Assembly: GCF_900403705.1 (NCBI RefSeq)
Contig: NZ_OUNR01000001.1
Location: 248,001-312,000, forward strand
DNA: 64,000 bases
Source: Nitrospira lenta
GTDB lineage: Bacteria > Nitrospirota > Nitrospiria > Nitrospirales > Nitrospiraceae
Direction of reading: 5' to 3'
The notes under the pieces were generated by a model that was not told where the DNA came from, made no database searches, and worked only from the letters and a program-made list of their open reading frames with translations. Positions within the stretch are counted from its first letter, which is position 1, and each line of letters begins with the position of its first letter. Below, in pieces: positions 1-64,000 of the stretch. Both the position numbers and the translations under genes were made by a program.

Positions 1-528
1 GGCAACACGCCGATCGATCTCGTATTCCTCGCCGTCGATGTCGCGAAGCTAGGATTTGCCGTCTATACTGGCGTGGGGATTAGTTCCGCCGTCGTTGATG
101 TGGGCCTGAGTATTGCTGGCGTCGTGAGTCCTGTCGCGGGAACGGGAGAACTTCTCAAAGCAGGGCGCGGAGCGGAACATTCGATTGAAGCGATAACGGG
201 CATTCAAAATGGTGCTGACGCAGTCAGAAGTTCAATTACCATCACAAAAGAAACTATTGAGAAGAAGACTCTCGGGGCAGACGGTGCTCGGAAAATCGAA
301 ACCATTGAGCGGGAGAATGGAGCTGCTATATCTCGAACTCAAACGGTGACTAAGGATGGGGAGATCATACATCAACATCAGAACCAAATTGGAAAGCATG
401 GTGGAGAGCGGCAATTTCCTGATGAATGGACAGGAACGAAAACAGTTGGTGAAGGTAAGCAGAAGCCTCCATACGAAAACCATCCACCACAGTTTGGTCC
501 AGATAAAGTTCCTGGTGGACGCTACTGA
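1..528 (+). CDS. C-terminal tip of an RHS-family polymorphic toxin (partial)
   Basis: The reading frame is open from base 1, so only the C-terminal 175 codons lie in the window. The first 55 residues (AVDVAKLGFAVYTG, then a glycine- and valine-rich stretch with VVSPVAGTGELLKAGRG) look like the hydrophobic pre-toxin linker that follows the RHS core in polymorphic toxins. The last 110 residues are hydrophilic and rich in Lys, Glu, Thr and Gln, ending KVPGGRY; I do not recognise the toxin fold. A 158-residue protein starts 17 bases downstream, as expected for a cognate immunity gene. Family placement rests on the linker and the neighbours. Toxin activity is inferred. Confidence 0.6.
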   Translation, partial: GNTPIDLVFLAVDVAKLGFAVYTGVGISSAVVDVGLSIAGVVSPVAGTGELLKAGRGAEHSIEAITGIQNGADAVRSSITITKETIEKKTLGADGARKIETIERENGAAISRTQTVTKDGEIIHQHQNQIGKHGGERQFPDEWTGTKTVGEGKQKPPYENHPPQFGPDKVPGGRY

Positions 529-545
529 ATGTTCTGGGAGGGGCC

Positions 546-1019
546 ATGTTAGACCCAAAGTTAGCCAATTGGATTTGGGAAGTCATTAAAGTTGGCTTAC
601 TTGAAGACGACATCGAAAAAGCGAAAGCTATGATTGCTGCCTTGTACGACAGGGGCCTTGAGCTTCCCTCTCAGATCGAAACGATGTTGTTAGAGATCTG
701 GTCTTCTGGTGATGAATCCGCGCTTTGGGATCTTGCCCTTCTTTCAGCGGAGAAAGCTTTCTTTGATGTACGCGAGAGCGTTCTCCTCATAGCACTATTG
801 GTATGCAAGGGTAAGCTGGGCATAAAAACAGCCTTTGGCCTTTTAGGGTTTGTCGGATTCAATCTCAATGAACTTGACCCTTCAATTCGGCATGTGATCG
901 ATGTTGTTTGGCTATTGCGTCATGATTCAGAGGCGGGAGTCATGGAGGCTGAAGACGATACTCTTCTCGCAGAGGCACTTGAGAGAGTACTCAATGAGTA
1001 CAGGACAAAAGACCGATAA
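546..1019 (+). CDS. Putative immunity protein for the preceding RHS toxin tip
   Basis: A 157-residue acidic protein with no signal peptide, mostly predicted helical, with hydrophobic helices around residues 75-110. A purine-rich ribosome site (GGGAGGGG, 536-543) sits just before the ATG. It begins 17 bases after the stop of the RHS tip on the same strand, the usual position of an immunity gene. I do not recognise the family. Its base composition is lower in GC than the housekeeping genes nearby, which fits transferred toxin-immunity DNA. The function is inferred from position only. Confidence 0.5.
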   Translation: MLDPKLANWIWEVIKVGLLEDDIEKAKAMIAALYDRGLELPSQIETMLLEIWSSGDESALWDLALLSAEKAFFDVRESVLLIALLVCKGKLGIKTAFGLLGFVGFNLNELDPSIRHVIDVVWLLRHDSEAGVMEAEDDTLLAEALERVLNEYRTKDR

Positions 1020-1217
1020 GTCTACTTGACCGGCTTCATCTAGAGAGAGCCGCGTTATGTGTGTAGAGCAGTGTTTGGTTCGGTGCGTCGTGGAAGTCGA
1101 GCAAAACGGATGAGGCGACTAGTGAGAATTGCACTAAGCACAGGGAATCCCAGGGCTAAAATATATGAGTAGGCTTGAAAGGCAGGACCTAGGATGAGCT
1201 GGTACAGGGAAGCACCA

Positions 1218-1679
1218 ATGCCTCTGATCAAAGACAAAGTCCGTCCCATACTCAACGTAAGCTGTGCTGCGATTATGCTCAGTCTGCTCGTAGGATTTGT
1301 CCCATCTCTCTGGGCCCAGTCGGCGGGTGATGGGAAAGATGATCCGTTCTATGGCCAGAAGGGGCAGTATGGCGCGACGGATGTCAGCCAGCTCTTGGCT
1401 GATTCAACCCAGGCGATCTTTCAACAGGTGCAAGAAAGTGTGGCGCCGTTCACGGGGAATTTGAGTCTGGTGCACACCGATCTGGTGTTGCCCGGAAACG
1501 GCGGGTTCGATCTGAAAGTGCAGCATGCCTACAACAGCCGCATTGGGGGGCGGCGGAACACGTCAGCTCCAGGCGTGGTGGCGTACAACGAGCGCAGCAT
1601 AGCGGGCCTTGGATGGTCGTTCCACTTTGGGCGCGTCCGGAATCCGTTCGGAAGTGGTGAAATGATTGTGCTTATCTGA
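1218..1679 (+). pseudogene. Truncated RHS protein, N-terminal stub with signal peptide
   Basis: An open frame of about 150 codons. The N-terminus is a typical Sec signal (KDK, then a hydrophobic run, then WAQS). It is followed by sequence typical of the start of secreted RHS proteins: SVAPFTGNLSLVHTDLVLPG, VQHAYNSR and GLGWSFHFGRVRNPFGSG. Coding resemblance stops near base 1660 and the frame ends at 1679, where a full RHS gene would continue for thousands of bases. An ATG at 1194 is also in frame, but the one at 1218 puts the charged n-region directly before the signal helix. The stub is probably what remains after deletion or recombination. It ends 24 bases from the convergent hemG stop. Confidence 0.7.
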
Positions 1680-1703
1680 TACGGGTTTCACTGCGCGCCG
1701 GAA

Positions 1704-3155
1704 TTATGATCGGGATGGGTTTGCCAAGTGCTTCAGAACCTTCTCCGCGGCAACGGCTCCATCGCGGATACAGTCGGGGATCCCCACGCCGCGATACCCG
1801 GCGCCGGTCAGCACGAGTCCCCCGTAACGGCTCAACGCGGCATCCAGCTGCGTCAGACGATCGAGATGCCCCAGCGTGTATTGCGGCATCGCCTTCCACC
1901 AGCGATTCACTTCGACATAGGTTGGCTCAGTTGTGATGCCACACAGCGCGGCTAAATCTGCGCGGATCTTGGCGACCATCTGATCGTCGCTCAGCTGAAG
2001 GATCTCTTCCCGCCCCACCCCGCCGACGTAGCAACGACTCAATACCTGATCCGCCGGCGCCCGATGAGGCCATTTCAGCGATGTCCAGGTCGCCGCAATC
2101 AGATCCCTGGCCTCCGCGCGCGGGACGATAAAGCCAAATCCCTCAACAGCCCCTGCAACGGCGTGAGCTGGAAAGGCCATCGCGACGGTCGCCGTTGACG
2201 CATAGGGAATCATCTCCAACAACCCGCCGGCAATCGGCGTTAGTGGACGAAGCAACTCGGCGGACACATAGGCGGGCGTCGCCAAGACTAACGCCTCTGC
2301 CGAAAGCGCCGACCCATCATTGAGAATGAGATCGTACATCCAGCGACCCAACTGATGAGACCGCACGCGCAACGCCTCGACCTGGCAGCCCGTGCGCAAC
2401 TCCACTCCTTGCTGTGCGAGGCGCGCCGTCAAGGCCGTCACCAGATCACCCAGCCCGTTGCGCAAACTGACGAACATAGTGAGCCTGGTTCCTCCGGCCG
2501 GAGCCGGCGGTTGCTTCTTCTTGGCAGCCATCATGCCGCGAATGATACTGCCGTATTCCTGCTCGAGTTCGACGAATCGCGGGAACGTGGCTTTCACACT
2601 CATCTGGTCCGCATCGCCGGCATAGATCCCGGCCATGAGCGGCTCCAGCACTCGCTCAAAGGCTTGCGATCCGAACCGTCGCCGGAAAAACGAGGCCAGC
2701 GATTCGTCTCCTTGTGAGGGGCCGCGCGGCACTACTACGTCCAATCCCATGCGCGCCAATCCGGTCCAACTCAGCAGGCCGCTCCTGAGAAATGGCCCCA
2801 GCTGCTTCGGGACAAAGGTAATGAGCCCTTCGGGTAACTCATGCAGCCGCCCACGCGAGAGGACAAACGCTCGCTTCGCGCTTTCGTTGGTATTGATGAG
2901 TTGATCGGTCAGACCCAGCTTTCGGCACAACTCCAGCCCGGCCTGTTTTTGCGAAAGGAATGAATCCGGCCCGGCTTCGGTCGTCAAGTCACCGATTCGA
3001 TGCGTGACAATCTTCCCGCCCCAGGATGGCCCGGCCTCCAGCACAATACAGCGAACGGCATACCCGGCCGCTGCCGCCTGCTCTTGGAGAGAAAACGCCG
3101 TGGCCAGCCCAGAGATGCCACCGCCGACAATGACGACTGTGCGAGGAGTGGGCAC
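1704..3155 (-). CDS. hemG: Protoporphyrinogen/coproporphyrinogen III oxidase, HemG/HemY type
   Basis: A 483-residue FAD-dependent oxidase for the aromatisation step of heme synthesis. It opens with the dinucleotide-binding motif VVIVGGGISGLATAFSLQEQ (residues 8-27), has SFLSQKQAGLELCRKLGL typical of the family, and closes with the second flavin motif LTGAGYRGVGIPDCIRDG. The length is normal for HemY-type enzymes (about 450-480). It is the last gene of the minus-strand operon hemE-hemH-hemG; its ATG lies 3 bases after the hemH stop, so translation is probably coupled. Whether the substrate is protoporphyrinogen IX or coproporphyrinogen III cannot be told from sequence. HemH directly before it fits either route. 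Confidence 0.9.
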   Translation of the reverse strand: MPTPRTVVIVGGGISGLATAFSLQEQAAAAGYAVRCIVLEAGPSWGGKIVTHRIGDLTTEAGPDSFLSQKQAGLELCRKLGLTDQLINTNESAKRAFVLSRGRLHELPEGLITFVPKQLGPFLRSGLLSWTGLARMGLDVVVPRGPSQGDESLASFFRRRFGSQAFERVLEPLMAGIYAGDADQMSVKATFPRFVELEQEYGSIIRGMMAAKKKQPPAPAGGTRLTMFVSLRNGLGDLVTALTARLAQQGVELRTGCQVEALRVRSHQLGRWMYDLILNDGSALSAEALVLATPAYVSAELLRPLTPIAGGLLEMIPYASTATVAMAFPAHAVAGAVEGFGFIVPRAEARDLIAATWTSLKWPHRAPADQVLSRCYVGGVGREEILQLSDDQMVAKIRADLAALCGITTEPTYVEVNRWWKAMPQYTLGHLDRLTQLDAALSRYGGLVLTGAGYRGVGIPDCIRDGAVAAEKVLKHLANPSRS

Positions 3156-3158
3156 GGA

Positions 3159-4103
3159 TTACCGTACCCGCGACGATTGGTGGGCATCGATCACCGACAC
3201 TAAGGTCTCAATCAGTGCCGGAGCGGCATTGAGCATAGGCATCCGTTCCAACTGCATTCCCATGTTCACCGCCGACTGCTTCAATTCAATATCGATATCG
3301 AACAACGTTTCCACATGATCGCAAATGAAACCGATCGGCGCCACGAGCACCTGTCGATGGCCTTCGCGATGCAGGGTCTCCAGTGCAGACTCGACTGTCG
3401 GGCCCAACCAGGGCTCACTGGATCGGCCCTGACTCTGGTAGGCAAACCGCGTCGGCTGATTCCCTAAGCAGGCCGTGATGGCATCGACCGTGCCTTTGAC
3501 CTCATCGGGATACGGGTCTTTCATCGCAACAATGCGTTCCGGCAGGCTGTGCGCGGTGAATAAAACCGGAACGTGGTCACGGAGGTCGGCGGGAAACTTC
3601 AGCAATCCCTGTCTGACATTCTCAACGATCGCTGCGATCAGTTGCGGGTGCTGGCTCCAGCTTCCCACATAGCTGACCGCACAAGTGCTCTGAAGAGCGG
3701 ACCGCGCGTCCTCCACCTTTTTACGGTACGCTCCGGTGCTCAGCGACGACTGCTGAGGCGCCATGCACAGCCCGATCACCTGGCCCGGCGCGTCGACGAG
3801 TAACTCGGCATAGGTGTCCTTGATGAAGGGATGCCAATGCCGCAACCCGACGTACACTCGATAGCGCGGACCACCCGACTCGTTCAATCGCCGTTCAAGC
3901 TTCTTCGCGACTTCTTGCGTAATGCCGACCGCGGGCGACTTCCCGCCCGTGGCACGATAGCGTTCACGAATTTCTTCGACGAGTTCAGGAGGAGTGGGAC
4001 GCCCGCCGCGGACATCCAGGAGAAAGGGCTCGACGTTGTCGAGGGAATCCGGCCCCCCCATCGCCATGAGCAGAACAGCGACCGGACCTTGTGCATCCGC
4101 CAT
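3159..4103 (-). CDS. hemH: Ferrochelatase
   Basis: A 314-residue ferrochelatase that inserts Fe(II) into the porphyrin ring. Visible marks are the N-terminal VAVLLMAMGGPDSLDNVEPF, the KVEDARSAL region, the conserved active-site histidine block VLFTAHSLPERI and the C-terminal PIGFICDHVETLFDID with its conserved His and Glu. The length matches bacterial enzymes. It lies between hemE (14 bases upstream) and hemG (3 bases downstream) on the minus strand, which confirms the pathway. No transmembrane segment or Fe-S cysteine cluster is seen at the C-terminus. Confidence 0.93.
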   Translation of the reverse strand: MADAQGPVAVLLMAMGGPDSLDNVEPFLLDVRGGRPTPPELVEEIRERYRATGGKSPAVGITQEVAKKLERRLNESGGPRYRVYVGLRHWHPFIKDTYAELLVDAPGQVIGLCMAPQQSSLSTGAYRKKVEDARSALQSTCAVSYVGSWSQHPQLIAAIVENVRQGLLKFPADLRDHVPVLFTAHSLPERIVAMKDPYPDEVKGTVDAITACLGNQPTRFAYQSQGRSSEPWLGPTVESALETLHREGHRQVLVAPIGFICDHVETLFDIDIELKQSAVNMGMQLERMPMLNAAPALIETLVSVIDAHQSSRVR

Positions 4104-4117
4104 GAGATGACTCTGGA

Positions 4118-5143
4118 TTAGCGTTGGCTGAGTTTGTGGATCATGTCGATTGTCGCCGCCACATGATCGACCGGAGTGGTCGGAAGAATGCCATGACCGA
4201 GATTGAAAATGTGGCCCGGCCGATTGCCGGCCCGCCGTAAAATATCTTCGACGCGCCGCTCAATTTCATGGAGCGGCGCAAACAGAACCAGTGGATCGAG
4301 ATTCCCCTGCACCGCGCGATCGTGTCCGACCATGGACCAGGCTTCATCAAGATGGATGCGCCAATCGATGCCGATCACATCGCCGCCGGCCTCGCGCATC
4401 TGCCGAAGAATCGCGGTCGTGCCGGTGCCGAAGTGGATGAGGGGAACGCCCTCGTGCTTGAGCCCGTCGAAAATCAATTGGACATGAGGCTTCACATACT
4501 CGGCATAATCCCCCGCCGACAGACAGCCGACCCAGCTGTCGAACAGCTGCACCGCCTGCGCCCCGGCTTGGATCTGCCGTCGCAAATACCCGGTGATGAC
4601 CCGGGCAAACTTATCCATGAGCTTGTGCCAGCTCGCGGGATCGCTGTACATCATCTGCTTGGTGTGGAGATAGTTCCGCGACCCGCCGCCTTCAATCGCA
4701 TAACTCGCAAGCGTAAACGGCGCGCCGGCAAATCCGATGAGCGGCACGCGCCCGTTCAATGCGCGACGCGCCTGCCTGATGGCTTCAGCAACGTATTCAA
4801 GCTCACTGCCATCCACCACTTTCAATCGTTCTACCGCAGCACGGTCCCGGACCGGATTGTGAATCACCGGACCTTCACCCTCGGCAAACTCCAGGTTCAA
4901 CCCCATCGGCTCCAACGGCAGGAGAATGTCCGCGAAAATGATGGCGGCATCGAGGGGGAACCGGTCGATCGGCTGCATGGTGACTTGCGCCGCCAGTTCA
5001 GGCGTCTTGCACAAATCGAGCATGGAATGCTTGGCCCGCAGTGCGCGATATTCAGACATATATCGACCAGCCTGGCGCATAAACCAGACCGGCGTACAAT
5101 CAACCGGCTCACGCCGGCACGCTTTGAGGAAACGATCATTCAT
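4118..5143 (-). CDS. hemE: Uroporphyrinogen decarboxylase
   Basis: A 341-residue cytosolic enzyme converting uroporphyrinogen III to coproporphyrinogen III. The signature VWFMRQAGRYMSEYRALR (about residues 20-37) carries the substrate-binding arginines, and IIFADILLPLEPMG holds the catalytic aspartate. The C-terminal FNLGHGILPTTPVDHV is the second family signature. It is the first gene of hemE-hemH-hemG. The ATG has no strong Shine-Dalgarno sequence. Upstream is a 324-base gap shared with the divergent desaturase gene, where the operon promoter should lie. Confidence 0.95.
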   Translation of the reverse strand: MNDRFLKACRREPVDCTPVWFMRQAGRYMSEYRALRAKHSMLDLCKTPELAAQVTMQPIDRFPLDAAIIFADILLPLEPMGLNLEFAEGEGPVIHNPVRDRAAVERLKVVDGSELEYVAEAIRQARRALNGRVPLIGFAGAPFTLASYAIEGGGSRNYLHTKQMMYSDPASWHKLMDKFARVITGYLRRQIQAGAQAVQLFDSWVGCLSAGDYAEYVKPHVQLIFDGLKHEGVPLIHFGTGTTAILRQMREAGGDVIGIDWRIHLDEAWSMVGHDRAVQGNLDPLVLFAPLHEIERRVEDILRRAGNRPGHIFNLGHGILPTTPVDHVAATIDMIHKLSQR

Positions 5144-5467
5144 AAGCAGCGCATTTTAGAGACGCGGGGGTCAGAGTGTCAAATCAACAAACCGCGAAAG
5201 ATCGCCAGAAAAAATAGCAGACGCCTTTCGTCGCGCACCTACCCTACACGGCAGAGAGAGGACCTGGTTGTTTCATTTTTCAACAGTCCATGTATAATGG
5301 ATCATCTAGTATCAAGCTGGCCCCTGTACGCGTGAACAAGACATCCAGCATCGGCGGCCTGCCTTTTCAGATTTCCCCAAGTGCCCTGATCCTGTTGCGC
5401 ATAACTGGGGATTCGCCGCATGCATCCTGTTCGCCATGCCGCCGTATCCCTGACCTGGAGGTAGTGA
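5144..5467. other. Divergent intergenic region between hemE and the desaturase
   Basis: This 324-base stretch holds no convincing gene. It must carry promoters for the hem operon (minus) and the desaturase (plus). The only strong element I see is a perfect TATAAT at 5293-5298 on the plus strand, listed separately. A frame open through much of the gap runs on into the desaturase gene out of phase and has no protein character. Confidence 0.6.
5268..5298 (+). promoter_or_regulatory. Predicted sigma-70 promoter for the desaturase gene
   Basis: TTGTTT at 5268-5273 and a perfect TATAAT at 5293-5298 are separated by 19 bases; a weaker TTTCAT at 5271 would give 16. The implied leader is about 160 bases. 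The spacing is not ideal, so confidence is moderate. Confidence 0.45.
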
Positions 5468-6442
5468 ATGTCCGACGTGAGCACCTTACAACCGACTCGA
5501 GGCCAAGATCTGCGGCTGACCGTCCTTCGCTGGTTCGATTCTTGGGCGGGGCTGGAGCACATGAAATCGGATGGCGTGCCGAAGATGGACTGGGTCCGCT
5601 GTTTTCCCTTGATCGCCGTTCACTTGATGTGTCTCGGCGTGATCTGGGTCGGATGGAGCTGGACAGCCGTGGCGGTTGCCGTGGCCTTTTACTTTCTCCG
5701 CATGTTCGCCATCACCGGCTGGTATCACCGCTATTTTTCGCACCGGACGTTCAAGACCTCTCGTGCCGTGCAGTTTGCCTTTGCCCTGCTGGGAGGATCC
5801 TGCGCCCAACGCGGCCCGCTCTGGTGGGCCGGCCATCACCGGCATCACCATATCGCCTCGGATACGCCCGACGATGTTCACTCTCCGCGCCAGGGAGGGT
5901 TTCTCTGGTCGCATATGGGATGGTTTACGTCACAGACGCACTTCGCGCCACGCCTGAAAAATATTCAGGACTTCGCGAAATTTCCCGAACTTCGCTTTCT
6001 CGACCGGTTTGACATCCTCATGCCGACCGTCGCGGGATTCGGCATGTTTGGACTTGGGAAATTGCTCGAAACCTATGCGCCGGGACTCGGCACGAATGGC
6101 CCGCAGATGCTGATCTGGGGATTCTTCATTTCGACCGTCGCGCTCATCCACGGTACTTGCACGATTAATTCGCTGTCTCACGTCTATGGTTCACAGCGCT
6201 ACGTGACGGGCGACGATAGCCGCAATAACTTCATCCTCGCGCTCATTACAATGGGCGAAGGGTGGCACAATAACCACCACTACTATCCCGCCTCAACCAG
6301 GCAGGGGTTCTATTGGTGGGAAGTCGACATGACCTACTACTGCCTGAAGATGATGGAGAAGGTCGGGCTGGTGTGGGACATTCGCGATGTGCCGAGTTAC
6401 GTGCGGGAGGGGAAGAGCAAACAGGACACGCTCACCGCCTGA
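5468..6442 (+). CDS. Membrane acyl-CoA/acyl-lipid desaturase (delta-9 type)
   Basis: A 324-residue membrane di-iron desaturase that introduces a double bond into fatty acyl chains. The three histidine boxes are all present: HRYFSHR (87-93), HHRHHH (about 123-128) and GEGWHNNHH near residue 260. Between them are hydrophobic helices, including LIAVHLMCLGVIWVGWSW. The length suits bacterial stearoyl-CoA-type desaturases. A clear ribosome site (GGAGGT, 5457-5462) fixes the ATG. The gene is divergent from the hem operon. The likely role is membrane fluidity control; the exact position specificity cannot be read. Confidence 0.88.
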   Translation: MSDVSTLQPTRGQDLRLTVLRWFDSWAGLEHMKSDGVPKMDWVRCFPLIAVHLMCLGVIWVGWSWTAVAVAVAFYFLRMFAITGWYHRYFSHRTFKTSRAVQFAFALLGGSCAQRGPLWWAGHHRHHHIASDTPDDVHSPRQGGFLWSHMGWFTSQTHFAPRLKNIQDFAKFPELRFLDRFDILMPTVAGFGMFGLGKLLETYAPGLGTNGPQMLIWGFFISTVALIHGTCTINSLSHVYGSQRYVTGDDSRNNFILALITMGEGWHNNHHYYPASTRQGFYWWEVDMTYYCLKMMEKVGLVWDIRDVPSYVREGKSKQDTLTA

Positions 6443-6463
6443 CACGAACAGACTTCGCCGTCG

Positions 6464-6931
6464 CTAGACCCAGTCGGACTCTTCTTGGCGTGGCTTGACG
6501 ACGGCCTGCCCCGCCAGCGCGGCTCGAATCCGCTGGCTCTGAGAGTCCAATGCCGCGACGGCATCCCCCGTTACAATCCACGCATCTTCCGGCTCCAGTT
6601 CAAAGCGGTAGTGATTCTTCCGCAACGAGAACCACTCGATATACGGATGCGGAACCAGGTTAGGATGGGGATCGAAGGACATGAGATTCACATCGCCGAT
6701 CTGCGGACTCTCCATATCGCCGATCACCTGCCCGGCCACATCATCGTCTTCAAAGCGCCGGTTGCGGAACTGAATCAGCTGCCCGGCGATCTCCCCCTTA
6801 AAGTTTCCGCGCAAATAGACGTCGACCGTCCCGATCACGGCAAAGGTAATGCGGCCGACCACGGTCCCCTCGACTCGATTGTCCAAAAAGCCTTCCTGTA
6901 CCCACCGGCCGTTCCCGAATTTCTGCGCCAT
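6464..6931 (-). CDS. Conserved hypothetical protein
   Basis: A 155-residue soluble protein with no signal peptide or membrane helix. It opens MAQKFGNGRWVQEGFLDNR and ends with a charged tail, EESDWV. Mixed hydrophobic and charged residues suggest a beta-rich fold, but I do not recognise a family. An AAAGGT ribosome site precedes the ATG. It follows the EamA exporter on the same strand with a 15-base gap, so the two are probably co-transcribed. An antisense frame of similar length overlaps it, but this strand is chosen for its ribosome site and operon spacing. Confidence 0.6.
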   Translation of the reverse strand: MAQKFGNGRWVQEGFLDNRVEGTVVGRITFAVIGTVDVYLRGNFKGEIAGQLIQFRNRRFEDDDVAGQVIGDMESPQIGDVNLMSFDPHPNLVPHPYIEWFSLRKNHYRFELEPEDAWIVTGDAVAALDSQSQRIRAALAGQAVVKPRQEESDWV

Positions 6932-6946
6932 GCTAAAAACCTTTCA

Positions 6947-7816
6947 TCATGCAGCCGGTGAAATCTGAAGCGGGCGATCAGCCTCCGGCACACTCGCCCC
7001 CAACGAACCAATAATCACCGCGATCAAAATCAATCCGCTCCCGACCCACCCCAACCAGTCGAGCGACTCCCCGAGAAAATACCACGCCAGCCAGGCCGCA
7101 TAGGCTGGCTCAAGCGAAAAAATAAGCGCCACCTGTTGCGCGGCGAGCAACTGCTGCGCCCACATCTGTACGGCAAAGGCCAGGGTCGCCAAGACTCCGG
7201 TGACCGCGAGGCCGATCAATAAGACCGTCGTCGGCTCGAACGCGCTCACCGTCGGATGTTCCCAGACCATGGCCACGAACAGGAGTCCGGACATAGCCAC
7301 CAATTGCCAGAGAAACAGCGAGGTCGCATCCAGCTCACGCGTATACCGCTCCAGGCAGGCCATATGGGCCGCAAATGCCAGCGCACACCCGAGGGTGAGC
7401 AGGTCTCCGACGTTGACACTTGTTGTCGGCTTGACCAAGCACCACAAGCCAACCGTGGCGATCCCTGCCGCAACCCATGATCGCGAGCCGAAGCGCCGCA
7501 AGATGAGCGGAACGAACACGACGTAGAGCGTAGTGATAAAAGCGGAATTAGATGCCGTGGTGTAACCCAGCCCCACGGTTTGCAGGACATATCCAAGAAA
7601 GAGCCATCCGGTGGCGATCGCGCTGGCACGGAGCACGGCTCGGTCTACCGAGACCGGTCGAGCCATCAGGACCAAACAGAGTCCCACAAGAACTGCCCCG
7701 AGCAGAAATCTCAAGAACAGAAATGACAAGGGAGGAATCTGGTCGAGCGCCGCCTTCGTCGCAGGAAAGGTCGCTCCCCAAATGAGGGTTGTCAGGAGTA
7801 GCGCAAATCGCGGCAT
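6947..7816 (-). CDS. EamA/DMT-family transporter
   Basis: A 289-residue inner-membrane protein of the drug/metabolite transporter superfamily with about ten hydrophobic helices in two EamA repeats. The N-terminus has the hallmark FALLLTTLIWGATFPATKAA. The second repeat includes FSLEPAYAAWLAWYFLGE, the usual signature of helices 8-9. The substrate cannot be predicted: members export amino acids, purines, sugars or drugs. It is the upstream gene of a two-gene minus-strand unit with the 155-residue protein. Confidence 0.85.
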   Translation of the reverse strand: MPRFALLLTTLIWGATFPATKAALDQIPPLSFLFLRFLLGAVLVGLCLVLMARPVSVDRAVLRASAIATGWLFLGYVLQTVGLGYTTASNSAFITTLYVVFVPLILRRFGSRSWVAAGIATVGLWCLVKPTTSVNVGDLLTLGCALAFAAHMACLERYTRELDATSLFLWQLVAMSGLLFVAMVWEHPTVSAFEPTTVLLIGLAVTGVLATLAFAVQMWAQQLLAAQQVALIFSLEPAYAAWLAWYFLGESLDWLGWVGSGLILIAVIIGSLGASVPEADRPLQISPAA

Positions 7817-7869
7817 GGAGAATCAGGTGCTTTTCGTGAGGAAACGGAGCGAGAGCCGGAACAGATTCG

Positions 7870-8073
7870 TTACGGACGACACAGCGCACAGCGTCGCTGC
7901 ACGTTGGTGCCGGCCTGCTCCATGGCTCGAAGGGCCCGCTCTTTATCAGGGTAATCGAACCAACCGCCTTCCCAAAAGTCGCTGGAGAAGACGTTCGCGG
8001 GAACTTCCGAGCACCGTTCTTTATGGAGTGTCACGCGATCGATGGAGCGGGCAATATGGACCCAATAAATCAT
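7870..8073 (-). CDS. Small hypothetical protein with C-terminal cysteines
   Basis: A 67-residue protein starting MIYWVHIARSIDRVTLHKER. The ATG at 8073 is chosen because the only in-frame codon upstream is a TTG. Three cysteines are present, two as CALC near the end (RRCALCRP), which could bind metal or form a disulfide. Aromatic content (DFWEGGWFDYPD) suggests a real folded peptide. There is no clear ribosome site and no recognised family. Confidence 0.4.
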   Translation of the reverse strand: MIYWVHIARSIDRVTLHKERCSEVPANVFSSDFWEGGWFDYPDKERALRAMEQAGTNVQRRCALCRP

Positions 8074-8153
8074 GACGGCCAATCTACACTGGAAAGGGAG
8101 TGCCGAACGGAATCACCGAAGCCATTCTTCGATGATCCCGCCCGACAATCGAA

Positions 8154-8330
8154 TTACGGAACGAGAATCCACTCGTCTTTTTCGATGACGACCTTGACGC
8201 CGGTCTCTAACTTCTTCACATCGTCTTTGTCGAAGAGACGCATATACCGTTCAATGCGATCCTCTTCATCGATGCGCTCTTCCTGCATCATCCCGTTGTT
8301 CCCTTTGTACTTTCTAATCAACACCGACAT
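8154..8330 (-). CDS. Small hypothetical protein
   Basis: A 58-residue, highly charged cytosolic protein starting MSVLIRKYKGNNGMMQEERI and ending KDEWILVP. The ATG at 8330 is set by a strong AGGAGG seven bases upstream, so an earlier in-frame ATG at 8351 is rejected. No family is recognised. It is a single minus-strand gene divergent from the FmdB-like gene. The good ribosome site and coding-like composition support it as real. Confidence 0.5.
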   Translation of the reverse strand: MSVLIRKYKGNNGMMQEERIDEEDRIERYMRLFDKDDVKKLETGVKVVIEKDEWILVP

Positions 8331-8500
8331 CGACAGCCTCCTGTGATTCACGCTGGCAGTTCATCTACTTGGTTGTGTACAATAAGGCAAAGTTCGTCGG
8401 CCGGTCAAGGGCACCGGCGGGGTATTTGCCGAGATTCCGCCGTATGCGCGATTCAGTGACGGAGCGGATCTGCCAAGAGTCAGAGAAAGGGAACTCGATC

Positions 8501-8815
8501 ATGCCTGTGTATGAGTATCGGTGTGGGCAATGCTCAAAAGCCTTCGAGGCCACGCAGTCCGTGCATGCGCGCCCAGAAGATACCGAATGTCCGTTCTGCC
8601 AGGCACAGGACGCCACGCGGCTCCTGTCCTCCTTTGCCTCAACTGTCAAAGGTGACCACAAGCCGGGCTTCGCAGAAATGAAGGCCGGATCGATGCTCAA
8701 CGAGCGGATGGACCGATTCGCCAAACTCCCCCCCCTGAACGCCAAGCGCAATGTCCCCCAGCCAAATGCCGCATCGCCCTCCGATCCTGGATCAGGCCCA
8801 GGAGCAGACTCCTAG
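8501..8815 (+). CDS. FmdB-family zinc-ribbon protein
   Basis: A 104-residue protein opening MPVYEYRCGQCSKAFEATQS, the classic FmdB/regulatory zinc ribbon. Two CxxC pairs (CGQC and CPFC) can bind one zinc. The remainder is a low-complexity Pro/Asn/Ser-rich tail ending GPGADS. The ATG at 8501 is preceded by AGAAAGGG and puts the zinc ribbon at the extreme N-terminus, as in the family. The cellular role is unclear; related genes sit near amidases and transporters. Confidence 0.85.
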   Translation: MPVYEYRCGQCSKAFEATQSVHARPEDTECPFCQAQDATRLLSSFASTVKGDHKPGFAEMKAGSMLNERMDRFAKLPPLNAKRNVPQPNAASPSDPGSGPGADS

Positions 8816-8877
8816 CACATGACCACAGGGTGGCACTCATATCGGCTCAGTCACGTCACGACCACAAGGGAGCTGGC

Positions 8878-9699
8878 ATGATCGTCAGATTGCTGTTTGC
8901 CTGCTGGGTAAGCGTCATGGGGTTCGTGGCCCTCTCCTCCCCCTCTCATGCAGACGTGGCAGGAAGCCTGGTGATCGCCGGCAACGGGCCGGAGAACAAC
9001 ACCATTGAAACACTGGCCAGGGCCTTTGAGAAAGCGAATCCTCGCGCCTACATTGACATCCTGTGGGAAGACAATTCCAAGCCGGTCGACATGGTAAAGT
9101 CCGGGCAGGCCCATATCGCGATCACAGGATCAGAAGATCCAGACCTAACCAGCAAACAAATCGGATGGGACGGGATCGGCATTCTCGTCCACCTCTCCAA
9201 TTTCACGAAAGAAATTACCAAACAGCAGGTCGCTGAGCTCTTTTCCGGGAAATTCACCACTTGGGCAGACGTTGGCGGGCCAGACACACGAATCCTCCTG
9301 ATCGACCGCCCACGCAACCAGAATATCCGCGACGCGTTCGAGTCGCAGTTGGGCATTGTCGGAAAGATCTCGGATACCGCCAAGGTCATCGGGCACGATG
9401 ACAAAGCCGTGAAAACAGTGGTCGGCACACTCCCACCGCTCTCCGCCGTCACCTATATTTCACTCAGTACCGGCCTCTCAGTCGTCTCGACCGGAGTGGC
9501 CGTGCGCCTACTCGCGGTCGATAAGATCGAGCCGGAAGCGCCGACCGTCAAAGACGGCCGCTATCCGCTTCGCCGGCCGGTCTTGCTGCTCTCCAAGAAA
9601 GAGGCGAATCCTCTCGTCGATGCATTCGCACAATTCGCACTGTCGGCTCCCGGTCAAGCCATTATTGCTGAAACGTACGTGCCAATGCCGAGTCACTAA
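8878..9699 (+). CDS. PstS-like periplasmic substrate-binding protein
   Basis: A 273-residue exported protein: signal peptide up to SSPSHA (about residue 25), then the PBP-like core SLVIAGNGPENNTIETLARA, a phosphate-binding-protein-like segment FSGKFTTWADVGGPDTRI, and a C-terminus SAPGQAIIAETYVPMPS typical of PstS-like proteins. An AAGGGA ribosome site supports the ATG at 8878. No permease or ATPase genes are adjacent, so this may be an orphan binding protein with a sensing or scavenging role. The ligand is probably phosphate or another oxyanion, by family resemblance only. Confidence 0.75.
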   Translation: MIVRLLFACWVSVMGFVALSSPSHADVAGSLVIAGNGPENNTIETLARAFEKANPRAYIDILWEDNSKPVDMVKSGQAHIAITGSEDPDLTSKQIGWDGIGILVHLSNFTKEITKQQVAELFSGKFTTWADVGGPDTRILLIDRPRNQNIRDAFESQLGIVGKISDTAKVIGHDDKAVKTVVGTLPPLSAVTYISLSTGLSVVSTGVAVRLLAVDKIEPEAPTVKDGRYPLRRPVLLLSKKEANPLVDAFAQFALSAPGQAIIAETYVPMPSH

Positions 9700-9774
9700 T
9701 AGGCTGCGGAAAATCCGGTTGATGTCACCGATGCGCCAAGATCTTTCAAGATGCGGCCAAGTCCAGAACCACCG

Positions 9775-9901
9775 CAGGATGCTCAAAAAGGCTGTCCAGC
9801 AAGGCCGCAGCGAAGCACAGAAGCGAGGCGTACGCGCCGGTACGTTGAGTCTCTGCGCGATGCGAGAACGCCGCTGGCGGACTCTTTCAGCATTCTGCTA
9901 G
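9775..9901. repeat. Dispersed palindromic repeat, copy A
   Basis: About 127 bases lying between the PstS-like gene and the IPT-domain gene. The outer arms (CAGGATGCTCAAAAAGGC at the left, TTTCAGCATTCTG at the right) are inverted repeats. A central GCGTAC...GTACGT forms a second, inner palindrome at about 9829-9845. Copies B (27479-27604) and C (28379-28502) share the conserved CAAGGCCGCAG and GAGAACG blocks in the same orientation. In each copy the two arms match each other better than they match other copies. Confidence 0.85.
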
Positions 9902-9922
9902 ATCTTCATCAAGGAGGTCCAT

Positions 9923-10387
9923 ATGCAGTCCCGTTCTTCATTCGCTCTTTTCATGCTCTTCGGTTCATTCCTCATGCTTCCCCTCTCGTCTACCCAAGCC
10001 GCGGCGGAAGAGAATAACGGAGCCTTTGTCGACGGCGCGGGGTTTACGCTCTACGGCACAGAGTCCATCAAGGGGTCGGGTTCCGAGAAAGTCGAGCAAG
10101 ATCCGGTCTGCGATCGAAGCAAGCGCCCGAAAATCTTCAAAGTCCAGCCGGACGAAGCGAAGCCCGGCCAGAAAGTGACGATCACCGGCGAGAATTTCGG
10201 CAGTAAAGAATGCTTCCGCGGCGTGGCCTTCAGCGCAGCAGGCCCGGCCAAGATTGACTACACCTTCGTCAACGAAGCGACCATCGAAGCCACGGTGCCC
10301 GACGTGAAAGCGGGCATGTCGTTCATCGACATCGTCGCCGGCGGCGGCAACGCCCGATCCAAGGGATTCTTAGTCCAAGCCAAGTAG
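9923..10387 (+). CDS. Secreted IPT/TIG-domain protein
   Basis: A 154-residue exported protein. The Sec signal runs to about residue 27 (LPLSSTQAAA). The C-terminal half is a single IPT/TIG immunoglobulin-like domain: PKIFKVQPDEAKPGQKVTIT, then GENFGS and a terminal IDIVAGGGNARSKGFLV. A very strong AAGGAGG lies just upstream of the ATG. It stands alone, preceded by repeat copy A and followed by a stem-loop terminator candidate. It is probably a periplasmic or surface protein of unknown ligand; two cysteines could form a disulfide. Confidence 0.75.
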   Translation: MQSRSSFALFMLFGSFLMLPLSSTQAAAEENNGAFVDGAGFTLYGTESIKGSGSEKVEQDPVCDRSKRPKIFKVQPDEAKPGQKVTITGENFGSKECFRGVAFSAAGPAKIDYTFVNEATIEATVPDVKAGMSFIDIVAGGGNARSKGFLVQAK

Positions 10388-10411
10388 GCAACATTCGACT
10401 GTGACTCAATC

Positions 10412-10444
10412 TCAGGGAGAGAGAGGCAGCCCCTCTCTCCCTGA
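10412..10444 (+). terminator. Stem-loop, probable terminator after the IPT-domain gene
   Basis: A near-perfect hairpin: TCAGGGAGAGAG on the left pairs with CTCTCTCCCTGA on the right around a short loop, 25 bases after the stop codon. The following sequence is only weakly T-rich, so it may act with Rho or as a 3'-end stabiliser. Confidence 0.6.
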
Positions 10445-10605
10445 TTGCCGTCACCTCTCCATCACACACCACATTCCCTCGTTAGCTTCCACGCGTTGTC
10501 GTTCGCGCAGGAGTGAGCTCCCACGTAGAACTCGAGCCACCCTCGCTCGACACACCTGCCACCTCATTGTAGTATCTGCGCCGTATCTACATAGGGAGAA
10601 TCACG

Positions 10606-10851
10606 ATGAAGACGACCGCGCAGAAATGGGGAAACAGCCTGGCGATCCGAGTGCCGAAGAGTGTGGCCATGCAGGTAGGGCTCAAAGCCCACGACGACCT
10701 TGAGATCGTCGTCCGGGAAGGGAATGTCGTCCTGAAGCCGCACCTTCGCCGCGTCTGCCGATTGGACGATTTAGTGAAACGCATTACATCAAAGAATGTG
10801 CACGACGAAATCAGCACCGGTGATCCGGCCGGACGAGAGGTCTGGTGGTGA
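10606..10851 (+). CDS. mazE: MazE-like antitoxin (AbrB fold)
   Basis: An 81-residue antitoxin. The N-terminal swapped-hairpin DNA-binding domain is seen in MKTTAQKWGNSLAIRVPKSV. The C-terminal part (RRVCRLDDLVKRITSKNVHD, ending GREVWW) is the acidic/aromatic tail that wraps MazF in the family. TAGGGAG precedes the ATG. The gene is intact and is followed 11 bases later by a scrambled mazF, so it may now be an orphan antitoxin. The pair sits directly upstream of RHS debris. Confidence 0.88.
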   Translation: MKTTAQKWGNSLAIRVPKSVAMQVGLKAHDDLEIVVREGNVVLKPHLRRVCRLDDLVKRITSKNVHDEISTGDPAGREVWW

Positions 10852-10861
10852 AGGCACCCTG

Positions 10862-11197
10862 ATGTATTCCAGACTGGGGAGATATCGTCTGGCTGCAATT
10901 CAATTCTCAAGCTGGCCAGGAACAAGCAGGACATCGACCAGCCCTTGTACTGTCGCCGGCCAGTTACAATCGCGCCAGCGGCTTGATGCTGTGCTGCCCT
11001 ATGACCAGCCAGAAAAAAGGCTATCCAAAGGCTATCCATTTGAAGTCGTCATCTCAGACGAACCCAGCCATACGAGCGTCGTGCTGGCAGATCAGGTCAA
11101 AAGCCTGGATTGGAAAATCCGAAAGGCGGTCAAGAAGGGAGTCGCGCCGCTCGACGCAGTCGCAGAAACGCTCAGCAAACTACAAGCCCTCCTCTAA
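10862..11197 (+). pseudogene. mazF: mazF toxin scrambled by two indels
   Basis: The frame from the ATG at 10862 is open to 11197, but its first ~55 residues are nonsense. The true MazF sequence (IPDWGDIVWLQFNSQAGQEQ, then AGHRPALVLSPASYN and LMLCCPMTSQ) is read in another frame from 10866 to about 11026. The genuine C-terminus GYPFEVVISDEPSHTSVVLA returns to the first frame. Shift one is an apparent 2-base loss right after the start codon (expected MYIPDW). Shift two is an 11-base tandem duplication at 11016-11037. Together they are a multiple of three, so the ORF stays open while the catalytic N-terminal half is destroyed. The protein is expected to be inactive. Confidence 0.85.
11016..11037 (+). 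repeat. 11-base perfect tandem duplication inside mazF
   Basis: AAAGGCTATCC occurs twice head to tail (11016-11026 and 11027-11037). Removing one copy restores the GYPFEVV junction expected in MazF, so this looks like a recent replication-slippage event. Confidence 0.9.
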
Positions 11198-13342
11198 TGC
11201 CGCCTGGCGCTCACGTCCCAATACACCGGCGGCATCACCACCTACAGCTATGATGGCAGGTTTAACTTGCTGACCACGACTGATCCGCTCAACCACACCA
11301 CCACGATTGCCTACAACGCGTTTGGCCAAACGGCGAGCGTGACCGATCCGCTGGGGAACCGCTCGCAGCGCCTCTATGACGCGGCCTCGCGCCTCACGGC
11401 CCTCATCGATCCCCGCGGCAAGACCACCCAGTTCACCTATGATCCGGTGAACCAGGTCACCCAGATTGCTGACGCCATCAATGGTTTGACCGGCTTTATC
11501 TACGATCCCAACGGGAATCTCCTCACCGTCGCCGAGGCCAAGAGTCAGACCACGACCTACGTCTACGACAACATGGACCGGCTCCAAACCAGGACCGACG
11601 CGCTGAATCGGAGTGAACGCTATCAATACGACCTGGTCGGCAACCTCACACGCTTCACCGATCGCAAGAACCAGCAGACCAATTTTGTCTATGACCCGCT
11701 GAACCGCCGGACGAGCTCCAGCTATGCCGACGGCACCGGCACGAACTTCACGTATGACACGGTCGGAAGATTGGTGAAGGCCAGCGACTCCGCTTCCGGT
11801 GCCGGGACGATTGAGTTTGGCTACGATATCCTGAATCGGTTGATCCAGGAGACGACCGAGCAGGGAACGGTTACTTATCAGTACGACATACTCGGTCGCC
11901 GCACGCAGATGGCTGCCAACGGCCAGCAGCCAACGAGCTATCAATACGATGCTGCCTCTCGTCTCACCCGCGTGGCGCAAGGTTCATTATTCGCCGCGCT
12001 AGGCTATGACAACGCCAATCGGAGGGCTTCACTGAGCTACTCTAACGGGACGACCACGAGCTACGCGTACGATCTGGCTACACGTTTGACGAATATTACC
12101 CACAATGGCTCAAGCGGAGTGATCGACGCACTCACATATACCTACGATGCGGCGGGGAACCGGTTCAGCGCTGATAGAACCAACGGGACCGCCAGCCTCT
12201 TACCAAGTGCCGTGGCTTCAGCCACCTATGATGCCGCGAATGAGCAGACAGCCTTTGCCGGTGCAACGCTCACGTATGATGCGAATGGGAATCTGATGAA
12301 CGATGGCGTGAATACCTATCAGTGGGACGCCAGGAATCGGTTGATCAGCATGAGCGGCGGAGCAACGGCGAACTTCGTCTATGATCCGCTCGGTCGTCGA
12401 GCGAGCAAGACGATCAACGGTGCAAGTACCCAGTTTGCCTATGACGGAAACGATATTGCTGCCGAGATCGGTGGTGGGACGGTCGGCGCGAACTATCTGC
12501 GCAGTCTGAACATCGATGAACCGTTTATCCGCCAGACCGGAACAGGCAACGAGCATTACCACACCGACGCCCTGGGGAGTTTACTGGCCTTGAGCGATGC
12601 TACCGGTGGATCTGTGGCGACCTATGGCTATGAGCCGTTTGGGAAAACCACGGTGACGGGTAGTTCGTCGAATGTGCTGCAATACACGGGGCGGGAGAAT
12701 GATGGCACGGGGTTGTACTACTATCGCAATCGGTACGCTATGCCTAAAACTCACCGGTTTATGAATGAGGATCCTCTTCGTTATGCAGGAGGAGATCTGA
12801 ATGTCTTCGCCTACGTTTGGAATTCTCCGATCCAACTCCGTGATCCTCTTGGGCTACTTGGCATTGGCGGCACCGCAGGTATTTCAGGTGGATCTGGAAA
12901 TGGATTGGTGGGCATAGCGGGCACTGCTTCAGTCGGAGCTGGCTTGTTTGGTGGAGGAGATCAAGGGCTCAATGTCGGCTCGTTTTCTAGTGTAGGGGCA
13001 TTTGCCGGAGGGCCACTGGGAAGTATTGGTTACCCAAGTCCAGATCCCAATGTTCCAAATTGGGTTGTGGGCGGCTTTGGAGGAATTGGAATAGGGCCGT
13101 ATATCACCAATGCAACATCTGCTGCTGATCTTAAATATACTGCTGGAACTGCTTCCTATGACATAGGTGTTCCTGGAATTAACTTTTCATTGCAATATGG
13201 CGATGGGTACGATCCAAAAGGAAACTATATTTGGCAACTGTCTATTACAGCGGGCCCAGGGGCTGGAATCGGGCGGAGTTCAATGTCGACAGAAACACAA
13301 GTTCTTAGTCATATTCCTCTGCCTTTAGGCAAGCGTAAGTGA
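11198..13342 (+). pseudogene. RHS protein lacking its N-terminus, with core and C-terminal tip
   Basis: RHS/YD-repeat sequence begins immediately after the mazF stop codon, in frame, with no proper start; TTG at 11267 is the first plausible initiator. It carries about 20 YD repeats (for example YDPLNRRTSSSYADG, FAYDGNDIAAEIGGG) and the RHS-associated core YYYRNRYAMPKTHRFMNEDP...DPLGL near residues 490-530 counted from 11267. After the core comes a glycine-rich tip of about 165 residues ending LPLGKRK, which I do not recognise. Signal peptide and N-terminal domain are missing, so export is unlikely. A small membrane protein 10 bases downstream may be its immunity partner. Composition is less GC-rich in the tip than in the repeats. 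Confidence 0.85.
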
Positions 13343-13352
13343 GGGAGCGTTA

Positions 13353-13751
13353 ATGAGAACTGACGAAATAATTGTAGTCCTATTTGGACTATTGGTGATC
13401 CTGCCGCTATTTGGCTTCTACCTTCATTATATGAATCGCGTTTATGTCCACGATGTATCAGGTGATGCAATCCGTGTTCGCTTATTCGGGCTTGTCACGC
13501 TACGAAAAGTGTCACTGAAAGACATTGAGACAATAGAGGTGGTTCGCAGATTGGAATTACCCGATCCGACGGTCATGTTTCATGCTGAGCAATGGCCAGG
13601 GAAGCCTTTTGCAGAGGAAGGAATTCTTGTGCGGAAACGTACGGGTATTAGCCGAACCTTATTGATGTCCCCAGACAATCCCAGGAGTTTTGTGGAGCTG
13701 GTAAACAGAAGGCTTACCAGAGATACCAAGGGGGATAGGCTGAATAACTGA
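13353..13751 (+). CDS. Small membrane protein, possible immunity protein of the RHS tip
   Basis: 132 residues: one N-terminal transmembrane helix (IIVVLFGLLVILPLFGFYLH), then a soluble domain with alternating strands (VYVHDVSGDAIRVRLFGLVT, KDIETIEVV) and a closing helix SFVELVNRRL. The pattern resembles a membrane-anchored PH-like domain. GAGGGAG precedes the ATG, 10 bases after the RHS tip stop. Position and low GC fit an immunity protein, but the family is not recognised. Confidence 0.5.
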   Translation: MRTDEIIVVLFGLLVILPLFGFYLHYMNRVYVHDVSGDAIRVRLFGLVTLRKVSLKDIETIEVVRRLELPDPTVMFHAEQWPGKPFAEEGILVRKRTGISRTLLMSPDNPRSFVELVNRRLTRDTKGDRLNN

Positions 13752-13960
13752 TGTCTGCTGTAGCTGAAAAAGAACCAATGAGCGTTGATTTAGGTGGGGA
13801 TGAGACTGCTTGCCTCACCAAGATCACCGACGCGCTGAATCAGATCACCCGGTTCACCTACGATTTGTCCCGTCCGTGTGTCCGGGAGGAGAAAAGGAGA
13901 CAGGCTACTTTTCGGGCGGAGCTTGAGTGCGATGTGGCTTTGGAATGGACGTGCGAGTGA
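13751..13960 (+). pseudogene. Chimeric remnant containing one RHS repeat
   Basis: A 69-codon frame overlapping the previous stop. Residues ~21-40 (CLTKITDALNQITRFTYDLS) are clearly one YD repeat of an RHS protein; the sequence before and after is unrelated. It is probably debris left by recombination. I do not think it is a functional gene. Bases 13891-13913 (purine-rich GAAAAGGAGACAGG followed by CTACTTTTC) differ from the surroundings and may be part of a small repeat. Confidence 0.5.
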
Positions 13961-14083
13961 GCTGAATCAGTGACGAAAAGAGAGATAGGGTCGATTCTTG
14001 ACTGTGCACTCAGCAAGACAAGCGAAGATGGTGCGATCTAAGTGAAGCACGAATGAGTCCAACTCGGTGACGAAAGACTGTCG

Positions 14084-14422
14084 ATGAAGCAGATGGCGTT
14101 CTCAAAAGTGCTGATGGCTGTGGTCTGTGTGCTGATGCTCTGTGCGTTGGCCCCGACGCTGGCGGTGGCTGACCAGGCGCAGTATATCTATGACGACTTG
14201 GGTCGGCTCTCGCAGGTGATCGACGGGCAGGGGAATGTCGCGACGTATACGTATGATGCCGTCGGCAATCTGCTCTCGATTACACGCAACACCGGCAGGT
14301 TCGGTGCGCCGACGATCACGGCGCTCACACCGAATACCGGCAGCGCGGGGGCCTCGGTCAACGTCACCCTCACCGGCACCCATCTCACCGGCGCCACGGC
14401 TGTGACCGTGACGACTGGCTAG
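14084..14422 (+). pseudogene. RHS N-terminal stub with signal peptide and start of an IPT domain
   Basis: 112 codons: Sec signal (VLMAVVCVLMLCALAPTLAVA), two YD motifs (YIYDDLGRLSQVIDGQG, TYTYDAVGNLLSI) and the beginning of an IPT/TIG domain (PTITALTPNTGSAGASVNVT), which ends abruptly at a TAG after VTVTTG. Complete versions of such proteins continue through the IPT domain into long RHS arrays. Like the stub at 1218-1679, it follows a tip/immunity pair. Truncated; probably non-functional, although a small secreted product is possible. Confidence 0.7.
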
Positions 14423-14538
14423 TCCTTCCCTACCTCCCAATCTCTCGACAGGACTTTTGACTCTATGCTAGGTTACGCGCTCCCTTGCGGCGGACTTGGC
14501 CGCGTGCAGGGTCTTCTGTGGGTCAGGCCAGCTGTCGT

Positions 14539-15957
14539 ATGTTTAAGAAAATCCTAGTCGCAAATCGCGGCGAAATCGCCATGCGCATCATTCGCGGCTG
14601 CCGCGAGCTGAATATCGCCACGGCTGCCATCTATTCCGAGGCAGATTCGACCGGCATCTACGTCAAAAAGGCCGATGAAGCCTATCTTGTTGGCCCAGGC
14701 CCGGTGAAGGGCTTCCTCGACAAGCAACAGATCGTCGACCTCGCCCTGAGAATCGGGGCCGATGCGATCCATCCCGGATACGGCTTTCTTTCTGAAAACG
14801 CGGAGTTTGCCGAGCTGTGCCAGGAATCCGGTATTACCTTCATCGGCCCATCGCCCTCTGCCATCAATGCCATGGGCAGCAAGATCAAAGCCCGCGATCT
14901 CGCAAAAAAAATCGGGATCCCGGTCGTCCCCGGCACCGAAGGCGGCGTCACGGATATGAAAGAAGCCCTGGCTTTCGCCAAAGACGCCGGCTATCCGGTC
15001 ATGATCAAAGCCAGCTCGGGCGGCGGCGGGCGCGGACTCCGCGTCGTCCGGACGGATGCCGAGCTCCGCGACAATATGGAAGTGGCCTCCCGCGAAGCCC
15101 TCGCCGCCTTCGGAGACGGCGCCGTATTCATTGAGAAGTATGTCGAGCGCCCACATCATATCGAGTTCCAAATCCTGGCGGACAAGCACGGCAATACCAT
15201 CCACCTGGGCGAACGGGATTGCTCGATTCAACGCCGCCATCAGAAACTGATCGAAATCGCGCCGTCACTGATCTTGACCCCGCAACTGCGCGCCGAGATG
15301 GGCGCGGCCGCCATCCAAATCGCCCAGGCGGTCTCCTATGACAACGCCGGCACCGTCGAGTTCCTGCTCGATCAGGACGGCCGTTATTACTTCATGGAGA
15401 TGAATCCACGGATTCAGGTCGAGCACACCGTCACTGAACAGATTACCGCGATCGATATCGTGCGCAACCAGATCTCCATCGCCGCCGGCAAGCCACTGGC
15501 GATCCGGCAGTCGGATGTCACCTTGCAAGGCCATTCCATTCAATGCCGGATCAACGCCGAAGACCCGCGCAATAACTTCCTGCCCTGCACCGGCACCATC
15601 ACCGCGTATCTGTCGCCGGGCGGCATCGGCGTTCGCATCGACGGAGCGGTCTATAAGGACTACACCATCCCGCCCTACTATGACGCGTTACTCGCCAAAT
15701 TGACCGTGCGCGGACGGACATGGGAAGAAACCGTCAGCCGTATGCGCCGGTCGCTGGAAGAATATGTGCTGCGAGGCGTCAAAACGACGATCCCCTTTAT
15801 GAAGGCGATCATGCAGGAGGAAGACTTCAGAGCCGGACGATTCGATACGTCGTATCTCGACACGCACCCGGACCTCTATAACTACGACGACGAGGAACAA
15901 CCCGGAGATCTGGTGTTAGCCATTTCCGCGGCGATCGCCGCCTATGAAGGCCTCTAG
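14539..15957 (+). CDS. Biotin carboxylase subunit (pyruvate/acetyl-CoA carboxylase A)
   Basis: 472 residues. It opens MFKKILVANRGEIAMRIIRG, the biotin carboxylase start, then the ATP-grasp glycine loop KASSGGGGRGLRVV, the carboxybiotin-site EMNPRIQVEHTVTEQ and the C-terminal domain. It carboxylates biotin with ATP and bicarbonate. An in-frame upstream start at 14485 adds 18 unrelated residues and is rejected. The biotin-bearing transferase subunit follows 62 bases later, so the pair is most likely a two-subunit pyruvate carboxylase making oxaloacetate. An acetyl-CoA carboxylase role for this subunit cannot be excluded. Confidence 0.88.
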   Translation: MFKKILVANRGEIAMRIIRGCRELNIATAAIYSEADSTGIYVKKADEAYLVGPGPVKGFLDKQQIVDLALRIGADAIHPGYGFLSENAEFAELCQESGITFIGPSPSAINAMGSKIKARDLAKKIGIPVVPGTEGGVTDMKEALAFAKDAGYPVMIKASSGGGGRGLRVVRTDAELRDNMEVASREALAAFGDGAVFIEKYVERPHHIEFQILADKHGNTIHLGERDCSIQRRHQKLIEIAPSLILTPQLRAEMGAAAIQIAQAVSYDNAGTVEFLLDQDGRYYFMEMNPRIQVEHTVTEQITAIDIVRNQISIAAGKPLAIRQSDVTLQGHSIQCRINAEDPRNNFLPCTGTITAYLSPGGIGVRIDGAVYKDYTIPPYYDALLAKLTVRGRTWEETVSRMRRSLEEYVLRGVKTTIPFMKAIMQEEDFRAGRFDTSYLDTHPDLYNYDDEEQPGDLVLAISAAIAAYEGL

Positions 15958-16019
15958 CCGGTTCGCCCCAAGATAGCCGACAACACTCGCACCACACCTA
16001 TTAAGAGTACGCAACGACG

Positions 16020-17978
16020 ATGGCGGCACGAAAAATAGTACAATCGAAGAAGGCAGCGACCAAGAAACCCGTTCGTGGACCGGTCGTGCGCACCTCGCGA
16101 ACGAAAGTAACCAAGCCGGCCGAGGTTCAGCTCCACCCGTCCCCCGGGCACAAAGTTCTGATCACCGACGTCGCCCTGCGCGACGGGCATCAATCGCTCC
16201 TCGCCACGCGCATGCGCACCGAAGACATGCTGCCGATCGCACAGAAGCTGGACGCCGTCGGCTATTGGTCGCTCGAAGTGTGGGGCGGCGCGACGTTCGA
16301 TACCTGCTTGCGCTTCCTGAAAGAAGATCCCTGGGAACGGCTGAGGGCGTTGCGGGCCGCCATGCCCAACACCCGGCTACAGATGTTGCTGCGCGGGCAG
16401 AACCTGGTCGGGTACCGGCATTATGCCGACGACGTCCTGGAACGATTCATCGAACGCTCCGCCACCAACGGCATCGATGTCTTCCGGATCTTCGACGCGC
16501 TCAACGACGTGCGCAACATGGACCGCGCCATTCGAGAGGTCAAAGCCTGCGGCAAGCATGTCGAAGCGGCCATCAGCTATACGGTGAGTCCGGTCCATAC
16601 CGTCGACCGGTTCGTGAGCATGGCCAAACAGCTGGAAGATCTCGGCACCGATACGCTCTGTGTCAAAGATATGGCCGGCTTGCTGGAGCCGATGGAAGCC
16701 TATCACCTCATCAAGCGCCTCAAGAGCGCCGTGAAAGTTCCGATCCATCTGCATTCCCACTACACCTCCGGCATGTCGTCGATGTCTGCGTTGATGGCGA
16801 TCCTCGGCGGGCTCGATATGCTCGACACCGCCATGTCTCCGCTGGCCGGCGGAACGTCGCATCCGGCCACCGAAACACTGGTCGCGTCGCTCAAGAATAC
16901 GCCCTACGACACCGGGCTGGATCTGGCAACCTTCCTGCCGATCACCGAACATTTTAGGAGCGTGCGCCGCAAGTATCGCCAATTTGAAAGCGATTTCACC
17001 GGGGTCGATGCCGAAATCCTGACGTCACAAATTCCCGGCGGCATGTTGTCAAACCTGGCCGCACAGTTGACGGAACAGGACGCCCTGGATCGCATGAAAG
17101 AAGTGCTGGATGAAGTCCCGCGCGTCAGAAAAGACATGGGCTATCCGCCGTTGGTGACCCCCACAAGCCAAATCGTCGGCACCCAAGCAACCCTGAATGT
17201 GCTGACCGGCGAGCGCTACAAAGTCATCACGACGGAAACGAAGAACTACTTTCTCGGGCTCTATGGCCGCGCACCGGGCCAGGTCGATCATGACATCCTG
17301 GCGCGCGCCATCGGCGATGAAGAACCGATCAAAACGCGACCCGCCGATCGGTTGGAACCGGAACTGGAAGCCAGCAAGAAGGAGCTGCCGGCATCGGCTC
17401 AGTCTGTGGAAGATCAGCTCTCGTTCGTGCTCTTCCCCGCCATCGCGCGTGACTTCTTCGAGGCCCGCGAAAAGGGCGAGTTGACTCCGGATCCGCTGGA
17501 AGTCACGAGAGCCAAAGGTCCCGCCGTTGCAGGCGAGCTGCATTTGGCGCCGGTGGAATTCAACGTCACCGTCCACGGCGAAACCTACCATGTGAAGCTC
17601 TCCGGCTCGGGCCGCAAGGTCGATGGACGGAAGCCCTACTACATCCGCGTGAACGATAAGCTGGAAGAAGTGTCGCTGGAACCGATTCAGGAAGTGCTCG
17701 CCGGCGTGCCGGAGGCCCCTGACACCGGCACGGGATCGAAACCCAGGCGGCCGCGCCCCTCTAAACCCGGCGATGTGGCGCCGCCGATGCCCGGCCGTGT
17801 CGTAAAAATCCTCGTGGCCAAAGACGATCAGGTGAAAATCGGCGACCCGCTCTTAATCATCGAAGCCATGAAGATGGAAAGCCGGGTTCCGGCTCCGATC
17901 AACGGCACAGTGTCGGCGATCCTCGCGGCAGAAGGCGACAACGTCAAGACCGACGAGACCGTCATCCAGCTGGACTAA
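16020..17978 (+). CDS. Pyruvate carboxylase subunit B / oxaloacetate decarboxylase alpha-like
   Basis: 652 residues. A lysine-rich extension of about 45 residues precedes the carboxyltransferase TIM barrel: KVLITDVALRDGHQSLLATR, then LRGQNLVGYRHYADDVLERF and the metal-binding HLHSHYTSGM. A PYC/OADA domain follows, then a Pro-rich linker and a biotinyl domain with EAMKMES near residue 620. It transfers CO2 from carboxybiotin to pyruvate (or the reverse). No sodium-pump membrane subunits are adjacent and a biotin carboxylase lies directly upstream, favouring anaplerotic pyruvate carboxylase over decarboxylase. The basic N-terminal extension is unusual. Confidence 0.85.
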   Translation: MAARKIVQSKKAATKKPVRGPVVRTSRTKVTKPAEVQLHPSPGHKVLITDVALRDGHQSLLATRMRTEDMLPIAQKLDAVGYWSLEVWGGATFDTCLRFLKEDPWERLRALRAAMPNTRLQMLLRGQNLVGYRHYADDVLERFIERSATNGIDVFRIFDALNDVRNMDRAIREVKACGKHVEAAISYTVSPVHTVDRFVSMAKQLEDLGTDTLCVKDMAGLLEPMEAYHLIKRLKSAVKVPIHLHSHYTSGMSSMSALMAILGGLDMLDTAMSPLAGGTSHPATETLVASLKNTPYDTGLDLATFLPITEHFRSVRRKYRQFESDFTGVDAEILTSQIPGGMLSNLAAQLTEQDALDRMKEVLDEVPRVRKDMGYPPLVTPTSQIVGTQATLNVLTGERYKVITTETKNYFLGLYGRAPGQVDHDILARAIGDEEPIKTRPADRLEPELEASKKELPASAQSVEDQLSFVLFPAIARDFFEAREKGELTPDPLEVTRAKGPAVAGELHLAPVEFNVTVHGETYHVKLSGSGRKVDGRKPYYIRVNDKLEEVSLEPIQEVLAGVPEAPDTGTGSKPRRPRPSKPGDVAPPMPGRVVKILVAKDDQVKIGDPLLIIEAMKMESRVPAPINGTVSAILAAEGDNVKTDETVIQLD

Positions 17979-18011
17979 ATCAACCAGCGTCACTCACGTC
18001 CGGGGTCGTCT

Positions 18012-18944
18012 GTGCAGGCCTTCCTTCGAATGATCGTCGGTGGAATTTTCTGCATGCTCGCTGCATCCTGCGCTACGCCCGATCCATTGCCGCCCTGGTT
18101 CGACGCCGTCGAACACTTTCCCGTCAACAGCGTCACCGTGAATGGCCAGCGCATCGCCTACCTCGACCGAGGCGCCGGTCCGGCGGTGGTCTTGATCCAC
18201 GGATTCGGCGGATCGATGTGGCAGTGGGAGCATCAGCAGACGGCGCTCGCACAACACTTCCGTATCCTGACGCCGGATCTTCCCGGATCGGGCCTCTCCG
18301 ACAAACCGGATATCGCCTACACCCCGGAAGAGATGCTGCAATTTCTGGTTGGATTCCTAGACGCCCTGCACATTCCTCAGGCCTCGCTGGTAGGCAATTC
18401 CATGGGAGCAGGACTCGCCATCGGCATGGCGCTGGATCACCCAGACCGGGTGTCAAAACTTGTACTGATCAGCGGACTCCCGCCACAGGTCATGGAGCAT
18501 TTGACCAATCCCTCGATCAAGCGCGCCCTCACCACCAGCACGCCGTCCTGGCTCGTCTCGTTCGGGAACTGGCTGTTCGGCGGCCTCATGATCGACAAGA
18601 TCCTCAAAGAGATCGTGTATGATCACACCCTGCTCACCCCCGCAGTGCTCGAACGGTCCAACAGAAATCGCCAACGACCGGGGCTGATCAAGCCGCTGAT
18701 GACCGTAGGGGACAATCTGCCGGCATGGGAAACAGACTATGCTCCGCGCATCAAGACGATTCCCTATGCCACCCTGATTCTCTGGGGTGAGGAAGACCGC
18801 GTATTCCCCATACGGGCAGGCAGATTACTGCACGATCTCATTCCAACGTCGACGTTTGTCGGCATTCCCCAAGCCGGTCATATTCCTCAATGGGAGCAAC
18901 CCGAACTCGTGAATGCGCAGCTTCTGCTGTTCCTCCAGCCTTGA
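18012..18944 (+). CDS. Alpha/beta-hydrolase lipoprotein
   Basis: 310 residues. An N-terminal lipoprotein signal ends at the lipobox AASC (Cys about 20), using the GTG start at 18012; the ATG at 18030 would leave the signal too short. The fold is a classic alpha/beta hydrolase: VVLIHGFGGSMWQWEHQ (oxyanion HG), nucleophile elbow GNSMGAG, acid region WGEEDRVFPI and catalytic His in AGHIPQWEQP. Probably an outer-membrane-anchored esterase or lipase-like enzyme; the substrate is unknown. Confidence 0.8.
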   Translation: MQAFLRMIVGGIFCMLAASCATPDPLPPWFDAVEHFPVNSVTVNGQRIAYLDRGAGPAVVLIHGFGGSMWQWEHQQTALAQHFRILTPDLPGSGLSDKPDIAYTPEEMLQFLVGFLDALHIPQASLVGNSMGAGLAIGMALDHPDRVSKLVLISGLPPQVMEHLTNPSIKRALTTSTPSWLVSFGNWLFGGLMIDKILKEIVYDHTLLTPAVLERSNRNRQRPGLIKPLMTVGDNLPAWETDYAPRIKTIPYATLILWGEEDRVFPIRAGRLLHDLIPTSTFVGIPQAGHIPQWEQPELVNAQLLLFLQP

Positions 18945-19005
18945 GCGTTCGGCAGCGGCAGGATATACTCTCTAGGCAATCTCCTCCCACACCACTGCGG
19001 AGTGC

Positions 19006-19674
19006 ATGATGACCAGACGCGGCCTTCAGATTCTCGTGATCGGCTTGTTCCTCGCCAACGGACTCACCGCGTGCGGGAGCTCCGGCCGGCTCCCAGACTC
19101 AGGATTCTCCTACAAAAACTTGCCCGTGGCCGACGGAACGGTCGTGGCAGGCGAGGGCCATTCGGTCCTCTTCAAAGGCAGCCCCTTGCAGCTGTCCGGC
19201 ACCGGCGTGAAAGTCGGCGATCATCTGCGCGAGATCAAGCTGACGGATCGGGATCTCGCCTTGGTCAACATCGCCCACACCGCCGGATCGGGGAAAGTCC
19301 GGATCATCAGCATCGTTCCCTCGATCGACACGAAAGTCTGTGAACAACAAACCCATCAACTGAGCGAAAAGAATCGCGGCCTGGATAAAATGGTCGAGCT
19401 CATCACCGTCAGCATCGACACCCCCTTCGCTCAAAAACGTTTTGCGGAAGAGGCCAAGATTCGCAACGTCACGTTTCTCTCTGATTATCGTGGCGCCGAT
19501 TTCGGAAAGGCCCATGGCCTCTTTCTGCGCGAGCCGCATATCCTGACCCGAGCCGTCATGGTCGTCGATGCACAGAATGTGATCCGCTATCTCCAAATCA
19601 CCCCGGAGCTTGCCCAACTCCCCGACCTCGACGAAGCTTTCAAGTTTGCCCGCTCCCTGGTGACCGCCAGCTAA
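19006..19674 (+). CDS. Thiol-peroxidase-like lipoprotein, resolving cysteine missing
   Basis: 222 residues. A lipoprotein signal has lipobox LTAC (Cys23). The rest is a Tpx-type peroxiredoxin: VGDHLREIKLTDRDL, the peroxidatic site PSIDTKVCEQQT (Thr109, Cys112) and SIDTPFAQKRFAEEAKI. In standard Tpx the last segment reads KRFC, carrying the resolving cysteine; here it is Ala147. The enzyme would have to act as a 1-Cys peroxidase with an external thiol. GGAG precedes the ATG pair at 19006/19009. The stop is one base from the sthA start, so the two are co-transcribed. Confidence 0.82.
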   Translation: MMTRRGLQILVIGLFLANGLTACGSSGRLPDSGFSYKNLPVADGTVVAGEGHSVLFKGSPLQLSGTGVKVGDHLREIKLTDRDLALVNIAHTAGSGKVRIISIVPSIDTKVCEQQTHQLSEKNRGLDKMVELITVSIDTPFAQKRFAEEAKIRNVTFLSDYRGADFGKAHGLFLREPHILTRAVMVVDAQNVIRYLQITPELAQLPDLDEAFKFARSLVTAS

Positions 19675-19675
19675 G

Positions 19676-21094
19676 ATGGCTAACTACGATCTCCTGGTCA
19701 TCGGCACCGGCCCCGCAGGACAGAAAGCCGCCGTCCAAGCGGCCAAGCTCGGCAAAAAGGTCGGCATCATCGAGCGCAACGCCGTCGTCGGCGGCGTGTG
19801 TATCAACACCGGCACCATCCCCAGCAAGTCGCTCCGCGAGGCCGCCCTCTATCTATCCGGGTTTCGCCAACGTAATCTCTACGGCGCGGAGTATCGCGTC
19901 AAAGACCGGATCACGATCGAAGACCTCAGCTTTCAAGCCACGCACGTCATTACGAACGGCATCCAGACCGTCCAGGATCAGATGCGGCGCAACGCCGTCG
20001 ATGTGATCTACGGCACCGCCAGCTTCGTGGATCCGCACCGGCTGCTGGTGCAGCAGCCGTCCGGAACCGTTGAACATACCGCCCACGTCATCGTCATTGC
20101 CGTCGGCACCAAACCGGCCAGGCCGTCCTCGATTCCGTTCGACGGGGAATCCATCATCGACACCGATGAGCTCCTCACCTTGAAACGACTGCCGTCCTCC
20201 ATCGTAATCGTCGGCGGAGGTGTGATCGGGACAGAATACGCGTCGATTCTCGCGATGCTCGGCGTCCCGGTAACACTAATCGACAAGCGTCCGAGGCTGC
20301 TCGAATTCGTGGATATCGAAATCATCGAGACCCTCCAGCGGCAAATGAAAGAGATCGGCGTCACCCTGTACCACGGGGAAGAAGTCGTTGGCATTCAGAA
20401 AGAGCCGGACGGACAGATCACCGTGACCCTGCAACAGGCCAAGCCAATTGTCACCAACACCCTGATGTACGCCATCGGGCGGACGGGCGCGAGCCAGGGA
20501 TTGAATCTCGAACAAGTCGGACTCACCCCAGACAGCCGAGGCCGGCTGACCGTCAATGAACATTTCCAGACCGCAGTCCCTCATATTTATGCCGCCGGCG
20601 ACATCATCGGCTTTCCCGCGCTGGCCTCCACCTCGATGCAACAAGGCCGGCACGCAGCCTGCCATGCGTTCGGCCATCAGGATCGCACCGATACCGCCTT
20701 GCTGCCTTACGGGATCTATTCGATTCCTGAGATCTCCATGGTCGGCCGCAGCGGAGAAGAGCTGACCCAAGCCGGCATCCCATTTGGAGCCGGCATCGCC
20801 CGCTATCGAGAAATTGCTCGCGGTCAGATTATCGGCGATGAGACCGGCATGCTAAAGCTCCTCTTCCATCGACAGACCAAGGAACTCCTCGGGGTGCATA
20901 TCATCGGGGAAGGCGCCACTGAATTGATCCACGTAGGACAGGCCGTCATGGCCTATCATGGAACGATCGACTACTTTATCGACACCGTCTTCAACTACCC
21001 GACCCTGGCTGAATGTTATAAAGTCGCCGCATTGGACGGCATCAACCGGCTGCCACGCCCCTGGCCGGCGACTCCGAAGACTTCAGCTCCTTGA
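19676..21094 (+). CDS. sthA: Soluble pyridine nucleotide transhydrogenase
   Basis: 472 residues, a flavoprotein of the pyridine-disulfide oxidoreductase superfamily that exchanges NADH and NADPH. FAD motif LLVIGTGPAGQKAAVQAAKL, then GGVCINTGTIPSKSLREAAL, in which the second redox cysteine of the dithiol enzymes is replaced, as in SthA; then the NAD motif IVIVGGGVIGTEYASILAML and the C-terminal dimerisation domain with FNYPTLAECYKVAALDG. It begins one base after the peroxidase-like gene and lies 13 bases before tenA. The context suggests NADPH balance, possibly for reductant supply, but this is inferred. Confidence 0.9.
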   Translation: MANYDLLVIGTGPAGQKAAVQAAKLGKKVGIIERNAVVGGVCINTGTIPSKSLREAALYLSGFRQRNLYGAEYRVKDRITIEDLSFQATHVITNGIQTVQDQMRRNAVDVIYGTASFVDPHRLLVQQPSGTVEHTAHVIVIAVGTKPARPSSIPFDGESIIDTDELLTLKRLPSSIVIVGGGVIGTEYASILAMLGVPVTLIDKRPRLLEFVDIEIIETLQRQMKEIGVTLYHGEEVVGIQKEPDGQITVTLQQAKPIVTNTLMYAIGRTGASQGLNLEQVGLTPDSRGRLTVNEHFQTAVPHIYAAGDIIGFPALASTSMQQGRHAACHAFGHQDRTDTALLPYGIYSIPEISMVGRSGEELTQAGIPFGAGIARYREIARGQIIGDETGMLKLLFHRQTKELLGVHIIGEGATELIHVGQAVMAYHGTIDYFIDTVFNYPTLAECYKVAALDGINRLPRPWPATPKTSAP

Positions 21095-21107
21095 ATCAGG
21101 AGATCCT

Positions 21108-21776
21108 ATGTCCTTCTCACGTCATCTTCGATCTCTGGCATCCCCCATCTGGAACAGCCAGCTGACGCATCCCTTCGTCGTCGCCCTGGGCAACGGAACG
21201 CTGCCGGAACGGAAATTTCAATACTACATTCTGCAGGACGCCAGATTTCTCGGTGACCTCTCGCGCGTGTTTGCCGCAGGGGCGGTGAAGGCTCCTGATT
21301 CGGAGAGCGCGCTCCGCTTTGCCAAACTGGCCGAAGACACCATCGTCGTCGAGCGCAGCCTGCACGAAAGCTACGGCACCCAGTGGAAGATGAGTGCTAA
21401 GCAGATGACCTCTGTGCCCATGGCCCCGACCAACTATGCCTATACCCGCCACATGCTCAGCATCGCCCACACCGGATCGGCCACAGAGATTACCGTCGTC
21501 GCCCTCCCCTGCGCCTGGATCTACTGCGTCGTCGGCCAACATCTCTTGAAGAATGGCCCACCGAAAAAGAATCACCCCTATCGGAACTGGCTCATGCTCT
21601 ATGCCTCGCCGGAGTTCGCCGAAGTCCAGCGCTGGATGAGAAAAAAGGTCGATCAGTGGGCCAAGACCGCAGGCGTTGAAGAAAAACGCCGGATGGAAGA
21701 AGCCTTCGTCATCAGCTCCCGCTACGAATGGATGTTCTGGGAAATGGCCTGGAACGAAGAACAGTGGCCGGTGTGA
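21108..21776 (+). CDS. tenA: TenA-family thiaminase II / aminopyrimidine aminohydrolase
   Basis: 222 residues starting MSFSRHLRSLASPIWNSQLT after an AGGAG site. Active-site residues fall at the same positions as in the Bacillus enzyme: Asp44 (QDARF), Tyr112 (NYAYTRH), Cys135 (ALPCAWIY) and a C-terminal Glu near 207 (RYEWMFWEM). It hydrolyses aminomethyl-pyrimidine or thiamin degradation products to HMP. thiD, the HMP(-P) kinase, lies about 1 kb downstream with one unrelated gene between, together forming a thiamin salvage route. A longer in-frame extension into sthA is rejected. Confidence 0.88.
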   Translation: MSFSRHLRSLASPIWNSQLTHPFVVALGNGTLPERKFQYYILQDARFLGDLSRVFAAGAVKAPDSESALRFAKLAEDTIVVERSLHESYGTQWKMSAKQMTSVPMAPTNYAYTRHMLSIAHTGSATEITVVALPCAWIYCVVGQHLLKNGPPKKNHPYRNWLMLYASPEFAEVQRWMRKKVDQWAKTAGVEEKRRMEEAFVISSRYEWMFWEMAWNEEQWPV

Positions 21777-21803
21777 GGAGAAGAAGGGCAGGCAATTGTG
21801 CTC

Positions 21804-21831
21804 TGGACACCCAACCTAACCTGAGTATAAT
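21804..21831 (+). promoter_or_regulatory. Strong predicted sigma-70 promoter just before the 21843 gene
   Basis: TGGACA (21804-21809), a 16-base spacer and a perfect TATAAT (21826-21831). Transcription should start near 21838, only about five bases before the ATG at 21843, implying a leaderless or nearly leaderless mRNA. No Shine-Dalgarno sequence precedes that ATG. Confidence 0.5.
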
Positions 21832-21842
21832 GGCCCACGCTC

Positions 21843-22808
21843 ATGATCAGACAGTTCCTCATCATATCAGGACTCCTCTGCAGCACGCTGCTTTCCGGTC
21901 ACGTCTTCGCGGCTGGTAACTATGAAGAAAGCCTGAAGGCCCTGGCCGATGGGGTGATCGCCGAATCGTTGAAAGCCAAGAAAGAACGTCTGGCCATTAT
22001 CGACTTCACGGATGCCAAGGGCGTCGTCACGCCGATCGGACAGTTCTTGGCGGAAGAACTCGGCACGCAACTACTAGTCGCAGGCGAGTTGAAAGTCGTG
22101 GAACGCAAGCTCGTCAGCTCCACACTCAAGAAGCGACACCTCACTCAAATCGACGCGGCTTCCCCGAAGGCCCTGAAGGGAGCGGCAAAGGCCATCCGCA
22201 CGGACATTTTTGTCATGGGGTCCTACCTCGACGCCCCAGAGGGAATCCTCGTCACCGTGAAGCTCATCAGCCCGTTGAATGCCCAGGCGATCGGAGCGGC
22301 TCGGGGCATGATCCCGAAAGTGGGACCGCTGGGCGAGCTGGTCAAGGAATTCAATAAGCCGCCGGCGGTCAAAGTAGAACCTCCGAAAGGGCCGACCATC
22401 CCGGAAGGATTGGGCTTCCACCGAAACGATTTCTACGAACTGGTCGTGCGAACACTGAGCCGGCAGGACAATCAAATACGCATGGATCTGACAATTGAAA
22501 ACCGGTCGCCACGCGATGTAAAACTGCTCTGCCTGCTCCAAAATACCGTTTTGAAGGACGATCAGGGTGGGCAGTGGGCACAAAGTGTCGAGGGCAATCG
22601 CGAAGGGCTTTGTACCAGAGGGGTCGAACTCTCGCCGCGAGAGAAGGATCGAGCGGTGCTGATGTTTACGGCGCCGGCCGACTCCGCGGCCGTGTCGCAA
22701 TTCATCTTCTCCTTTCATGAAAAATCACCGCGCCGAGACGCCACCTTTGCCATCGACAATCTGACGATTGAGACGTCGCCCTCGCTACCATCCCCAGCAA
22801 CTCCCTAA
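21843..22808 (+). CDS. Exported protein with FlgO-like N-terminal domain
   Basis: 321 residues. A Sec signal (FLIISGLLCSTLLSGHVFA) is followed by a domain reading ERLAIIDFTDAKGVVTPIGQ, then LAEELGTQLLVAGELKVVER and DIFVMGSYLDAPEGILVTVK. This pattern is typical of FlgO/CsgG-like proteins that build outer-membrane-associated assemblies. The C-terminal 120 residues form a second beta-rich domain with two cysteines. The FlgO-like assignment is by pattern. The gene appears to have its own promoter and sits between tenA and thiD without obvious relation to thiamin. Confidence 0.5.
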   Translation: MIRQFLIISGLLCSTLLSGHVFAAGNYEESLKALADGVIAESLKAKKERLAIIDFTDAKGVVTPIGQFLAEELGTQLLVAGELKVVERKLVSSTLKKRHLTQIDAASPKALKGAAKAIRTDIFVMGSYLDAPEGILVTVKLISPLNAQAIGAARGMIPKVGPLGELVKEFNKPPAVKVEPPKGPTIPEGLGFHRNDFYELVVRTLSRQDNQIRMDLTIENRSPRDVKLLCLLQNTVLKDDQGGQWAQSVEGNREGLCTRGVELSPREKDRAVLMFTAPADSAAVSQFIFSFHEKSPRRDATFAIDNLTIETSPSLPSPATP

Positions 22809-22823
22809 CCAATCGGAACCACC

Positions 22824-23627
22824 ATGACTGCACGTACTTTAAAGCAAGTTCTCACGATTGCCGGATCCGACTCCGGCGGAGGCGCCGGAATTCAGGCGGA
22901 CCTCAAATCCATGTCGGCGAACGGCGTCTTCGCGATGTCGGTGATTACCGCCGTCACCGCGCAAAACACGGAAGACGTGACCGATGTGTTCGAGCTGCCG
23001 ACCTCCATCATTGGCTCGCAGCTCGACGCCGTGTTCGACGACTTCGAGGTCTCCGCCGTCAAAACCGGGATGCTTTCCTCCACGGCGATCGTCGAGCTCG
23101 TGGCAAAAATGCTCGCTGTACAAAAAGTGGCGAATCTGGTCGTTGACCCGGTGATGGTCTCCAAATCCGGACGCGCACTCCTGAAGCCGGATGCTATCGA
23201 CGCCCTCAAGAAGCTGCTTTTCCCGCTCGCGCTCGTCGTCACCCCCAATATCCACGAGGCGCAACAGTTGTCCGGCATCGCCATCGGCAACCTGGCGGAT
23301 GCTCGACGCGCGGCCAAGATTATTCACGGCTTCGGCTGTCAGTACGTGCTGATCAAAGGCGGCCATCTGCTCGCCGAACGTGGCACCGACCTGCTCTATG
23401 ACGGCCGATTCTTCAATATCTACAAAGGCGAGTTCATCGACACGCCCCACACACACGGCACCGGCTGCACCTTCGCCTCGGCGCTCGCCGCCCAACTGGC
23501 GCGCGGCAAAGCGATGACCGATGCGGTGCAGGCCGCGAAGACCTACCTCACGGAAACCATCCGCCATAGTCTTGCCATTGGACACGGCACCGGCCCGACC
23601 AATCACTTCTACTTTCTCGAAACATAG
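22824..23627 (+). CDS. thiD: Hydroxymethylpyrimidine/phosphomethylpyrimidine kinase
   Basis: 267 residues of the ribokinase-like fold. TIAGSDSGGGAGIQADLKSM at the N-terminus, VVDPVMVSKSGRALL in the middle and the anion-hole/catalytic DTPHTHGTGCTFASALAAQL near the end are diagnostic. It phosphorylates HMP and HMP-P for thiamin synthesis. It works with TenA upstream in salvage. The 430-residue membrane gene begins 10 bases after it, so they may share a transcript. Confidence 0.93.
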   Translation: MTARTLKQVLTIAGSDSGGGAGIQADLKSMSANGVFAMSVITAVTAQNTEDVTDVFELPTSIIGSQLDAVFDDFEVSAVKTGMLSSTAIVELVAKMLAVQKVANLVVDPVMVSKSGRALLKPDAIDALKKLLFPLALVVTPNIHEAQQLSGIAIGNLADARRAAKIIHGFGCQYVLIKGGHLLAERGTDLLYDGRFFNIYKGEFIDTPHTHGTGCTFASALAAQLARGKAMTDAVQAAKTYLTETIRHSLAIGHGTGPTNHFYFLET

Positions 23628-23636
23628 GGATCAACA

Positions 23637-24929
23637 ATGTCGCGACTTCCTGGACGCCCGCTCACGTTCCTTCTGACCGGATTTTCATGGCTGATGCTGG
23701 CGTCGCTCGTCGGACTGGCCATCCTGGTCGGCCTGGTTCGTGGGACGCCGCTCCCCCATTGGATTCGGCACGCTCATGTGCATGCCGCTCTCGTGGGTGG
23801 GGTGGCGCAAATGATTCTGGGCGCGTTGCTCACCTTCATCGCCCCGCTCCTCCTGACCGGCCGCACGCAGCGCGAGTCGCACCCGCTCCTGTTCGTCACA
23901 ATTAACGGGAGTGCCGTGGGAATGGTAGCGGGATTCGGACTCCACAACTACACGGTGATCGGCATCAGCGGGTTCTTCGTCATTGCGTCATTTCTTTGGA
24001 TTGCGCGCGATACTTGGCTCCAAGCCCGACAGAGCCTCAATGCCCCTCCGCTGAATCTCTGGTACTACGCGCTGGCGGTGTTGGCGCTCTTCGTCGGACT
24101 AGCCTGCGGGGAAACCCTGGCCTTCGGATGGGCACAACAATCGTTCGGCTATATTCGGCTCGCCCACATCCACCTCAACTTGCTCGGCTTTATCACGCTG
24201 GCAATCGTCGGCACGATGCATAATCTGCTGCCGACGGTTTTGAACGCGCCGCTTTCCAGTCCCCGGCTCGCTCGGATCGTCATATGGCTGTTCCCGCTGG
24301 GGTTAGCGGTGCTGATCACAGGATTCATGAATTCTTCGGTACTGATCGAGATGGCCGGAGGAGGCATGTTGGTCTTCAGTGCGCTACTCTATGCCGCCAA
24401 TCTCTTCACCACGTGGCTCCGGTCGACCCATCAAGGGAGCGCCGCATCGGATCACCTCCTGGTCGCCACGTTTTTCCTGGTGCTGACACTGGTGCTCGGC
24501 GTGCTCGTAGCAGCCAACAACATCGCGGCCACGCCGATCATGCCCTTCGGTTCGCTGCACTTAGTGGCGTACACGCACATGGCACTGATCGGCTTTATTC
24601 TACAAACGATCATGGGCGCGCTCTCCCACCTCGTTCCGGTGACCCTGGCCGTGCGCCGTGTGCCGAGCCCGAAGAAACGAGGCCCCTATCTTGAGCACCT
24701 GACGAGCGTCATCAATCGGTGGAGAACCGTACAGGTGGCCAGCCTCTGCATGGGCACGATGGGCTTAGCCCTGCTCGCATCGCTTACCTGGAATGTGCCC
24801 CTGTCGTCACCCTACGTCCAAGGCGCCATGTGGGCTTCGTGCGGGCTGCTGCTGACCGGCCTGACCGTCTTCTCCGTCAAACTGGTCACGGTCCTCTGGA
24901 CTGAACCGGATCAGACGGCAGGCGCTTGA
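23637..24929 (+). CDS. Polytopic membrane protein resembling heme-copper oxidase subunit I
   Basis: 430 residues with about 12 hydrophobic helices. Repeated histidine-bearing helices resemble the heme-ligand helices of oxidase subunit I or NnrS-type proteins: HAHVHAALVGGVAQMILGAL, LAHIHLNLLGFITLAIVGTM followed by HNLLPTVL, and AYTHMALIGFILQTIMGALS followed by HLVP. AGGGA precedes the ATG. No partner oxidase subunits are nearby, so a respiratory role is not established; it could be a heme- or metal-binding NO-related membrane protein. The stop overlaps the region before the next gene, suggesting coupling. Confidence 0.6.
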   Translation: MSRLPGRPLTFLLTGFSWLMLASLVGLAILVGLVRGTPLPHWIRHAHVHAALVGGVAQMILGALLTFIAPLLLTGRTQRESHPLLFVTINGSAVGMVAGFGLHNYTVIGISGFFVIASFLWIARDTWLQARQSLNAPPLNLWYYALAVLALFVGLACGETLAFGWAQQSFGYIRLAHIHLNLLGFITLAIVGTMHNLLPTVLNAPLSSPRLARIVIWLFPLGLAVLITGFMNSSVLIEMAGGGMLVFSALLYAANLFTTWLRSTHQGSAASDHLLVATFFLVLTLVLGVLVAANNIAATPIMPFGSLHLVAYTHMALIGFILQTIMGALSHLVPVTLAVRRVPSPKKRGPYLEHLTSVINRWRTVQVASLCMGTMGLALLASLTWNVPLSSPYVQGAMWASCGLLLTGLTVFSVKLVTVLWTEPDQTAGA

Positions 24930-24934
24930 CCAGA

Positions 24935-25693
24935 ATGGAACAGGATCTTTCGTTTTCAGACCCTCAGGGCCACCGTGTAGCCGCAGTCCTGGCCACGCCC
25001 GCCAGTGAGACAGATCGAATCGCCGTCCTGTGCCATGGCTTCCTCTCCGGAAAACGCAGCGCCACTAATAAAACGTTGACCCGCATCCTCAATGCTCAGG
25101 GTATCGCAACCTTTGCCTTTGACTTTTTCGGGCAGGGAGACAGCGACGGCCCCTTTGAAGCGCTCACCACGACGAGAGCCGTGGCGCAGGCAAATACCGC
25201 ACTAGATCTTGTCCGACAAAAAGGATTCAGTCGGCTGGGGTTGATGGGATCCAGCTTTGGGGGGCTGGTCGCCATTTTAACCGCGTCGCAGCGTCGCGAT
25301 CTGACGTGCCTAGCCTTAAAATGTCCCGTCGTCGATTTCGCTGAGGAACTACGGCTGACACTCGGAGATGCTGAGATGGCCGTGTGGCAATCGACCGACA
25401 CCATCCCCAATCTCATGGGCGGAACGGAACGCATCCGTCTCCGCTACGCATTTTATGAGGACTGCCTTCGCCGAATTGCCTACGAACCTGCAAAGACGAT
25501 CACGGCGCCGACCCTCATCGTCCAAGGAGATCAGGACGAATGCGTCCCCTTACACCAGAGTCAGCAGTTGGCCGCTGCACTAACCTGCCCCACCCGTATG
25601 GAGCTCCTGCCAGGCGCCGACCACCAATTCACTAAAAGTGCGGATTTTAACCGGATGACGACTCTTATTGCGGATTGGCTCACGGCACACTGA
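24935..25693 (+). CDS. Alpha/beta hydrolase, putative esterase
   Basis: 252 residues from the ATG at 24935; an earlier TTG at 24926 overlaps the previous stop and is less likely. Motifs: IAVLCHGFLSGKRSATN (oxyanion region), FDFFGQGDSDGPF, nucleophile elbow GSSFGGLVAI, acid VQGDQDECVPL and catalytic His in PGADHQFTK. No signal peptide, so cytosolic. Similar to small serine esterases/dienelactone-hydrolase-like proteins; the substrate is unknown. It is tightly packed between the membrane gene and a small membrane protein. Confidence 0.8.
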   Translation: MEQDLSFSDPQGHRVAAVLATPASETDRIAVLCHGFLSGKRSATNKTLTRILNAQGIATFAFDFFGQGDSDGPFEALTTTRAVAQANTALDLVRQKGFSRLGLMGSSFGGLVAILTASQRRDLTCLALKCPVVDFAEELRLTLGDAEMAVWQSTDTIPNLMGGTERIRLRYAFYEDCLRRIAYEPAKTITAPTLIVQGDQDECVPLHQSQQLAAALTCPTRMELLPGADHQFTKSADFNRMTTLIADWLTAH

Positions 25694-25694
25694 T

Positions 25695-26153
25695 ATGGCT
25701 CTAGACGATGAGCGGCACGAAACAGTTCTGCGGCTCTATCCGATTTTTAAGGAAGAGGTCTATCGGCGGCGCAACGAGATGATGCGCTGGACGGCAATTG
25801 GTGCAGGATCGCTTGTCGCCATACTAAATATCGTTCTCCTCGTACCCGCAGCGCATTCACTCTCAACAACACCTCGACTGCTCCTGGCCTGTGCGACGCT
25901 CTTGTTGGCACTCACCTATATGGGGATCATCTGGCAGCAGCACCACCGCCATCAACAGGCTAAACAGCAACTCATCAAGATTGAGCAGGCCATGGGTCTA
26001 TTCGGAGGACTCCCCGGGCATGACGATCATGCGCTCTACCCTGATGACTGGCAGAATGCATGGACTCACGATAGCAGCCTGCTGCAATACCTTGCAGTTC
26101 TCACTCTCCTTACCAGTATCGTCCTCGTCGCCATCCTTCTCCCGAGCCTGTAA
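25695..26153 (+). CDS. Small membrane protein, unknown function
   Basis: 152 residues starting MALDDERHETVLRLYPIFKE, one base after the esterase stop. Three hydrophobic helices: AIGAGSLVAILNIVLLVPAA, LLLACATLLLALTYMGIIW and a C-terminal YLAVLTLLTSIVLVAILLP. Between helices two and three is a charged, histidine-rich segment (QQHHRHQQAKQQ). The topology resembles small RipA/DUF-type membrane proteins, but no family is recognised. Probably the last gene of the thiD-to-here unit. Confidence 0.65.
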   Translation: MALDDERHETVLRLYPIFKEEVYRRRNEMMRWTAIGAGSLVAILNIVLLVPAAHSLSTTPRLLLACATLLLALTYMGIIWQQHHRHQQAKQQLIKIEQAMGLFGGLPGHDDHALYPDDWQNAWTHDSSLLQYLAVLTLLTSIVLVAILLPSL

Positions 26154-26340
26154 TCCATTTCGGCTTCATCTTCACGAGCATGAAATAGCCATGTAGCTCG
26201 CTTCATACTGCCGTACCATTTCGTTCAGGAAGAACCAACCTTGCCTTCACGTCTTAGGTATTCATTGACAAGCTGCAAATATTTTTACGCTACATCAATA
26301 ACTTACATTCACCTGTCCTCACAAAGCACCAATCCACCAT

Positions 26341-26356
26341 TGGCATACCTATTGCT
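26341..26356 (+). promoter_or_regulatory. Sigma-54 (RpoN) -24/-12 promoter
   Basis: TGGCATACCTATTGCT matches the sigma-54 consensus at 14 of 16 positions with the obligatory GG-N10-GC spacing (GG 26342-26343, GC 26354-26355). It lies about 56 bases before the ATG of the fibronectin-type gene in an AT-rich stretch that could hold enhancer-binding sites. Confidence 0.75.
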
Positions 26357-26411
26357 TATACTAATGACTCTTGTCGCATGACGCAGAACCAAAACTAAAT
26401 TCAGGTTGATT

Positions 26412-27347
26412 ATGACACCCACAAACAGATCAGTACCCACTCTCTCCACATGCATCTGTGTCCTGGCCATAGCATTCGCAGCTCCCGCCCTCGCTGGAGA
26501 GACGGCTACTCCAAAACAGCATAGTCTTATTCACCGTCCCGACGCTCCGGTATTGCCGATCGTCCCGCGGCCGGAATCCACAGCCATGCCCTCCCGGCCA
26601 GTTGCAGCCGCGGCGCCGGTGGTGACAATCCCTCCCACGCAAACACTCCACCACAAATTGACAAAAAAACCGGCCGCGGCGGTTATCAGCCCTCCTCTCC
26701 CGTCAGAACCAATGCCCTCATCAGGAATAAGCTCTAGACTGTCTTCAGCGGGAAATATTCACATCACGGCTCCCCAAACTGTGCCAGAGAGTCCATCAAA
26801 GAGCACGCCGACTCCGATCGGTGACCGTACGATTGCTCCCCTTGTTCCGATTGCCACGAGGCCACTGTCGATGTCTTCTTTGAGCAACACCGCAGCTCCA
26901 ACCGCCGCTCGCAATACCGCCGCCGCCGCTCCATTGACGGCGGCCGCTCAATCAGGTCTCCCCATAACCAGTCTAGCGCCGTCCATGTCCCGGCTTGTCC
27001 AGATGAGCCCGGGGTTAGCGAACTTACTCCAGCCGTCCACGCCTGCGATTACTCCTACGCCAACGGCTCCGCCCCCAACCTCCCCGCCACCTGTATCCTC
27101 TACCGGAAGCGTCACCCTCTCCTGGTCTGCAAACGGCGAGAGCGACTTGGCCGGGTACAAGATCTATTTTGGAACCTCGTCGGGAAATTACACTTCGTCA
27201 GGATCGCCCGCAGTAATTGGGAAAGTCACCAGCTACACCGTAACCGGCCTTCAGCGAAACACCACCTACTTCTTTGCCCTCTCCGCCTACGATAGTGCCG
27301 GCAACGAAAGTGCGCTTTCTGGCGAAGCCAGTAAAAGCATTCTGTAA
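26412..27347 (+). CDS. Secreted Pro/Ala/Thr-rich protein with C-terminal fibronectin type III domain
   Basis: 311 residues. Sec signal to about residue 28 (IAFAAPALAG); then some 190 residues of low-complexity Pro/Ala/Ser/Thr linker (e.g. TPTPTAPPPTSPPPVSS); then one FnIII domain: SVTLSWSANGESDLAGYKIY, TSYTVTGLQRNTTYFFALSA and YDSAGNESALS. The linker likely spans the cell envelope and the FnIII module binds a surface polymer or protein. The ATG at 26412 follows a sigma-54 promoter. No sortase or PEP-CTERM anchor is visible at the end (SKSIL). Confidence 0.8.
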   Translation: MTPTNRSVPTLSTCICVLAIAFAAPALAGETATPKQHSLIHRPDAPVLPIVPRPESTAMPSRPVAAAAPVVTIPPTQTLHHKLTKKPAAAVISPPLPSEPMPSSGISSRLSSAGNIHITAPQTVPESPSKSTPTPIGDRTIAPLVPIATRPLSMSSLSNTAAPTAARNTAAAAPLTAAAQSGLPITSLAPSMSRLVQMSPGLANLLQPSTPAITPTPTAPPPTSPPPVSSTGSVTLSWSANGESDLAGYKIYFGTSSGNYTSSGSPAVIGKVTSYTVTGLQRNTTYFFALSAYDSAGNESALSGEASKSIL

Positions 27348-27478
27348 CAGCTGCTTAAGATCAGTCTCAACTTCGCGTTGCTCTCTCCTCACCCACTTCC
27401 CAACATAGCCCACAAATACTCCTGCATGTGGCTCTCAACGTGGGCCTTACGGAATGACTATTTTGATGCCTCTGAAAC

Positions 27479-27604
27479 AAAGATGCTCAAATAGACGATC
27501 CAACAAGGCCGCAGGGAGTCCAGCGACTGAGGCGTACCCTCTGCGGTACGTCGCAAGGAGATGGATGACTGAGAACGCCGTTGGGCGTCTATTTCAGCAT
27601 CCTG
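27479..27604. repeat. Dispersed palindromic repeat, copy B
   Basis: About 126 bases. Outer arms: AGATGCTCAAATAGACG at the left and CGTCTATTTCAGCATCCT at the right, exact inverted partners over AAATAGACG. Conserved inner block CAACAAGGCCGCAG, central GCGTAC...GTACGT palindrome, and GAGAACG. The right end (base 27604) directly touches the stop codon (27605-27607) of the minus-strand SUMF1-like gene. Confidence 0.85.
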
Positions 27605-28399
27605 TTAGGATTTTACGCAGCGGAAGCCTATGTAGCTATTACGCGTCTCAGGAGGAAGCCTGAATCGCCCGTAGGTGAGCAGATACTTGGGCAAATCCGA
27701 CCAGGACCCGCCGCGCAGCACTTTGAATTGGCCGTTCTCAGGGCCTGATGGATTGGTTTCCTGGCTACGTTCGTAATAATTCGCACCGTACCAGTCAGAC
27801 ACCCATTCCCCCACATTCCCCGCCATCTGATACAACCCGAAGGGGCTCTTACCGGCTTCATACGACTGTACCGGCATAAGCACCTGACTGTAGCTGAACC
27901 GTGCCCCCAGCGCGAAATTCGCGACTTCTTTCGTCGGCAGCAGATTGCCCCAGGGATACAGCCGCCCATCGACGCCGCGTGCAGCCTTTTCCCATTCGGC
28001 TTCCGTCGGCAACCGTTTCCCTTTCCAGCGGCAATAGGCATCGGCATCATGCCAATCTACGCCGATCACGGGACGATCACTGTGTTGGGCCACACTCACG
28101 GTCTCCCACAGCCAAGGAGCCGCACGCCCGGTCGCCGAGAGAAACGCGCCATACTGTGCAGTGGTTACCTCAGACACATCCATCATGAAAGGATCGAGCA
28201 TCACACGATGCAGAGGCCGCTCATCTTCCAATGCCTGCGTTCCGGCTGCCCCCATCTCGAACGGGCCTCCAGGAATCAACACCATCGGCGTTTCCACAGG
28301 AAGCGCTTGTTCCAAAGCCTGTGATCGTCTGAGCCGATCCAGTTGAGCCATGGCATGGGCCTCAACCAAAAGAAGCAGCAGGATGGTCAAAACGATCAT
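27605..28399 (-). CDS. SUMF1/FGE-fold exported protein without the FGE cysteines
   Basis: 264 residues from the ATG at 28399. A hydrophobic signal (IVLTILLLLLVEAHA) is followed by the SUMF1 domain: MVLIPGGPFEMGAAG, DPFMMDVSEVTTAQYGAF, VIGVDWHDADAYCRWKGKRL, PTEAEWEKAARG, GNVGEWVSDWYG and VLRGGSWSDLPKYLL ending IGFRCVKS. True formylglycine-generating enzymes have two cysteines just after GGSW; here those positions are non-cysteine, so sulfatase activation is unlikely. The start codon and first ~7 residues lie inside repeat copy C and there is no ribosome site; M at 28351 is the next start but would lose the signal helix. Confidence 0.8.
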   Translation of the reverse strand: MIVLTILLLLLVEAHAMAQLDRLRRSQALEQALPVETPMVLIPGGPFEMGAAGTQALEDERPLHRVMLDPFMMDVSEVTTAQYGAFLSATGRAAPWLWETVSVAQHSDRPVIGVDWHDADAYCRWKGKRLPTEAEWEKAARGVDGRLYPWGNLLPTKEVANFALGARFSYSQVLMPVQSYEAGKSPFGLYQMAGNVGEWVSDWYGANYYERSQETNPSGPENGQFKVLRGGSWSDLPKYLLTYGRFRLPPETRNSYIGFRCVKS

Positions 28400-28502
28400 C
28401 CAGCAAGGCCGCAGGGAGTGTGAACGCCGAGGCGTACGCGGTTGGTACGTTAAGGCGTTCTCACAACCGAGAACGAAGCTGGGGATCGTTTTCACCATCC
28501 TG
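28379..28502. repeat. Dispersed palindromic repeat, copy C
   Basis: About 124 bases. Left arm CAGGATGGTCAAAACGATC, right arm GATCGTTTTCACCATCCTG: they pair almost perfectly and differ from the arms of copies A and B. Conserved CCAGCAAGGCCGCAG block; inner stem GTGAACGCC / GGCGTTCTCAC; central GCGTAC...GTACGT. The right end lies one base from the methyltransferase stop codon. The left arm contains the start codon of the SUMF1-like gene. Confidence 0.88.
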
Positions 28503-28503
28503 T

Positions 28504-29166
28504 TCAATAGATGATGCCGCCAACGACCCAATGCCGATCATCCGGCACATCGATGAGCAACCGCGTGAGATTCATCTGCGCGAGTTGGGCGCCGATTTCA
28601 TCTTCGGTAAATGCCGCGAGCAGCGAATTATAGAAATCGCGGCGCAGAATATCAGGGGCTCCCTTCGCGTACTGGTCCACAATGGCTTGGGCCGCCTCGG
28701 ATGATTCGGGCCGCAACAGATCCATGACCAGCACCGGCGAGCCGGGCTTCACAAAGAGCCGCAGCTTGTGCCAGAACTGCAACGGATTGGGCAAGTGATG
28801 GAGCAGACTATTGGAGACAGCCGCATCAGCCTGGTTGGCTCCGGCAAGATCCTGGAATCGTTCACAGCGCACAGATACCCGGCTCGACAGATCAGCCTGG
28901 CGAACGGCCTGCTCAGCCAACTCGATCATCGGCCTCGACGCATCAATTCCTGTGACGCGACAATCCGGCAAGGCACGGGCCAGTCGAACGGGAATATCGC
29001 CCGGCCCGCAGCCAAAATCAAACACATGCCCTTGGGAAAACTCCGGGAAGTATTCTCGAAACAACTCGACGAAGCGCTGATTCTCTGCGGAGAAATCCGC
29101 CTCAGCATAGGCCGTGGCCTGCAAAGGATCATCCATGAATTCCGGCTCAAGAACCCGTGATATCAT
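28504..29166 (-). CDS. Class I SAM-dependent methyltransferase
   Basis: 220 residues. Motif I is VFDFGCGPGDIPVRLARALP (about residue 48), then VTGIDASRPMIELAEQAVRQ, and the post-motif DAAVSNSLLHHLPNPLQFW. The C-terminal part includes VLVMDLLRPESSEAA. The fold is that of the UbiE/Methyltransf_25 group; the substrate is unknown. It is in a minus-strand series after prmA and the MOSC gene (17-base gap), with repeat copy C directly at its 3' end. Confidence 0.82.
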   Translation of the reverse strand: MISRVLEPEFMDDPLQATAYAEADFSAENQRFVELFREYFPEFSQGHVFDFGCGPGDIPVRLARALPDCRVTGIDASRPMIELAEQAVRQADLSSRVSVRCERFQDLAGANQADAAVSNSLLHHLPNPLQFWHKLRLFVKPGSPVLVMDLLRPESSEAAQAIVDQYAKGAPDILRRDFYNSLLAAFTEDEIGAQLAQMNLTRLLIDVPDDRHWVVGGIIY

Positions 29167-29182
29167 ACGCTCACTCCTTGGA

Positions 29183-29674
29183 TCAGTCGGCCTTTGTCTG
29201 AACGTTCACCTGATCGCCCGGTCGAACGACTCCATCCTTCAACACTTTGGCATACACCCGGCTCCACCCTGGCTGCTTCTTCTGCGACAGGCGCTGATAG
29301 TCGCCATCGTGGAACCATTGGGCATTGTGGCGACAGGGTGATGTATAGCTCATCACTTCCAATTCAACATCGGGCCCGACAGTGAGCCTGACGCCGGGCC
29401 TCACCAACTTCCAGTCCAGCCCCGTCAACGTCAAATTCTCTCCGGAGAAACCCGGCTCGATGGAATGGCCCGCCTGGCGCAATTGCTCAATCACCTCCAG
29501 CGAAAATAAGCAGACCGCACGATCAGGACCGCCGTGAAGTTTCACGTTACGCTGACGATCTCCTTCGACACCCAGCCGGCTTACACGCGCCTCCAGCACC
29601 GGCTGTTTCGGCACCCCGCCGTCCGAGACGCTGACCTGATGAATATGCGGATAGGGCGGACGTCCGCTGTTCAT
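29183..29674 (-). CDS. MOSC-domain protein
   Basis: 163 residues. Hallmarks of the MOSC beta-barrel: GVEGDRQRNVKLHGGPDRAV near residue 35, FSGENLTLTGLDW and the conserved cysteine in SYTSPCRHNAQWF. MOSC domains bind sulfur or molybdenum cofactor (as in MOCOS and YiiM). This short stand-alone form resembles YiiM-type molybdo-enzymes. It begins 3 bases after prmA and probably shares its mRNA. The substrate is unknown. Confidence 0.85.
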   Translation of the reverse strand: MNSGRPPYPHIHQVSVSDGGVPKQPVLEARVSRLGVEGDRQRNVKLHGGPDRAVCLFSLEVIEQLRQAGHSIEPGFSGENLTLTGLDWKLVRPGVRLTVGPDVELEVMSYTSPCRHNAQWFHDGDYQRLSQKKQPGWSRVYAKVLKDGVVRPGDQVNVQTKAD

Positions 29675-29677
29675 GCT

Positions 29678-30553
29678 CTACTCATGGCCTTCACACGATT
29701 CAGCTCGACGCAGCTCGATCGCCACCCAGCCTTCCTGCTCTCGCCGATTCACAGGATACAACCCCAAGCCGGCATAGCGTGCCATGACTTCTTCGACCTG
29801 TTCAACCAGCAGACCTGAAAAAAAGAGCCGAGACCCAGCCACGCCGTAGGCCGCCAACTCATCGGCTAATAGCAAGAGCGTCTGCCGATCGATATTCGCG
29901 ACCACCACATCCGGCCACGTACCCATCGCCACATCGGACAGCGTTCCGCAGATGAGGGTCAACTCCTGACCGAAGGCATTCTGGCCCGCACACTCCTGAG
30001 CACAGTCCACCGCCACCGGATCGATTTCGACACCGACAGCCGACTGCGCACCCAGCCGCAACGCCGCCATCGCCAGAATACCGCTGCCGGACCCGACATC
30101 CAGCACCGTTTCACCGCCGCGAATCAGTTCCTCCAGCCACTCCAACAACATGCGGGTGGTCGCGTGATGGCCTGTCCCGAACGCCTGTTTGGGATCGAGG
30201 ATAATGTCGAGATCACCGGCCAGCAATGACGCAGGCTCCCAACTGGGCCGAATCACCAGCCGGCGCCCGACCCGGAGCGGCTTGACCGACTGCGCCCACT
30301 GCCGATTCCAATCCTGGTGCGGCAGATCTCCGACGTGCACAGCCCCACTGCTCTGCCCGGAGGGATCGAGTTGATCCAGCGCCGCGCGGACCTGTCCCAA
30401 CTGGTCTCCACTCCAATGGTCACGCGACCAATAGAGATGGGTCACCCCTTGATCCTCCCAGGCGCCCCGTACATGAGGATCACCCAGCAACCCAAGCAAT
30501 TCTCCAGGATCAACCGTGCTGTGGATACTGACATCAACCCATTCCTGCATCAT
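29678..30553 (-). CDS. prmA: Ribosomal protein L11 methyltransferase
   Basis: 291 residues from the ATG at 30553 (a second ATG follows at 30550); a longer upstream frame has no coding character. The catalytic domain shows DPKQAFGTGHHATTRMLLEW, motif I VLDVGSGSGILAMAALRLGA, GVEIDPVAVDCAQECAGQNA and DVVVANIDRQTL, the NPPF/NI-type motif of PrmA. The N-terminal domain (about 100 residues) is the L11-recognition part. It trimethylates ribosomal protein L11. First gene of the minus-strand prmA-MOSC-methyltransferase-SUMF1 series. Confidence 0.85.
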   Translation of the reverse strand: MMQEWVDVSIHSTVDPGELLGLLGDPHVRGAWEDQGVTHLYWSRDHWSGDQLGQVRAALDQLDPSGQSSGAVHVGDLPHQDWNRQWAQSVKPLRVGRRLVIRPSWEPASLLAGDLDIILDPKQAFGTGHHATTRMLLEWLEELIRGGETVLDVGSGSGILAMAALRLGAQSAVGVEIDPVAVDCAQECAGQNAFGQELTLICGTLSDVAMGTWPDVVVANIDRQTLLLLADELAAYGVAGSRLFFSGLLVEQVEEVMARYAGLGLYPVNRREQEGWVAIELRRAESCEGHE

Positions 30554-30598
30554 CGAGTCTCTCTCACAATTAATTGACGAGCACGCGCCCTTCCCAGT

Positions 30599-32446
30599 AT
30601 GGTCGATCTCATCGTGACGTCCGACCACACCAACACCAGACGCGAACACACCCTCACCCGCCTCTTACAACGGGGCGAGCGCCTGCACCGGCGCGGGACA
30701 CAAGCCAGCACACGATTCTCCCGGTGGCGAGGCGTCCTCTTTCTGGTCGGACTGCTCATCACCGTGACGCTCTACCGGCTGGAACAGTACGACGCCGGCA
30801 ACTGGTCGCTCCTGTTGTTCGTCATCGGATTTCTCACAATCGCCGCGTATCATAACAGGCTCGAACACCGGATTCACCGGCTGGCGTTATGGTCCGGCAT
30901 CAAGCGCCAGCATCTCGGCCGTCTGCGTCTCGACTGGAACGCCATCCCGCCCAATCGACCGGTTCAGTCCGCCATACACCTCTATGCCCATGACCTCGAC
31001 CTGCTCGGCCCTCGCTCCCTACTGCATCTCCTCGACACGACCACGTCCACACAGGGCCACGACCGGCTCGCTTCCTGGCTCCTCACTCAACCGCCGGATG
31101 AACAGACCTGGCAGAGCAGACACCGGCTGGTCAAAGAACTGACTCGGCTGACAGGGTTTCGGGATCGGCTGAACGTCCAAGCCCGGCTGACGGGCGAGGC
31201 GGAAATCAACGGGCAACGCATTGAGGCGATCCTGCGGCATCATCTGCATCTGCCCTCCCTCCGCATCGTCCTCCCGATCCAAGCCATACTCGCCGCCACC
31301 ACGCTGATTCTCGGCCTTGGCACGCTGCTCAACCTCATGCCGTCCTATTGGATGATCTCGTTCGGCCTCTATGCGGTGATCTTTTTTCAGACCGATCAGG
31401 GAGAGGAATTGCTGGAGCATGCCGTCGGCCTGCATCATGAAGTCGAAAAACTGGGAACGCTCTTACAGTTCCTGGAGCAGCGCGCCCAGAAACCGGGATC
31501 GGCACTGGCCGCAACCTGCCGCGTGCTCCTAGAAACGGATAAGGCCCCGTCGGCGTTGATTCGACGCCTGGCGTGGGTGCTCCATGGCGTCAGCGTCAAA
31601 GCGCATCCGCTGGTTCACTTGGTGCTCAATGCGCTGTGCCCCTGGGATCTGTTCTTTACCTTCCGCCTGCAACAATTCCAACGGCGGATCCAGCACCTCC
31701 TCCCACTCTGGCTGGATTGCCTCGCCGAAGTGGAAGCCGCATCAGCACTGGCCACCTTCGCCTACCTGCACCCGTCATATACCTGGCCGACACCCCACCG
31801 GACCGAGGCGCTGACCGCCACAGGACTCGGCCATCCGCTCATCCCCGCGGGCAAGCGAGTCACCAACGACATCGCATTTGCACGCCGCGGCATTCTGTAT
31901 CTAATCACCGGTTCAAACATGTCCGGCAAGAGCACCTTCCTCAGAACGATCGGCATCAATCTCTGCCTCGCGCAGGCCGGTGCGCCGGTCTGCGCCAAGA
32001 CCTTTGCCTGGACCTGGAGCCGCCTCGCCTGCTGCATTCGCGTCAACGACTCCCTGGATGCAGGCCTGTCGTTCTTCTATGCGGAAGTGAAACGCTTGAA
32101 GTCGATTCTTCAGGCGACGGAGGATCGAGAGGCCCCGCCGGTGCTGTTCTTGATCGACGAAATTTTCAAAGGCACCAACAACCGTGAGCGGCTCATTGGC
32201 AGTCGGGCCTATGTACGGGCACTAGCCATGGGCAACGGCTACGGCTTGGTCACCACCCACGATCTCGAGCTTGCCGATCTTGACCAATCGATTCCCGCGC
32301 TCACCAACAGCCACTTTCAAGAAACAGTCGCGGCCGGCACACTGCAATTCGATTACACCCTGCGGCCAGGCCCCTGCCCAACGACCAATGCGTTGCGGAT
32401 TATGGAATTGGAAGGACTGCCGATAAACCTCCCGCCGCCTTCATAA
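30599..32446 (+). CDS. MutS-like ATPase with N-terminal membrane helices
   Basis: 615 residues. Two hydrophobic helices lie near residues 40-85 (FLVGLLITVTLYRL, LLLFVIGFLTIAAYH) and two more near 225-270. The C-terminal domain is the MutS ABC-type ATPase: Walker A ITGSNMSGKSTFLRTIGINL (about 437), signature-like VNDSLDAGLSFFYAEVKRLK, Walker B PVLFLIDEIFKGTNNRERL and the TTHD switch. Mismatch-recognition domains I and II of real MutS are absent. This places it with the short MutS-like membrane proteins of unknown function, not with mismatch repair. Divergent from prmA. Confidence 0.8.
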   Translation: MVDLIVTSDHTNTRREHTLTRLLQRGERLHRRGTQASTRFSRWRGVLFLVGLLITVTLYRLEQYDAGNWSLLLFVIGFLTIAAYHNRLEHRIHRLALWSGIKRQHLGRLRLDWNAIPPNRPVQSAIHLYAHDLDLLGPRSLLHLLDTTTSTQGHDRLASWLLTQPPDEQTWQSRHRLVKELTRLTGFRDRLNVQARLTGEAEINGQRIEAILRHHLHLPSLRIVLPIQAILAATTLILGLGTLLNLMPSYWMISFGLYAVIFFQTDQGEELLEHAVGLHHEVEKLGTLLQFLEQRAQKPGSALAATCRVLLETDKAPSALIRRLAWVLHGVSVKAHPLVHLVLNALCPWDLFFTFRLQQFQRRIQHLLPLWLDCLAEVEAASALATFAYLHPSYTWPTPHRTEALTATGLGHPLIPAGKRVTNDIAFARRGILYLITGSNMSGKSTFLRTIGINLCLAQAGAPVCAKTFAWTWSRLACCIRVNDSLDAGLSFFYAEVKRLKSILQATEDREAPPVLFLIDEIFKGTNNRERLIGSRAYVRALAMGNGYGLVTTHDLELADLDQSIPALTNSHFQETVAAGTLQFDYTLRPGPCPTTNALRIMELEGLPINLPPPS

Positions 32447-32525
32447 CCGCCGGAACGAGACAGCCGGAAGCCGGCCTCTGCAACCGAGAAATACCCGGAT
32501 TCCTTCACTCTGAGCGACGTTTCCT

Positions 32526-32554
32526 TTGACCTCCGCGTGCACTTGCTCCATAGT
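32526..32554 (+). promoter_or_regulatory. Predicted sigma-70 promoter for the acyltransferase fusion gene
   Basis: TTGACC (32526-32531), 17-base spacer and CATAGT (32549-32554), 37 bases before the ATG at 32591. Five of six matches at -35 and four of six at -10. Confidence 0.45.
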
Positions 32555-32590
32555 TAGACACATCACTTTCATTCACCCAAGCGCGAGTAC

Positions 32591-35500
32591 ATGTCCATTC
32601 CATCGTCGCATCCGCTTCGCGGTCTGTTGATCGCGCAATTCTTCGGCGCCTTTAACGACAACGCCTGGAAACTCATAGTCGCGCTCCTCGGCATTCGTCA
32701 GGTCGCGGCGACCCTGGCGCCGGGCGCGGATCTGGAAGCAGCCTCTCAATCGCAGACCACGCTCACATTTGTCATCTTCACACTCCCGTTGGTGCTGATC
32801 TCGCTGGTGGCCGGTGTGGTGGCGGATCGCATCAGCAAACGCACCGTCATCGTGTCCATGAAAGCCGTTGAAGTCGGCCTCATGGCGGCCGGCACCGTCG
32901 CCCTCTTTATCGATCAGGCCGGGGGCTGGCTGCCCCTCATCGTACTCGGCTGTATGGGCGCCCACAGCGCACTCTTCAGCCCGGCGAAATATGGAATCTT
33001 GCCTGAAATTCTGCCGCACGACCGGCTCACCCAGGGCAATGGCATTCTTGAATTGAGCACCTTCCTCGCAATTCTTGGCGGCACCGCCGTCGGGGGAATG
33101 CTGCTGGAGGGCGCAGGCTCATCCACCTGGCTGGCTCCGCTGGCGCTCACGCTGTTCTCGCTCATCGGCTTCGGCGCATCGCTGACCGTCCCTTCCGTCC
33201 CGGTCGCCCGGACAGAGGGAGGCATCGGCTCCACGCTCGGAGGAGCCATTCACGCCGTCCGCGCCAGCCAAACCTTGCTGCTCACGATCCTCGGCGCCGC
33301 CTTCTTCTGGACGATCGCCAGCCTGGTCGGCCAAGATATGTTGGTCTACGCCAAAACGGTCCTGACCCTGCCGGACTCGCTCTCCGGCCTCCCGCTCGCC
33401 GTGCTCTCGATCGGCATCGGCGCCGGCGCCATGCTCGCGGGAAAACTTTCCGGCGAGCGCATCGAGTACGGCTTGATTCCCATGGGCGCCATCGGGATCT
33501 GGGTGTTTCTCTTACTGCTGGGACTGCTCGGTCCAGCACTCTACGGCACACTCATCTTGATGGCAGGACTTGGCCTGTCCTGTGGACTCTTTGTCGTGCC
33601 CATAAATTCCTTGATCCAGTGGCATGCGCCCACCGATCGGCGCGGAAGCATCATTGCCCTCTCAAATACCTGCACGTATAGTGGCGTCCTCATGGGATCG
33701 CTCAGCGGCGGCATCTTGGCATCTCTCGGCCTTTCCAGCACCGGCATTCTACTCGCGGCGGCTGCGGCCACCTTCGCCGGCACCCTGTGGGCCCTCTGGC
33801 TGGTCCCCGGCGCCTTCGTCCGCCTCGTCCTCATGCTCCTGACTAAAACGCTCTATCGAGTGCGCATTGTCGAACCGGCACACGTACCGCAAACAGGCGG
33901 CGCGCTTCTGGTCCCGAACCACATGTCGCTGGTCGACGGGTTTCTCCTGATCGCCAGCCTCGACCGCCCGGTCCGCTTTGTAGTCGATGCCGCCTACGCG
34001 ACCCATCCGTTGTTCAAATGGTTGATGGACATTATGCAGGTCATCCCGATTTCTTCTTCCGGGGGACCGAGGGTCATCCTGCGCGCGCTCCGTAGCGCCG
34101 GTCAGGCACTCGACGACGGCGAGCTCGTCTGCATCTTCCCGGAAGGGCAAATCACCAGAACCGGCACGCTCTTGCCGTTCCGCCGTGGATTCGAACGCAT
34201 CGTGAAAGGACGCACCGTCCCCATCATCCCGGTTCATCTGGATCGCGTCTGGGGCAGCCTCTTCAGCTTCGTCAAAGGCCGCTTCATCTGGAAGCTTCCG
34301 GAACAGATTCCCTATCCGGTGACAGTCTCCTTCGGCGCGCCGCAACCGGCCGGGACTCCGGCGCATGAACTCCGCCGGCTCGTGCGCGAGCTGGGTGAAG
34401 CCGCCTGGAGATTGCGTAAAGCCGACCAGCAACCGATCCATCGCCCGGTCATCACCGCCTGGCGCCGCCATCCGCTCACCTTTGCTATGGCCGACGCCTC
34501 TCGCCCGCGCATCACCGGACTCAAAGCCTTGATCGGCACCGTCACGCTGGCGCGCGCCATGCGAACGCACTGGCGGGGCCAGCGTCATGTGGGGCTGCTC
34601 CTGCCTCCGAGCGTGCCCGGTGCGCTGCTCAACGTCGCCGCCGCCCTCGCTGGAAAAACCAGTGTGAATCTGAATTACACCGTCGGCCGTGTCGGGCTGG
34701 AATCGGCAGTGACTCAGGCCGACCTCAAGACCGTGCTCACCAGCCGTCTGTTTATCGACAAGGCCAAATTGGAAATCCCCGGCAGCGTCACGGTCTTGTA
34801 TCTGGAAGATATCGCCAGGACGATATCCGGCGGCGAGAAATTCACCGCCTTGCTGCTGGGACTCTTCGCGCCGATCGGCCTTCTGGAGCGGGCCTGCGGC
34901 CGGGAGCAGCCGATCAGCCTGGACGATCTGGCCACGATCATCTTCAGCAGCGGCAGCACGGGTGAACCCAAAGGCGTCATGCTCTCGCACTTCGCAATCA
35001 ATGCGAACGTCGACGGCGCCGGACAGGTCATCCACATCAGCCAAGCCGATCGCGCCTTGGGCATCCTTCCCTTCTTCCATTCGTTCGGCTATATGCTGCT
35101 CTGGTTCTATGCGCGCAATAATACCGGCATCGTCTTTCACCCGTCTCCGTTGGATGTCGGCGCCATCGGTGAACTTTGCAGCCAGTACCGCATTTCCCTC
35201 CTGGTCGTCACGCCGACCTTCTTACAGCTCTATCTGCGCCGCTGCACGCCTGAACAATTCAGTAACCTGCGTGTCGTGCTGACGGGCGCGGAAAAACTCC
35301 CGCTCCGCCTCGTGCAGGCATTCCAGGACAAGTTCGGCATCACCCCGGTCGAAGGCTACGGCGTGACGGAGTGCGCGCCCGTCATCTCGGCCAACTGTCC
35401 GGACTTCCGCGCCTCCGGCTTCTACCAGGTGGCGTCGCGCCGAGGGACTGTCGGCCAGCCGTTTCCCGGCGTGTCGGTGCGCATCGTCGATCCGGAGACC

Positions 35501-36016
35501 TGGGCCATTCTGCCGCCGGGCCAATCCGGCATGCTGCTGGTCAAAGGTCCCAATGTGATGAGCGGCTATCTCGGCAGGGAAGACCTCACGGCCAAGGCGA
35601 TGAAAGACGGCTGGTACATTACCGGCGACATTGCGACGCTGGACGACGATGGATTTCTCACGATTACCGACCGGCTCTCCCGCTTTTCAAAAATCGGCGG
35701 CGAGATGGTGCCTCACGGAAAAGTCGAAGAAGCCTTGCAACAGGCCGCCGGCGCAGATCTGCAAGTCTTCGCCGTGACCGGCCTCCCGGACGAGAAAAAG
35801 GGCGAACGGCTGGCCGTGCTCTACACCATCGACGACGCGATGCTCCCGACCGTGCTCGACAAGCTCGCCACCAGCGGATTACCCAATCTCTTTATCCCGG
35901 CCAAAAACCAATTCGTGAAAGTCGACGCGCTGCCGATCCTCGGCACCGGCAAGTTGGATTTGCGTGGAGTCAAACGGATCGCGATGGAACGACTGGCCCA
36001 GGACAGCGCGCCCTGA
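32591..36016 (+). CDS. aas: MFS transporter / PlsC acyltransferase / acyl-ACP synthetase fusion
   Basis: 1141 residues in three parts. Residues 1-410: a 12-helix MFS domain of LplT type (AQFFGAFNDNAWKLIVALLG). Residues about 420-620: PlsC-like acyltransferase with HX4D box PNHMSLVDGF (about 442) and FPEGQITRTG. Residues about 640-1141: AMP-binding ligase with IIFSSGSTGEPKGVMLSH (about 782), GYGVTECAPV and ITGDIATLDDDG. The architecture matches lysophospholipid import plus 2-acyl-glycerophosphoethanolamine reacylation (LplT plus Aas), so it is predicted to salvage lysophospholipids at the inner membrane. All three active-site motifs look intact. The symbol is used for the family. Confidence 0.85.
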   Translation: MSIPSSHPLRGLLIAQFFGAFNDNAWKLIVALLGIRQVAATLAPGADLEAASQSQTTLTFVIFTLPLVLISLVAGVVADRISKRTVIVSMKAVEVGLMAAGTVALFIDQAGGWLPLIVLGCMGAHSALFSPAKYGILPEILPHDRLTQGNGILELSTFLAILGGTAVGGMLLEGAGSSTWLAPLALTLFSLIGFGASLTVPSVPVARTEGGIGSTLGGAIHAVRASQTLLLTILGAAFFWTIASLVGQDMLVYAKTVLTLPDSLSGLPLAVLSIGIGAGAMLAGKLSGERIEYGLIPMGAIGIWVFLLLLGLLGPALYGTLILMAGLGLSCGLFVVPINSLIQWHAPTDRRGSIIALSNTCTYSGVLMGSLSGGILASLGLSSTGILLAAAAATFAGTLWALWLVPGAFVRLVLMLLTKTLYRVRIVEPAHVPQTGGALLVPNHMSLVDGFLLIASLDRPVRFVVDAAYATHPLFKWLMDIMQVIPISSSGGPRVILRALRSAGQALDDGELVCIFPEGQITRTGTLLPFRRGFERIVKGRTVPIIPVHLDRVWGSLFSFVKGRFIWKLPEQIPYPVTVSFGAPQPAGTPAHELRRLVRELGEAAWRLRKADQQPIHRPVITAWRRHPLTFAMADASRPRITGLKALIGTVTLARAMRTHWRGQRHVGLLLPPSVPGALLNVAAALAGKTSVNLNYTVGRVGLESAVTQADLKTVLTSRLFIDKAKLEIPGSVTVLYLEDIARTISGGEKFTALLLGLFAPIGLLERACGREQPISLDDLATIIFSSGSTGEPKGVMLSHFAINANVDGAGQVIHISQADRALGILPFFHSFGYMLLWFYARNNTGIVFHPSPLDVGAIGELCSQYRISLLVVTPTFLQLYLRRCTPEQFSNLRVVLTGAEKLPLRLVQAFQDKFGITPVEGYGVTECAPVISANCPDFRASGFYQVASRRGTVGQPFPGVSVRIVDPETWAILPPGQSGMLLVKGPNVMSGYLGREDLTAKAMKDGWYITGDIATLDDDGFLTITDRLSRFSKIGGEMVPHGKVEEALQQAAGADLQVFAVTGLPDEKKGERLAVLYTIDDAMLPTVLDKLATSGLPNLFIPAKNQFVKVDALPILGTGKLDLRGVKRIAMERLAQDSAP

Positions 36017-36131
36017 TGACGTCTCGCCGCACGGAACCCCCTGCGTTTCCCACGCCCGACGAATATCCACGGCAAGCCTCATCCGGCCGCTTGCACGAGA
36101 ACGACATGGCCGTGATCAGAAGAACGGAGCC

Positions 36132-37115
36132 ATGAACACGAAATCGCTCATCGATTGCCATGTGCATCTTGCCGCGTTGCCCGACGGCAACAACCGCTGC
36201 TATATTTCGCCGAAGATGCTGAAGAGCCCGCTCTTTCGTTTTCTGTTTTGGAAGCACGGCCTCTCCGTCAACCGGCCGCGTGAAGCCAATGAAAAGTATC
36301 TGGACGATCTGCTCATCGAACTGCGCGCCTCGAAGCACGTACAGAAAGGTGTCTTGCTCGGTATGGACGGCCATTATGACTCCAACGGCATCCTGAGCCT
36401 GGAGCATACCGATCTGCTCGTGAACAATGACTATGTGCTCAAGACCGCCCAGGCCCATCCGGACGAATTGCTGGCCGGCATCTCCATCAACCCGCAGCGG
36501 CGGGACGCGGTCGAAGAAGTGCATCGGTGTGCGGATGCCGGAGCGACGCTGGTCAAAGTGCTGCCGAACGCGCAACAGTTCGACCCGGCCGATCCAAAGT
36601 ACAAGCGGTTTTACCGGGCGCTCGCCGAGCGAAAGCTCCCGTTCCTCAGCCATGTCGGCTACGAGTTCAGCTTGATCGGCAAAGACCAATCGGTCGGCGA
36701 ACCCGACCGGCTTCGAGTCGCGCTCGACGAAGGGGCCACGGTCATCGCAGCTCACGCTTGCAGCTACGGACTGATTCTCTTCGAGAAGTTTCTGCCGACC
36801 CTGCGCGATCTGGTGCAGCGCTATCCGAATTTCTATGCGGATATCTCCGCCCTCACCCTGCCGAACCGCTTCCGTATGCTCCTGCACCTGCGCAACTACC
36901 CCGAGGTACACGAGCGCCTGCTCTTCGGAACCGACTATCCCCTTTCCGTGTTTCATATCGCCGCCTGGGGGCGCGTGGCCTTCGGCACGTTACGCAAGAT
37001 GATGCAGACCACAAACCGCTTCGACCGGCAGGTCGAAGTGTGCAACGGATTGAAGCTGGGTTTCCGGTCGCTGGGCGACATTCTTCCTCATTCCACGATG
37101 CACTCGAACCGATAG
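36132..37115 (+). CDS. Amidohydrolase-family (TIM-barrel) protein
   Basis: 327 residues starting MNTKSLIDCHVHLAALPDGN; DCHVHL is the metal-binding HxH of the amidohydrolase superfamily. Later metal ligands are in LSHVGYEFS (His), VIAAHACSYG (His) and LLFGTDYPLSVF (Asp). The pattern is that of the amidohydrolase_2 group, which contains decarboxylases and lactonases. No substrate can be assigned. The ATG at 36132 is preceded by CGGAG; longer in-frame extension into the fusion gene is rejected. It lies between the lipid gene and the sigma factor. Confidence 0.75.
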   Translation: MNTKSLIDCHVHLAALPDGNNRCYISPKMLKSPLFRFLFWKHGLSVNRPREANEKYLDDLLIELRASKHVQKGVLLGMDGHYDSNGILSLEHTDLLVNNDYVLKTAQAHPDELLAGISINPQRRDAVEEVHRCADAGATLVKVLPNAQQFDPADPKYKRFYRALAERKLPFLSHVGYEFSLIGKDQSVGEPDRLRVALDEGATVIAAHACSYGLILFEKFLPTLRDLVQRYPNFYADISALTLPNRFRMLLHLRNYPEVHERLLFGTDYPLSVFHIAAWGRVAFGTLRKMMQTTNRFDRQVEVCNGLKLGFRSLGDILPHSTMHSNR

Positions 37116-37127
37116 ATAGGCGCACCG

Positions 37128-37625
37128 ATGGACCGCAATCAGATACTTGCCTCGCTTCGCGAAAGGATTCTCGCGTTCGCGACATCACGAGTATCGAGGG
37201 ACCAGGCCGAAGATCTGACCCAGGAAACGCTCGTAGTGCTGCATGAGAAGTACCCCGCAGTCACCGACGTGACCGAACTGGTCCCCTTGGCATTTCAGGT
37301 CTTGCGGTTCAAGATGCTCGACGCTCACCGCAAGGCCTTCCGGCGAGGCGAGTACAATCAGGAGTCGGTCGAGGAATTGCCGCTGGCCGACCCCGGTGCT
37401 GATCCGGCCGCTCAGCTTGACCAACAGCAACGCGTGAACCGGTTACTCGCCGCGGTCATGCAACTCGGCGAGCGCTGCCGGGAACTCTTCAAGTGGAAAC
37501 TGGAGGGGAAAACCTTTCCCGAGATTCAAAAGATCATGGGACAATCGTCAATCAATACGATCTATACCTGGGATCTTCGATGCAGGAAGCAGCTGTTAGC
37601 GGCGATGGACGGCAGCTGGGACTAA
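37128..37625 (+). CDS. ECF-type sigma-70 family factor
   Basis: 165 residues. Region 2: ATSRVSRDQAEDLTQETLVV with LAFQVLRFKMLDAHRKAFRR. Region 4: CRELFKWKLEGKTFPEIQKI, then SSINTIYTWDLRCRKQL as the recognition helix. No N-terminal region 1, so an extracytoplasmic-function sigma factor. Twelve bases after the amidohydrolase and three bases before a membrane protein that looks like its anti-sigma factor. The target regulon cannot be read from the window. Confidence 0.85.
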   Translation: MDRNQILASLRERILAFATSRVSRDQAEDLTQETLVVLHEKYPAVTDVTELVPLAFQVLRFKMLDAHRKAFRRGEYNQESVEELPLADPGADPAAQLDQQQRVNRLLAAVMQLGERCRELFKWKLEGKTFPEIQKIMGQSSINTIYTWDLRCRKQLLAAMDGSWD

Positions 37626-37628
37626 CCG

Positions 37629-39011
37629 ATGGCAGAACACGAGTTCGAAAAACTTCTCGGCGGTTTTGCGGCGGATACGCTGACGCCGGAGGAACGCCGG
37701 CAGCTCTTTACCGCCGCCATGCAGGATCAGCAACTCTTCAATACTCTGGCCGACGAGCAGGCCTTGAAAGAACTATTGACTGACCCGGCCGTGCGACGCC
37801 GATTGCTCCAAGCCTTGCACAATGCCACTCCGGTTCCTGCCGACAAACCAGGCTCATGGCTGGACTGGTTCCGGCGCCCCGCCAATCTCGCCCTGGCCGG
37901 CGGACTGGCCACCGTCGTTTTTGCCGTCGTCCTCGGCACCAAGGTCTATCAGGACAGCCTGAAGCAGAACGCACACTCCGGCGCGATGGAAGACACGACG
38001 CCACCGCAATCTACAGCGCCGATGCCCACACCCAAAGAGACCGACGCAGCCGGACCGACAATCGCCAAGAAAGAGATGCGCACTGATAAGCTGGCGCTCA
38101 ATAAAAAGGCCGCCTCGTCACAAATACAGGAATACCGGCCGGCTGATTCTGCTCAAGAGCTTACTCCCCCAAGAAGCCCCCGAGAGAAAGGCGGGAAGCA
38201 GCCGACAGCTCCGAGCACCGCACCGAGTGCACTATCTGAAGGAGCCGCCGCGTCAGCCGACCGACAGCTTGCTACTGGATTACCAGCGCCGACGCCGGAG
38301 CCCATGATCGTGCCGTCACCAGCGCAATCCGCAGCACCCGTTGCGGATGAACAGCCCATCAGCGCACGCGCCTTGTTCTATGGAGAGGGAGTCCGCGCCG
38401 ATGCCGGTAAGATGCTCCGGGACAACGAACGCGCCATGAAGCCCCTTGCCGAATCTGCTCCGCAAGCCGCCCCACTCCAGCGAAAAATGGAAGGGCTCTC
38501 ACAATTCAGCAAGGCAGCTGGTCCTGCGACAGCATCCACACCACTTGGGCTACGCTACAGCTTTGTCGTACAGAACTCTGATGGGCAGGAGCAGGAAGTC
38601 GACGCAGCCGCCGCGTCCAGGAATCCAACGCCCGTGCAGTTGACCATTGAGTCCAATCAAGATGGCTACATTCAGGTATGGCGAAATGTGGGAGCGGCCA
38701 ACACCCAACTGCTGCTGCCGCTGAAAGCAAGCGGCCACATCTCCATGAAGATCCCAGCCGGACAACGCCAGCGCCTGCCATTGCCGGCTGGCAGTGGGAC
38801 CGTGATCGTCCGCCTTTCTCGGGTCCCGTTCGGCCCCATCTCACGACAAGAGGCCGCGCTCCTCAACCGACGTTCGCCGAATCTCATTCAGGAGTCGGTG
38901 GCCACACCGCATCCCACTGGTTCACAGGAACGGGCCACCTATGTCATCAGCCAGGATCCCTCCCCTACCGCGCAGATCGCTGTCGACATTCTGCTGGCCC
39001 AGCAGCAATAA
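37629..39011 (+). CDS. Probable anti-sigma factor with periplasmic DUF4384-like domain
   Basis: 460 residues. The cytoplasmic N-terminus (EFEKLLGGFAADTLTPEERR) resembles zinc-free anti-sigma heads. A single transmembrane helix (ANLALAGGLATVVFAVVLGT) is near residue 90. A long Pro/Ala/Ser-rich periplasmic linker leads to a C-terminal beta domain (LRYSFVVQNSDGQEQEVDAA, VQLTIESNQDGYIQVWRN) similar to DUF4384 sensor-like domains. It starts three bases after the sigma gene. Pairing with the sigma factor is inferred from order, topology and the head domain. Confidence 0.65.
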   Translation: MAEHEFEKLLGGFAADTLTPEERRQLFTAAMQDQQLFNTLADEQALKELLTDPAVRRRLLQALHNATPVPADKPGSWLDWFRRPANLALAGGLATVVFAVVLGTKVYQDSLKQNAHSGAMEDTTPPQSTAPMPTPKETDAAGPTIAKKEMRTDKLALNKKAASSQIQEYRPADSAQELTPPRSPREKGGKQPTAPSTAPSALSEGAAASADRQLATGLPAPTPEPMIVPSPAQSAAPVADEQPISARALFYGEGVRADAGKMLRDNERAMKPLAESAPQAAPLQRKMEGLSQFSKAAGPATASTPLGLRYSFVVQNSDGQEQEVDAAAASRNPTPVQLTIESNQDGYIQVWRNVGAANTQLLLPLKASGHISMKIPAGQRQRLPLPAGSGTVIVRLSRVPFGPISRQEAALLNRRSPNLIQESVATPHPTGSQERATYVISQDPSPTAQIAVDILLAQQQ

Positions 39012-39055
39012 TCCTCCCCGTTCACCACTGAGGCGAAGGGGCGCAGACTTTTCAT

Positions 39056-40231
39056 ATGCCGACAGAATCACCCAACGACCAGGGCCCGGCATTCTTGTCT
39101 TACGGATTCCGCCCGTTCTTCCTCAGCGCGGCGCTCTTTGCCGGTCTAGCCATTCCCGTCTGGGCGTTGATTCTGACAGGCTGGACGGATTCACCCTTCC
39201 GCTATGCTCCGCGCGATTGGCACGTGCACGAGATGCTCTTCGGCTTTCTGCCAGCGGTGATTACCGGGTTCCTCCTCACCGCAATGCCGAACTGGACCGA
39301 CCGGCCGCCGCTCAAAGGCACGCCGCTGCTGGCCTTGTTGATGCTCTGGCTCGCCGGACGCCTGACGATCGCCATGCCGTGGCCAACGCCACTCGTAGGG
39401 GCGCTCATTGATGCGGGATATCTGGCTGCGCTGGCCGCCATTGTCTGGCGAGAGATCGCGGCAGGAAAGGCGTGGGATCGCGCCCCGATCGGCATCGTCA
39501 TCAGTCTCTATGCCGCCGCCAATATTTTGTTTCACGCGCTGGCGCTGAGTGGATCAGAAACGGATCTACCCGAGCGGATGGCCGTCGCGCTGATGATGCT
39601 GTTGCTGACGCTCATCGGCGGACGCGTGACACCCAGCTTCACCGGTGACTACCTGGCCGAGCAGGGCCGTCCCGAAGAGCTTCCAGACTTTTCCAGCATT
39701 GATGGAGCGGCGATTCTCCTCACAGTCATGGCCGCGCTGAGCTGGACCATTCACCCTCAGGCCAGTGTGGCCGGATGGCTCTTGATCGCCGCCGGGCTAG
39801 CCAATATCGTCCGCCTCGCGCGCTGGCGCGGGTGGCTCACCTGGCGCGAGCCGATCGTGTTGATCCTGCATGTGGGGTATGGATGGCTCACACTGGCGCT
39901 GCTCATCATCGGTGGAGCGACGCTGGGATTCGGCCTCAAGCCGGCCGATGCAGTGCACGCCCTCACGACGGGCGCAGTCGGCGCCATGACCATGGCAGTG
40001 ATGACCCGCGCCAGCTTAGGCCACACGGGACGGCCGAAACAGGCAGACCGCCTGACGCTCATGATCTACATGCTGGTCAACCTGGGTGCGCTACTGCGAG
40101 TCTTCGGGGCGATGACCGGCCTCCCGGCGACTCTCATGCTCGGCGCTGCCGCCGCAGCCTGGAGCGCCGGCTACCTGCTCTTTGCCACAGTGTACGGCCC
40201 CTACCTCATGCGCCCCAGCCTCGACGAGTAA
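39056..40231 (+). CDS. NnrS-family membrane protein
   Basis: 391 residues with about 12 transmembrane helices. SYGFRPFFLSAALFAGLAIP at the N-terminus, the histidine-bearing WHVHEMLFGFLPAVITGFLL, GRVTPSFTGDYLAEQG and AVMTRASLGHTGRP are family hallmarks. NnrS proteins bind heme and copper and protect against nitric oxide stress in denitrifiers and nitrifiers. Alone here, with a 254-base gap to mtnB; that gap contains no gene I can support. Confidence 0.88.
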   Translation: MPTESPNDQGPAFLSYGFRPFFLSAALFAGLAIPVWALILTGWTDSPFRYAPRDWHVHEMLFGFLPAVITGFLLTAMPNWTDRPPLKGTPLLALLMLWLAGRLTIAMPWPTPLVGALIDAGYLAALAAIVWREIAAGKAWDRAPIGIVISLYAAANILFHALALSGSETDLPERMAVALMMLLLTLIGGRVTPSFTGDYLAEQGRPEELPDFSSIDGAAILLTVMAALSWTIHPQASVAGWLLIAAGLANIVRLARWRGWLTWREPIVLILHVGYGWLTLALLIIGGATLGFGLKPADAVHALTTGAVGAMTMAVMTRASLGHTGRPKQADRLTLMIYMLVNLGALLRVFGAMTGLPATLMLGAAAAAWSAGYLLFATVYGPYLMRPSLDE

Positions 40232-40485
40232 TCAGGAAGCCCCGGTGCCCGGCCAGGAGTTCCACCCGTACGGATGAACACGGATGATCAGCAATCGCGG
40301 CAACGCTTCCGGTCAAACACAGCAGAACGCCCGGCGCGCCAATTAGAAACCAGCGCCGCTCTGTTGGTATTCCGGAGGACTGTGAAGGAAAATGACGACG
40401 CACGACTCTCCTGGCGCATCCGCCAGTAACGAGGCGTGACGCCTATATGGTACATATACGGACGTCAGAAACGGGAATCTCATAT

Positions 40486-41160
40486 ATGAAAACGATTCCA
40501 GGGTTCACCGCAGCCGCTGGCCAGTTGGCAGAAATCGCCCGTTGGTCGCACCGGAACGGATGGGCACCCGCCACAAGCACCAACTACAGCGTCCGCCTTC
40601 CAAACGAAGCCATACCAGCTCTTTGCGCGATTACGAGTTCGGGTGTGGACAAAGAGCATCTCGGAACCGAGCATGTGCTCGCGATCGACCACCAGGGTCG
40701 GCCGGTCTCGGACACGAAACTGATCCCTTCGGCGGAAACGGCTTTACATCTCATGCTCTACCGCACCATGCATGCCGGCGCCGTGTTGCACACTCATTCA
40801 CTCGCCGCCACGCTCCTTTCTCAACGCGCCAGCGAGCAAGGGCACCTCTCTCTCTCCGGTTGGGAACTGCTGAAAGGGTTGGAGGGCATCAAGACACACG
40901 AGTGCACCGTTCAGCTCCCGGTGTTTCCCAACGCACAAGACATTCCCACACTCGCCGTCTTGATCGAAGCGGCGCTCACCGCCGTTCCAGCCTCCTACGG
41001 CTTTCTCTTAGCGGGACATGGCCTCTACGTGTGGGGACGCGATCTCTCCGAGGCTAAACGCCATCTCGAAACGTTCGAGTTCATTCTGCAATGCGAATTG
41101 GAGATTCGACGCCATGGCCATACTTCAAGTGCCGGACCGGCATACGTCTCACACGGATGA
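40486..41160 (+). CDS. mtnB: Methylthioribulose-1-phosphate dehydratase
   Basis: 224 residues from the ATG at 40486. Class II aldolase fold: GWAPATSTNYSVRLP at the N-terminus, zinc ligands in VLHTHSLAATLLSQ (HxH) and a third histidine in FLLAGHGLYVWG. It dehydrates MTRu-1-P in methionine salvage. mtnD begins inside its last codons (overlap of 47 bases in another frame), and mtnC overlaps mtnD by four bases, so the three are translated together. No riboswitch was recognised upstream. Confidence 0.9.
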   Translation: MKTIPGFTAAAGQLAEIARWSHRNGWAPATSTNYSVRLPNEAIPALCAITSSGVDKEHLGTEHVLAIDHQGRPVSDTKLIPSAETALHLMLYRTMHAGAVLHTHSLAATLLSQRASEQGHLSLSGWELLKGLEGIKTHECTVQLPVFPNAQDIPTLAVLIEAALTAVPASYGFLLAGHGLYVWGRDLSEAKRHLETFEFILQCELEIRRHGHTSSAGPAYVSHG

Positions 41161-41647
41161 AACGGAGATCCGGCGCTTTCTCAACGCGCGAGGAATCATG
41201 TACGACCGGTGGCCCTCCCCTGCGACGGTTTCGTCGGCCACGCCGGACGGTGAGGTGCTGGCTGCCTACCGAGACCGGCTCACCCCGCTCATGGAACAGG
41301 GCGGTTACCGGACGGTCGACGTGGTCACGGTGACCGGCCGGACGCCGAACCTCGACGCGATCCGCGACAAGTTTCTGCGCGAACACACCCACGACGAAGA
41401 CGAAGTGCGCATGTTTGTCGAAGGCGAAGGCCTGTTCTGGTTCCATCTGGAACGGGAAGAAGACGAAGTGTTTTCCTTGCTCTGCCAAGCCGGTGACATC
41501 ATTGCGGTCCCGGCCAACACCAAACACTGGTTCGATCTGGGGAAACATCCCGCCGTGCGGGCCATTCGGATCTTCACCGACCAAGCGGGCTGGGTTCCGC
41601 ACTACACGAATTCCCACATCGAAGAACACTACCAGGCCGGCGCATGA
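41114..41647 (+). CDS. mtnD: Acireductone dioxygenase
   Basis: 177 residues from ATG 41114, within the end of mtnB. Cupin metal site: REHTHDEDEVRMFVEGEG supplies two histidines and Glu, and VPANTKHWFDLG the third histidine. It oxidises the acireductone of methionine salvage with Fe (to the keto acid) or Ni (off-pathway). Order mtnB-mtnD-mtnC is a common compact operon. Confidence 0.93.
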   Translation: MAILQVPDRHTSHTDETEIRRFLNARGIMYDRWPSPATVSSATPDGEVLAAYRDRLTPLMEQGGYRTVDVVTVTGRTPNLDAIRDKFLREHTHDEDEVRMFVEGEGLFWFHLEREEDEVFSLLCQAGDIIAVPANTKHWFDLGKHPAVRAIRIFTDQAGWVPHYTNSHIEEHYQAGA

Positions 41648-42369
41648 CGATCCGCTGCGTGGTCATGGATATCGAAGGGACGATTCTCCCGATCACGTTC
41701 GTACGGGAGACGCTGTTCCCCTATGCGCATCACCATCTCGACCGGTTCTTAGCCGATCATCGAGACGATGGCGACGTCCGCCGCTGGCTGCTCCTCTGCC
41801 AGGACACCGTGGCGCAGGAAGAGGGCGTCAGGCCCACAGAGAACCAGCTTCCCGACATCCTTCGACGCTGGATGACGCAAGACCGCAAGCACACAGGACT
41901 CAAGGGATTACAGGGACTCATCTGGGAAGAAGGCTACCGGAACGGCGCGTTCGCACCGGAACTCTATGACGATGTGACCGACACCCTGTCCGCCTGGCAT
42001 GTCGGCGGGCTGCAACTCGCTCTCTATTCATCCGGCTCCGCGCAAGCCCAACACCTGCTCCTCACCCATACGACAACAGGCGATCTCACCAGCCTCTTCG
42101 CCCATTACTTCGATACGGAAATCGGCCTCAAAGCGGATGCCGCGTCCTATCGTCGCATCGCCGAACAGTTGGCACTCCCACCAGGCACGATATTGTTTCT
42201 TTCCGATATCGAAGCCGAACTGGATGCCGCCACTATGGCTGGTTTTCAGGCCATGCAGATTGTCCGTCCCGGCACGAAAGCCGGCACCCGCCATCCGATC
42301 GCAGCACGCTTCACCGACATCGACCTCACCCGCGTCGGCTCCGCAAATACTTGGCCAGCACCCCGCTGA
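41644..42369 (+). CDS. mtnC: Enolase-phosphatase E1
   Basis: 241 residues of the HAD superfamily. Motif I VMDIEGTILPITFVRETLFP (DxEGT typical of MtnC), motif II region LALYSSGSAQAQHLL and motif IV LFLSDIEAELDAATMAGFQA. It converts the diketone phosphate to acireductone, feeding MtnD. Its ATG overlaps the mtnD stop (ATGA), so translation is coupled. mtnA and mtnK are not in the window. Confidence 0.93.
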   Translation: MTIRCVVMDIEGTILPITFVRETLFPYAHHHLDRFLADHRDDGDVRRWLLLCQDTVAQEEGVRPTENQLPDILRRWMTQDRKHTGLKGLQGLIWEEGYRNGAFAPELYDDVTDTLSAWHVGGLQLALYSSGSAQAQHLLLTHTTTGDLTSLFAHYFDTEIGLKADAASYRRIAEQLALPPGTILFLSDIEAELDAATMAGFQAMQIVRPGTKAGTRHPIAARFTDIDLTRVGSANTWPAPR

Positions 42370-42390
42370 ATCGCGCTGAATCTCCTCCCC

Positions 42391-42729
42391 CTAGGGTGAG
42401 AGCTGGCGTGGCGCAAACATGATGATCGCCATGCCGCAGAGACAGATCGCGACACCAAGCCAATCCCAGGGAGAAGGTCGCACCGCGTCAACGAACCACA
42501 GCCACAGGATGGCGACCGACACATACACCCCACCGTAGGCCGCATAGACACGCCCGGCCGCGAGCGGATGCAGCGTAAGCAACCAGACGAACGCCGCCAG
42601 GCTCGCCGCAGCCGGAATCAACAGCCAGATCGGCGCGTCTTTCTTCAGCCATAAATAGGGAAGATAGCACCCGACGATCTCAGCGATGGCCGTGGCTACA
42701 AACAGCGCGACGGTTTTGAGCTCCAGCAT
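42391..42729 (-). CDS. YnfA/UPF0060-family small membrane protein
   Basis: 112 residues with four hydrophobic helices. [40 protein letters not shown] and VWLWF-like [14 protein letters not shown] match the YnfA pattern of SMR-like exporters. It is convergent with mtnC. Function is uncertain in the family. Confidence 0.88.
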
Positions 42730-42801
42730 GGGCAGATTGTCCTTTGCACCGCGCCTGTCACCGTACAGATTCGCAGACCCCGCTGCGGACAGACGAGTCT
42801 G

Positions 42802-45129
42802 TCACGGCGGCCCGTTGCGCAACTCCGTGCCATGCATCCTAGCAAAGAGATCCCAGTCAAACTGTTTGGGCGACACGGCATGCAGCGGGATCGCGTCGAT
42901 CGCTCCGCGCTCGCGATACGCCATCATGCACCCGACGACATCCTCCGGGCGCTCCACTAAACGATGGACCGTCTCATAGGCCAGATGCTGGGCAATGGCT
43001 TTGTCTTCCGGTGTCGGAGGAGCGCCCCGCAACGTGTGGCCGAGAATGGTAGCCTTGGTCGCGAGCGTCAATGGATATTGGCCGGGCTTCGCATGACGCT
43101 GAGCCCATCCGCCGATCGCGCCGGCCACGTAGTCGACCAAGCCATGCACTCCACCCTCCCGGTGATGCCGATGAGGGGTTCGTTCGGCCACGACAAACAA
43201 GTGGCTCTTGTTGGGCACTCCCAACGTGCGCTTCAGCGTGCCGAGAATCACCTCATCGATATAGGCATCGGGATCGGGATGTTCGTTGACCAATAAGCCC
43301 TCAGCCCGCGCTTGATAAGCGCAGGCGAGCGCCAGATGTCCCGACCCCGCGCCCATCACTTCTACGAAAAAGACGCTCCCCATGGCGGCACTCGTCGCCT
43401 TGAGCGACTCAATAGACTGATCCGCCAGGGCCATGGCTGAATGGTAGCCGAGCGAGATGGTGCCTTCGAGATTGTTGTCGATGGTTCCGGGTATGCCCAC
43501 GACCTGCACGCCGAACCCTTCGTAAATCGCCCGCGCCCCGCGGAAACTTCCGTCGCCTCCCAGGACCACCAACGCCGCGTCTTCTAGGAAGGGCGCGAGG
43601 TGCCCGACCGCCGCCCGCTGAACCAGTTCGTCTTTAAAGTCCTCGAAGCGGCTGCTGCCGATGGGACTGCTCGCATGGCTGCTCATGCCGCGGGTATCTT
43701 CTTCGGTCACCGGTTCGATCCAATTGTTCGCGAGCCCGAGGAACCCGTGCCGGACGAAATGAACCTCCAGACCGAATCGATACGCCTGTACGCGCAACTC
43801 TTTCAAGGCGGCGCCGGCGCCGGCGAAGTCTCCCCCCGAGACCAGCGCTACGATCCGCTTGATCTGCCGAGGTTTCAGCGTCACCCGGTCTTTCCGTACC
43901 CGCTCCACCGCCATCCATGAATCCCGCGAGGCCCGCTCCCGCTCCGATAATCCAACCGCCGTGGAATAGCCCGACAAGTGCCCTTTCTCAAACGTGAGCA
44001 GCACGACATTGTCCTGGCTTTCTTTGTAGTCGCTGAACTCCGTGAAGGCTTCGTGAAACGGGCGCGCATCCAGATAAATCATGAGGGCCCGCAACGTCGA
44101 ACTGTGCGTGTACAGGCAGGCTGCTTGCCCCGCATGCGCGGCCCCCAATTGGTGCAGCCCATCGATCACATCGACGTAGAGATCGAAAAACGAATTGCCG
44201 CCGGGATAGCAATACAGCGGATCTTTGATCAGCCGTTTCGCGGTCGACACCTCGACGCCGAACGCCGCGGCCAGCTCCTGGACCTCCACCGTCTTTTCGA
44301 CGCCCGTGATCCATCCGAAATCCGACGACTCCAAAGCGGGCGCATACACAGCCTCGGTCGGAGGAAGCGGGTCACGGGCCAGCGCAGCCCTCACGCGCTC
44401 AAAGAGTTGCCGCGTGTTGGGACTCCGGCTGATGAAGTGGAGAAACCCGCGCGGCTCCAGGTAATTCGACAAATGGAGAAAATCCAGCTGCTGCCCGACC
44501 ACGCCGACCATCCGGGCCAGCGCGGCCCCCACGACGTCAGCCCGCGGCACGCCCCGTTCAACATCCAATTGATTCGCCAACCGGCGACCGACCCGATGGG
44601 TTTTACTCTCGACGCGGGAAATGCCGTGGCGCATGGTAAAGAGCAGCGTGCGGCCGGACAATTCACGCGGCAGGAGCCAGAATCGATCATCGCCCAAATC
44701 GAGCACGATACGTCCATCCGCCAGCTGCGGCGTGAGCTGCGCACGCGGCACGATCGCCACCGGACGCCGCTGAGTCGGCTTCAACACCGATCCGATCGGC
44801 GCCCGCATCAAGGGGTGAAGCGCGCCTTCCGCGAGCAACCGGTTCCAGGCGGCAAAAAATACCAGCGGATCGCCGGCGCAGGCGTCATCGATCACGGCTT
44901 GCCTGGCCGACCGATAGGCGTCAGCTCTGGGAAATCCCGCGCGAGCGCGGGCGACAAAATCCTTGATCGACGCCATCGCCTGGCGCGCTCGCGCGGCACG
45001 GTCGTTCGACGAAGCCGGAGCGGGCGGCGCCGACACGCCGTCGATCGCCGGGCGGCGCGCGAACTGCTCTCCATAGGCCAGCAGGCCTTCAATCGTCACG
45101 AAATCAAGCGAATCTGTGGTACTCTGCAT
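42802..45129 (-). CDS. Fusion of a histidine-phosphatase domain and a 6-phosphofructokinase domain
   Basis: 775 residues. Residues ~1-150 unknown, helical. Residues ~160-400 resemble fructose-2,6-bisphosphatase: LFTMRHGIS (His168), YCYPGGNSFFDLYVDVIDGL where a glutamate is expected but Asn is present, and YTHSSTLRA (His342). Residues ~425-775 are PfkA-like: ALVSGGDFAGAGA (432), VLGGDGSFRGA (524), PGTIDNN (547; catalytic Asp551 kept, next Asp is Asn) and VMGAGSGHLA in place of MGRxxGxxA. Glycines at the ATP/PPi marker positions point to ATP. AAGGAGG precedes the ATG. Divergent from pyruvate kinase. Activity of either half is unproven. Confidence 0.75.
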   Translation of the reverse strand: MQSTTDSLDFVTIEGLLAYGEQFARRPAIDGVSAPPAPASSNDRAARARQAMASIKDFVARARAGFPRADAYRSARQAVIDDACAGDPLVFFAAWNRLLAEGALHPLMRAPIGSVLKPTQRRPVAIVPRAQLTPQLADGRIVLDLGDDRFWLLPRELSGRTLLFTMRHGISRVESKTHRVGRRLANQLDVERGVPRADVVGAALARMVGVVGQQLDFLHLSNYLEPRGFLHFISRSPNTRQLFERVRAALARDPLPPTEAVYAPALESSDFGWITGVEKTVEVQELAAAFGVEVSTAKRLIKDPLYCYPGGNSFFDLYVDVIDGLHQLGAAHAGQAACLYTHSSTLRALMIYLDARPFHEAFTEFSDYKESQDNVVLLTFEKGHLSGYSTAVGLSERERASRDSWMAVERVRKDRVTLKPRQIKRIVALVSGGDFAGAGAALKELRVQAYRFGLEVHFVRHGFLGLANNWIEPVTEEDTRGMSSHASSPIGSSRFEDFKDELVQRAAVGHLAPFLEDAALVVLGGDGSFRGARAIYEGFGVQVVGIPGTIDNNLEGTISLGYHSAMALADQSIESLKATSAAMGSVFFVEVMGAGSGHLALACAYQARAEGLLVNEHPDPDAYIDEVILGTLKRTLGVPNKSHLFVVAERTPHRHHREGGVHGLVDYVAGAIGGWAQRHAKPGQYPLTLATKATILGHTLRGAPPTPEDKAIAQHLAYETVHRLVERPEDVVGCMMAYRERGAIDAIPLHAVSPKQFDWDLFARMHGTELRNGPP

Positions 45130-45161
45130 GCCCCTCCTTCACCTCGGGGTCGTTGGCCCGA

Positions 45162-45192
45162 TCACCGACAGGTGACGCCCATCACCGGGCGT
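45162..45192. promoter_or_regulatory. Two adjacent small palindromes between divergent glycolytic genes
   Basis: TCACC-GACA-GGTGA (45162-45175) and ACGCCC-ATCACC-GGGCGT (45175-45192) lie back to back in the 119-base gap between the phosphofructokinase-like fusion gene and pyk. The position suits an operator acting on both genes. Confidence 0.35.
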
Positions 45193-45248
45193 GAACGAGT
45201 GCATCATTGGGTGTCCGCCGTTTCTTGTCAAGAGCTGAGGAGAGCACC

Positions 45249-46706
45249 ATGCGAAAGGCAAAGATAGTCTGTACGATCGGGCCCGCCAGTAATTCGCTGA
45301 CGATGTTGGAACGGCTTATTGAAGCCGGCATGGATGCCGCCAGGCTGAACTTCTCCCATGGGGATCATGACACCCACGCGGCTGCCATCACCGCAATTCG
45401 TCAGGCGGCGGAGCGCCGCCAGGCGGCCGTCGCAATTATCCAGGATCTGCAGGGGCCCAGGATTCGCGTGGGCGAGTTACCCGATGCGGGAATCATGGTG
45501 AAAATGGGCCAATCGGTGCGGCTGCAGACGATGCTGGCGCGGTCCGGCGGTCAGCTCGGCGCACAGTCGATCGCCGCGGCACACTCCGCCATCCCTGACA
45601 TCCCCGTCACCTACCCCTATCTGGCTCGCGATCTCAGACCCGGCGCGCGGATCCTGATCAACGACGGACTGATCGAACTGCTGGTCGATCGCATCTCCGG
45701 CGGAGCCGCCGAATGTACCGTCGTCACCGGAGGGGCCATCACCTCGCATAAGGGCATCAATTTACCGGGCACGTTCGTCAGCGCGCCCACCCTGACCGAC
45801 AAAGACCGGGAAGACATCCGGTTCGGCATCGCCCACGGCGTCGATTACCTGGCCCTCTCCTTCGTCAGAGGGCCTGAAGATATTCTGGCCGCACGGGCAT
45901 TGGTCGCCGAATGCGGCGGCACGTTGCCGATTATCGCCAAGATCGAACGGGCCGAAGCCGTCACCGCCCTGGATGCGATCCTGGAACAGGCGGACGGGGT
46001 CATGATTGCGCGGGGAGATCTGGGCGTTGAGATGGGTCCCGAAGCCGTGCCGCTGTTGCAAAAACGCATTATCACGGAAGCGAACCGCCGCCGCCGTCTC
46101 GTCATTACCGCCACGCAAATGCTGGAGTCGATGACCCAGGCCCTGCGTCCGACCAGAGCGGAAGCCTCGGATGTCGCCAATGCCGTGTTCGACGGCACCG
46201 ATGCGGTCATGCTGTCAGCTGAAACAGCCATCGGAGCGTACCCAGTGGAGACGGTTCAAGTCATGGGTCGCATCATTTGCGCGGCAGAGGAAGGTCCCGA
46301 ACCAGGCGTGAAACCCAAGCGTCACACCGATTGGGGAGAGATGGCCTTCCCCGAAGCGATCTGTACTGCAGCGGCCTCGGCCGCCAAAGCCATCACGGCC
46401 GGTGTGATCGTCGCCTTCAGCGAGCGGGGCACGACGGCGCACCTCATCTCGAAACAGCGACCGGCCGCACCGATCATCGCCCTCACCCCGTTTGAGCCGA
46501 TCAGGAAGCGCATGGCCCTCTATTGGGGCGTGCGTCCCTATACCATGCCGCAAATCGAACAGACCGATGCCCGCGTGGACGAGGCCGCGCGACGGCTAAA
46601 AGCGGAGGGGCTGGCTAAAACCGGAGAACGGATTGTGATTCTTTCCGGGACTCGCATCGGGCAACCGGGGGGAACGAATCTGATCAAGCTGCACGTCGTG
46701 GAATAA
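45249..46706 (+). CDS. pyk: Pyruvate kinase
   Basis: 485 residues from the ATG at 45249 (GAGGAGA upstream); an earlier GTG at 45207 is rejected because MRKAKIVCTIGPASNSLTM is the family start. Catalytic barrel: AARLNFSHGDHDTH, PIIAKIERAEAVTALDAILE, MIARGDLGVEMGPEAVP and TQMLESM. The C-terminal regulatory domain ends GGTNLIKLHVVE. It makes pyruvate and ATP from PEP. Divergent from the PFK-like fusion, suggesting joint control of glycolytic or gluconeogenic flow. Confidence 0.95.
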   Translation: MRKAKIVCTIGPASNSLTMLERLIEAGMDAARLNFSHGDHDTHAAAITAIRQAAERRQAAVAIIQDLQGPRIRVGELPDAGIMVKMGQSVRLQTMLARSGGQLGAQSIAAAHSAIPDIPVTYPYLARDLRPGARILINDGLIELLVDRISGGAAECTVVTGGAITSHKGINLPGTFVSAPTLTDKDREDIRFGIAHGVDYLALSFVRGPEDILAARALVAECGGTLPIIAKIERAEAVTALDAILEQADGVMIARGDLGVEMGPEAVPLLQKRIITEANRRRRLVITATQMLESMTQALRPTRAEASDVANAVFDGTDAVMLSAETAIGAYPVETVQVMGRIICAAEEGPEPGVKPKRHTDWGEMAFPEAICTAAASAAKAITAGVIVAFSERGTTAHLISKQRPAAPIIALTPFEPIRKRMALYWGVRPYTMPQIEQTDARVDEAARRLKAEGLAKTGERIVILSGTRIGQPGGTNLIKLHVVE

Positions 46707-46740
46707 AGACCTGCCGCACGACCGGAAGGCGGTCACTGCG

Positions 46741-47103
46741 TTACGGAGCGAACTGACCGATCGACAACCCCGCAATCGCCGCGATGCCGCCCACGCAGCA
46801 GAGGACGAATCCCGCCGCGCCGGCCACAAACCAGGGACGCACCGGCGCAAACTCGATTGGCGTGAGCCGGTCGTGCAACTCAACCGGCCGCCGCCACCAC
46901 CATGACGGAAGCGTGATCCGCCGCTTCAGTGCGCGATACAAAACCACGTGATACCACAATCCTGCCGGAATCCCGATCAGCAAGCCTCCGGCCAGGATCC
47001 ACAATCCGAACTCGATCATGATCAGTGGCGTGATGACCTGCGCAATCACGCCGAGCACCACGACCCCGACCAGACTGGCCAGCACCAGCAAGAACTCATG
47101 CAT
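46741..47103 (-). CDS. Small membrane protein, unknown
   Basis: 120 residues with three hydrophobic helices: FLLVLASLVGVVVLGVIAQV, FGLWILAGGLLIGIPAGLWY and a C-terminal FVAGAAGFVLCCVGGIAAIA. A basic cytoplasmic segment (RALKRRITLPSWWWRRPVEL) lies between helices two and three. No family recognised. Convergent with pyk; 69 bases after the fatty-acid hydroxylase-like gene on the same strand. Confidence 0.6.
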   Translation of the reverse strand: MHEFLLVLASLVGVVVLGVIAQVITPLIMIEFGLWILAGGLLIGIPAGLWYHVVLYRALKRRITLPSWWWRRPVELHDRLTPIEFAPVRPWFVAGAAGFVLCCVGGIAAIAGLSIGQFAP

Positions 47104-47171
47104 GGAATCGATTGTACAAGAATCTTATGTGCGCGGGGGAGAGGCGACCGAAAACTCTTCGCTGAAGACGC

Positions 47172-47990
47172 TCACGGCTGCGCTCGTCCGGCGTAGCGCC
47201 CAAGCTGAGCCACGAACGGGAACCGCAACATCATGAACAGGTTCAAACAGACCGGGGGGCCGAGATGTTCGAGGCCGATCTTCATTCCCAATTGCCCCAA
47301 GGCCGGTTCCGCGCAATAGGTGCCGAACAGGCGGTCCCACCAGGGCACGTTGAATCCGTAGTTGCTGTTGGTTTCACGCACATCCACCGAATGGTGGATG
47401 CGGTGCATGTCCGGCGTCACGACGAACCACCGGAGGACGCGATCAAGACTCACGGGCATCCGCACGTTGCTGTGATTGAACAAGGCTGTCGCATTCAGCA
47501 CGATCTCAAAGATAACCACAGCCAACGGAGCAACCCCCAGCGCCAGCACGGCTGCCGCCTTCACCATCGTTGAGATCACGATTTCGACCGGATGAAAACG
47601 CACCCCGCTGGAGACATCCAAATCCAGGTCGGAGTGATGCATCATGTGAAACCGCCAGAGAATCGGCACGTAGTGGAAGACTTGATGCTGCCAATAGATG
47701 ACGAAGTCAAGCGCCACGATGGCGATCGCAATCTCTAGCCACGCCGGGACATCGATCAGATTCAAGAGTCCCCAGCCCCGTGCTTGCGCCATGGCGGCGA
47801 CGGCCACCACGCCACCCATAAAAAACAGCCGGGCAATCGCCGTATTCAAGATCACGATCGTAAGATTGCCGCCCCACCGGCACAACTTCGAGGCCGTCAG
47901 CGGCCGACGCGGCGCCAGAACCTCCCATGTGGCCATGATCGCCAACACGGATAGATAAGAGCCAACTCGAAAAAGGACTTCACTTCCCAT
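47172..47990 (-). CDS. Sterol desaturase / fatty acid hydroxylase family protein
   Basis: 272 residues. Membrane di-iron fold with histidine motifs HQVFHYVPILWRFHMMHHSD (HX3-4H, then HxxHH), FHPVEI and HRIHHSVDVRETNSNYG. Four hydrophobic helices. A GTG at 47993 precedes the ATG at 47990; GGGGAA fits the ATG better. Acts on a membrane lipid; hydroxylation or desaturation of carotenoid, hopanoid or fatty acid cannot be distinguished. Confidence 0.82.
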   Translation of the reverse strand: MGSEVLFRVGSYLSVLAIMATWEVLAPRRPLTASKLCRWGGNLTIVILNTAIARLFFMGGVVAVAAMAQARGWGLLNLIDVPAWLEIAIAIVALDFVIYWQHQVFHYVPILWRFHMMHHSDLDLDVSSGVRFHPVEIVISTMVKAAAVLALGVAPLAVVIFEIVLNATALFNHSNVRMPVSLDRVLRWFVVTPDMHRIHHSVDVRETNSNYGFNVPWWDRLFGTYCAEPALGQLGMKIGLEHLGPPVCLNLFMMLRFPFVAQLGRYAGRAQP

Positions 47991-48123
47991 CACGTTCCCC
48001 GGGCATAATCACTCGCGTCTCATTTCCACACGTTCACATCCAAGTCGCTACAACCGTCCTCACCTCAGGGACACACCTCAACCACTACCTCCCGGCCACG
48101 TTCAAACACATACACCCAGCCGA

Positions 48124-48582
48124 TTAATTGACACACTGCAGTTTCCTGTCGACCACCGTCAGCGGAGGCCTGAGCACGCCGCTAATCTGCATAAAGGAGC
48201 CTTTTGCCGTTCGCTCGTCATTGAGTACGGTAGCGATCCGCATCCAGGAAGTCGCTTGCTTGATCGAACACCCTGTCGCCCGTGTCGTACACAAGGCATC
48301 GCAAATGATGATACTGGTTTCGGCGCAGTTATAGGTCTGCACGACGTAGGATTTCCAGACCGACGGCGCCCGCAGCTTATTCCAGGTTTCATACACGGGC
48401 TTCCAGGTGACATTATACGAGTACGTCGTCGGCGAGTCGCAGCGGGGGGTATCGGCGGCGATCTCCGTGACATGCCACGGCTTTATCGGCGCCGTCACCT
48501 TGAGGTCTGCGAATAGATCGGACGAGGACAACGCGAAGATCATGATAACCACTGCAGCCACTGTAGTGACTTTCTCCTTCAC
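48124..48582 (-). CDS. Exported cysteine-containing protein, unknown
   Basis: 152 residues. The start is a GTG at 48582, chosen because AGGAGG lies 6 bases upstream; the upstream ATG at 48618 has none. Sec signal VTTVAAVVIMIFALSSSDLFA. The mature part has seven cysteines (RCDS, YNCAETSIIICDALCTT, TGCSI, LQCVN), likely forming disulfides in the periplasm. No family recognised. Single gene in a sparse region. Confidence 0.55.
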   Translation of the reverse strand: MKEKVTTVAAVVIMIFALSSSDLFADLKVTAPIKPWHVTEIAADTPRCDSPTTYSYNVTWKPVYETWNKLRAPSVWKSYVVQTYNCAETSIIICDALCTTRATGCSIKQATSWMRIATVLNDERTAKGSFMQISGVLRPPLTVVDRKLQCVN

Positions 48583-48826
48583 GATTTCCTCCTGGGTAAT
48601 GTTGGACCATGAAGACATTCATCGACGGCTGAACCTTGTAGTCGACGCGATGGTATTCAGGATCAACCCATGCGCGCGTATGTCTCCGCGCATTGCGCAC
48701 AACGGGACATTCCGGTTTGGAGCCGCCATATCCACATACTTCAGCGGGTGCCGATTACGCTCACAATGCTGAATCGCACAGCGCCGTGTCAGAAGTGTTC
48801 AACAGTGGCTCCTCACGGGCTCGCCC

Positions 48827-49459
48827 TTACGGAGGCGCGGTGACATCCGTGCGATACCACGTAAAGAAGAAGACCGCTGTATATTGATCGTAGTACGCCC
48901 GGCCGATCAGCGTTGGCGTCGAGCTGAGGAACTCGCCCGTCCGATTGTCGTAGATATCAAGATGCAACCTGACATACCCGCTCTGACCTTGTTCTTTGTA
49001 GAGCGTGAGTTCCGGAAGGGCAAATGGAATCAAGACGCTCTGGACTGCCGGCATCCCCAAAAAGGTAAGGCCTTGCATGGTGCCAAACGACTCCGCCATC
49101 ACGCGGATCAAATACGGCGACTCCGCATCTCGAACCGACACGCGGTAGCCTCTTCGCCCCAGCTCAGCGGATACGGCATCGCGAATATACAAAATATCGC
49201 GTCCGGGACGGCTCATCGCCCCCTCGGTGGTATTCGTCATCCGCACGCGGGACTGCTCGCTCTCAAGGCCCGTCGCATCCACATCGACATTGACGCCCGC
49301 GGGTAACTGAATCGTCAAATCTTCAAACGCGCGGTGAACCGACTGCGTCAGCAACACCTGCTCAACCGCCGTGCGGGGCGTGCGCGAGAGCTCCCGTTCC
49401 AGCGCACAGGCCGTTAACAACGATGGTAGAAGGATCAACAGTAAGAATGGGATCTTCAT
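48827..49459 (-). CDS. Putative lipoprotein, unknown
   Basis: 210 residues from the ATG at 49459. Signal KIPFLLLILLPSLLTACALE carries the lipobox LTAC. The mature domain is mixed alpha/beta: FEDLTIQLPAGVNVDVDATG, ILYIRDAVSAELGRRGYRVS, YVRLHLDIYDNRTGEFLSST. It resembles outer-membrane lipoproteins of unknown function. Upstream in-frame ATGs at 49495 and 49603 lack ribosome sites and give no better signal. Confidence 0.55.
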   Translation of the reverse strand: MKIPFLLLILLPSLLTACALERELSRTPRTAVEQVLLTQSVHRAFEDLTIQLPAGVNVDVDATGLESEQSRVRMTNTTEGAMSRPGRDILYIRDAVSAELGRRGYRVSVRDAESPYLIRVMAESFGTMQGLTFLGMPAVQSVLIPFALPELTLYKEQGQSGYVRLHLDIYDNRTGEFLSSTPTLIGRAYYDQYTAVFFFTWYRTDVTAPP

Positions 49460-49668
49460 GGGATGCCCTGCCCTCGCCACGAAAGTCTCCCGCATGCTAA
49501 TGGCCTCTCGAAATGAATGCAACTCCCTGGCAGGCCTGCAAACCGCCCTCCACGGCCCACATCTCGGGATCCTGGCTCCGATCACCGCACCCACGCTGTA
49601 CACTGCCGCACGGCCTTCTTCAGAAATTCAGACCGTCTCCCCTTGTAGCGTTCCGCCGATTAGGGCTT

Positions 49669-51330
49669 CTAGCTCCCCACAAAATACCGCCGCTTGAGGT
49701 CATACTCTGAGTTCTTCTTGAAATGCCCCGGCACCCACTTCCGCCAGTCCTCAAACAAATCTTGCGGCTTCCACGTGTTGAACGCCGCTGCGCCATACCG
49801 GTCGATGTACCGTTTCACCGATTCACGAAAGCGATGATGGGCAAACACGCGCATGAATTCGCCGAAGTAGATATCCGCGACACGGGCATCGCCTCGAATG
49901 AGGACCATATTTTCATCGTTGGTATTGACGCTGGCCTCGCTGAAATTCGCTGAACCGGTAAGGGTGACAGGCTTCTTGCCGAGCGGGTCGATCAGCATAA
50001 ACTTGGTATGCACCCAGTTCACATTGACGCCGATCCCCGGGCCCTCCTGATGCCAGCCATCGACCCAGTCCACAAAGAGGCGATGCCCGACTGCCATGCC
50101 GATGTTCTCGTGGCGCCGGATGCGCTCGATCTCGGCAATTGCAGCGGCTCGCGAGGCCGCATTGCCGCCATTGACGTATTTATCCAACAAGGCGAATCGC
50201 AGCACTCCGTCGTTCCGGTCAAACACAGGACGGAAGTCTGCGACGATGCCGAACGGGAACGTCATGAATAGCGGCTTGGGCGCGCGTGCCAGATCGATCC
50301 ACCAATCAAATACGTCGCGTCCGCGATGGGGAGAGAAGATCGGCGTCAGTGAGTCGGAATCGTCAGGCGGAGGCAAGGCATTTTCCGACCCGGCCCAGTC
50401 CTTCAGCTCGTTCGATTCCGGGTCGCCGTGGAGCTCCGTCCAGTAGGCGAGAAACCGCTTAGCCAAAGTCTTATCGTGAATCGCATGCCCGACGTTGAGC
50501 TGACCATACAATGCATTCCGGCTGAAGTTGGTCGAACCGGTCCACACAGAAATCGGTGTGCCGTTCTTGCTCAGCACGATAAATTTATTGTGCATCAGCT
50601 TGGCGTTCACGCGTGGAACACACAGGGATGTAATTTTCGCCGTCGCGATTTCTTTGCCGTTGTCCGATCCGGTCTCGTCATCGTTCCCATGATAGATGAT
50701 CTTGACGTCCGCGCCGGAAGCGGCGGCCGCCTTGAATGCCGCTAACACTTCCGGCCACTTCACTTCATAGATCGCGGCGTGAAGGCTGTAGGCCTGCCCC
50801 TTCGCCTTCCCGATGAACCCGAGCAACGCGGGCAATAGATCGCGCGTGAGCCACTCATAGGCGGGTGCGCCGGCCTCATCAAGCGTCATTCCTGAAAAGC
50901 GTTTGGCGAACGCCTGTGAGGCGATTGCCCCACGGTTAAAGTGCACATCGTGCTTGGTACCGGCGCGCAGTTCAGTTTCGATGGTGACGCTGGTTGCGGG
51001 CTTTTCGATCAAGGCACCGGGACTGCCGTACATCGGAATCACCCGGTATCTGTACTTGTACCCCGGCTTCACCGAATAATCCGCCCACTGGAAGGCCTGG
51101 AACGGATGCTCATGGCTGCTGGCATCTTCGATGCCCGTGGATATACGGATACGGGGAAACGTCTTGTTACCGCGCAGCCACGTTGTTTCCTCGTCGGTAA
51201 TGTCCGTGCGTTGGATCGCAAACCCCATGAGCCCCGCCGCATCCGCCTCCTTCATATCGAAGGCCAGGAAAACAACGTAGGTCCCGCTGATAGCCCGCAC
51301 CTTGACGAAGCCCGATGCCGTTTTGCGCAT
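49669..51330 (-). CDS. Phospholipase-D-like protein with one degenerate HKD motif
   Basis: 553 residues. The N-terminal ~125 residues are a beta-rich, fibronectin-like domain (YSVKPGYKYRYRVIPMYGSP). Two PLD lobes follow: first HNKFIVLS (His247, Lys249, but Ser254 where Asp is expected) with WTGSTNFSRNALYG; second HTKFMLID (His441, Lys443, Asp448) with LTGSANFSEASVN. No signal peptide. GAGGAG precedes the ATG. Could be a phosphodiesterase or nuclease; the altered first motif leaves activity open. Followed in transcription order by nothing; preceded by a STAS-like gene 21 bases upstream. Confidence 0.78.
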   Translation of the reverse strand: MRKTASGFVKVRAISGTYVVFLAFDMKEADAAGLMGFAIQRTDITDEETTWLRGNKTFPRIRISTGIEDASSHEHPFQAFQWADYSVKPGYKYRYRVIPMYGSPGALIEKPATSVTIETELRAGTKHDVHFNRGAIASQAFAKRFSGMTLDEAGAPAYEWLTRDLLPALLGFIGKAKGQAYSLHAAIYEVKWPEVLAAFKAAAASGADVKIIYHGNDDETGSDNGKEIATAKITSLCVPRVNAKLMHNKFIVLSKNGTPISVWTGSTNFSRNALYGQLNVGHAIHDKTLAKRFLAYWTELHGDPESNELKDWAGSENALPPPDDSDSLTPIFSPHRGRDVFDWWIDLARAPKPLFMTFPFGIVADFRPVFDRNDGVLRFALLDKYVNGGNAASRAAAIAEIERIRRHENIGMAVGHRLFVDWVDGWHQEGPGIGVNVNWVHTKFMLIDPLGKKPVTLTGSANFSEASVNTNDENMVLIRGDARVADIYFGEFMRVFAHHRFRESVKRYIDRYGAAAFNTWKPQDLFEDWRKWVPGHFKKNSEYDLKRRYFVGS

Positions 51331-51351
51331 AGGTTCTCCTCATGGTTGAAA

Positions 51352-51780
51352 TTAAGCGGCCCGCTCCACCTGCGCCCGAAGCACCTGCATTTGTTGTTTC
51401 GCCACGGTGACATCAAGGCCAAGCCAGGTGCAGGCGATGTCGAGGGAGTTGAAGACGATGACTTTCACACCATACCCTTCCGCTTCTTTTAAAAACACCA
51501 GGGCTCGCGCATAGGTCTCTTTGTTGACTAAGAGCGCCACCTTGCCAACCCGGAGCCGGCCAACCGTTTGGCCATAGAGAGCAGCAAAGTCTTTCACCTG
51601 CTCCACAGTCGTGCCGAATTGCGCGCGCTCGGCATCAACCAACGCGGAGGCTCCGGCCTTCACCAAGGGGTCACTCAAATGCCGTCGTTCATGTGCCAGA
51701 AGCTCCTCATGCATGATCGGCCCTATCCAAACCTCTATCACCACACTACCGCCATTCAATACAGCATAGGTATTAGGCAT
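51352..51780 (-). CDS. STAS/SpoIIAA-like small protein
   Basis: 142 residues, cytosolic. The pattern of strands and helices (VVIEVWIGPIMHEELLAHER, ALVDAERAQFGTTVEQVKDF, KVALLVNKETYARALVFLKE, VKVIVFNSLDIACTWLG) is that of SpoIIAA-like STAS proteins, common accessory proteins in environmental bacteria. It lies 21 bases upstream of the PLD-like gene on the same strand and is likely co-transcribed. Function unknown. Confidence 0.55.
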   Translation of the reverse strand: MPNTYAVLNGGSVVIEVWIGPIMHEELLAHERRHLSDPLVKAGASALVDAERAQFGTTVEQVKDFAALYGQTVGRLRVGKVALLVNKETYARALVFLKEAEGYGVKVIVFNSLDIACTWLGLDVTVAKQQMQVLRAQVERAA

Positions 51781-52013
51781 GCGTATGTCCCCTTTTCAGC
51801 CGACCGGCACATCAACGACCCCGGATTTCACGGAACCCTAACGATACTGATTCCCGCCTGTCAATCATTCCCCTCTGCAACATCGCTGGCCGCCCAGGCT
51901 ATGGAGAGAGGCCATTTCTTCAACTAGGCGTTTTCATTGAAACTCGCTTGAACAAGCCTGTGGATCGCACATTCCCCCTTCCCCCTGAAAGGATTCCATC
52001 CCTCGCGCCATAT

Positions 52014-52045
52014 CGTGAGTAGACGTCAACGCCACTCTACTCACG
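52014..52045 (+). promoter_or_regulatory. 9-bp stem-loop immediately upstream of the ribosome site
   Basis: CGTGAGTAG (52014-52022) and CTACTCACG (52037-52045) form a perfect 9-bp stem with a 14-base loop. The right arm ends where the GAGGTG ribosome site of the 52055 gene begins, so it could control translation or be an operator. The 274-base gap before this gene holds nothing else I can support. Confidence 0.4.
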
Positions 52046-52054
52046 AGGTGCCCG

Positions 52055-52930
52055 ATGAACCAGCATCGACTCCAGACACATCTTTCAACACTCGATCCCC
52101 GCCTGTATCAGATCGCCAGTCTGAGCACGCTGCTCCTGTATGGTGTGATCTGGCTGCGCTTCGATGTATCCCTCTTCCAAATCGCGATCACGATCGGCGC
52201 TGCACTGCTCACACAATATGCAGGCACACGCTACGTCAACCTATCGACATTCGACCCCAAGAGCCCGCTGATTTCCTCCCTCTCACTCTGCCTGCTCCTC
52301 CGCACGGATCATCTCGAAGTCGCCGCGCTGGCCGCCGTCGTTGCTATCGGCAGTAAGTTCGTCATCCGTGGGAAAGACAAGCATGTCTTCAATCCGACCA
52401 ATCTGGCGTTGGTCGTCATGCTTGCCGGCGGGCTCGGCTGGATTTCATCGGGGCAATGGGGACAGGTCGCCTGGTTCGGCTTTCTCATCGCGTGCCTCGG
52501 TTCACTCGTGGTCACCCGCGCCGCGCGGGCGGATGTGACCCTCGCCTTTCTTTCCTTCTATGTCGGCCTGTTATTTGCGCGGGCCATCTGGCTGGGCGAT
52601 CCGCTCACGATTCCGCTGCATCAGCTCGAAAGCGGCGCGCTGCTCATCTTTGCCTTCTTCATGATCTCTGATCCAAAAACGACGCCGGATTCCAGAACCG
52701 GACGGATCATCTACGCCCTGCTCGTCACGCTGACGGCTCTCTATGTGCAGTTCGGGTTATTTCGTCCCAACGCCTCCCTCTGGGGATTAATCGCCTGCGC
52801 GCCGCTCGTGCCATTGATTGACCGGCTACTTCCCGCGGTCCGCTACGACTGGTCCCGGCCCACAACCGGAGAGTCGCCTGAGCCTCTGGCTCCCATCCTA
52901 TCGCTTCACCCACAAAGGAGGTTTTCATGA
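52055..52930 (+). CDS. NqrB/RnfD-like membrane protein
   Basis: 291 residues with about eight helices. The segments LSTFDPKSPLISSLSLCLLL, KHVFNPTNLALVVMLAGGLG and LESGALLIFAFFMISDPKTT match the RnfD/NqrB family that forms electron-transport membrane subunits. The usual flavinylation motif (S/T-G-A-T with covalent FMN) is not evident, and no other Rnf/Nqr genes are near. It overlaps the DUF2330 gene by four bases (ATGA), so they are translationally coupled and probably act together. Role unknown. Confidence 0.75.
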   Translation: MNQHRLQTHLSTLDPRLYQIASLSTLLLYGVIWLRFDVSLFQIAITIGAALLTQYAGTRYVNLSTFDPKSPLISSLSLCLLLRTDHLEVAALAAVVAIGSKFVIRGKDKHVFNPTNLALVVMLAGGLGWISSGQWGQVAWFGFLIACLGSLVVTRAARADVTLAFLSFYVGLLFARAIWLGDPLTIPLHQLESGALLIFAFFMISDPKTTPDSRTGRIIYALLVTLTALYVQFGLFRPNASLWGLIACAPLVPLIDRLLPAVRYDWSRPTTGESPEPLAPILSLHPQRRFS

Positions 52931-54276
52931 GACGCATCATTATTCCCATACTCACCCTGCTCATCGGCCTGTTCGCCTGGAACGGCGAGGCCTCGGCCTT
53001 CTGCGGCTTCTACGTCGGCAAGGCCGATACCAAGTTGTTCAACAAGGCGTCAGAAGTCGCCATCGCGCGCCACAACAACAAGACCGTTATCACCATGGCC
53101 AACGACTTTAAGGGCGACGCGAAGGAGTTTGCGATGGTGGTCCCGGTGCCGACCGTCTTGGAGAAGGAACAAATCCACGTCGGCGATCCGGCCCTGCTGA
53201 AGCATCTGGCCGACTATTCGGCCCCCCGTCTGGTGGAATACTTCGATGAGAATCCCTGCCGACGCGATGACATGATGCAAGACCGGATGGGCGCCATGAA
53301 GAGCATGGCCCCGGCCGCCGCCGAAGCCACACGCAAACGCGATCAGGTTCTGGGCGTGACGGTGGAGGCGCAGTACCTCGTGGGCGAGTACGACATCCTC
53401 ATTCTTTCGGCGAAGGAAAGCGCCGGACTGGAAACCTGGCTGACGGAGAACGGCTACAAGATTCCCAGCGGAGCGTCAGCCGTGCTCCACAGCTATCTGA
53501 AACAGAATCTGAAGTTCTTTGTCGCCAAGGTCAATCTCGGCGAACAGGCCAAGCTCGGCCTCACACACTTGCGGCCGCTCCAGATCGCCTTTGAATCGCC
53601 GAAGTTCATGCTGCCGATCCGCCTCGGCACGGTGAACGCCGACGGCGCGCAGGAACTGTTCATCTATTTCCTGACCAAGCAGGGCCGCGTGGAAACGACG
53701 AACTATCGGACCGTCCGATTGCCGGAAGCGCAGGAGATCCCGCTCTATGTGAAGGATACATTCGGAGACTTCTATCGCGATCTCTTCACCCAACAAGTGA
53801 AGCGTGAGAGTGACCGGGGCGTGTTTCTAGAGTATGCCTGGGACATGAATTGGTGCGACCCCTGCGCGGCGAATCCTCTCTCAGCCGATGAACTGCGCGG
53901 GCTGGGTGTGTTCTGGCAGGAGAATGTCGGACGGGCAGGCAAAGGCTTCATGGGGCAAGCCCCCAACGTGTTCCTGACCCGCCTGCACGTTCGCTATGAC
54001 GCGGCGCACTTCCCTGAAGATCTGACGTTCCAGGAAACCCCGGACCGGTCGAACTTCCAGGCACGCTACATCCTCCGTCATCCCTGGAGCGGCGCGGACG
54101 AATGCACGGCTGCGACCGCCTATCGTCAACAACTGCGCGAGCGCTATGAACGGGAAGCGCAAACGCTGGCCACATTGACCGGTTGGAATATCGGCGACAT
54201 CCGCAAGCAGATGAACCTCGCTGCGGTGCCGACAGTCGAGGGCAAGAAGTGGTACCAGCAATTGTGGCCGAACTAG
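52927..54276 (+). CDS. DUF2330-domain exported protein
   Basis: 449 residues. Sec signal LTLLIGLFAWNGEASA, then FCGFYVGKADTKLFNKASEV and TVITMANDFKGDAKEFAMVV with PVPT, the usual DUF2330 opening. Later cysteine positions (WCDPCAANPL; DECTAATAYR) suggest disulfides or metal binding. No known activity for the family. AAAGGAGG precedes the ATG, which overlaps the stop of the NqrB/RnfD-like gene. A hairpin terminator follows. Confidence 0.85.
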   Translation: MRRIIIPILTLLIGLFAWNGEASAFCGFYVGKADTKLFNKASEVAIARHNNKTVITMANDFKGDAKEFAMVVPVPTVLEKEQIHVGDPALLKHLADYSAPRLVEYFDENPCRRDDMMQDRMGAMKSMAPAAAEATRKRDQVLGVTVEAQYLVGEYDILILSAKESAGLETWLTENGYKIPSGASAVLHSYLKQNLKFFVAKVNLGEQAKLGLTHLRPLQIAFESPKFMLPIRLGTVNADGAQELFIYFLTKQGRVETTNYRTVRLPEAQEIPLYVKDTFGDFYRDLFTQQVKRESDRGVFLEYAWDMNWCDPCAANPLSADELRGLGVFWQENVGRAGKGFMGQAPNVFLTRLHVRYDAAHFPEDLTFQETPDRSNFQARYILRHPWSGADECTAATAYRQQLRERYEREAQTLATLTGWNIGDIRKQMNLAAVPTVEGKKWYQQLWPN

Positions 54277-54295
54277 CGCGGGCACCACACGACAA

Positions 54296-54326
54296 CGGCG
54301 AGGCCCGGGATCACCAGGCCTCGCCG
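54296..54326. terminator. Bidirectional hairpin terminator
   Basis: CGGCGAGGCC (54296-54305) pairs with GGCCTCGCCG (54317-54326) around an 11-base loop, between the convergent DUF2330 gene and the 54368 gene. No T-run follows, but position and strength favour a shared terminator. Confidence 0.65.
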
Positions 54327-54367
54327 CGTCTCACCTAACGCCAACCCGAAGGCTGACGCTTCTTGCC

Positions 54368-55393
54368 CTAGGTTCTGATCGAAAGAGAGAATGACGTCTG
54401 GCGCACCGACTGGTACGCAACCACCACGCTGCTCGCAGTCGAGGCAGGAGATGCCGTGGGTTTGTCAGAGGTGGCTTCAGCCGCCTGCTCACGGGTCTCG
54501 CGCAACTCGTTCTCCAAATTTTCACGCAATTTCTTGAAGAAGTCCGGCAGGTGCTTCCGGATCTTTTCTGACTCCACCTTCGTCTCTTTCAGTGCATCCA
54601 ACACTTGCTCGGCCAGCGATTTCGATTGCGAGGCATCCGGCGCCGGGGCGACGAGGCGAATCGTCGAATCCGCGGCCGGAGCCGCCGCGTCGGCAGCGGG
54701 CTGGGTGGGCGCCGTAGTACCGGTTGACGATTGCGGGATCGCCGCAGCCGTCGAAGGCGCCACACCCGGGGTAACCGGTGTTGAGGGAGTGCTGGACGTC
54801 TGAGTTGAGGCCGGAGCTTGAGCCGGTTGGTTCTCTGGCAACGCCGGCGATCCGGTCACGGATGACGCCACCTGAGCTGCGACGACCGTTACCGATCGCT
54901 CGACATTGACGCTGAGATCCAGGCTGGACAAGGATGACAACCCCCCGAACTTGTCAGCGAGCTTGGCCGTCTTGGCAAGGGCCTCATCGTCCTGGCCGCG
55001 GAAGTATTTGCTGAAGATGTTGCTCACCTTCCGGAAAAGCTTTTCCAGATCATGCAACTCTTGCTCGTTCAGATCTCCTTCGACCGTCACGCCATATTGC
55101 TTCTTTAAAGAGGCCTCGACGCTCGTTGCCTTAACCTGCGCTGTCCCGTTCTCGGTTTGCGCCTGCGCCTGATAGTTCACGGCCCGATACCGAGCCTCAA
55201 AATCGGCGGTCAGCGTGATTTTGTCGCCTTCAGCCGTCGTAACGCTCAGCCGCCCGCTCAGATCCGCCGCCGCCGAGACGGCCGACACCTTGGTATCGAG
55301 CCGCTGAGGGGCTGGCTGAGAGGTTGAAGGAGCCGCAGCCGAAGCCTGGAAAAATCTGGACGGGTCGAATGGGGTCAGCGCTGAAACTGGCAT
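54368..55393 (-). CDS. Cytosolic protein, DUF5610-like, Ala/Thr/Pro-rich
   Basis: 341 residues with no signal peptide. The N-terminal half is structured (LSVTTAEGDKITLTADFEAR, ELHDLEKLFRKVSNIFSKYF), a long low-complexity Ala/Pro/Thr linker follows (~180-250), and a charged helix (LEQ-type KIRKHLPDFFKKLRENLENE) leads to a short C-terminal beta tail. It resembles DUF5610 proteins found near flagellar or surface genes; this is a pattern match only. AGGGAGC precedes the ATG. Confidence 0.55.
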   Translation of the reverse strand: MPVSALTPFDPSRFFQASAAAPSTSQPAPQRLDTKVSAVSAAADLSGRLSVTTAEGDKITLTADFEARYRAVNYQAQAQTENGTAQVKATSVEASLKKQYGVTVEGDLNEQELHDLEKLFRKVSNIFSKYFRGQDDEALAKTAKLADKFGGLSSLSSLDLSVNVERSVTVVAAQVASSVTGSPALPENQPAQAPASTQTSSTPSTPVTPGVAPSTAAAIPQSSTGTTAPTQPAADAAAPAADSTIRLVAPAPDASQSKSLAEQVLDALKETKVESEKIRKHLPDFFKKLRENLENELRETREQAAEATSDKPTASPASTASSVVVAYQSVRQTSFSLSIRT

Positions 55394-55512
55394 ATATTCT
55401 GCTCCCTTTTCCTGTGGCCCTTATCGGATTCCCTCTAGCTAAACTTAAGGGGTGCTGTGATATAGTACCCACCAGATCAGCTGTTCCACTGCCTCAAAAT
55501 GGAGGAGCCTTC

Positions 55513-55932
55513 ATGCGCATGCCCGTAGTCTCTGTCCGACTTGAGGTCATCTGCCTTGCGCTTGCCCTTTCCACCGGCTGTTCGATCAAAGCCACGCTCA
55601 ACCAGACTACCGACACGACGTCAAATGTCAGCGGTACCACTTCATCTGCTCACGGCTGGGTGTCAGAAGACGGGCTGTTGAAGCCCGATCACAAGGCACT
55701 CGCCCTGATCGCAGCGAGCCGGGAGAATATGGCGCAGAACATCGCGTCCGGATCCGGCGAGTATCTGACCGCCGTCGGAACATTGCTGGGCGTGCCGGAA
55801 TCCCATCGCACCGACTTCGACGCCGCAGTCCAACACCGTTACGCTCAAGACTGGCCGGACTCCCATGCGGCCCCCGAACAATGGCTCACGCAGCTCCAAC
55901 TGACCGCTCAACCCTATCGAACATCTCACTAA
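55513..55932 (+). CDS. DUF3015-like lipoprotein
   Basis: 139 residues from ATG 55513, set by GGAGGAG. Lipobox STGC (Cys24). The mature part HGWVSEDGLLKPDHKALALI and GSGEYLTAVGTLLGVPES matches small exported DUF3015-type proteins. An upstream in-frame start at 55324 gives no signal peptide and is rejected. Likely co-transcribed with the stress protein 17 bases on. Confidence 0.6.
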   Translation: MRMPVVSVRLEVICLALALSTGCSIKATLNQTTDTTSNVSGTTSSAHGWVSEDGLLKPDHKALALIAASRENMAQNIASGSGEYLTAVGTLLGVPESHRTDFDAAVQHRYAQDWPDSHAAPEQWLTQLQLTAQPYRTSH

Positions 55933-55949
55933 CCCTTGCCGGATTTCGT

Positions 55950-56804
55950 ATGACCACACTACACGCTTCTGCCGCGCCACTCCCATTTCAACGCATCCTC
56001 CATCCTTCCGACTTTTCGGAGGACAGCCACACTGGCCTGATCCACGCGGTGAAATTGGCCGTGGCCGCCCGAGGCGAGCTGTCGATCATGCATATCGATC
56101 CGGATGTTCCCCGGGCGGACTTCGAAGACTTTCCTCAAGTACGCCCCCTGCTTGAACGCTGGGGACTGCTCCCTCACGGCAGTCCGCGCGAGCAAGTGGC
56201 CGACTTGGGAATCGCGATCAAGAAGACCCGCACGGTGGCGAAGCACCGGACCGACGCCATCCTCCAATATCTCGCCAAGCACCCGGCCGATTTGCTGGTG
56301 ATGGCCACACATCAGTACGAAGGACTCGCCCGCTGGCAACATGAGAGTGTTGCCGAACCGGTTGCCCGCGGCAGTCACATGGCCACGCTGTTCGTCCCCG
56401 CCCAGGTCGAAGGATTCGTGGTGAAGAATTCAGGGCAACCGAAGCTCCGCCGGGTACTGGTGCCGGTCAGCGCGGAATACAGCCCGCAACTGGCCATCGA
56501 CACGACCGCGCAGTTGGCGTCTGCCCTGGGCTGCGACAATCTCACGGTGATCGTCGTCCAAGTAGGAGACGATCACACATTGCACTCGCTCCATTACCCG
56601 ATCAAGACCGGCTGGCTCTGGCACACCATGGCCTGCCAGGGAAATGTCGTGGAGGTGATTCTCGCCATGGGGAAAGACTTCGACGTCGATCTCATCGTCA
56701 TGACGACGTCCAAACAACATACCTTGCTGGATCTCATGCGAGGCAGCACGACGGAACGGGTGCTCCGCGGCGCGCGTTGTCCCCTGCTGGCGCTACCGAT
56801 CTAA
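55950..56804 (+). CDS. Tandem universal stress protein
   Basis: 284 residues containing two Usp domains. Domain one: FQRILHPSDFSEDSHTGLIH ... HPADLLVMATHQYEGLARWQ. Domain two: LRRVLVPVSAEYSPQLAIDT ... DLIVMTTSKQHTLLDLMRGS, ending RVLRGARCPLLALPI. The second domain keeps the GST-type nucleotide loop (MRGSTTERVL); the first is more diverged. Usp proteins bind ATP or AMP and respond to stress. Start at 55950 places the first strand at residue 13. Confidence 0.85.
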   Translation: MTTLHASAAPLPFQRILHPSDFSEDSHTGLIHAVKLAVAARGELSIMHIDPDVPRADFEDFPQVRPLLERWGLLPHGSPREQVADLGIAIKKTRTVAKHRTDAILQYLAKHPADLLVMATHQYEGLARWQHESVAEPVARGSHMATLFVPAQVEGFVVKNSGQPKLRRVLVPVSAEYSPQLAIDTTAQLASALGCDNLTVIVVQVGDDHTLHSLHYPIKTGWLWHTMACQGNVVEVILAMGKDFDVDLIVMTTSKQHTLLDLMRGSTTERVLRGARCPLLALPI

Positions 56805-56924
56805 GCAGAATCCCCCTCAAGACCATTCCCATCAGAGCCCCACCGCGTACAATTGACAGGCCAGCCTCCGCTCTTCTACATTGCCTCCGTTGATTGTCAG
56901 CCACGCCCCTGAAGGAGGTCTCCA

Positions 56925-57500
56925 ATGCCATCATCCCCCACGACACAGCGACGCTGCCGACGATTCTTTGGGGCCGCCATTCTGATGTTAGGCCTCATTC
57001 ATTCCGGCGGTCCTGCGCTCAGCGCGGAAGCCGAATACCTCCCGATTTGCAATCTCCCCAAATGTCTCAATCCTCAGGTCACGACCAAGTCCGGTATCGG
57101 CACCGCCAATGCCACGGCAGAAGCCCGAATCTCCCCGGACGACGCCGCAAAGTGGTGCGCCGCCTACAAGCCGCGCGACAAGTACTGCGCGAAAGAACAA
57201 GTTCAATCCGGCTGGATCGGATTTCGGCCGCTGTATCGCGCCAGCGCGGACTGCCTCGCCGGACGCCTGAATGGAATCGATGGCGGGAACTACAGCTACG
57301 TCGGCGTGTGGGGAGACGGTCCAGGGAAAGGCCGGCCTCGATTTCGCGCCAAGGGCGATGCCAAAGATTTGCAATGGGAAGGGTCCGGAGCGACGGTCGA
57401 CCATACGGGAACGTTCTTATCATGGGGTGGCGGGAGCGCCAATCTCGCCACGCAGTGGGATGTGCTGTGCGCCGGAGCCCCGGCGCCGGCCGCGCACTGA
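56925..57500 (+). CDS. Exported cysteine-containing protein, unknown
   Basis: 191 residues. Twin-arginine-like or Sec signal (TQRRCRRFFGAAILMLGLIH) ending near ALSAEA. Mature part has paired cysteines (LPICNLPKCLN, WCAAYKPRDKYCAKE, ADCLAG, VLCAG) and a beta-rich Gly/Trp C-terminus. A strong AAGGAGGT site lies 10 bases before the ATG. No family recognised. Convergent with the helicase gene. Confidence 0.55.
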   Translation: MPSSPTTQRRCRRFFGAAILMLGLIHSGGPALSAEAEYLPICNLPKCLNPQVTTKSGIGTANATAEARISPDDAAKWCAAYKPRDKYCAKEQVQSGWIGFRPLYRASADCLAGRLNGIDGGNYSYVGVWGDGPGKGRPRFRAKGDAKDLQWEGSGATVDHTGTFLSWGGGSANLATQWDVLCAGAPAPAAH

Positions 57501-57541
57501 TCGAGCGCGCGATCTTGCTGGCACGGGGAAAAATCCGTGAG

Positions 57542-60500
57542 CTACCCGGCCGGTATCCTGCCTGAAACACGTGTCGCGGGCCGGTGAATCACCGGCCCGT
57601 CCTTGGCAGTCACGGTCCGGGCAACCACTCCGTCTCTCAACACGATGAAGTTCGAGGGCACCGCGGCGACGCGCGGCCCGGGCAGGATCACGCCGACAAG
57701 ATTCAAGGGATCGGACGCTGAAAGCTTGATCTCTGATCCCGCCGCAGCGCCCCCCACCGTCTTGCGCATGGCACGTAAGGCTTCGACGGCTTCCGGCAGC
57801 GCGAACTGCTCCCCGACAAAACCCGACACAAATCGCCCGCCGCGCAGCTCTCCTTGCAGTTCTAATTTCCGATACACCACGATCAGATCCCGCCACGACT
57901 GCACCAACGATTCCCGCACTAACAGATCCCGGAAGACCACCCCGTACCGGCGCAACAGCTGGCGGGCAACGGCCTCAGCGGCGCTCTGCTGGATGCTGAG
58001 CGCTGAGGACAGAGCCGGATCCCTGAGCAACGTCCAGCGTCCCGCAGTATGCCGCGGGCGGCGCGCCCGCCCCTCGGCACGGCGGCGTCGCGGATCCATG
58101 AGAGCACGCAGATTGTCGAACCCGTCGGCCGTCACCAGTCCGGCCGCAACGAGTTCCCACAGCCCCGCTTCGACTTCCGCCGACAGATGATTGGTCAGCC
58201 GTACCAGATCCGCAAAGAAGCTCGCGCCTCGCTCGTGCAATGTACGCCGCAGATCCTGGGCCACCGCACTCAACTGACCATAGGGGTCAGGGCCGGCCTG
58301 CGCCGCACCCTCTGCGAATGCCGCCATCAACCACTCTCCATCCTCACGCGGAAACACACTGATCGGTGCGACGCTAGTGGGTACAATGCGCCGAGCTTTA
58401 TCAGATTCACCGGCGGATGCCAGGCGCGGATGCGGGGAGAGTCGCCCCCAACTGACCGCACCGCTGAGGCAGAGACGGTCCAACAGCTCCGGCTCATACT
58501 TCGCCAGACGCACGCGCAAGAGCTGCGGCTCCCAGGCTGACGCCGCCGCTTCGAACCCGGCCAGTTGAGTGATGATCTGCGTGAGGCCGGCCTCCCCATG
58601 CTGCCGAGAGCCCGGCGTCACATGCTGCCACTGAAGCAGAAAGCGCATGAACTCAGTGGCGGTCACCGGCTCGATGTCCTTGCGCAACCGGCCGATCGTC
58701 AATCGATGGATCCGCGCCAGGAGCCGGCGATGACACCATTCGGATGCGGAGATGCCGGAGAGTGCTGAATCCTGGGTACTGAGTCCTGAGTGCGATCTGA
58801 ATTGCCCACGGAGGACTTGGCCCTGCGATTCCAATTTCAGCATCGCCGCCATGACGCCATCGGCGGGCAGATGCAGCCGATCGGCCAGCTGCAACACCGT
58901 CGTCGGCCCAATACTCTCCATCCACCCCTGCACCACCGTCACCAGAACCTCTTCATCACCAGCCGCAAACAATCGTTCAACCCGCTCACGGTTCTCCGCT
59001 GCCACCCAGCCACGCACGGCTCCCGCCTCACCCCTCGCCGACAACTCCACGATCCGCCCTTCTTCGATGAGGCGCGGAAGAAACACGACCCAAGACGCTC
59101 CTTCTTTGACCGGCACCCAGACCAGCGTCAGCAGCGCATCGTGGAGTTCATCGGCATCCCGGACCACCGGCCACGCCTCCCGCTCGACGTCTGCAATCGC
59201 CGCCGGGTCGAGTGCGCCGACCTGCCCGAGCATCTCCGGCGGCAAAGTCTGCCGCATCTCCACCGCCCTGGCGCGGCGCTCTTCCAGCGGCGCGTCATCG
59301 AGAAAGGCATAGGGGTTGGCGTTCAAAATTTCATAAGAAAAGACCGAGGGCACGGGCGTATCCACCGCGACGCAGCGAATCGTGCCGGCTTCGATGGCCT
59401 GCAACACGGTCGTCAGCCCCTCCAGATCCATCGCCTCCGTCAGGCAATCGCGGATGGTTTCGTTCACGAGGGGATGATCCGGAATCTGCCTGGCCGCCCG
59501 CTCGCCGGTGAGATTCTCCTGGCAGGCGATCGCATCCGGAAAGACGGCTGCGAGCAAATCTTCTGACTTCATCCGCTGAATCTGCGGAGGCACCTTCTTG
59601 CCGTTGGAAAATCTGAGCAGCGCCAGCGAACGCGACGCATTCCACCGCCAACGGGTCGCAAACATCGGTGCGAGCAAGACCGCTTGGATCAGTACCTCAC
59701 GGACCGTCTTCGAATGGAGATACCCAAAGACGGACTCCAGCGGAAAGCTGTGCTTCTCACCGAGCGAGATCACCAAACCGTTATCTGTCGCCGCGGCCTG
59801 CAACTCGAAATCGAACGTGACGCAGAACCGTTTGCGCAGCGCGAGACCCCAGGCTCGGTTGATCCGCCCGCCGAAGGGCGCATGTACAACCAACTGCATC
59901 CCGCCGCTCTCGTCAAAGAACCGTTCCGCGACGATCGTGTCCTGCGTCGGCACGGTCCCCAGCACGGCCTTGCCGGTGAGGACGTATTCGATCACCTGCT
60001 GCGCACCACGCTGATCCAGCGCACACTCGCTCTTGAGCCACCCGATGGCTGACAGATGACTGACGGCCGGATCAGCAGACAGTGCGCGCTCGGCAATCGC
60101 GTGCCGCAACAAAGCCACCTCCGCCGATAATTCAGCCGTCCGCGACGGAGCCTCGCCCCGCCAGAACGGAATGTTGGGCGGCGCACCCTGCGCGTCTTCG
60201 ACACGGACCTTCCCCGCCTCGATCCCTTTGATCCGCCACGACGTATTGCCCAGCAACATGATGTCGCCGGCGAGACTCTCCACCGCGAAATCCTCGTCGA
60301 CCGACCCCACCACCGTCCCATCGGGCTCCGCCACCACCGCGTAATTGGCCGTGTCAGGAATCGCGCCGCCGGAGGTGATCGCCGCCAGCCGCGCACCGCG
60401 CCGCCCCTTGATCCGCCGATTGATCCGATCATGGAACAGATAGGCCAGGCCCCGCCCCCGCTGGGTAGCGATCCCGTCGGCCAGCATGTGCAAGACGCCA

Positions 60501-61843
60501 TCGAACTCGGCCCGCGAAAGGTCCCGATAGGGATAGGCGCGCCGGCACAAGGCAAAGAGTTCGTCCTCCGTCCAGGTCTGGCTGGCCGAGGCTGCAACAA
60601 TCTGTTGGGAGAGAATGTCGAGCGGAGCGGGTGGGATCGCGATCTGATCCAGCGTCCCCCGGCGAATCGCGCGCACGAGCGCCGCGCACTCCAGCAGTTC
60701 ATCCCGCGTCATGGCAAAGATGCGGCCTTTGGGAATCGCCTTGACCCAGTGGCCCGCGCGGCCGATCCGTTGCAGCCCGGCGGCGATGGCGCGCGGCGAA
60801 CCGATCTGACAGACGAGATCGACCGTGCCGACATCGATCCCCAGTTCCAACGAGGCTGTGGCAATGACCACGCGCGTCTTGCCGGCCTTCAATCGCTCTT
60901 CTGCCGACAGACGAATCTGCCGCGACAAACTGCCGTGATGCGCCGCTACCGCGTCAGGGCCCAGATCCTGGAGCCGCTCTTCCAGGTAATGCGACACCCG
61001 TTCAGCCAGCCGGCGGGTATTGACGAACACCAGCGTCGACCGGTGCTGCCGCACGAGTTCAGCCACGCGGTCATAGACATCGGACCAGATGGCGTTCGTG
61101 GCGACGGCACTCAGCTCATCCTTCGGCACTTCAACGGCCAGATCCAATTCTCGGCGATGCCCGACATCGATGATCGTCGGACGCGGGCGAGCTCCAACCA
61201 GAAACTCCGCCACCAGCTCGATCGGCCGTTGCGTGGCCGACAAGCCGATGCGTTGCGACTTCACCAGCGTCAACGCTTCCAGTCGTTCCAGCGACAGGGC
61301 CACATGAGCGCCCCGCTTGTTCGGCGCCAGTGCGTGGATTTCATCGACGATGACCGTTCGCACGGTCTGCAACATGCGCCGGCTTTTCTCCGCCGTCAGG
61401 AGGATGAACAGCGACTCCGGCGTCGTGACGAGAATATGCGGCGGCCGCTTCAGCATCTGCTGCCGATCCGCCATCGGCGTATCGCCGGTGCGCACCAGCA
61501 CGCGCAGCTCCGGCATCAGCAAGCCCGCGTGCAATGCCATCTGTCCAATCTCCGCCAGCGGCTTTTGAAGATTCTTCTGAATGTCATTGCTCAAGGCCTT
61601 CAGCGGCGAGACGTACAACACCTGCGTGTGATCGTCGAGGTCGCGGGCAAGAGCTTGTTTGAAGAGAGAATCGATGCAGGACAGAAAGGCCGCGAGCGTT
61701 TTCCCCGATCCGGTCGGCGCGGCAATGAGCGCGTCTGATCCTGATTGAATCGCCGGCCAGGCCTGCTGCTGCACATCCGTCGGCTGTCCGACCTGCGTCA
61801 GGAACCATTCCGCGATGAGGGGATGAAAGGAAGACAGTGGCAT
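57542..61843 (-). CDS. lhr: Lhr-type large DEAD/DEAH helicase
   Basis: 1433 residues from ATG 61843; a start 27 bases earlier adds WYVVRFHA and is unlikely. RecA1: Q-motif PTDVQQQAWPAIQSG, Walker A AAPTGSGKTLAAFLSCID, DEIH box VIVDEIHALAPNKRGA. RecA2: STLVFVNTRRLAERVSHYLE and QIGSPRAIAAGLQRIGRAGH. A winged-helix/DUF4011-like bulk (the Lhr core) and a long C-terminal extension follow. Lhr proteins are SF2 ATP-dependent 3'-5' DNA/RNA helicases tied to repair. The length is at the large end (Lhr about 1500). Single gene. Confidence 0.9.
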   Translation of the reverse strand: MPLSSFHPLIAEWFLTQVGQPTDVQQQAWPAIQSGSDALIAAPTGSGKTLAAFLSCIDSLFKQALARDLDDHTQVLYVSPLKALSNDIQKNLQKPLAEIGQMALHAGLLMPELRVLVRTGDTPMADRQQMLKRPPHILVTTPESLFILLTAEKSRRMLQTVRTVIVDEIHALAPNKRGAHVALSLERLEALTLVKSQRIGLSATQRPIELVAEFLVGARPRPTIIDVGHRRELDLAVEVPKDELSAVATNAIWSDVYDRVAELVRQHRSTLVFVNTRRLAERVSHYLEERLQDLGPDAVAAHHGSLSRQIRLSAEERLKAGKTRVVIATASLELGIDVGTVDLVCQIGSPRAIAAGLQRIGRAGHWVKAIPKGRIFAMTRDELLECAALVRAIRRGTLDQIAIPPAPLDILSQQIVAASASQTWTEDELFALCRRAYPYRDLSRAEFDGVLHMLADGIATQRGRGLAYLFHDRINRRIKGRRGARLAAITSGGAIPDTANYAVVAEPDGTVVGSVDEDFAVESLAGDIMLLGNTSWRIKGIEAGKVRVEDAQGAPPNIPFWRGEAPSRTAELSAEVALLRHAIAERALSADPAVSHLSAIGWLKSECALDQRGAQQVIEYVLTGKAVLGTVPTQDTIVAERFFDESGGMQLVVHAPFGGRINRAWGLALRKRFCVTFDFELQAAATDNGLVISLGEKHSFPLESVFGYLHSKTVREVLIQAVLLAPMFATRWRWNASRSLALLRFSNGKKVPPQIQRMKSEDLLAAVFPDAIACQENLTGERAARQIPDHPLVNETIRDCLTEAMDLEGLTTVLQAIEAGTIRCVAVDTPVPSVFSYEILNANPYAFLDDAPLEERRARAVEMRQTLPPEMLGQVGALDPAAIADVEREAWPVVRDADELHDALLTLVWVPVKEGASWVVFLPRLIEEGRIVELSARGEAGAVRGWVAAENRERVERLFAAGDEEVLVTVVQGWMESIGPTTVLQLADRLHLPADGVMAAMLKLESQGQVLRGQFRSHSGLSTQDSALSGISASEWCHRRLLARIHRLTIGRLRKDIEPVTATEFMRFLLQWQHVTPGSRQHGEAGLTQIITQLAGFEAAASAWEPQLLRVRLAKYEPELLDRLCLSGAVSWGRLSPHPRLASAGESDKARRIVPTSVAPISVFPREDGEWLMAAFAEGAAQAGPDPYGQLSAVAQDLRRTLHERGASFFADLVRLTNHLSAEVEAGLWELVAAGLVTADGFDNLRALMDPRRRRAEGRARRPRHTAGRWTLLRDPALSSALSIQQSAAEAVARQLLRRYGVVFRDLLVRESLVQSWRDLIVVYRKLELQGELRGGRFVSGFVGEQFALPEAVEALRAMRKTVGGAAAGSEIKLSASDPLNLVGVILPGPRVAAVPSNFIVLRDGVVARTVTAKDGPVIHRPATRVSGRIPAG

Positions 61844-62005
61844 GGCGTGAAATCTTACCACGTACCACAAGGCTGCTCCACAAGAGCAGGCGGCCTGCGT
61901 AGTCGATCTCTCAACGATGTACAGTCATCACACCAATAGACCGATAGAGATAGCGAACAGATCCGGCTGGCGGCATGAACAACCCTGCCTCAATGGCCCT
62001 CACAG

Positions 62006-62452
62006 ATGACGAGGCATATGACCCTACCGACCACAACCTCTGGCAACTCCACTGAACCGCGGACCGCCATGCGCTCGTCAATGCTCCTCCTCCTGACCTT
62101 TGGCCTCATCATAGGGCTCATCGCCATGATGGCGACGGGAGGACCGGCCGTATCATGCCCTGAGGAATTGATCGGCACATGGCATACGGTTGCGCAAGGA
62201 TATGCGGACAGCATGCTGGTGATGACCAAACACGCCGTCATATTCAGTGCAGGGTGGGATCATCTCGATGCTCAAGCGGTGCGTCGGCTAGAAGCCGTCC
62301 CCGATGGACATCGCATCCTTTATACACTCGTCTATGGCAACTCTCACAAAGAGGAGCAGACGCTCGTGTTCTTCTACGATTCTCATGACCGGACCATCAC
62401 CTTCAAAAATCAATCGCATCTCATCTGGACCAGAACCATGGTGGAGTCGTGA
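62006..62452 (+). CDS. Small exported or membrane protein, unknown
   Basis: 148 residues; ATGs at 62006, 62018 and 62069 are all possible, the last giving the cleanest signal. Hydrophobic helix SSMLLLLTFGLIIGLIAMMA followed by a ~90-residue lipocalin-like or beta domain (ELIGTWHTVAQGYADSMLVM, RILYTLVYGNSHKEEQTLVF, ITFKNQSHLIWTR). Its stop overlaps the GTG start of the next gene, so this belongs to the pilin-linked operon. Confidence 0.55.
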   Translation: MTRHMTLPTTTSGNSTEPRTAMRSSMLLLLTFGLIIGLIAMMATGGPAVSCPEELIGTWHTVAQGYADSMLVMTKHAVIFSAGWDHLDAQAVRRLEAVPDGHRILYTLVYGNSHKEEQTLVFFYDSHDRTITFKNQSHLIWTRTMVES

Positions 62453-63117
62453 TCCCCTCCTTCACACGAAGACAGCTGTTCGTGCATCCTATTCAGTATT
62501 GGTGCGTCGCCATGACGCTGGTGTATTTCTCGTGCCTCTTGATCGTGCTCTATGGCGTGATCTTCCTCCCGATGGCGCAACCGCTTGATGCTCCCACGGT
62601 CTCCTGGGAAGAACGTGCCCAGATCGCGACCCAGATTCTGGAGTTGAACACGCGGGTGTGGCCCTGGCTGCTTGTGACGTTCCTCGGGTTGCTCCTTCAC
62701 TCGCTGTATTTCATGCACCGCATCGCCGGCCCTCTCTATCGATTTGCCACCCTCTTCCGATCCATCGGAGCCGGACACCTTCACCAACGCGCCAGATTGC
62801 GGAAGCACGATTATCTCCATCGGGAAGCGCAGGACTTCAACGCCATGCTCGACTATCTTGAGCAGAATATCGAACGGCTGCATCGGCAGGGACTGCTCGT
62901 TACACAAACCTATGAGGGTATCGTCAGGCCGATCCAGCAACAGTCGTCAGCCGAACTCAACGCCGCTCTCCAAACTCTGGGAACGGACATCGCCCGACTT
63001 CAGCTTTGTGTCGCCGCATTCAAATCGCAGGAGACTCCGCCATTGCCCTCTCAACTACCCCTCGAGTTTGTGAATCCGATCACCGTGGATCCACCGACTA
63101 GGTTGAAGGCGGCGTAA
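62449..63117 (+). CDS. Two-helix membrane protein with HAMP-like linker, copy 1
   Basis: 222 residues, GTG start overlapping the previous stop. TM1 WCVAMTLVYFSCLLIVLYGVIF, a short periplasmic loop (QPLDAPTVSWEERAQIATQI), TM2 VWPWLLVTFLGLLLHSLYFM, then HRIAGPLYRFATLFRSIGAG, a HAMP-type signature, and a coiled C-terminal segment. There is no kinase, cyclase or methyl-accepting output domain. A paralog follows three bases downstream. Confidence 0.7.
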   Translation: MIPSFTRRQLFVHPIQYWCVAMTLVYFSCLLIVLYGVIFLPMAQPLDAPTVSWEERAQIATQILELNTRVWPWLLVTFLGLLLHSLYFMHRIAGPLYRFATLFRSIGAGHLHQRARLRKHDYLHREAQDFNAMLDYLEQNIERLHRQGLLVTQTYEGIVRPIQQQSSAELNAALQTLGTDIARLQLCVAAFKSQETPPLPSQLPLEFVNPITVDPPTRLKAA

Positions 63118-63119
63118 CC

Positions 63120-63827
63120 ATGAGTCCACTGCTTCCCGCTTCGAGCAACCCGACGCCGTTCACCCAGACGCCACCAGTTTCTTCACTGGCTCATCCGCCC
63201 TCGCGCCATCACCAATCCAAAGCACAGGACCTTCGCGCACAAAAACATCGGCTGACCTTCATGCACCCGCTTCAAGTTCGCATGCTCAGCCTCGTGCTCT
63301 CCTATACGACGATGATCGCACTGCTGTTGGCCGTTCCCGTATTCAGACCCTTCATGCAAGCCCTCGACAACCCTGCGCTCTCCTGGCAAGAACGCGCCGC
63401 CGTCGCAACCGACCTGCTCAATTTGCACGCCCGATATTGGCCATGGGCCCTTGGGGCTGGATCCCTATTGGTCCTCCACTGCCTGCACTCCCTGCGGATG
63501 GTGCATCGCATCGCCGGCCCTCTCGATCGATTCAAGCAGCTCTACCAAGAGATCGGCGAGGGTAACCTGTCCCGCAGAGCGATCCTTCGCCCGCACGACT
63601 ACCTGACGCCTGAAGCCGACCTCTTGAACCGGATGACGGCACAGCTCCAGGCCAGAGTCAGCGCCACCAAACAGGCACAGACAACTCTGGCACTCGACGT
63701 CGAACGGCTTAAAGAAACCGTTGCCCGTGAGCGCAATCCGATTTTCACCACACTCGTTCAACAGACCGAACAGGATCTGGCGAGCCTAAAAGAGTCGCTC
63801 GACTGGTTTAAAACACATACAGGATAG
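63120..63827 (+). CDS. Two-helix membrane protein with HAMP-like linker, copy 2
   Basis: 235 residues. Same layout as the preceding gene: N-terminal Pro/Ser-rich ~40 residues, TM1 MLSLVLSYTTMIALLLAVPV, loop ALDNPALSWQERAAVATDLL, TM2 YWPWALGAGSLLVLHCLHSL, HAMP signature HRIAGPLDRFKQLYQEIGEG, then a coiled coil. Clearly a tandem duplicate. It ends 4 bases before the prepilin gene, implying that this operon relates to type IV pili or a pseudopilus. Confidence 0.7.
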   Translation: MSPLLPASSNPTPFTQTPPVSSLAHPPSRHHQSKAQDLRAQKHRLTFMHPLQVRMLSLVLSYTTMIALLLAVPVFRPFMQALDNPALSWQERAAVATDLLNLHARYWPWALGAGSLLVLHCLHSLRMVHRIAGPLDRFKQLYQEIGEGNLSRRAILRPHDYLTPEADLLNRMTAQLQARVSATKQAQTTLALDVERLKETVARERNPIFTTLVQQTEQDLASLKESLDWFKTHTG

Positions 63828-63831
63828 GCGA

Positions 63832-64000
63832 GTGGACTACCGTACACACAAGCTCCGTCAACGCACCGATCAGGCAGCCCGACCAACGGGGCCTGACGCC
63901 TGGTGCACCGCCGGCGGCTTCACGCTGATCGAGCTCATGATTGCGGTGGCAATCACCGGCATTCTGGCTTCCCTCGCCGTACCGACCTACACGGACTTTC
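63832..64000 (+). CDS. Type IV prepilin-like protein (partial, cut by window end)
   Basis: GTG start at 63832, four bases after the previous stop. The first 56 residues are visible: basic/polar leader ending TAGG, then the prepilin cleavage site and helix FTLIELMIAVAITGILASLA with the conserved Glu at +5. The leader of about 29 residues is longer than for type IVa pilins but acceptable for pseudopilins or minor pilins. Processed by prepilin peptidase (PilD). Confidence 0.8.
   Translation, partial: MDYRTHKLRQRTDQAARPTGPDAWCTAGGFTLIELMIAVAITGILASLAVPTYTDF

Follow-up and report, generated by a model that had tools for sequence, protein, structure and literature searches.

A histidine phosphatase joined to a remodelled phosphofructokinase domain in Nitrospira lenta and related Nitrospiria, often encoded beside pyruvate kinase

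Phosphofructokinases (PFKs) of the PfkA type (PF00365; E. coli structure 1PFK) are recognised by a GGDG sequence, the mark of ATP use, and by the family motif P(G/K)TIDXD; their Arg162 is one of the four ligands of the phosphate of fructose-6-phosphate (F6P) (PMC12203962) and their Asp129 binds Mg2+ (PMC10339645). In the PFKFB enzymes, a P-loop 6PF2K domain precedes a branch-1 histidine phosphatase, a class of fold also represented by PhoE/YhfR (1EBB), H. thermophilus PspA (4IJ5/4IJ6), dPGM and TIGAR. Our analysis concerns a gene of Nitrospira lenta that joins domains of these kinds in another way. It occupies positions 42802..45129 on the minus strand of the window, the 64,000-nucleotide stretch that was analysed, and is an intact ORF of 775 codons plus stop with an ATG start; the first-pass annotation had described exactly this single 775-residue chain and had left its strand unstated. 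From the N-terminus, the chain consists of a helical extension, a histidine-phosphatase fold and a PFK-A fold. It is like PFKFB in that a domain of sugar-kinase type shares one chain with a branch-1 histidine phosphatase, with a similar YPGGxS block, but its kinase-type part has the PFK-A fold and comes after the phosphatase. As the kinase fold is thus unrelated and the domain order reversed, the fusion is not a member of the PFKFB family, and a PFKFB by homology was also rejected because no 6PF2K domain (PF01591) is encoded in the genome. The likeness to PFKFB proposed earlier holds for a kinase-type/phosphatase chain built from different parts, and not for membership; the opposing activities on one substrate pair suggested with it are hypothetical. 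The yeast PFK with an N-terminal glyoxalase-like domain offers a parallel for a PFK that has gained a domain at its N-terminus (PMC12203962), although that domain is unrelated to the one added here and the yeast enzyme keeps its catalytic half. Since the fusion lacks the marks of PfkA (MGR, D129, the equivalog score) as well as those of PFKFB (6PF2K, domain order), we file it under neither.

Both domains come from known superfamilies, and what appears to be new, within the open literature searched, is their combination, their order and the fixed redesign of the PFK domain. That search, confined to openly readable papers, returned no paper on the Nitrospiria fusion. The main text of a PFK superfamily review from 2025 does not contain the word 'phosphatase', and so does not cover the fusion (PMC12203962).

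The host genome is 3.76 Mb in size and 99.98% complete. The residues quoted in the first-pass annotation are all there (R167-H168-G169, T341-H342-S-S, Y308-P-G-G-N312-S-FFDL, SGGD, GGDGS, PGTID551-NN and MGAGSG). A plus-strand ORF opposite the gene (43978-45267) has the appearance of a mechanical antisense frame. The N-terminal helical extension (residues 1-138, LDFVTIEGLLAYGE...; 44716..45129, minus strand), delimited from the AlphaFold2 model and dN/dS, gave no family match and, compared within the longer chain, no fold match; with a dN/dS of 0.18-0.40 it is the least constrained part of the fusion. Just downstream of the gene, beyond a YnfA-family protein, lies a methionine-salvage cluster (40447-42369, plus strand) with mtnB, mtnC, encoding acireductone synthase, and a cupin-like ORF as a possible mtnD. 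Elsewhere in the window we noted an RHS-repeat protein of 691 aa (11267-13342, plus strand); biotin carboxylase and carboxyltransferase/biotin subunits of a pyruvate or 2-oxoacid carboxylase (14485-17978, plus strand), with a dihydrolipoamide dehydrogenase-like gene nearby (19676-21094); a 615-aa protein in which MutS domain V is the sole recognised domain (30599-32446, plus strand); a 1141-aa protein in which an MFS transporter domain is joined to an acyltransferase domain and to an AMP-binding domain of acyl-ACP synthetase type (32591-36016, plus strand); and a 1442-aa Lhr-type helicase scoring 1413 bits against the PADLOC DpdJ model (57542-61870, minus strand).

The PFK half was predicted earlier to be PfkA-like with ATP-type markers, which Pfam, alignments and fold comparison bore out. 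The domain spans residues 421-775 (42805..43869, minus strand); PF00365 matches residues 425-722 with an E-value of 9e-53, and residues 422-765 take the PFK-A fold, aligning on 1PFK in VIA-align (Z 27.2, 219 residues, 2.4 A) with 30% identity over the aligned part, the AlphaFold2 model of this half being partly poor (residues 573-665 at pLDDT <50). At the level of conserved residues, our comparison showed a sugar-phosphate site that has been rebuilt and an ATP-type donor site that has been kept. On the donor side, GGDG, the PG before [TS]ID and the adenine-pocket Gly531 are found in all 109 members of the family alignment; the PPi-type motif GGDD is absent, and assignment as a PPi-PFK was rejected on account of the ATP-type donor motif. 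The equivalents of E. coli R72 (R494) and of the general base D127 (Asp551; 43477..43479, minus strand) are likewise invariant, and those of E222, H249 and R252 are retained. Unlike in PfkA, the Arg of MGRxxG (R171) is replaced by Ala594 of MGAGSG (43348..43350, minus strand) and D129 by N553, each in 108/109 members, so that the final Asp of P(G/K)TIDXD is missing; in nearly all members S/T585 replaces R162 and K692 replaces R243, and E649 (the E222 equivalent) is followed by a His-rich loop, 'ERTPHxHHxGGxHG', that is new and nearly invariant. Canonical PFKs of the class Nitrospiria keep TIDND, MGR and R162. The score against the PfkA equivalog TIGR02482 (172.7 bits) is far under the cut-off of 371.35. 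The altered active sites pointed out earlier are thus evolutionarily fixed, and since the catalytic domains are also under strong constraint (dN/dS 0.02-0.13 overall, 0.02-0.08 for the PFK domain), the changes in the PFK half are a matter of redesign and not of decay. With R171, R162 and D129 gone, an ordinary fructose-6-phosphate kinase is less likely.

The phosphatase half (residues 139-395; 43945..44715, minus strand) was assigned to branch 1 of the histidine phosphatases by Pfam matches in relatives, the AlphaFold2 model, VIA-align and Foldseek. Against the N. lenta protein itself, the Pfam His_Phos_1 match is weak and under the family cut-off (residues 300-361, E 0.006); the domain is matched in 69/70 relatives, with a best E-value of 1e-6. 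The first-pass annotation had left the fold to be judged by structure, and AlphaFold2, given a 70-member family alignment, returned a confident N-terminal half (mean pLDDT 86.5) in which residues 139/160-393 align on branch-1 histidine phosphatases with Z 15-17 and about 15-19% identity, confirming the fold; the highest values were obtained with 9O8J (Z 17.1, 206 residues, 2.9 A), 1EBB (Z 17.0, 195 residues, 2.5 A) and 4IJ6 (Z 17.0, 195 residues, 2.7 A). The fusion shares with these enzymes the RHG motif, S-P-x-x-[R], and a second His followed by an Arg at +5; R167-H168-G169, with His168 in the position of the nucleophile (44626..44628, minus strand), the second catalytic His position H342 in THSS (44104..44106, minus strand) and R347 occur in 109/109 members. 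It differs from them in its large N-extension, its joined PFK domain, a second phosphate-pocket Arg that is not conserved and an acid Glu block that looks shifted. That second Arg, R240 in the N. lenta protein, is Arg in 74/109 members; the other 35 have Glu (13 loci of N. defluvii type and one further locus), Thr, Lys, Ser, His or Gln, a variability that makes phosphatase catalysis across the whole family less likely. The catalytic acid of fructose-2,6-bisphosphatase and PGM enzymes is the Glu of an 'L-x-E' block and not that of 'YPxGES'. The earlier observation of Asn in place of an expected Glu was right as to N312, but this is not the catalytic-acid position: the 'GES' position holds His (59) or Asn (50) across the 109 members, and the acid block itself reads L-[ED]-S, judged by eye to be shifted by one in N. 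lenta (L266-E267-S268), so that both Glu positions are changed or shifted. The domain has a dN/dS of 0.07-0.13, well below 1.

Of the earlier description of this domain as fructose-2,6-bisphosphatase-like, the histidine-phosphatase fold stands and the specific identity is putative: the VIA-align list is headed by dPGM, PhoE and phosphoserine phosphatase, and the profile of the N-terminal domain reached PFKFB2 with an E-value of 0.47 only. The same data bear on whether the fusion is a convergent analogue of PFKFB that both makes and destroys fructose-2,6-bisphosphate, a compound that would then regulate pyruvate kinase, whose gene adjoins. The phosphatase block 'DPLYCYPGGNSFFDL...THSS' is PFKFB-like, and TIGAR and PFKFB3 are at the top of the Foldseek matches, where leading E-values are nearly equal, so that several substrate classes are candidates. 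Against these stand the order of the VIA-align list, the replacement of the Arg of PFKFB 'RYP' by Cys or Ser in nearly all members, the absence of 6PF2K from both protein and genome, and the chemistry itself, since we know of no precedent for a 2-kinase reaction on a PFK-A fold. We consider such an analogue very unlikely.

The fusion is ancient, strongly conserved, specific to the class Nitrospiria and under purifying selection. Full-length orthologues with 64-95% identity (a few being contig-end fragments) occur in 158/269 Nitrospiria genomes and 35/56 genera, the carriers including N. moscoviensis (L045), Ca. N. defluvii (L079) and a Manganitrophaceae MAG (L103); the named relatives, at 95% identity, are Nitrospira. 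Across the phylum (395 genomes), the N-terminal half was found in Nitrospiria only and its whole copies are always joined to the PFK half. Identity in the PFK half drops from 71% in fused members to 37% or less in the PFKs that come next; these are all unfused, a 78-aa fragment in genome G241 aside. When 84,980 species genomes were scanned, the best 80 of 119 matches were Nitrospirota-type loci only; two loci (L097 and L099) bear other NCBI labels and look like misassignments. A viral origin was rejected, the viral contigs searched having yielded no relatives of the fusion. The survey of genomes proposed in the first-pass annotation found no relative in which the fusion is split into two genes, and rejected split genes or an assembly chimera. 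The same full-length ORF in so many genomes excludes chance or assembly joining, and with an intact frame in more than 100 separately assembled genomes and dN/dS well below 1, an artefact of assembly or annotation, or a decaying gene, hardly deserves consideration; all that could be set on its side is one relative broken by several internal stops (genome G225, C1:133633-135936), the sole clearly broken copy seen.

As described earlier, the fusion gene is divergent from a pyruvate kinase gene, pyk (45249..46706, plus strand), the two start codons being 119 bp apart. This pyk is the single copy in the N. lenta genome and matches the equivalog TIGR01064 at 529 bits. A pyk gene adjoins the fusion in 34/49 loci flanked by 4 kb or more on each side, a count uncorrected for ancestry, in divergent, same-strand and convergent orientations; in loci of one family (f3; L021, L022, L024, L025 and others), the neighbouring pyk is about 37% identical to that of Nitrospira. 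Given the several orientations and the distinct f3 gene, the association has outlasted rearrangement and involves two pyk lineages. The basal families sampled have no pyk beside the fusion. In the 185 genomes that are 90% complete or more, pyk is present in 113/116 with the fusion vs 39/69 others, counts that ignore shared ancestry.

The same 185 genomes bear on whether the fusion functions as a 6-phosphofructokinase and serves glycolysis in genomes that have no other PFK, the phosphatase domain being a regulatory add-on. It is the only PF00365 protein in the N. lenta genome and 23 others, the PfkB-type matches in N. lenta are all far under the 1-PFK cut-off, the ATP site, the base and the H249 and R252 equivalents are kept, and fusion and pyk presence are associated. 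On the other side, the MGR Arg, D129, R162 and R243 are lost, the equivalog score falls far short, a canonical ATP-PFK (about 350 bits) coexists with the fusion in basal families, and 37/185 Nitrospiria genomes live without any PFK, as has been described for some members of the class (PMC9239080). We regard this role as unlikely. Replacement of an ordinary PFK by simple complementarity was rejected, as the two are positively associated, phylogeny being ignored (92 genomes with the fusion and another PFK, 24 with the fusion only, 32 with another PFK only and 37 with none). Neither GlpX nor 6PF2K was found in the N. lenta genome, which encodes a class I FBPase elsewhere; the fusion is thus not needed for hydrolysis of fructose-1,6-bisphosphate and is unlikely to be the cell's only FBPase.

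The rebuilt active sites and the usual pyk neighbour suggest that the fusion is probably an uncharacterised control point of sugar metabolism and not a normal phosphofructokinase. One form this could take is a ligand-binding pseudoenzyme, in which both domains have lost catalysis and serve as sensors of ATP/sugar-phosphate and of a phosphoester, regulating pyruvate kinase or another partner. The regulatory C-terminal half of eukaryotic PFK-1, a former catalytic site turned into a fructose-2,6-bisphosphate sensor, provides a precedent, and the loss of R171, D129 and R162, the variable second phosphatase Arg and the shifted acid Glu are consistent with it; but the invariance of D551, R494, the ATP motifs, His168, His342 and Arg347 in 109 members is more than binding needs, and we view a pure sensor as possible, though on balance doubtful. 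Our preferred reading, held tentatively and at somewhat less than even confidence, is a remodelled ATP-dependent sugar-phosphate kinase/phosphatase or sensor that controls flux near pyruvate kinase. It draws on a donor site kept in 109/109 members next to an acceptor and magnesium side that is rebuilt and fixed, and on the strong constraint on both domains; a role separate from that of PFK is suggested by the other PFK present in 92/116 fusion genomes and by the canonical ones in basal families, and the link to pyruvate kinase by the 34/49 adjacency and the co-occurrence of pyk. Weighing against it are the variable R240, the basal families that lack the pyk neighbour, and the 24 genomes whose sole PF00365 protein is the fusion, where an ordinary PFK role is conceivable. 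In such a remodelled enzyme, the PFK domain would still bind ATP-Mg and use Asp551 as base, with an acceptor that would be a sugar-phosphate other than F6P or F6P bound otherwise; the phosphatase domain would bind the same phosphoester or a related one, which some lineages at least would also hydrolyse. The fusion would then set or sense the level of one phosphorylated metabolite, and the balance of glycolysis and gluconeogenesis would be tuned jointly with the linked pyruvate kinase. Its mode of action may be somewhat like that of PFKFB. A more specific version, in which the PFK-A-fold kinase makes and the phosphatase removes a regulatory sugar bisphosphate controlling pyruvate kinase, as a second, independently built kinase/phosphatase switch, strikes us as rather improbable.

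Nitrospira, among which are the comammox organisms, account for much of the nitrite oxidised globally. In genome studies, conclusions on their sugar metabolism depend on whether a 'phosphofructokinase' gene is present (e.g. PMC9239080). The only such gene of N. lenta is the fusion, with a sugar-phosphate site that is not that of a phosphofructokinase, and annotations based on PFK may therefore be wrong. Should the fusion prove to be an active switch, bacteria would have in it a counterpart of the fructose-2,6-bisphosphate system; and if it does act through a sugar bisphosphate, it would fill, with unrelated kinase parts, the role that PFKFB and fructose-2,6-bisphosphate have in eukaryotes.
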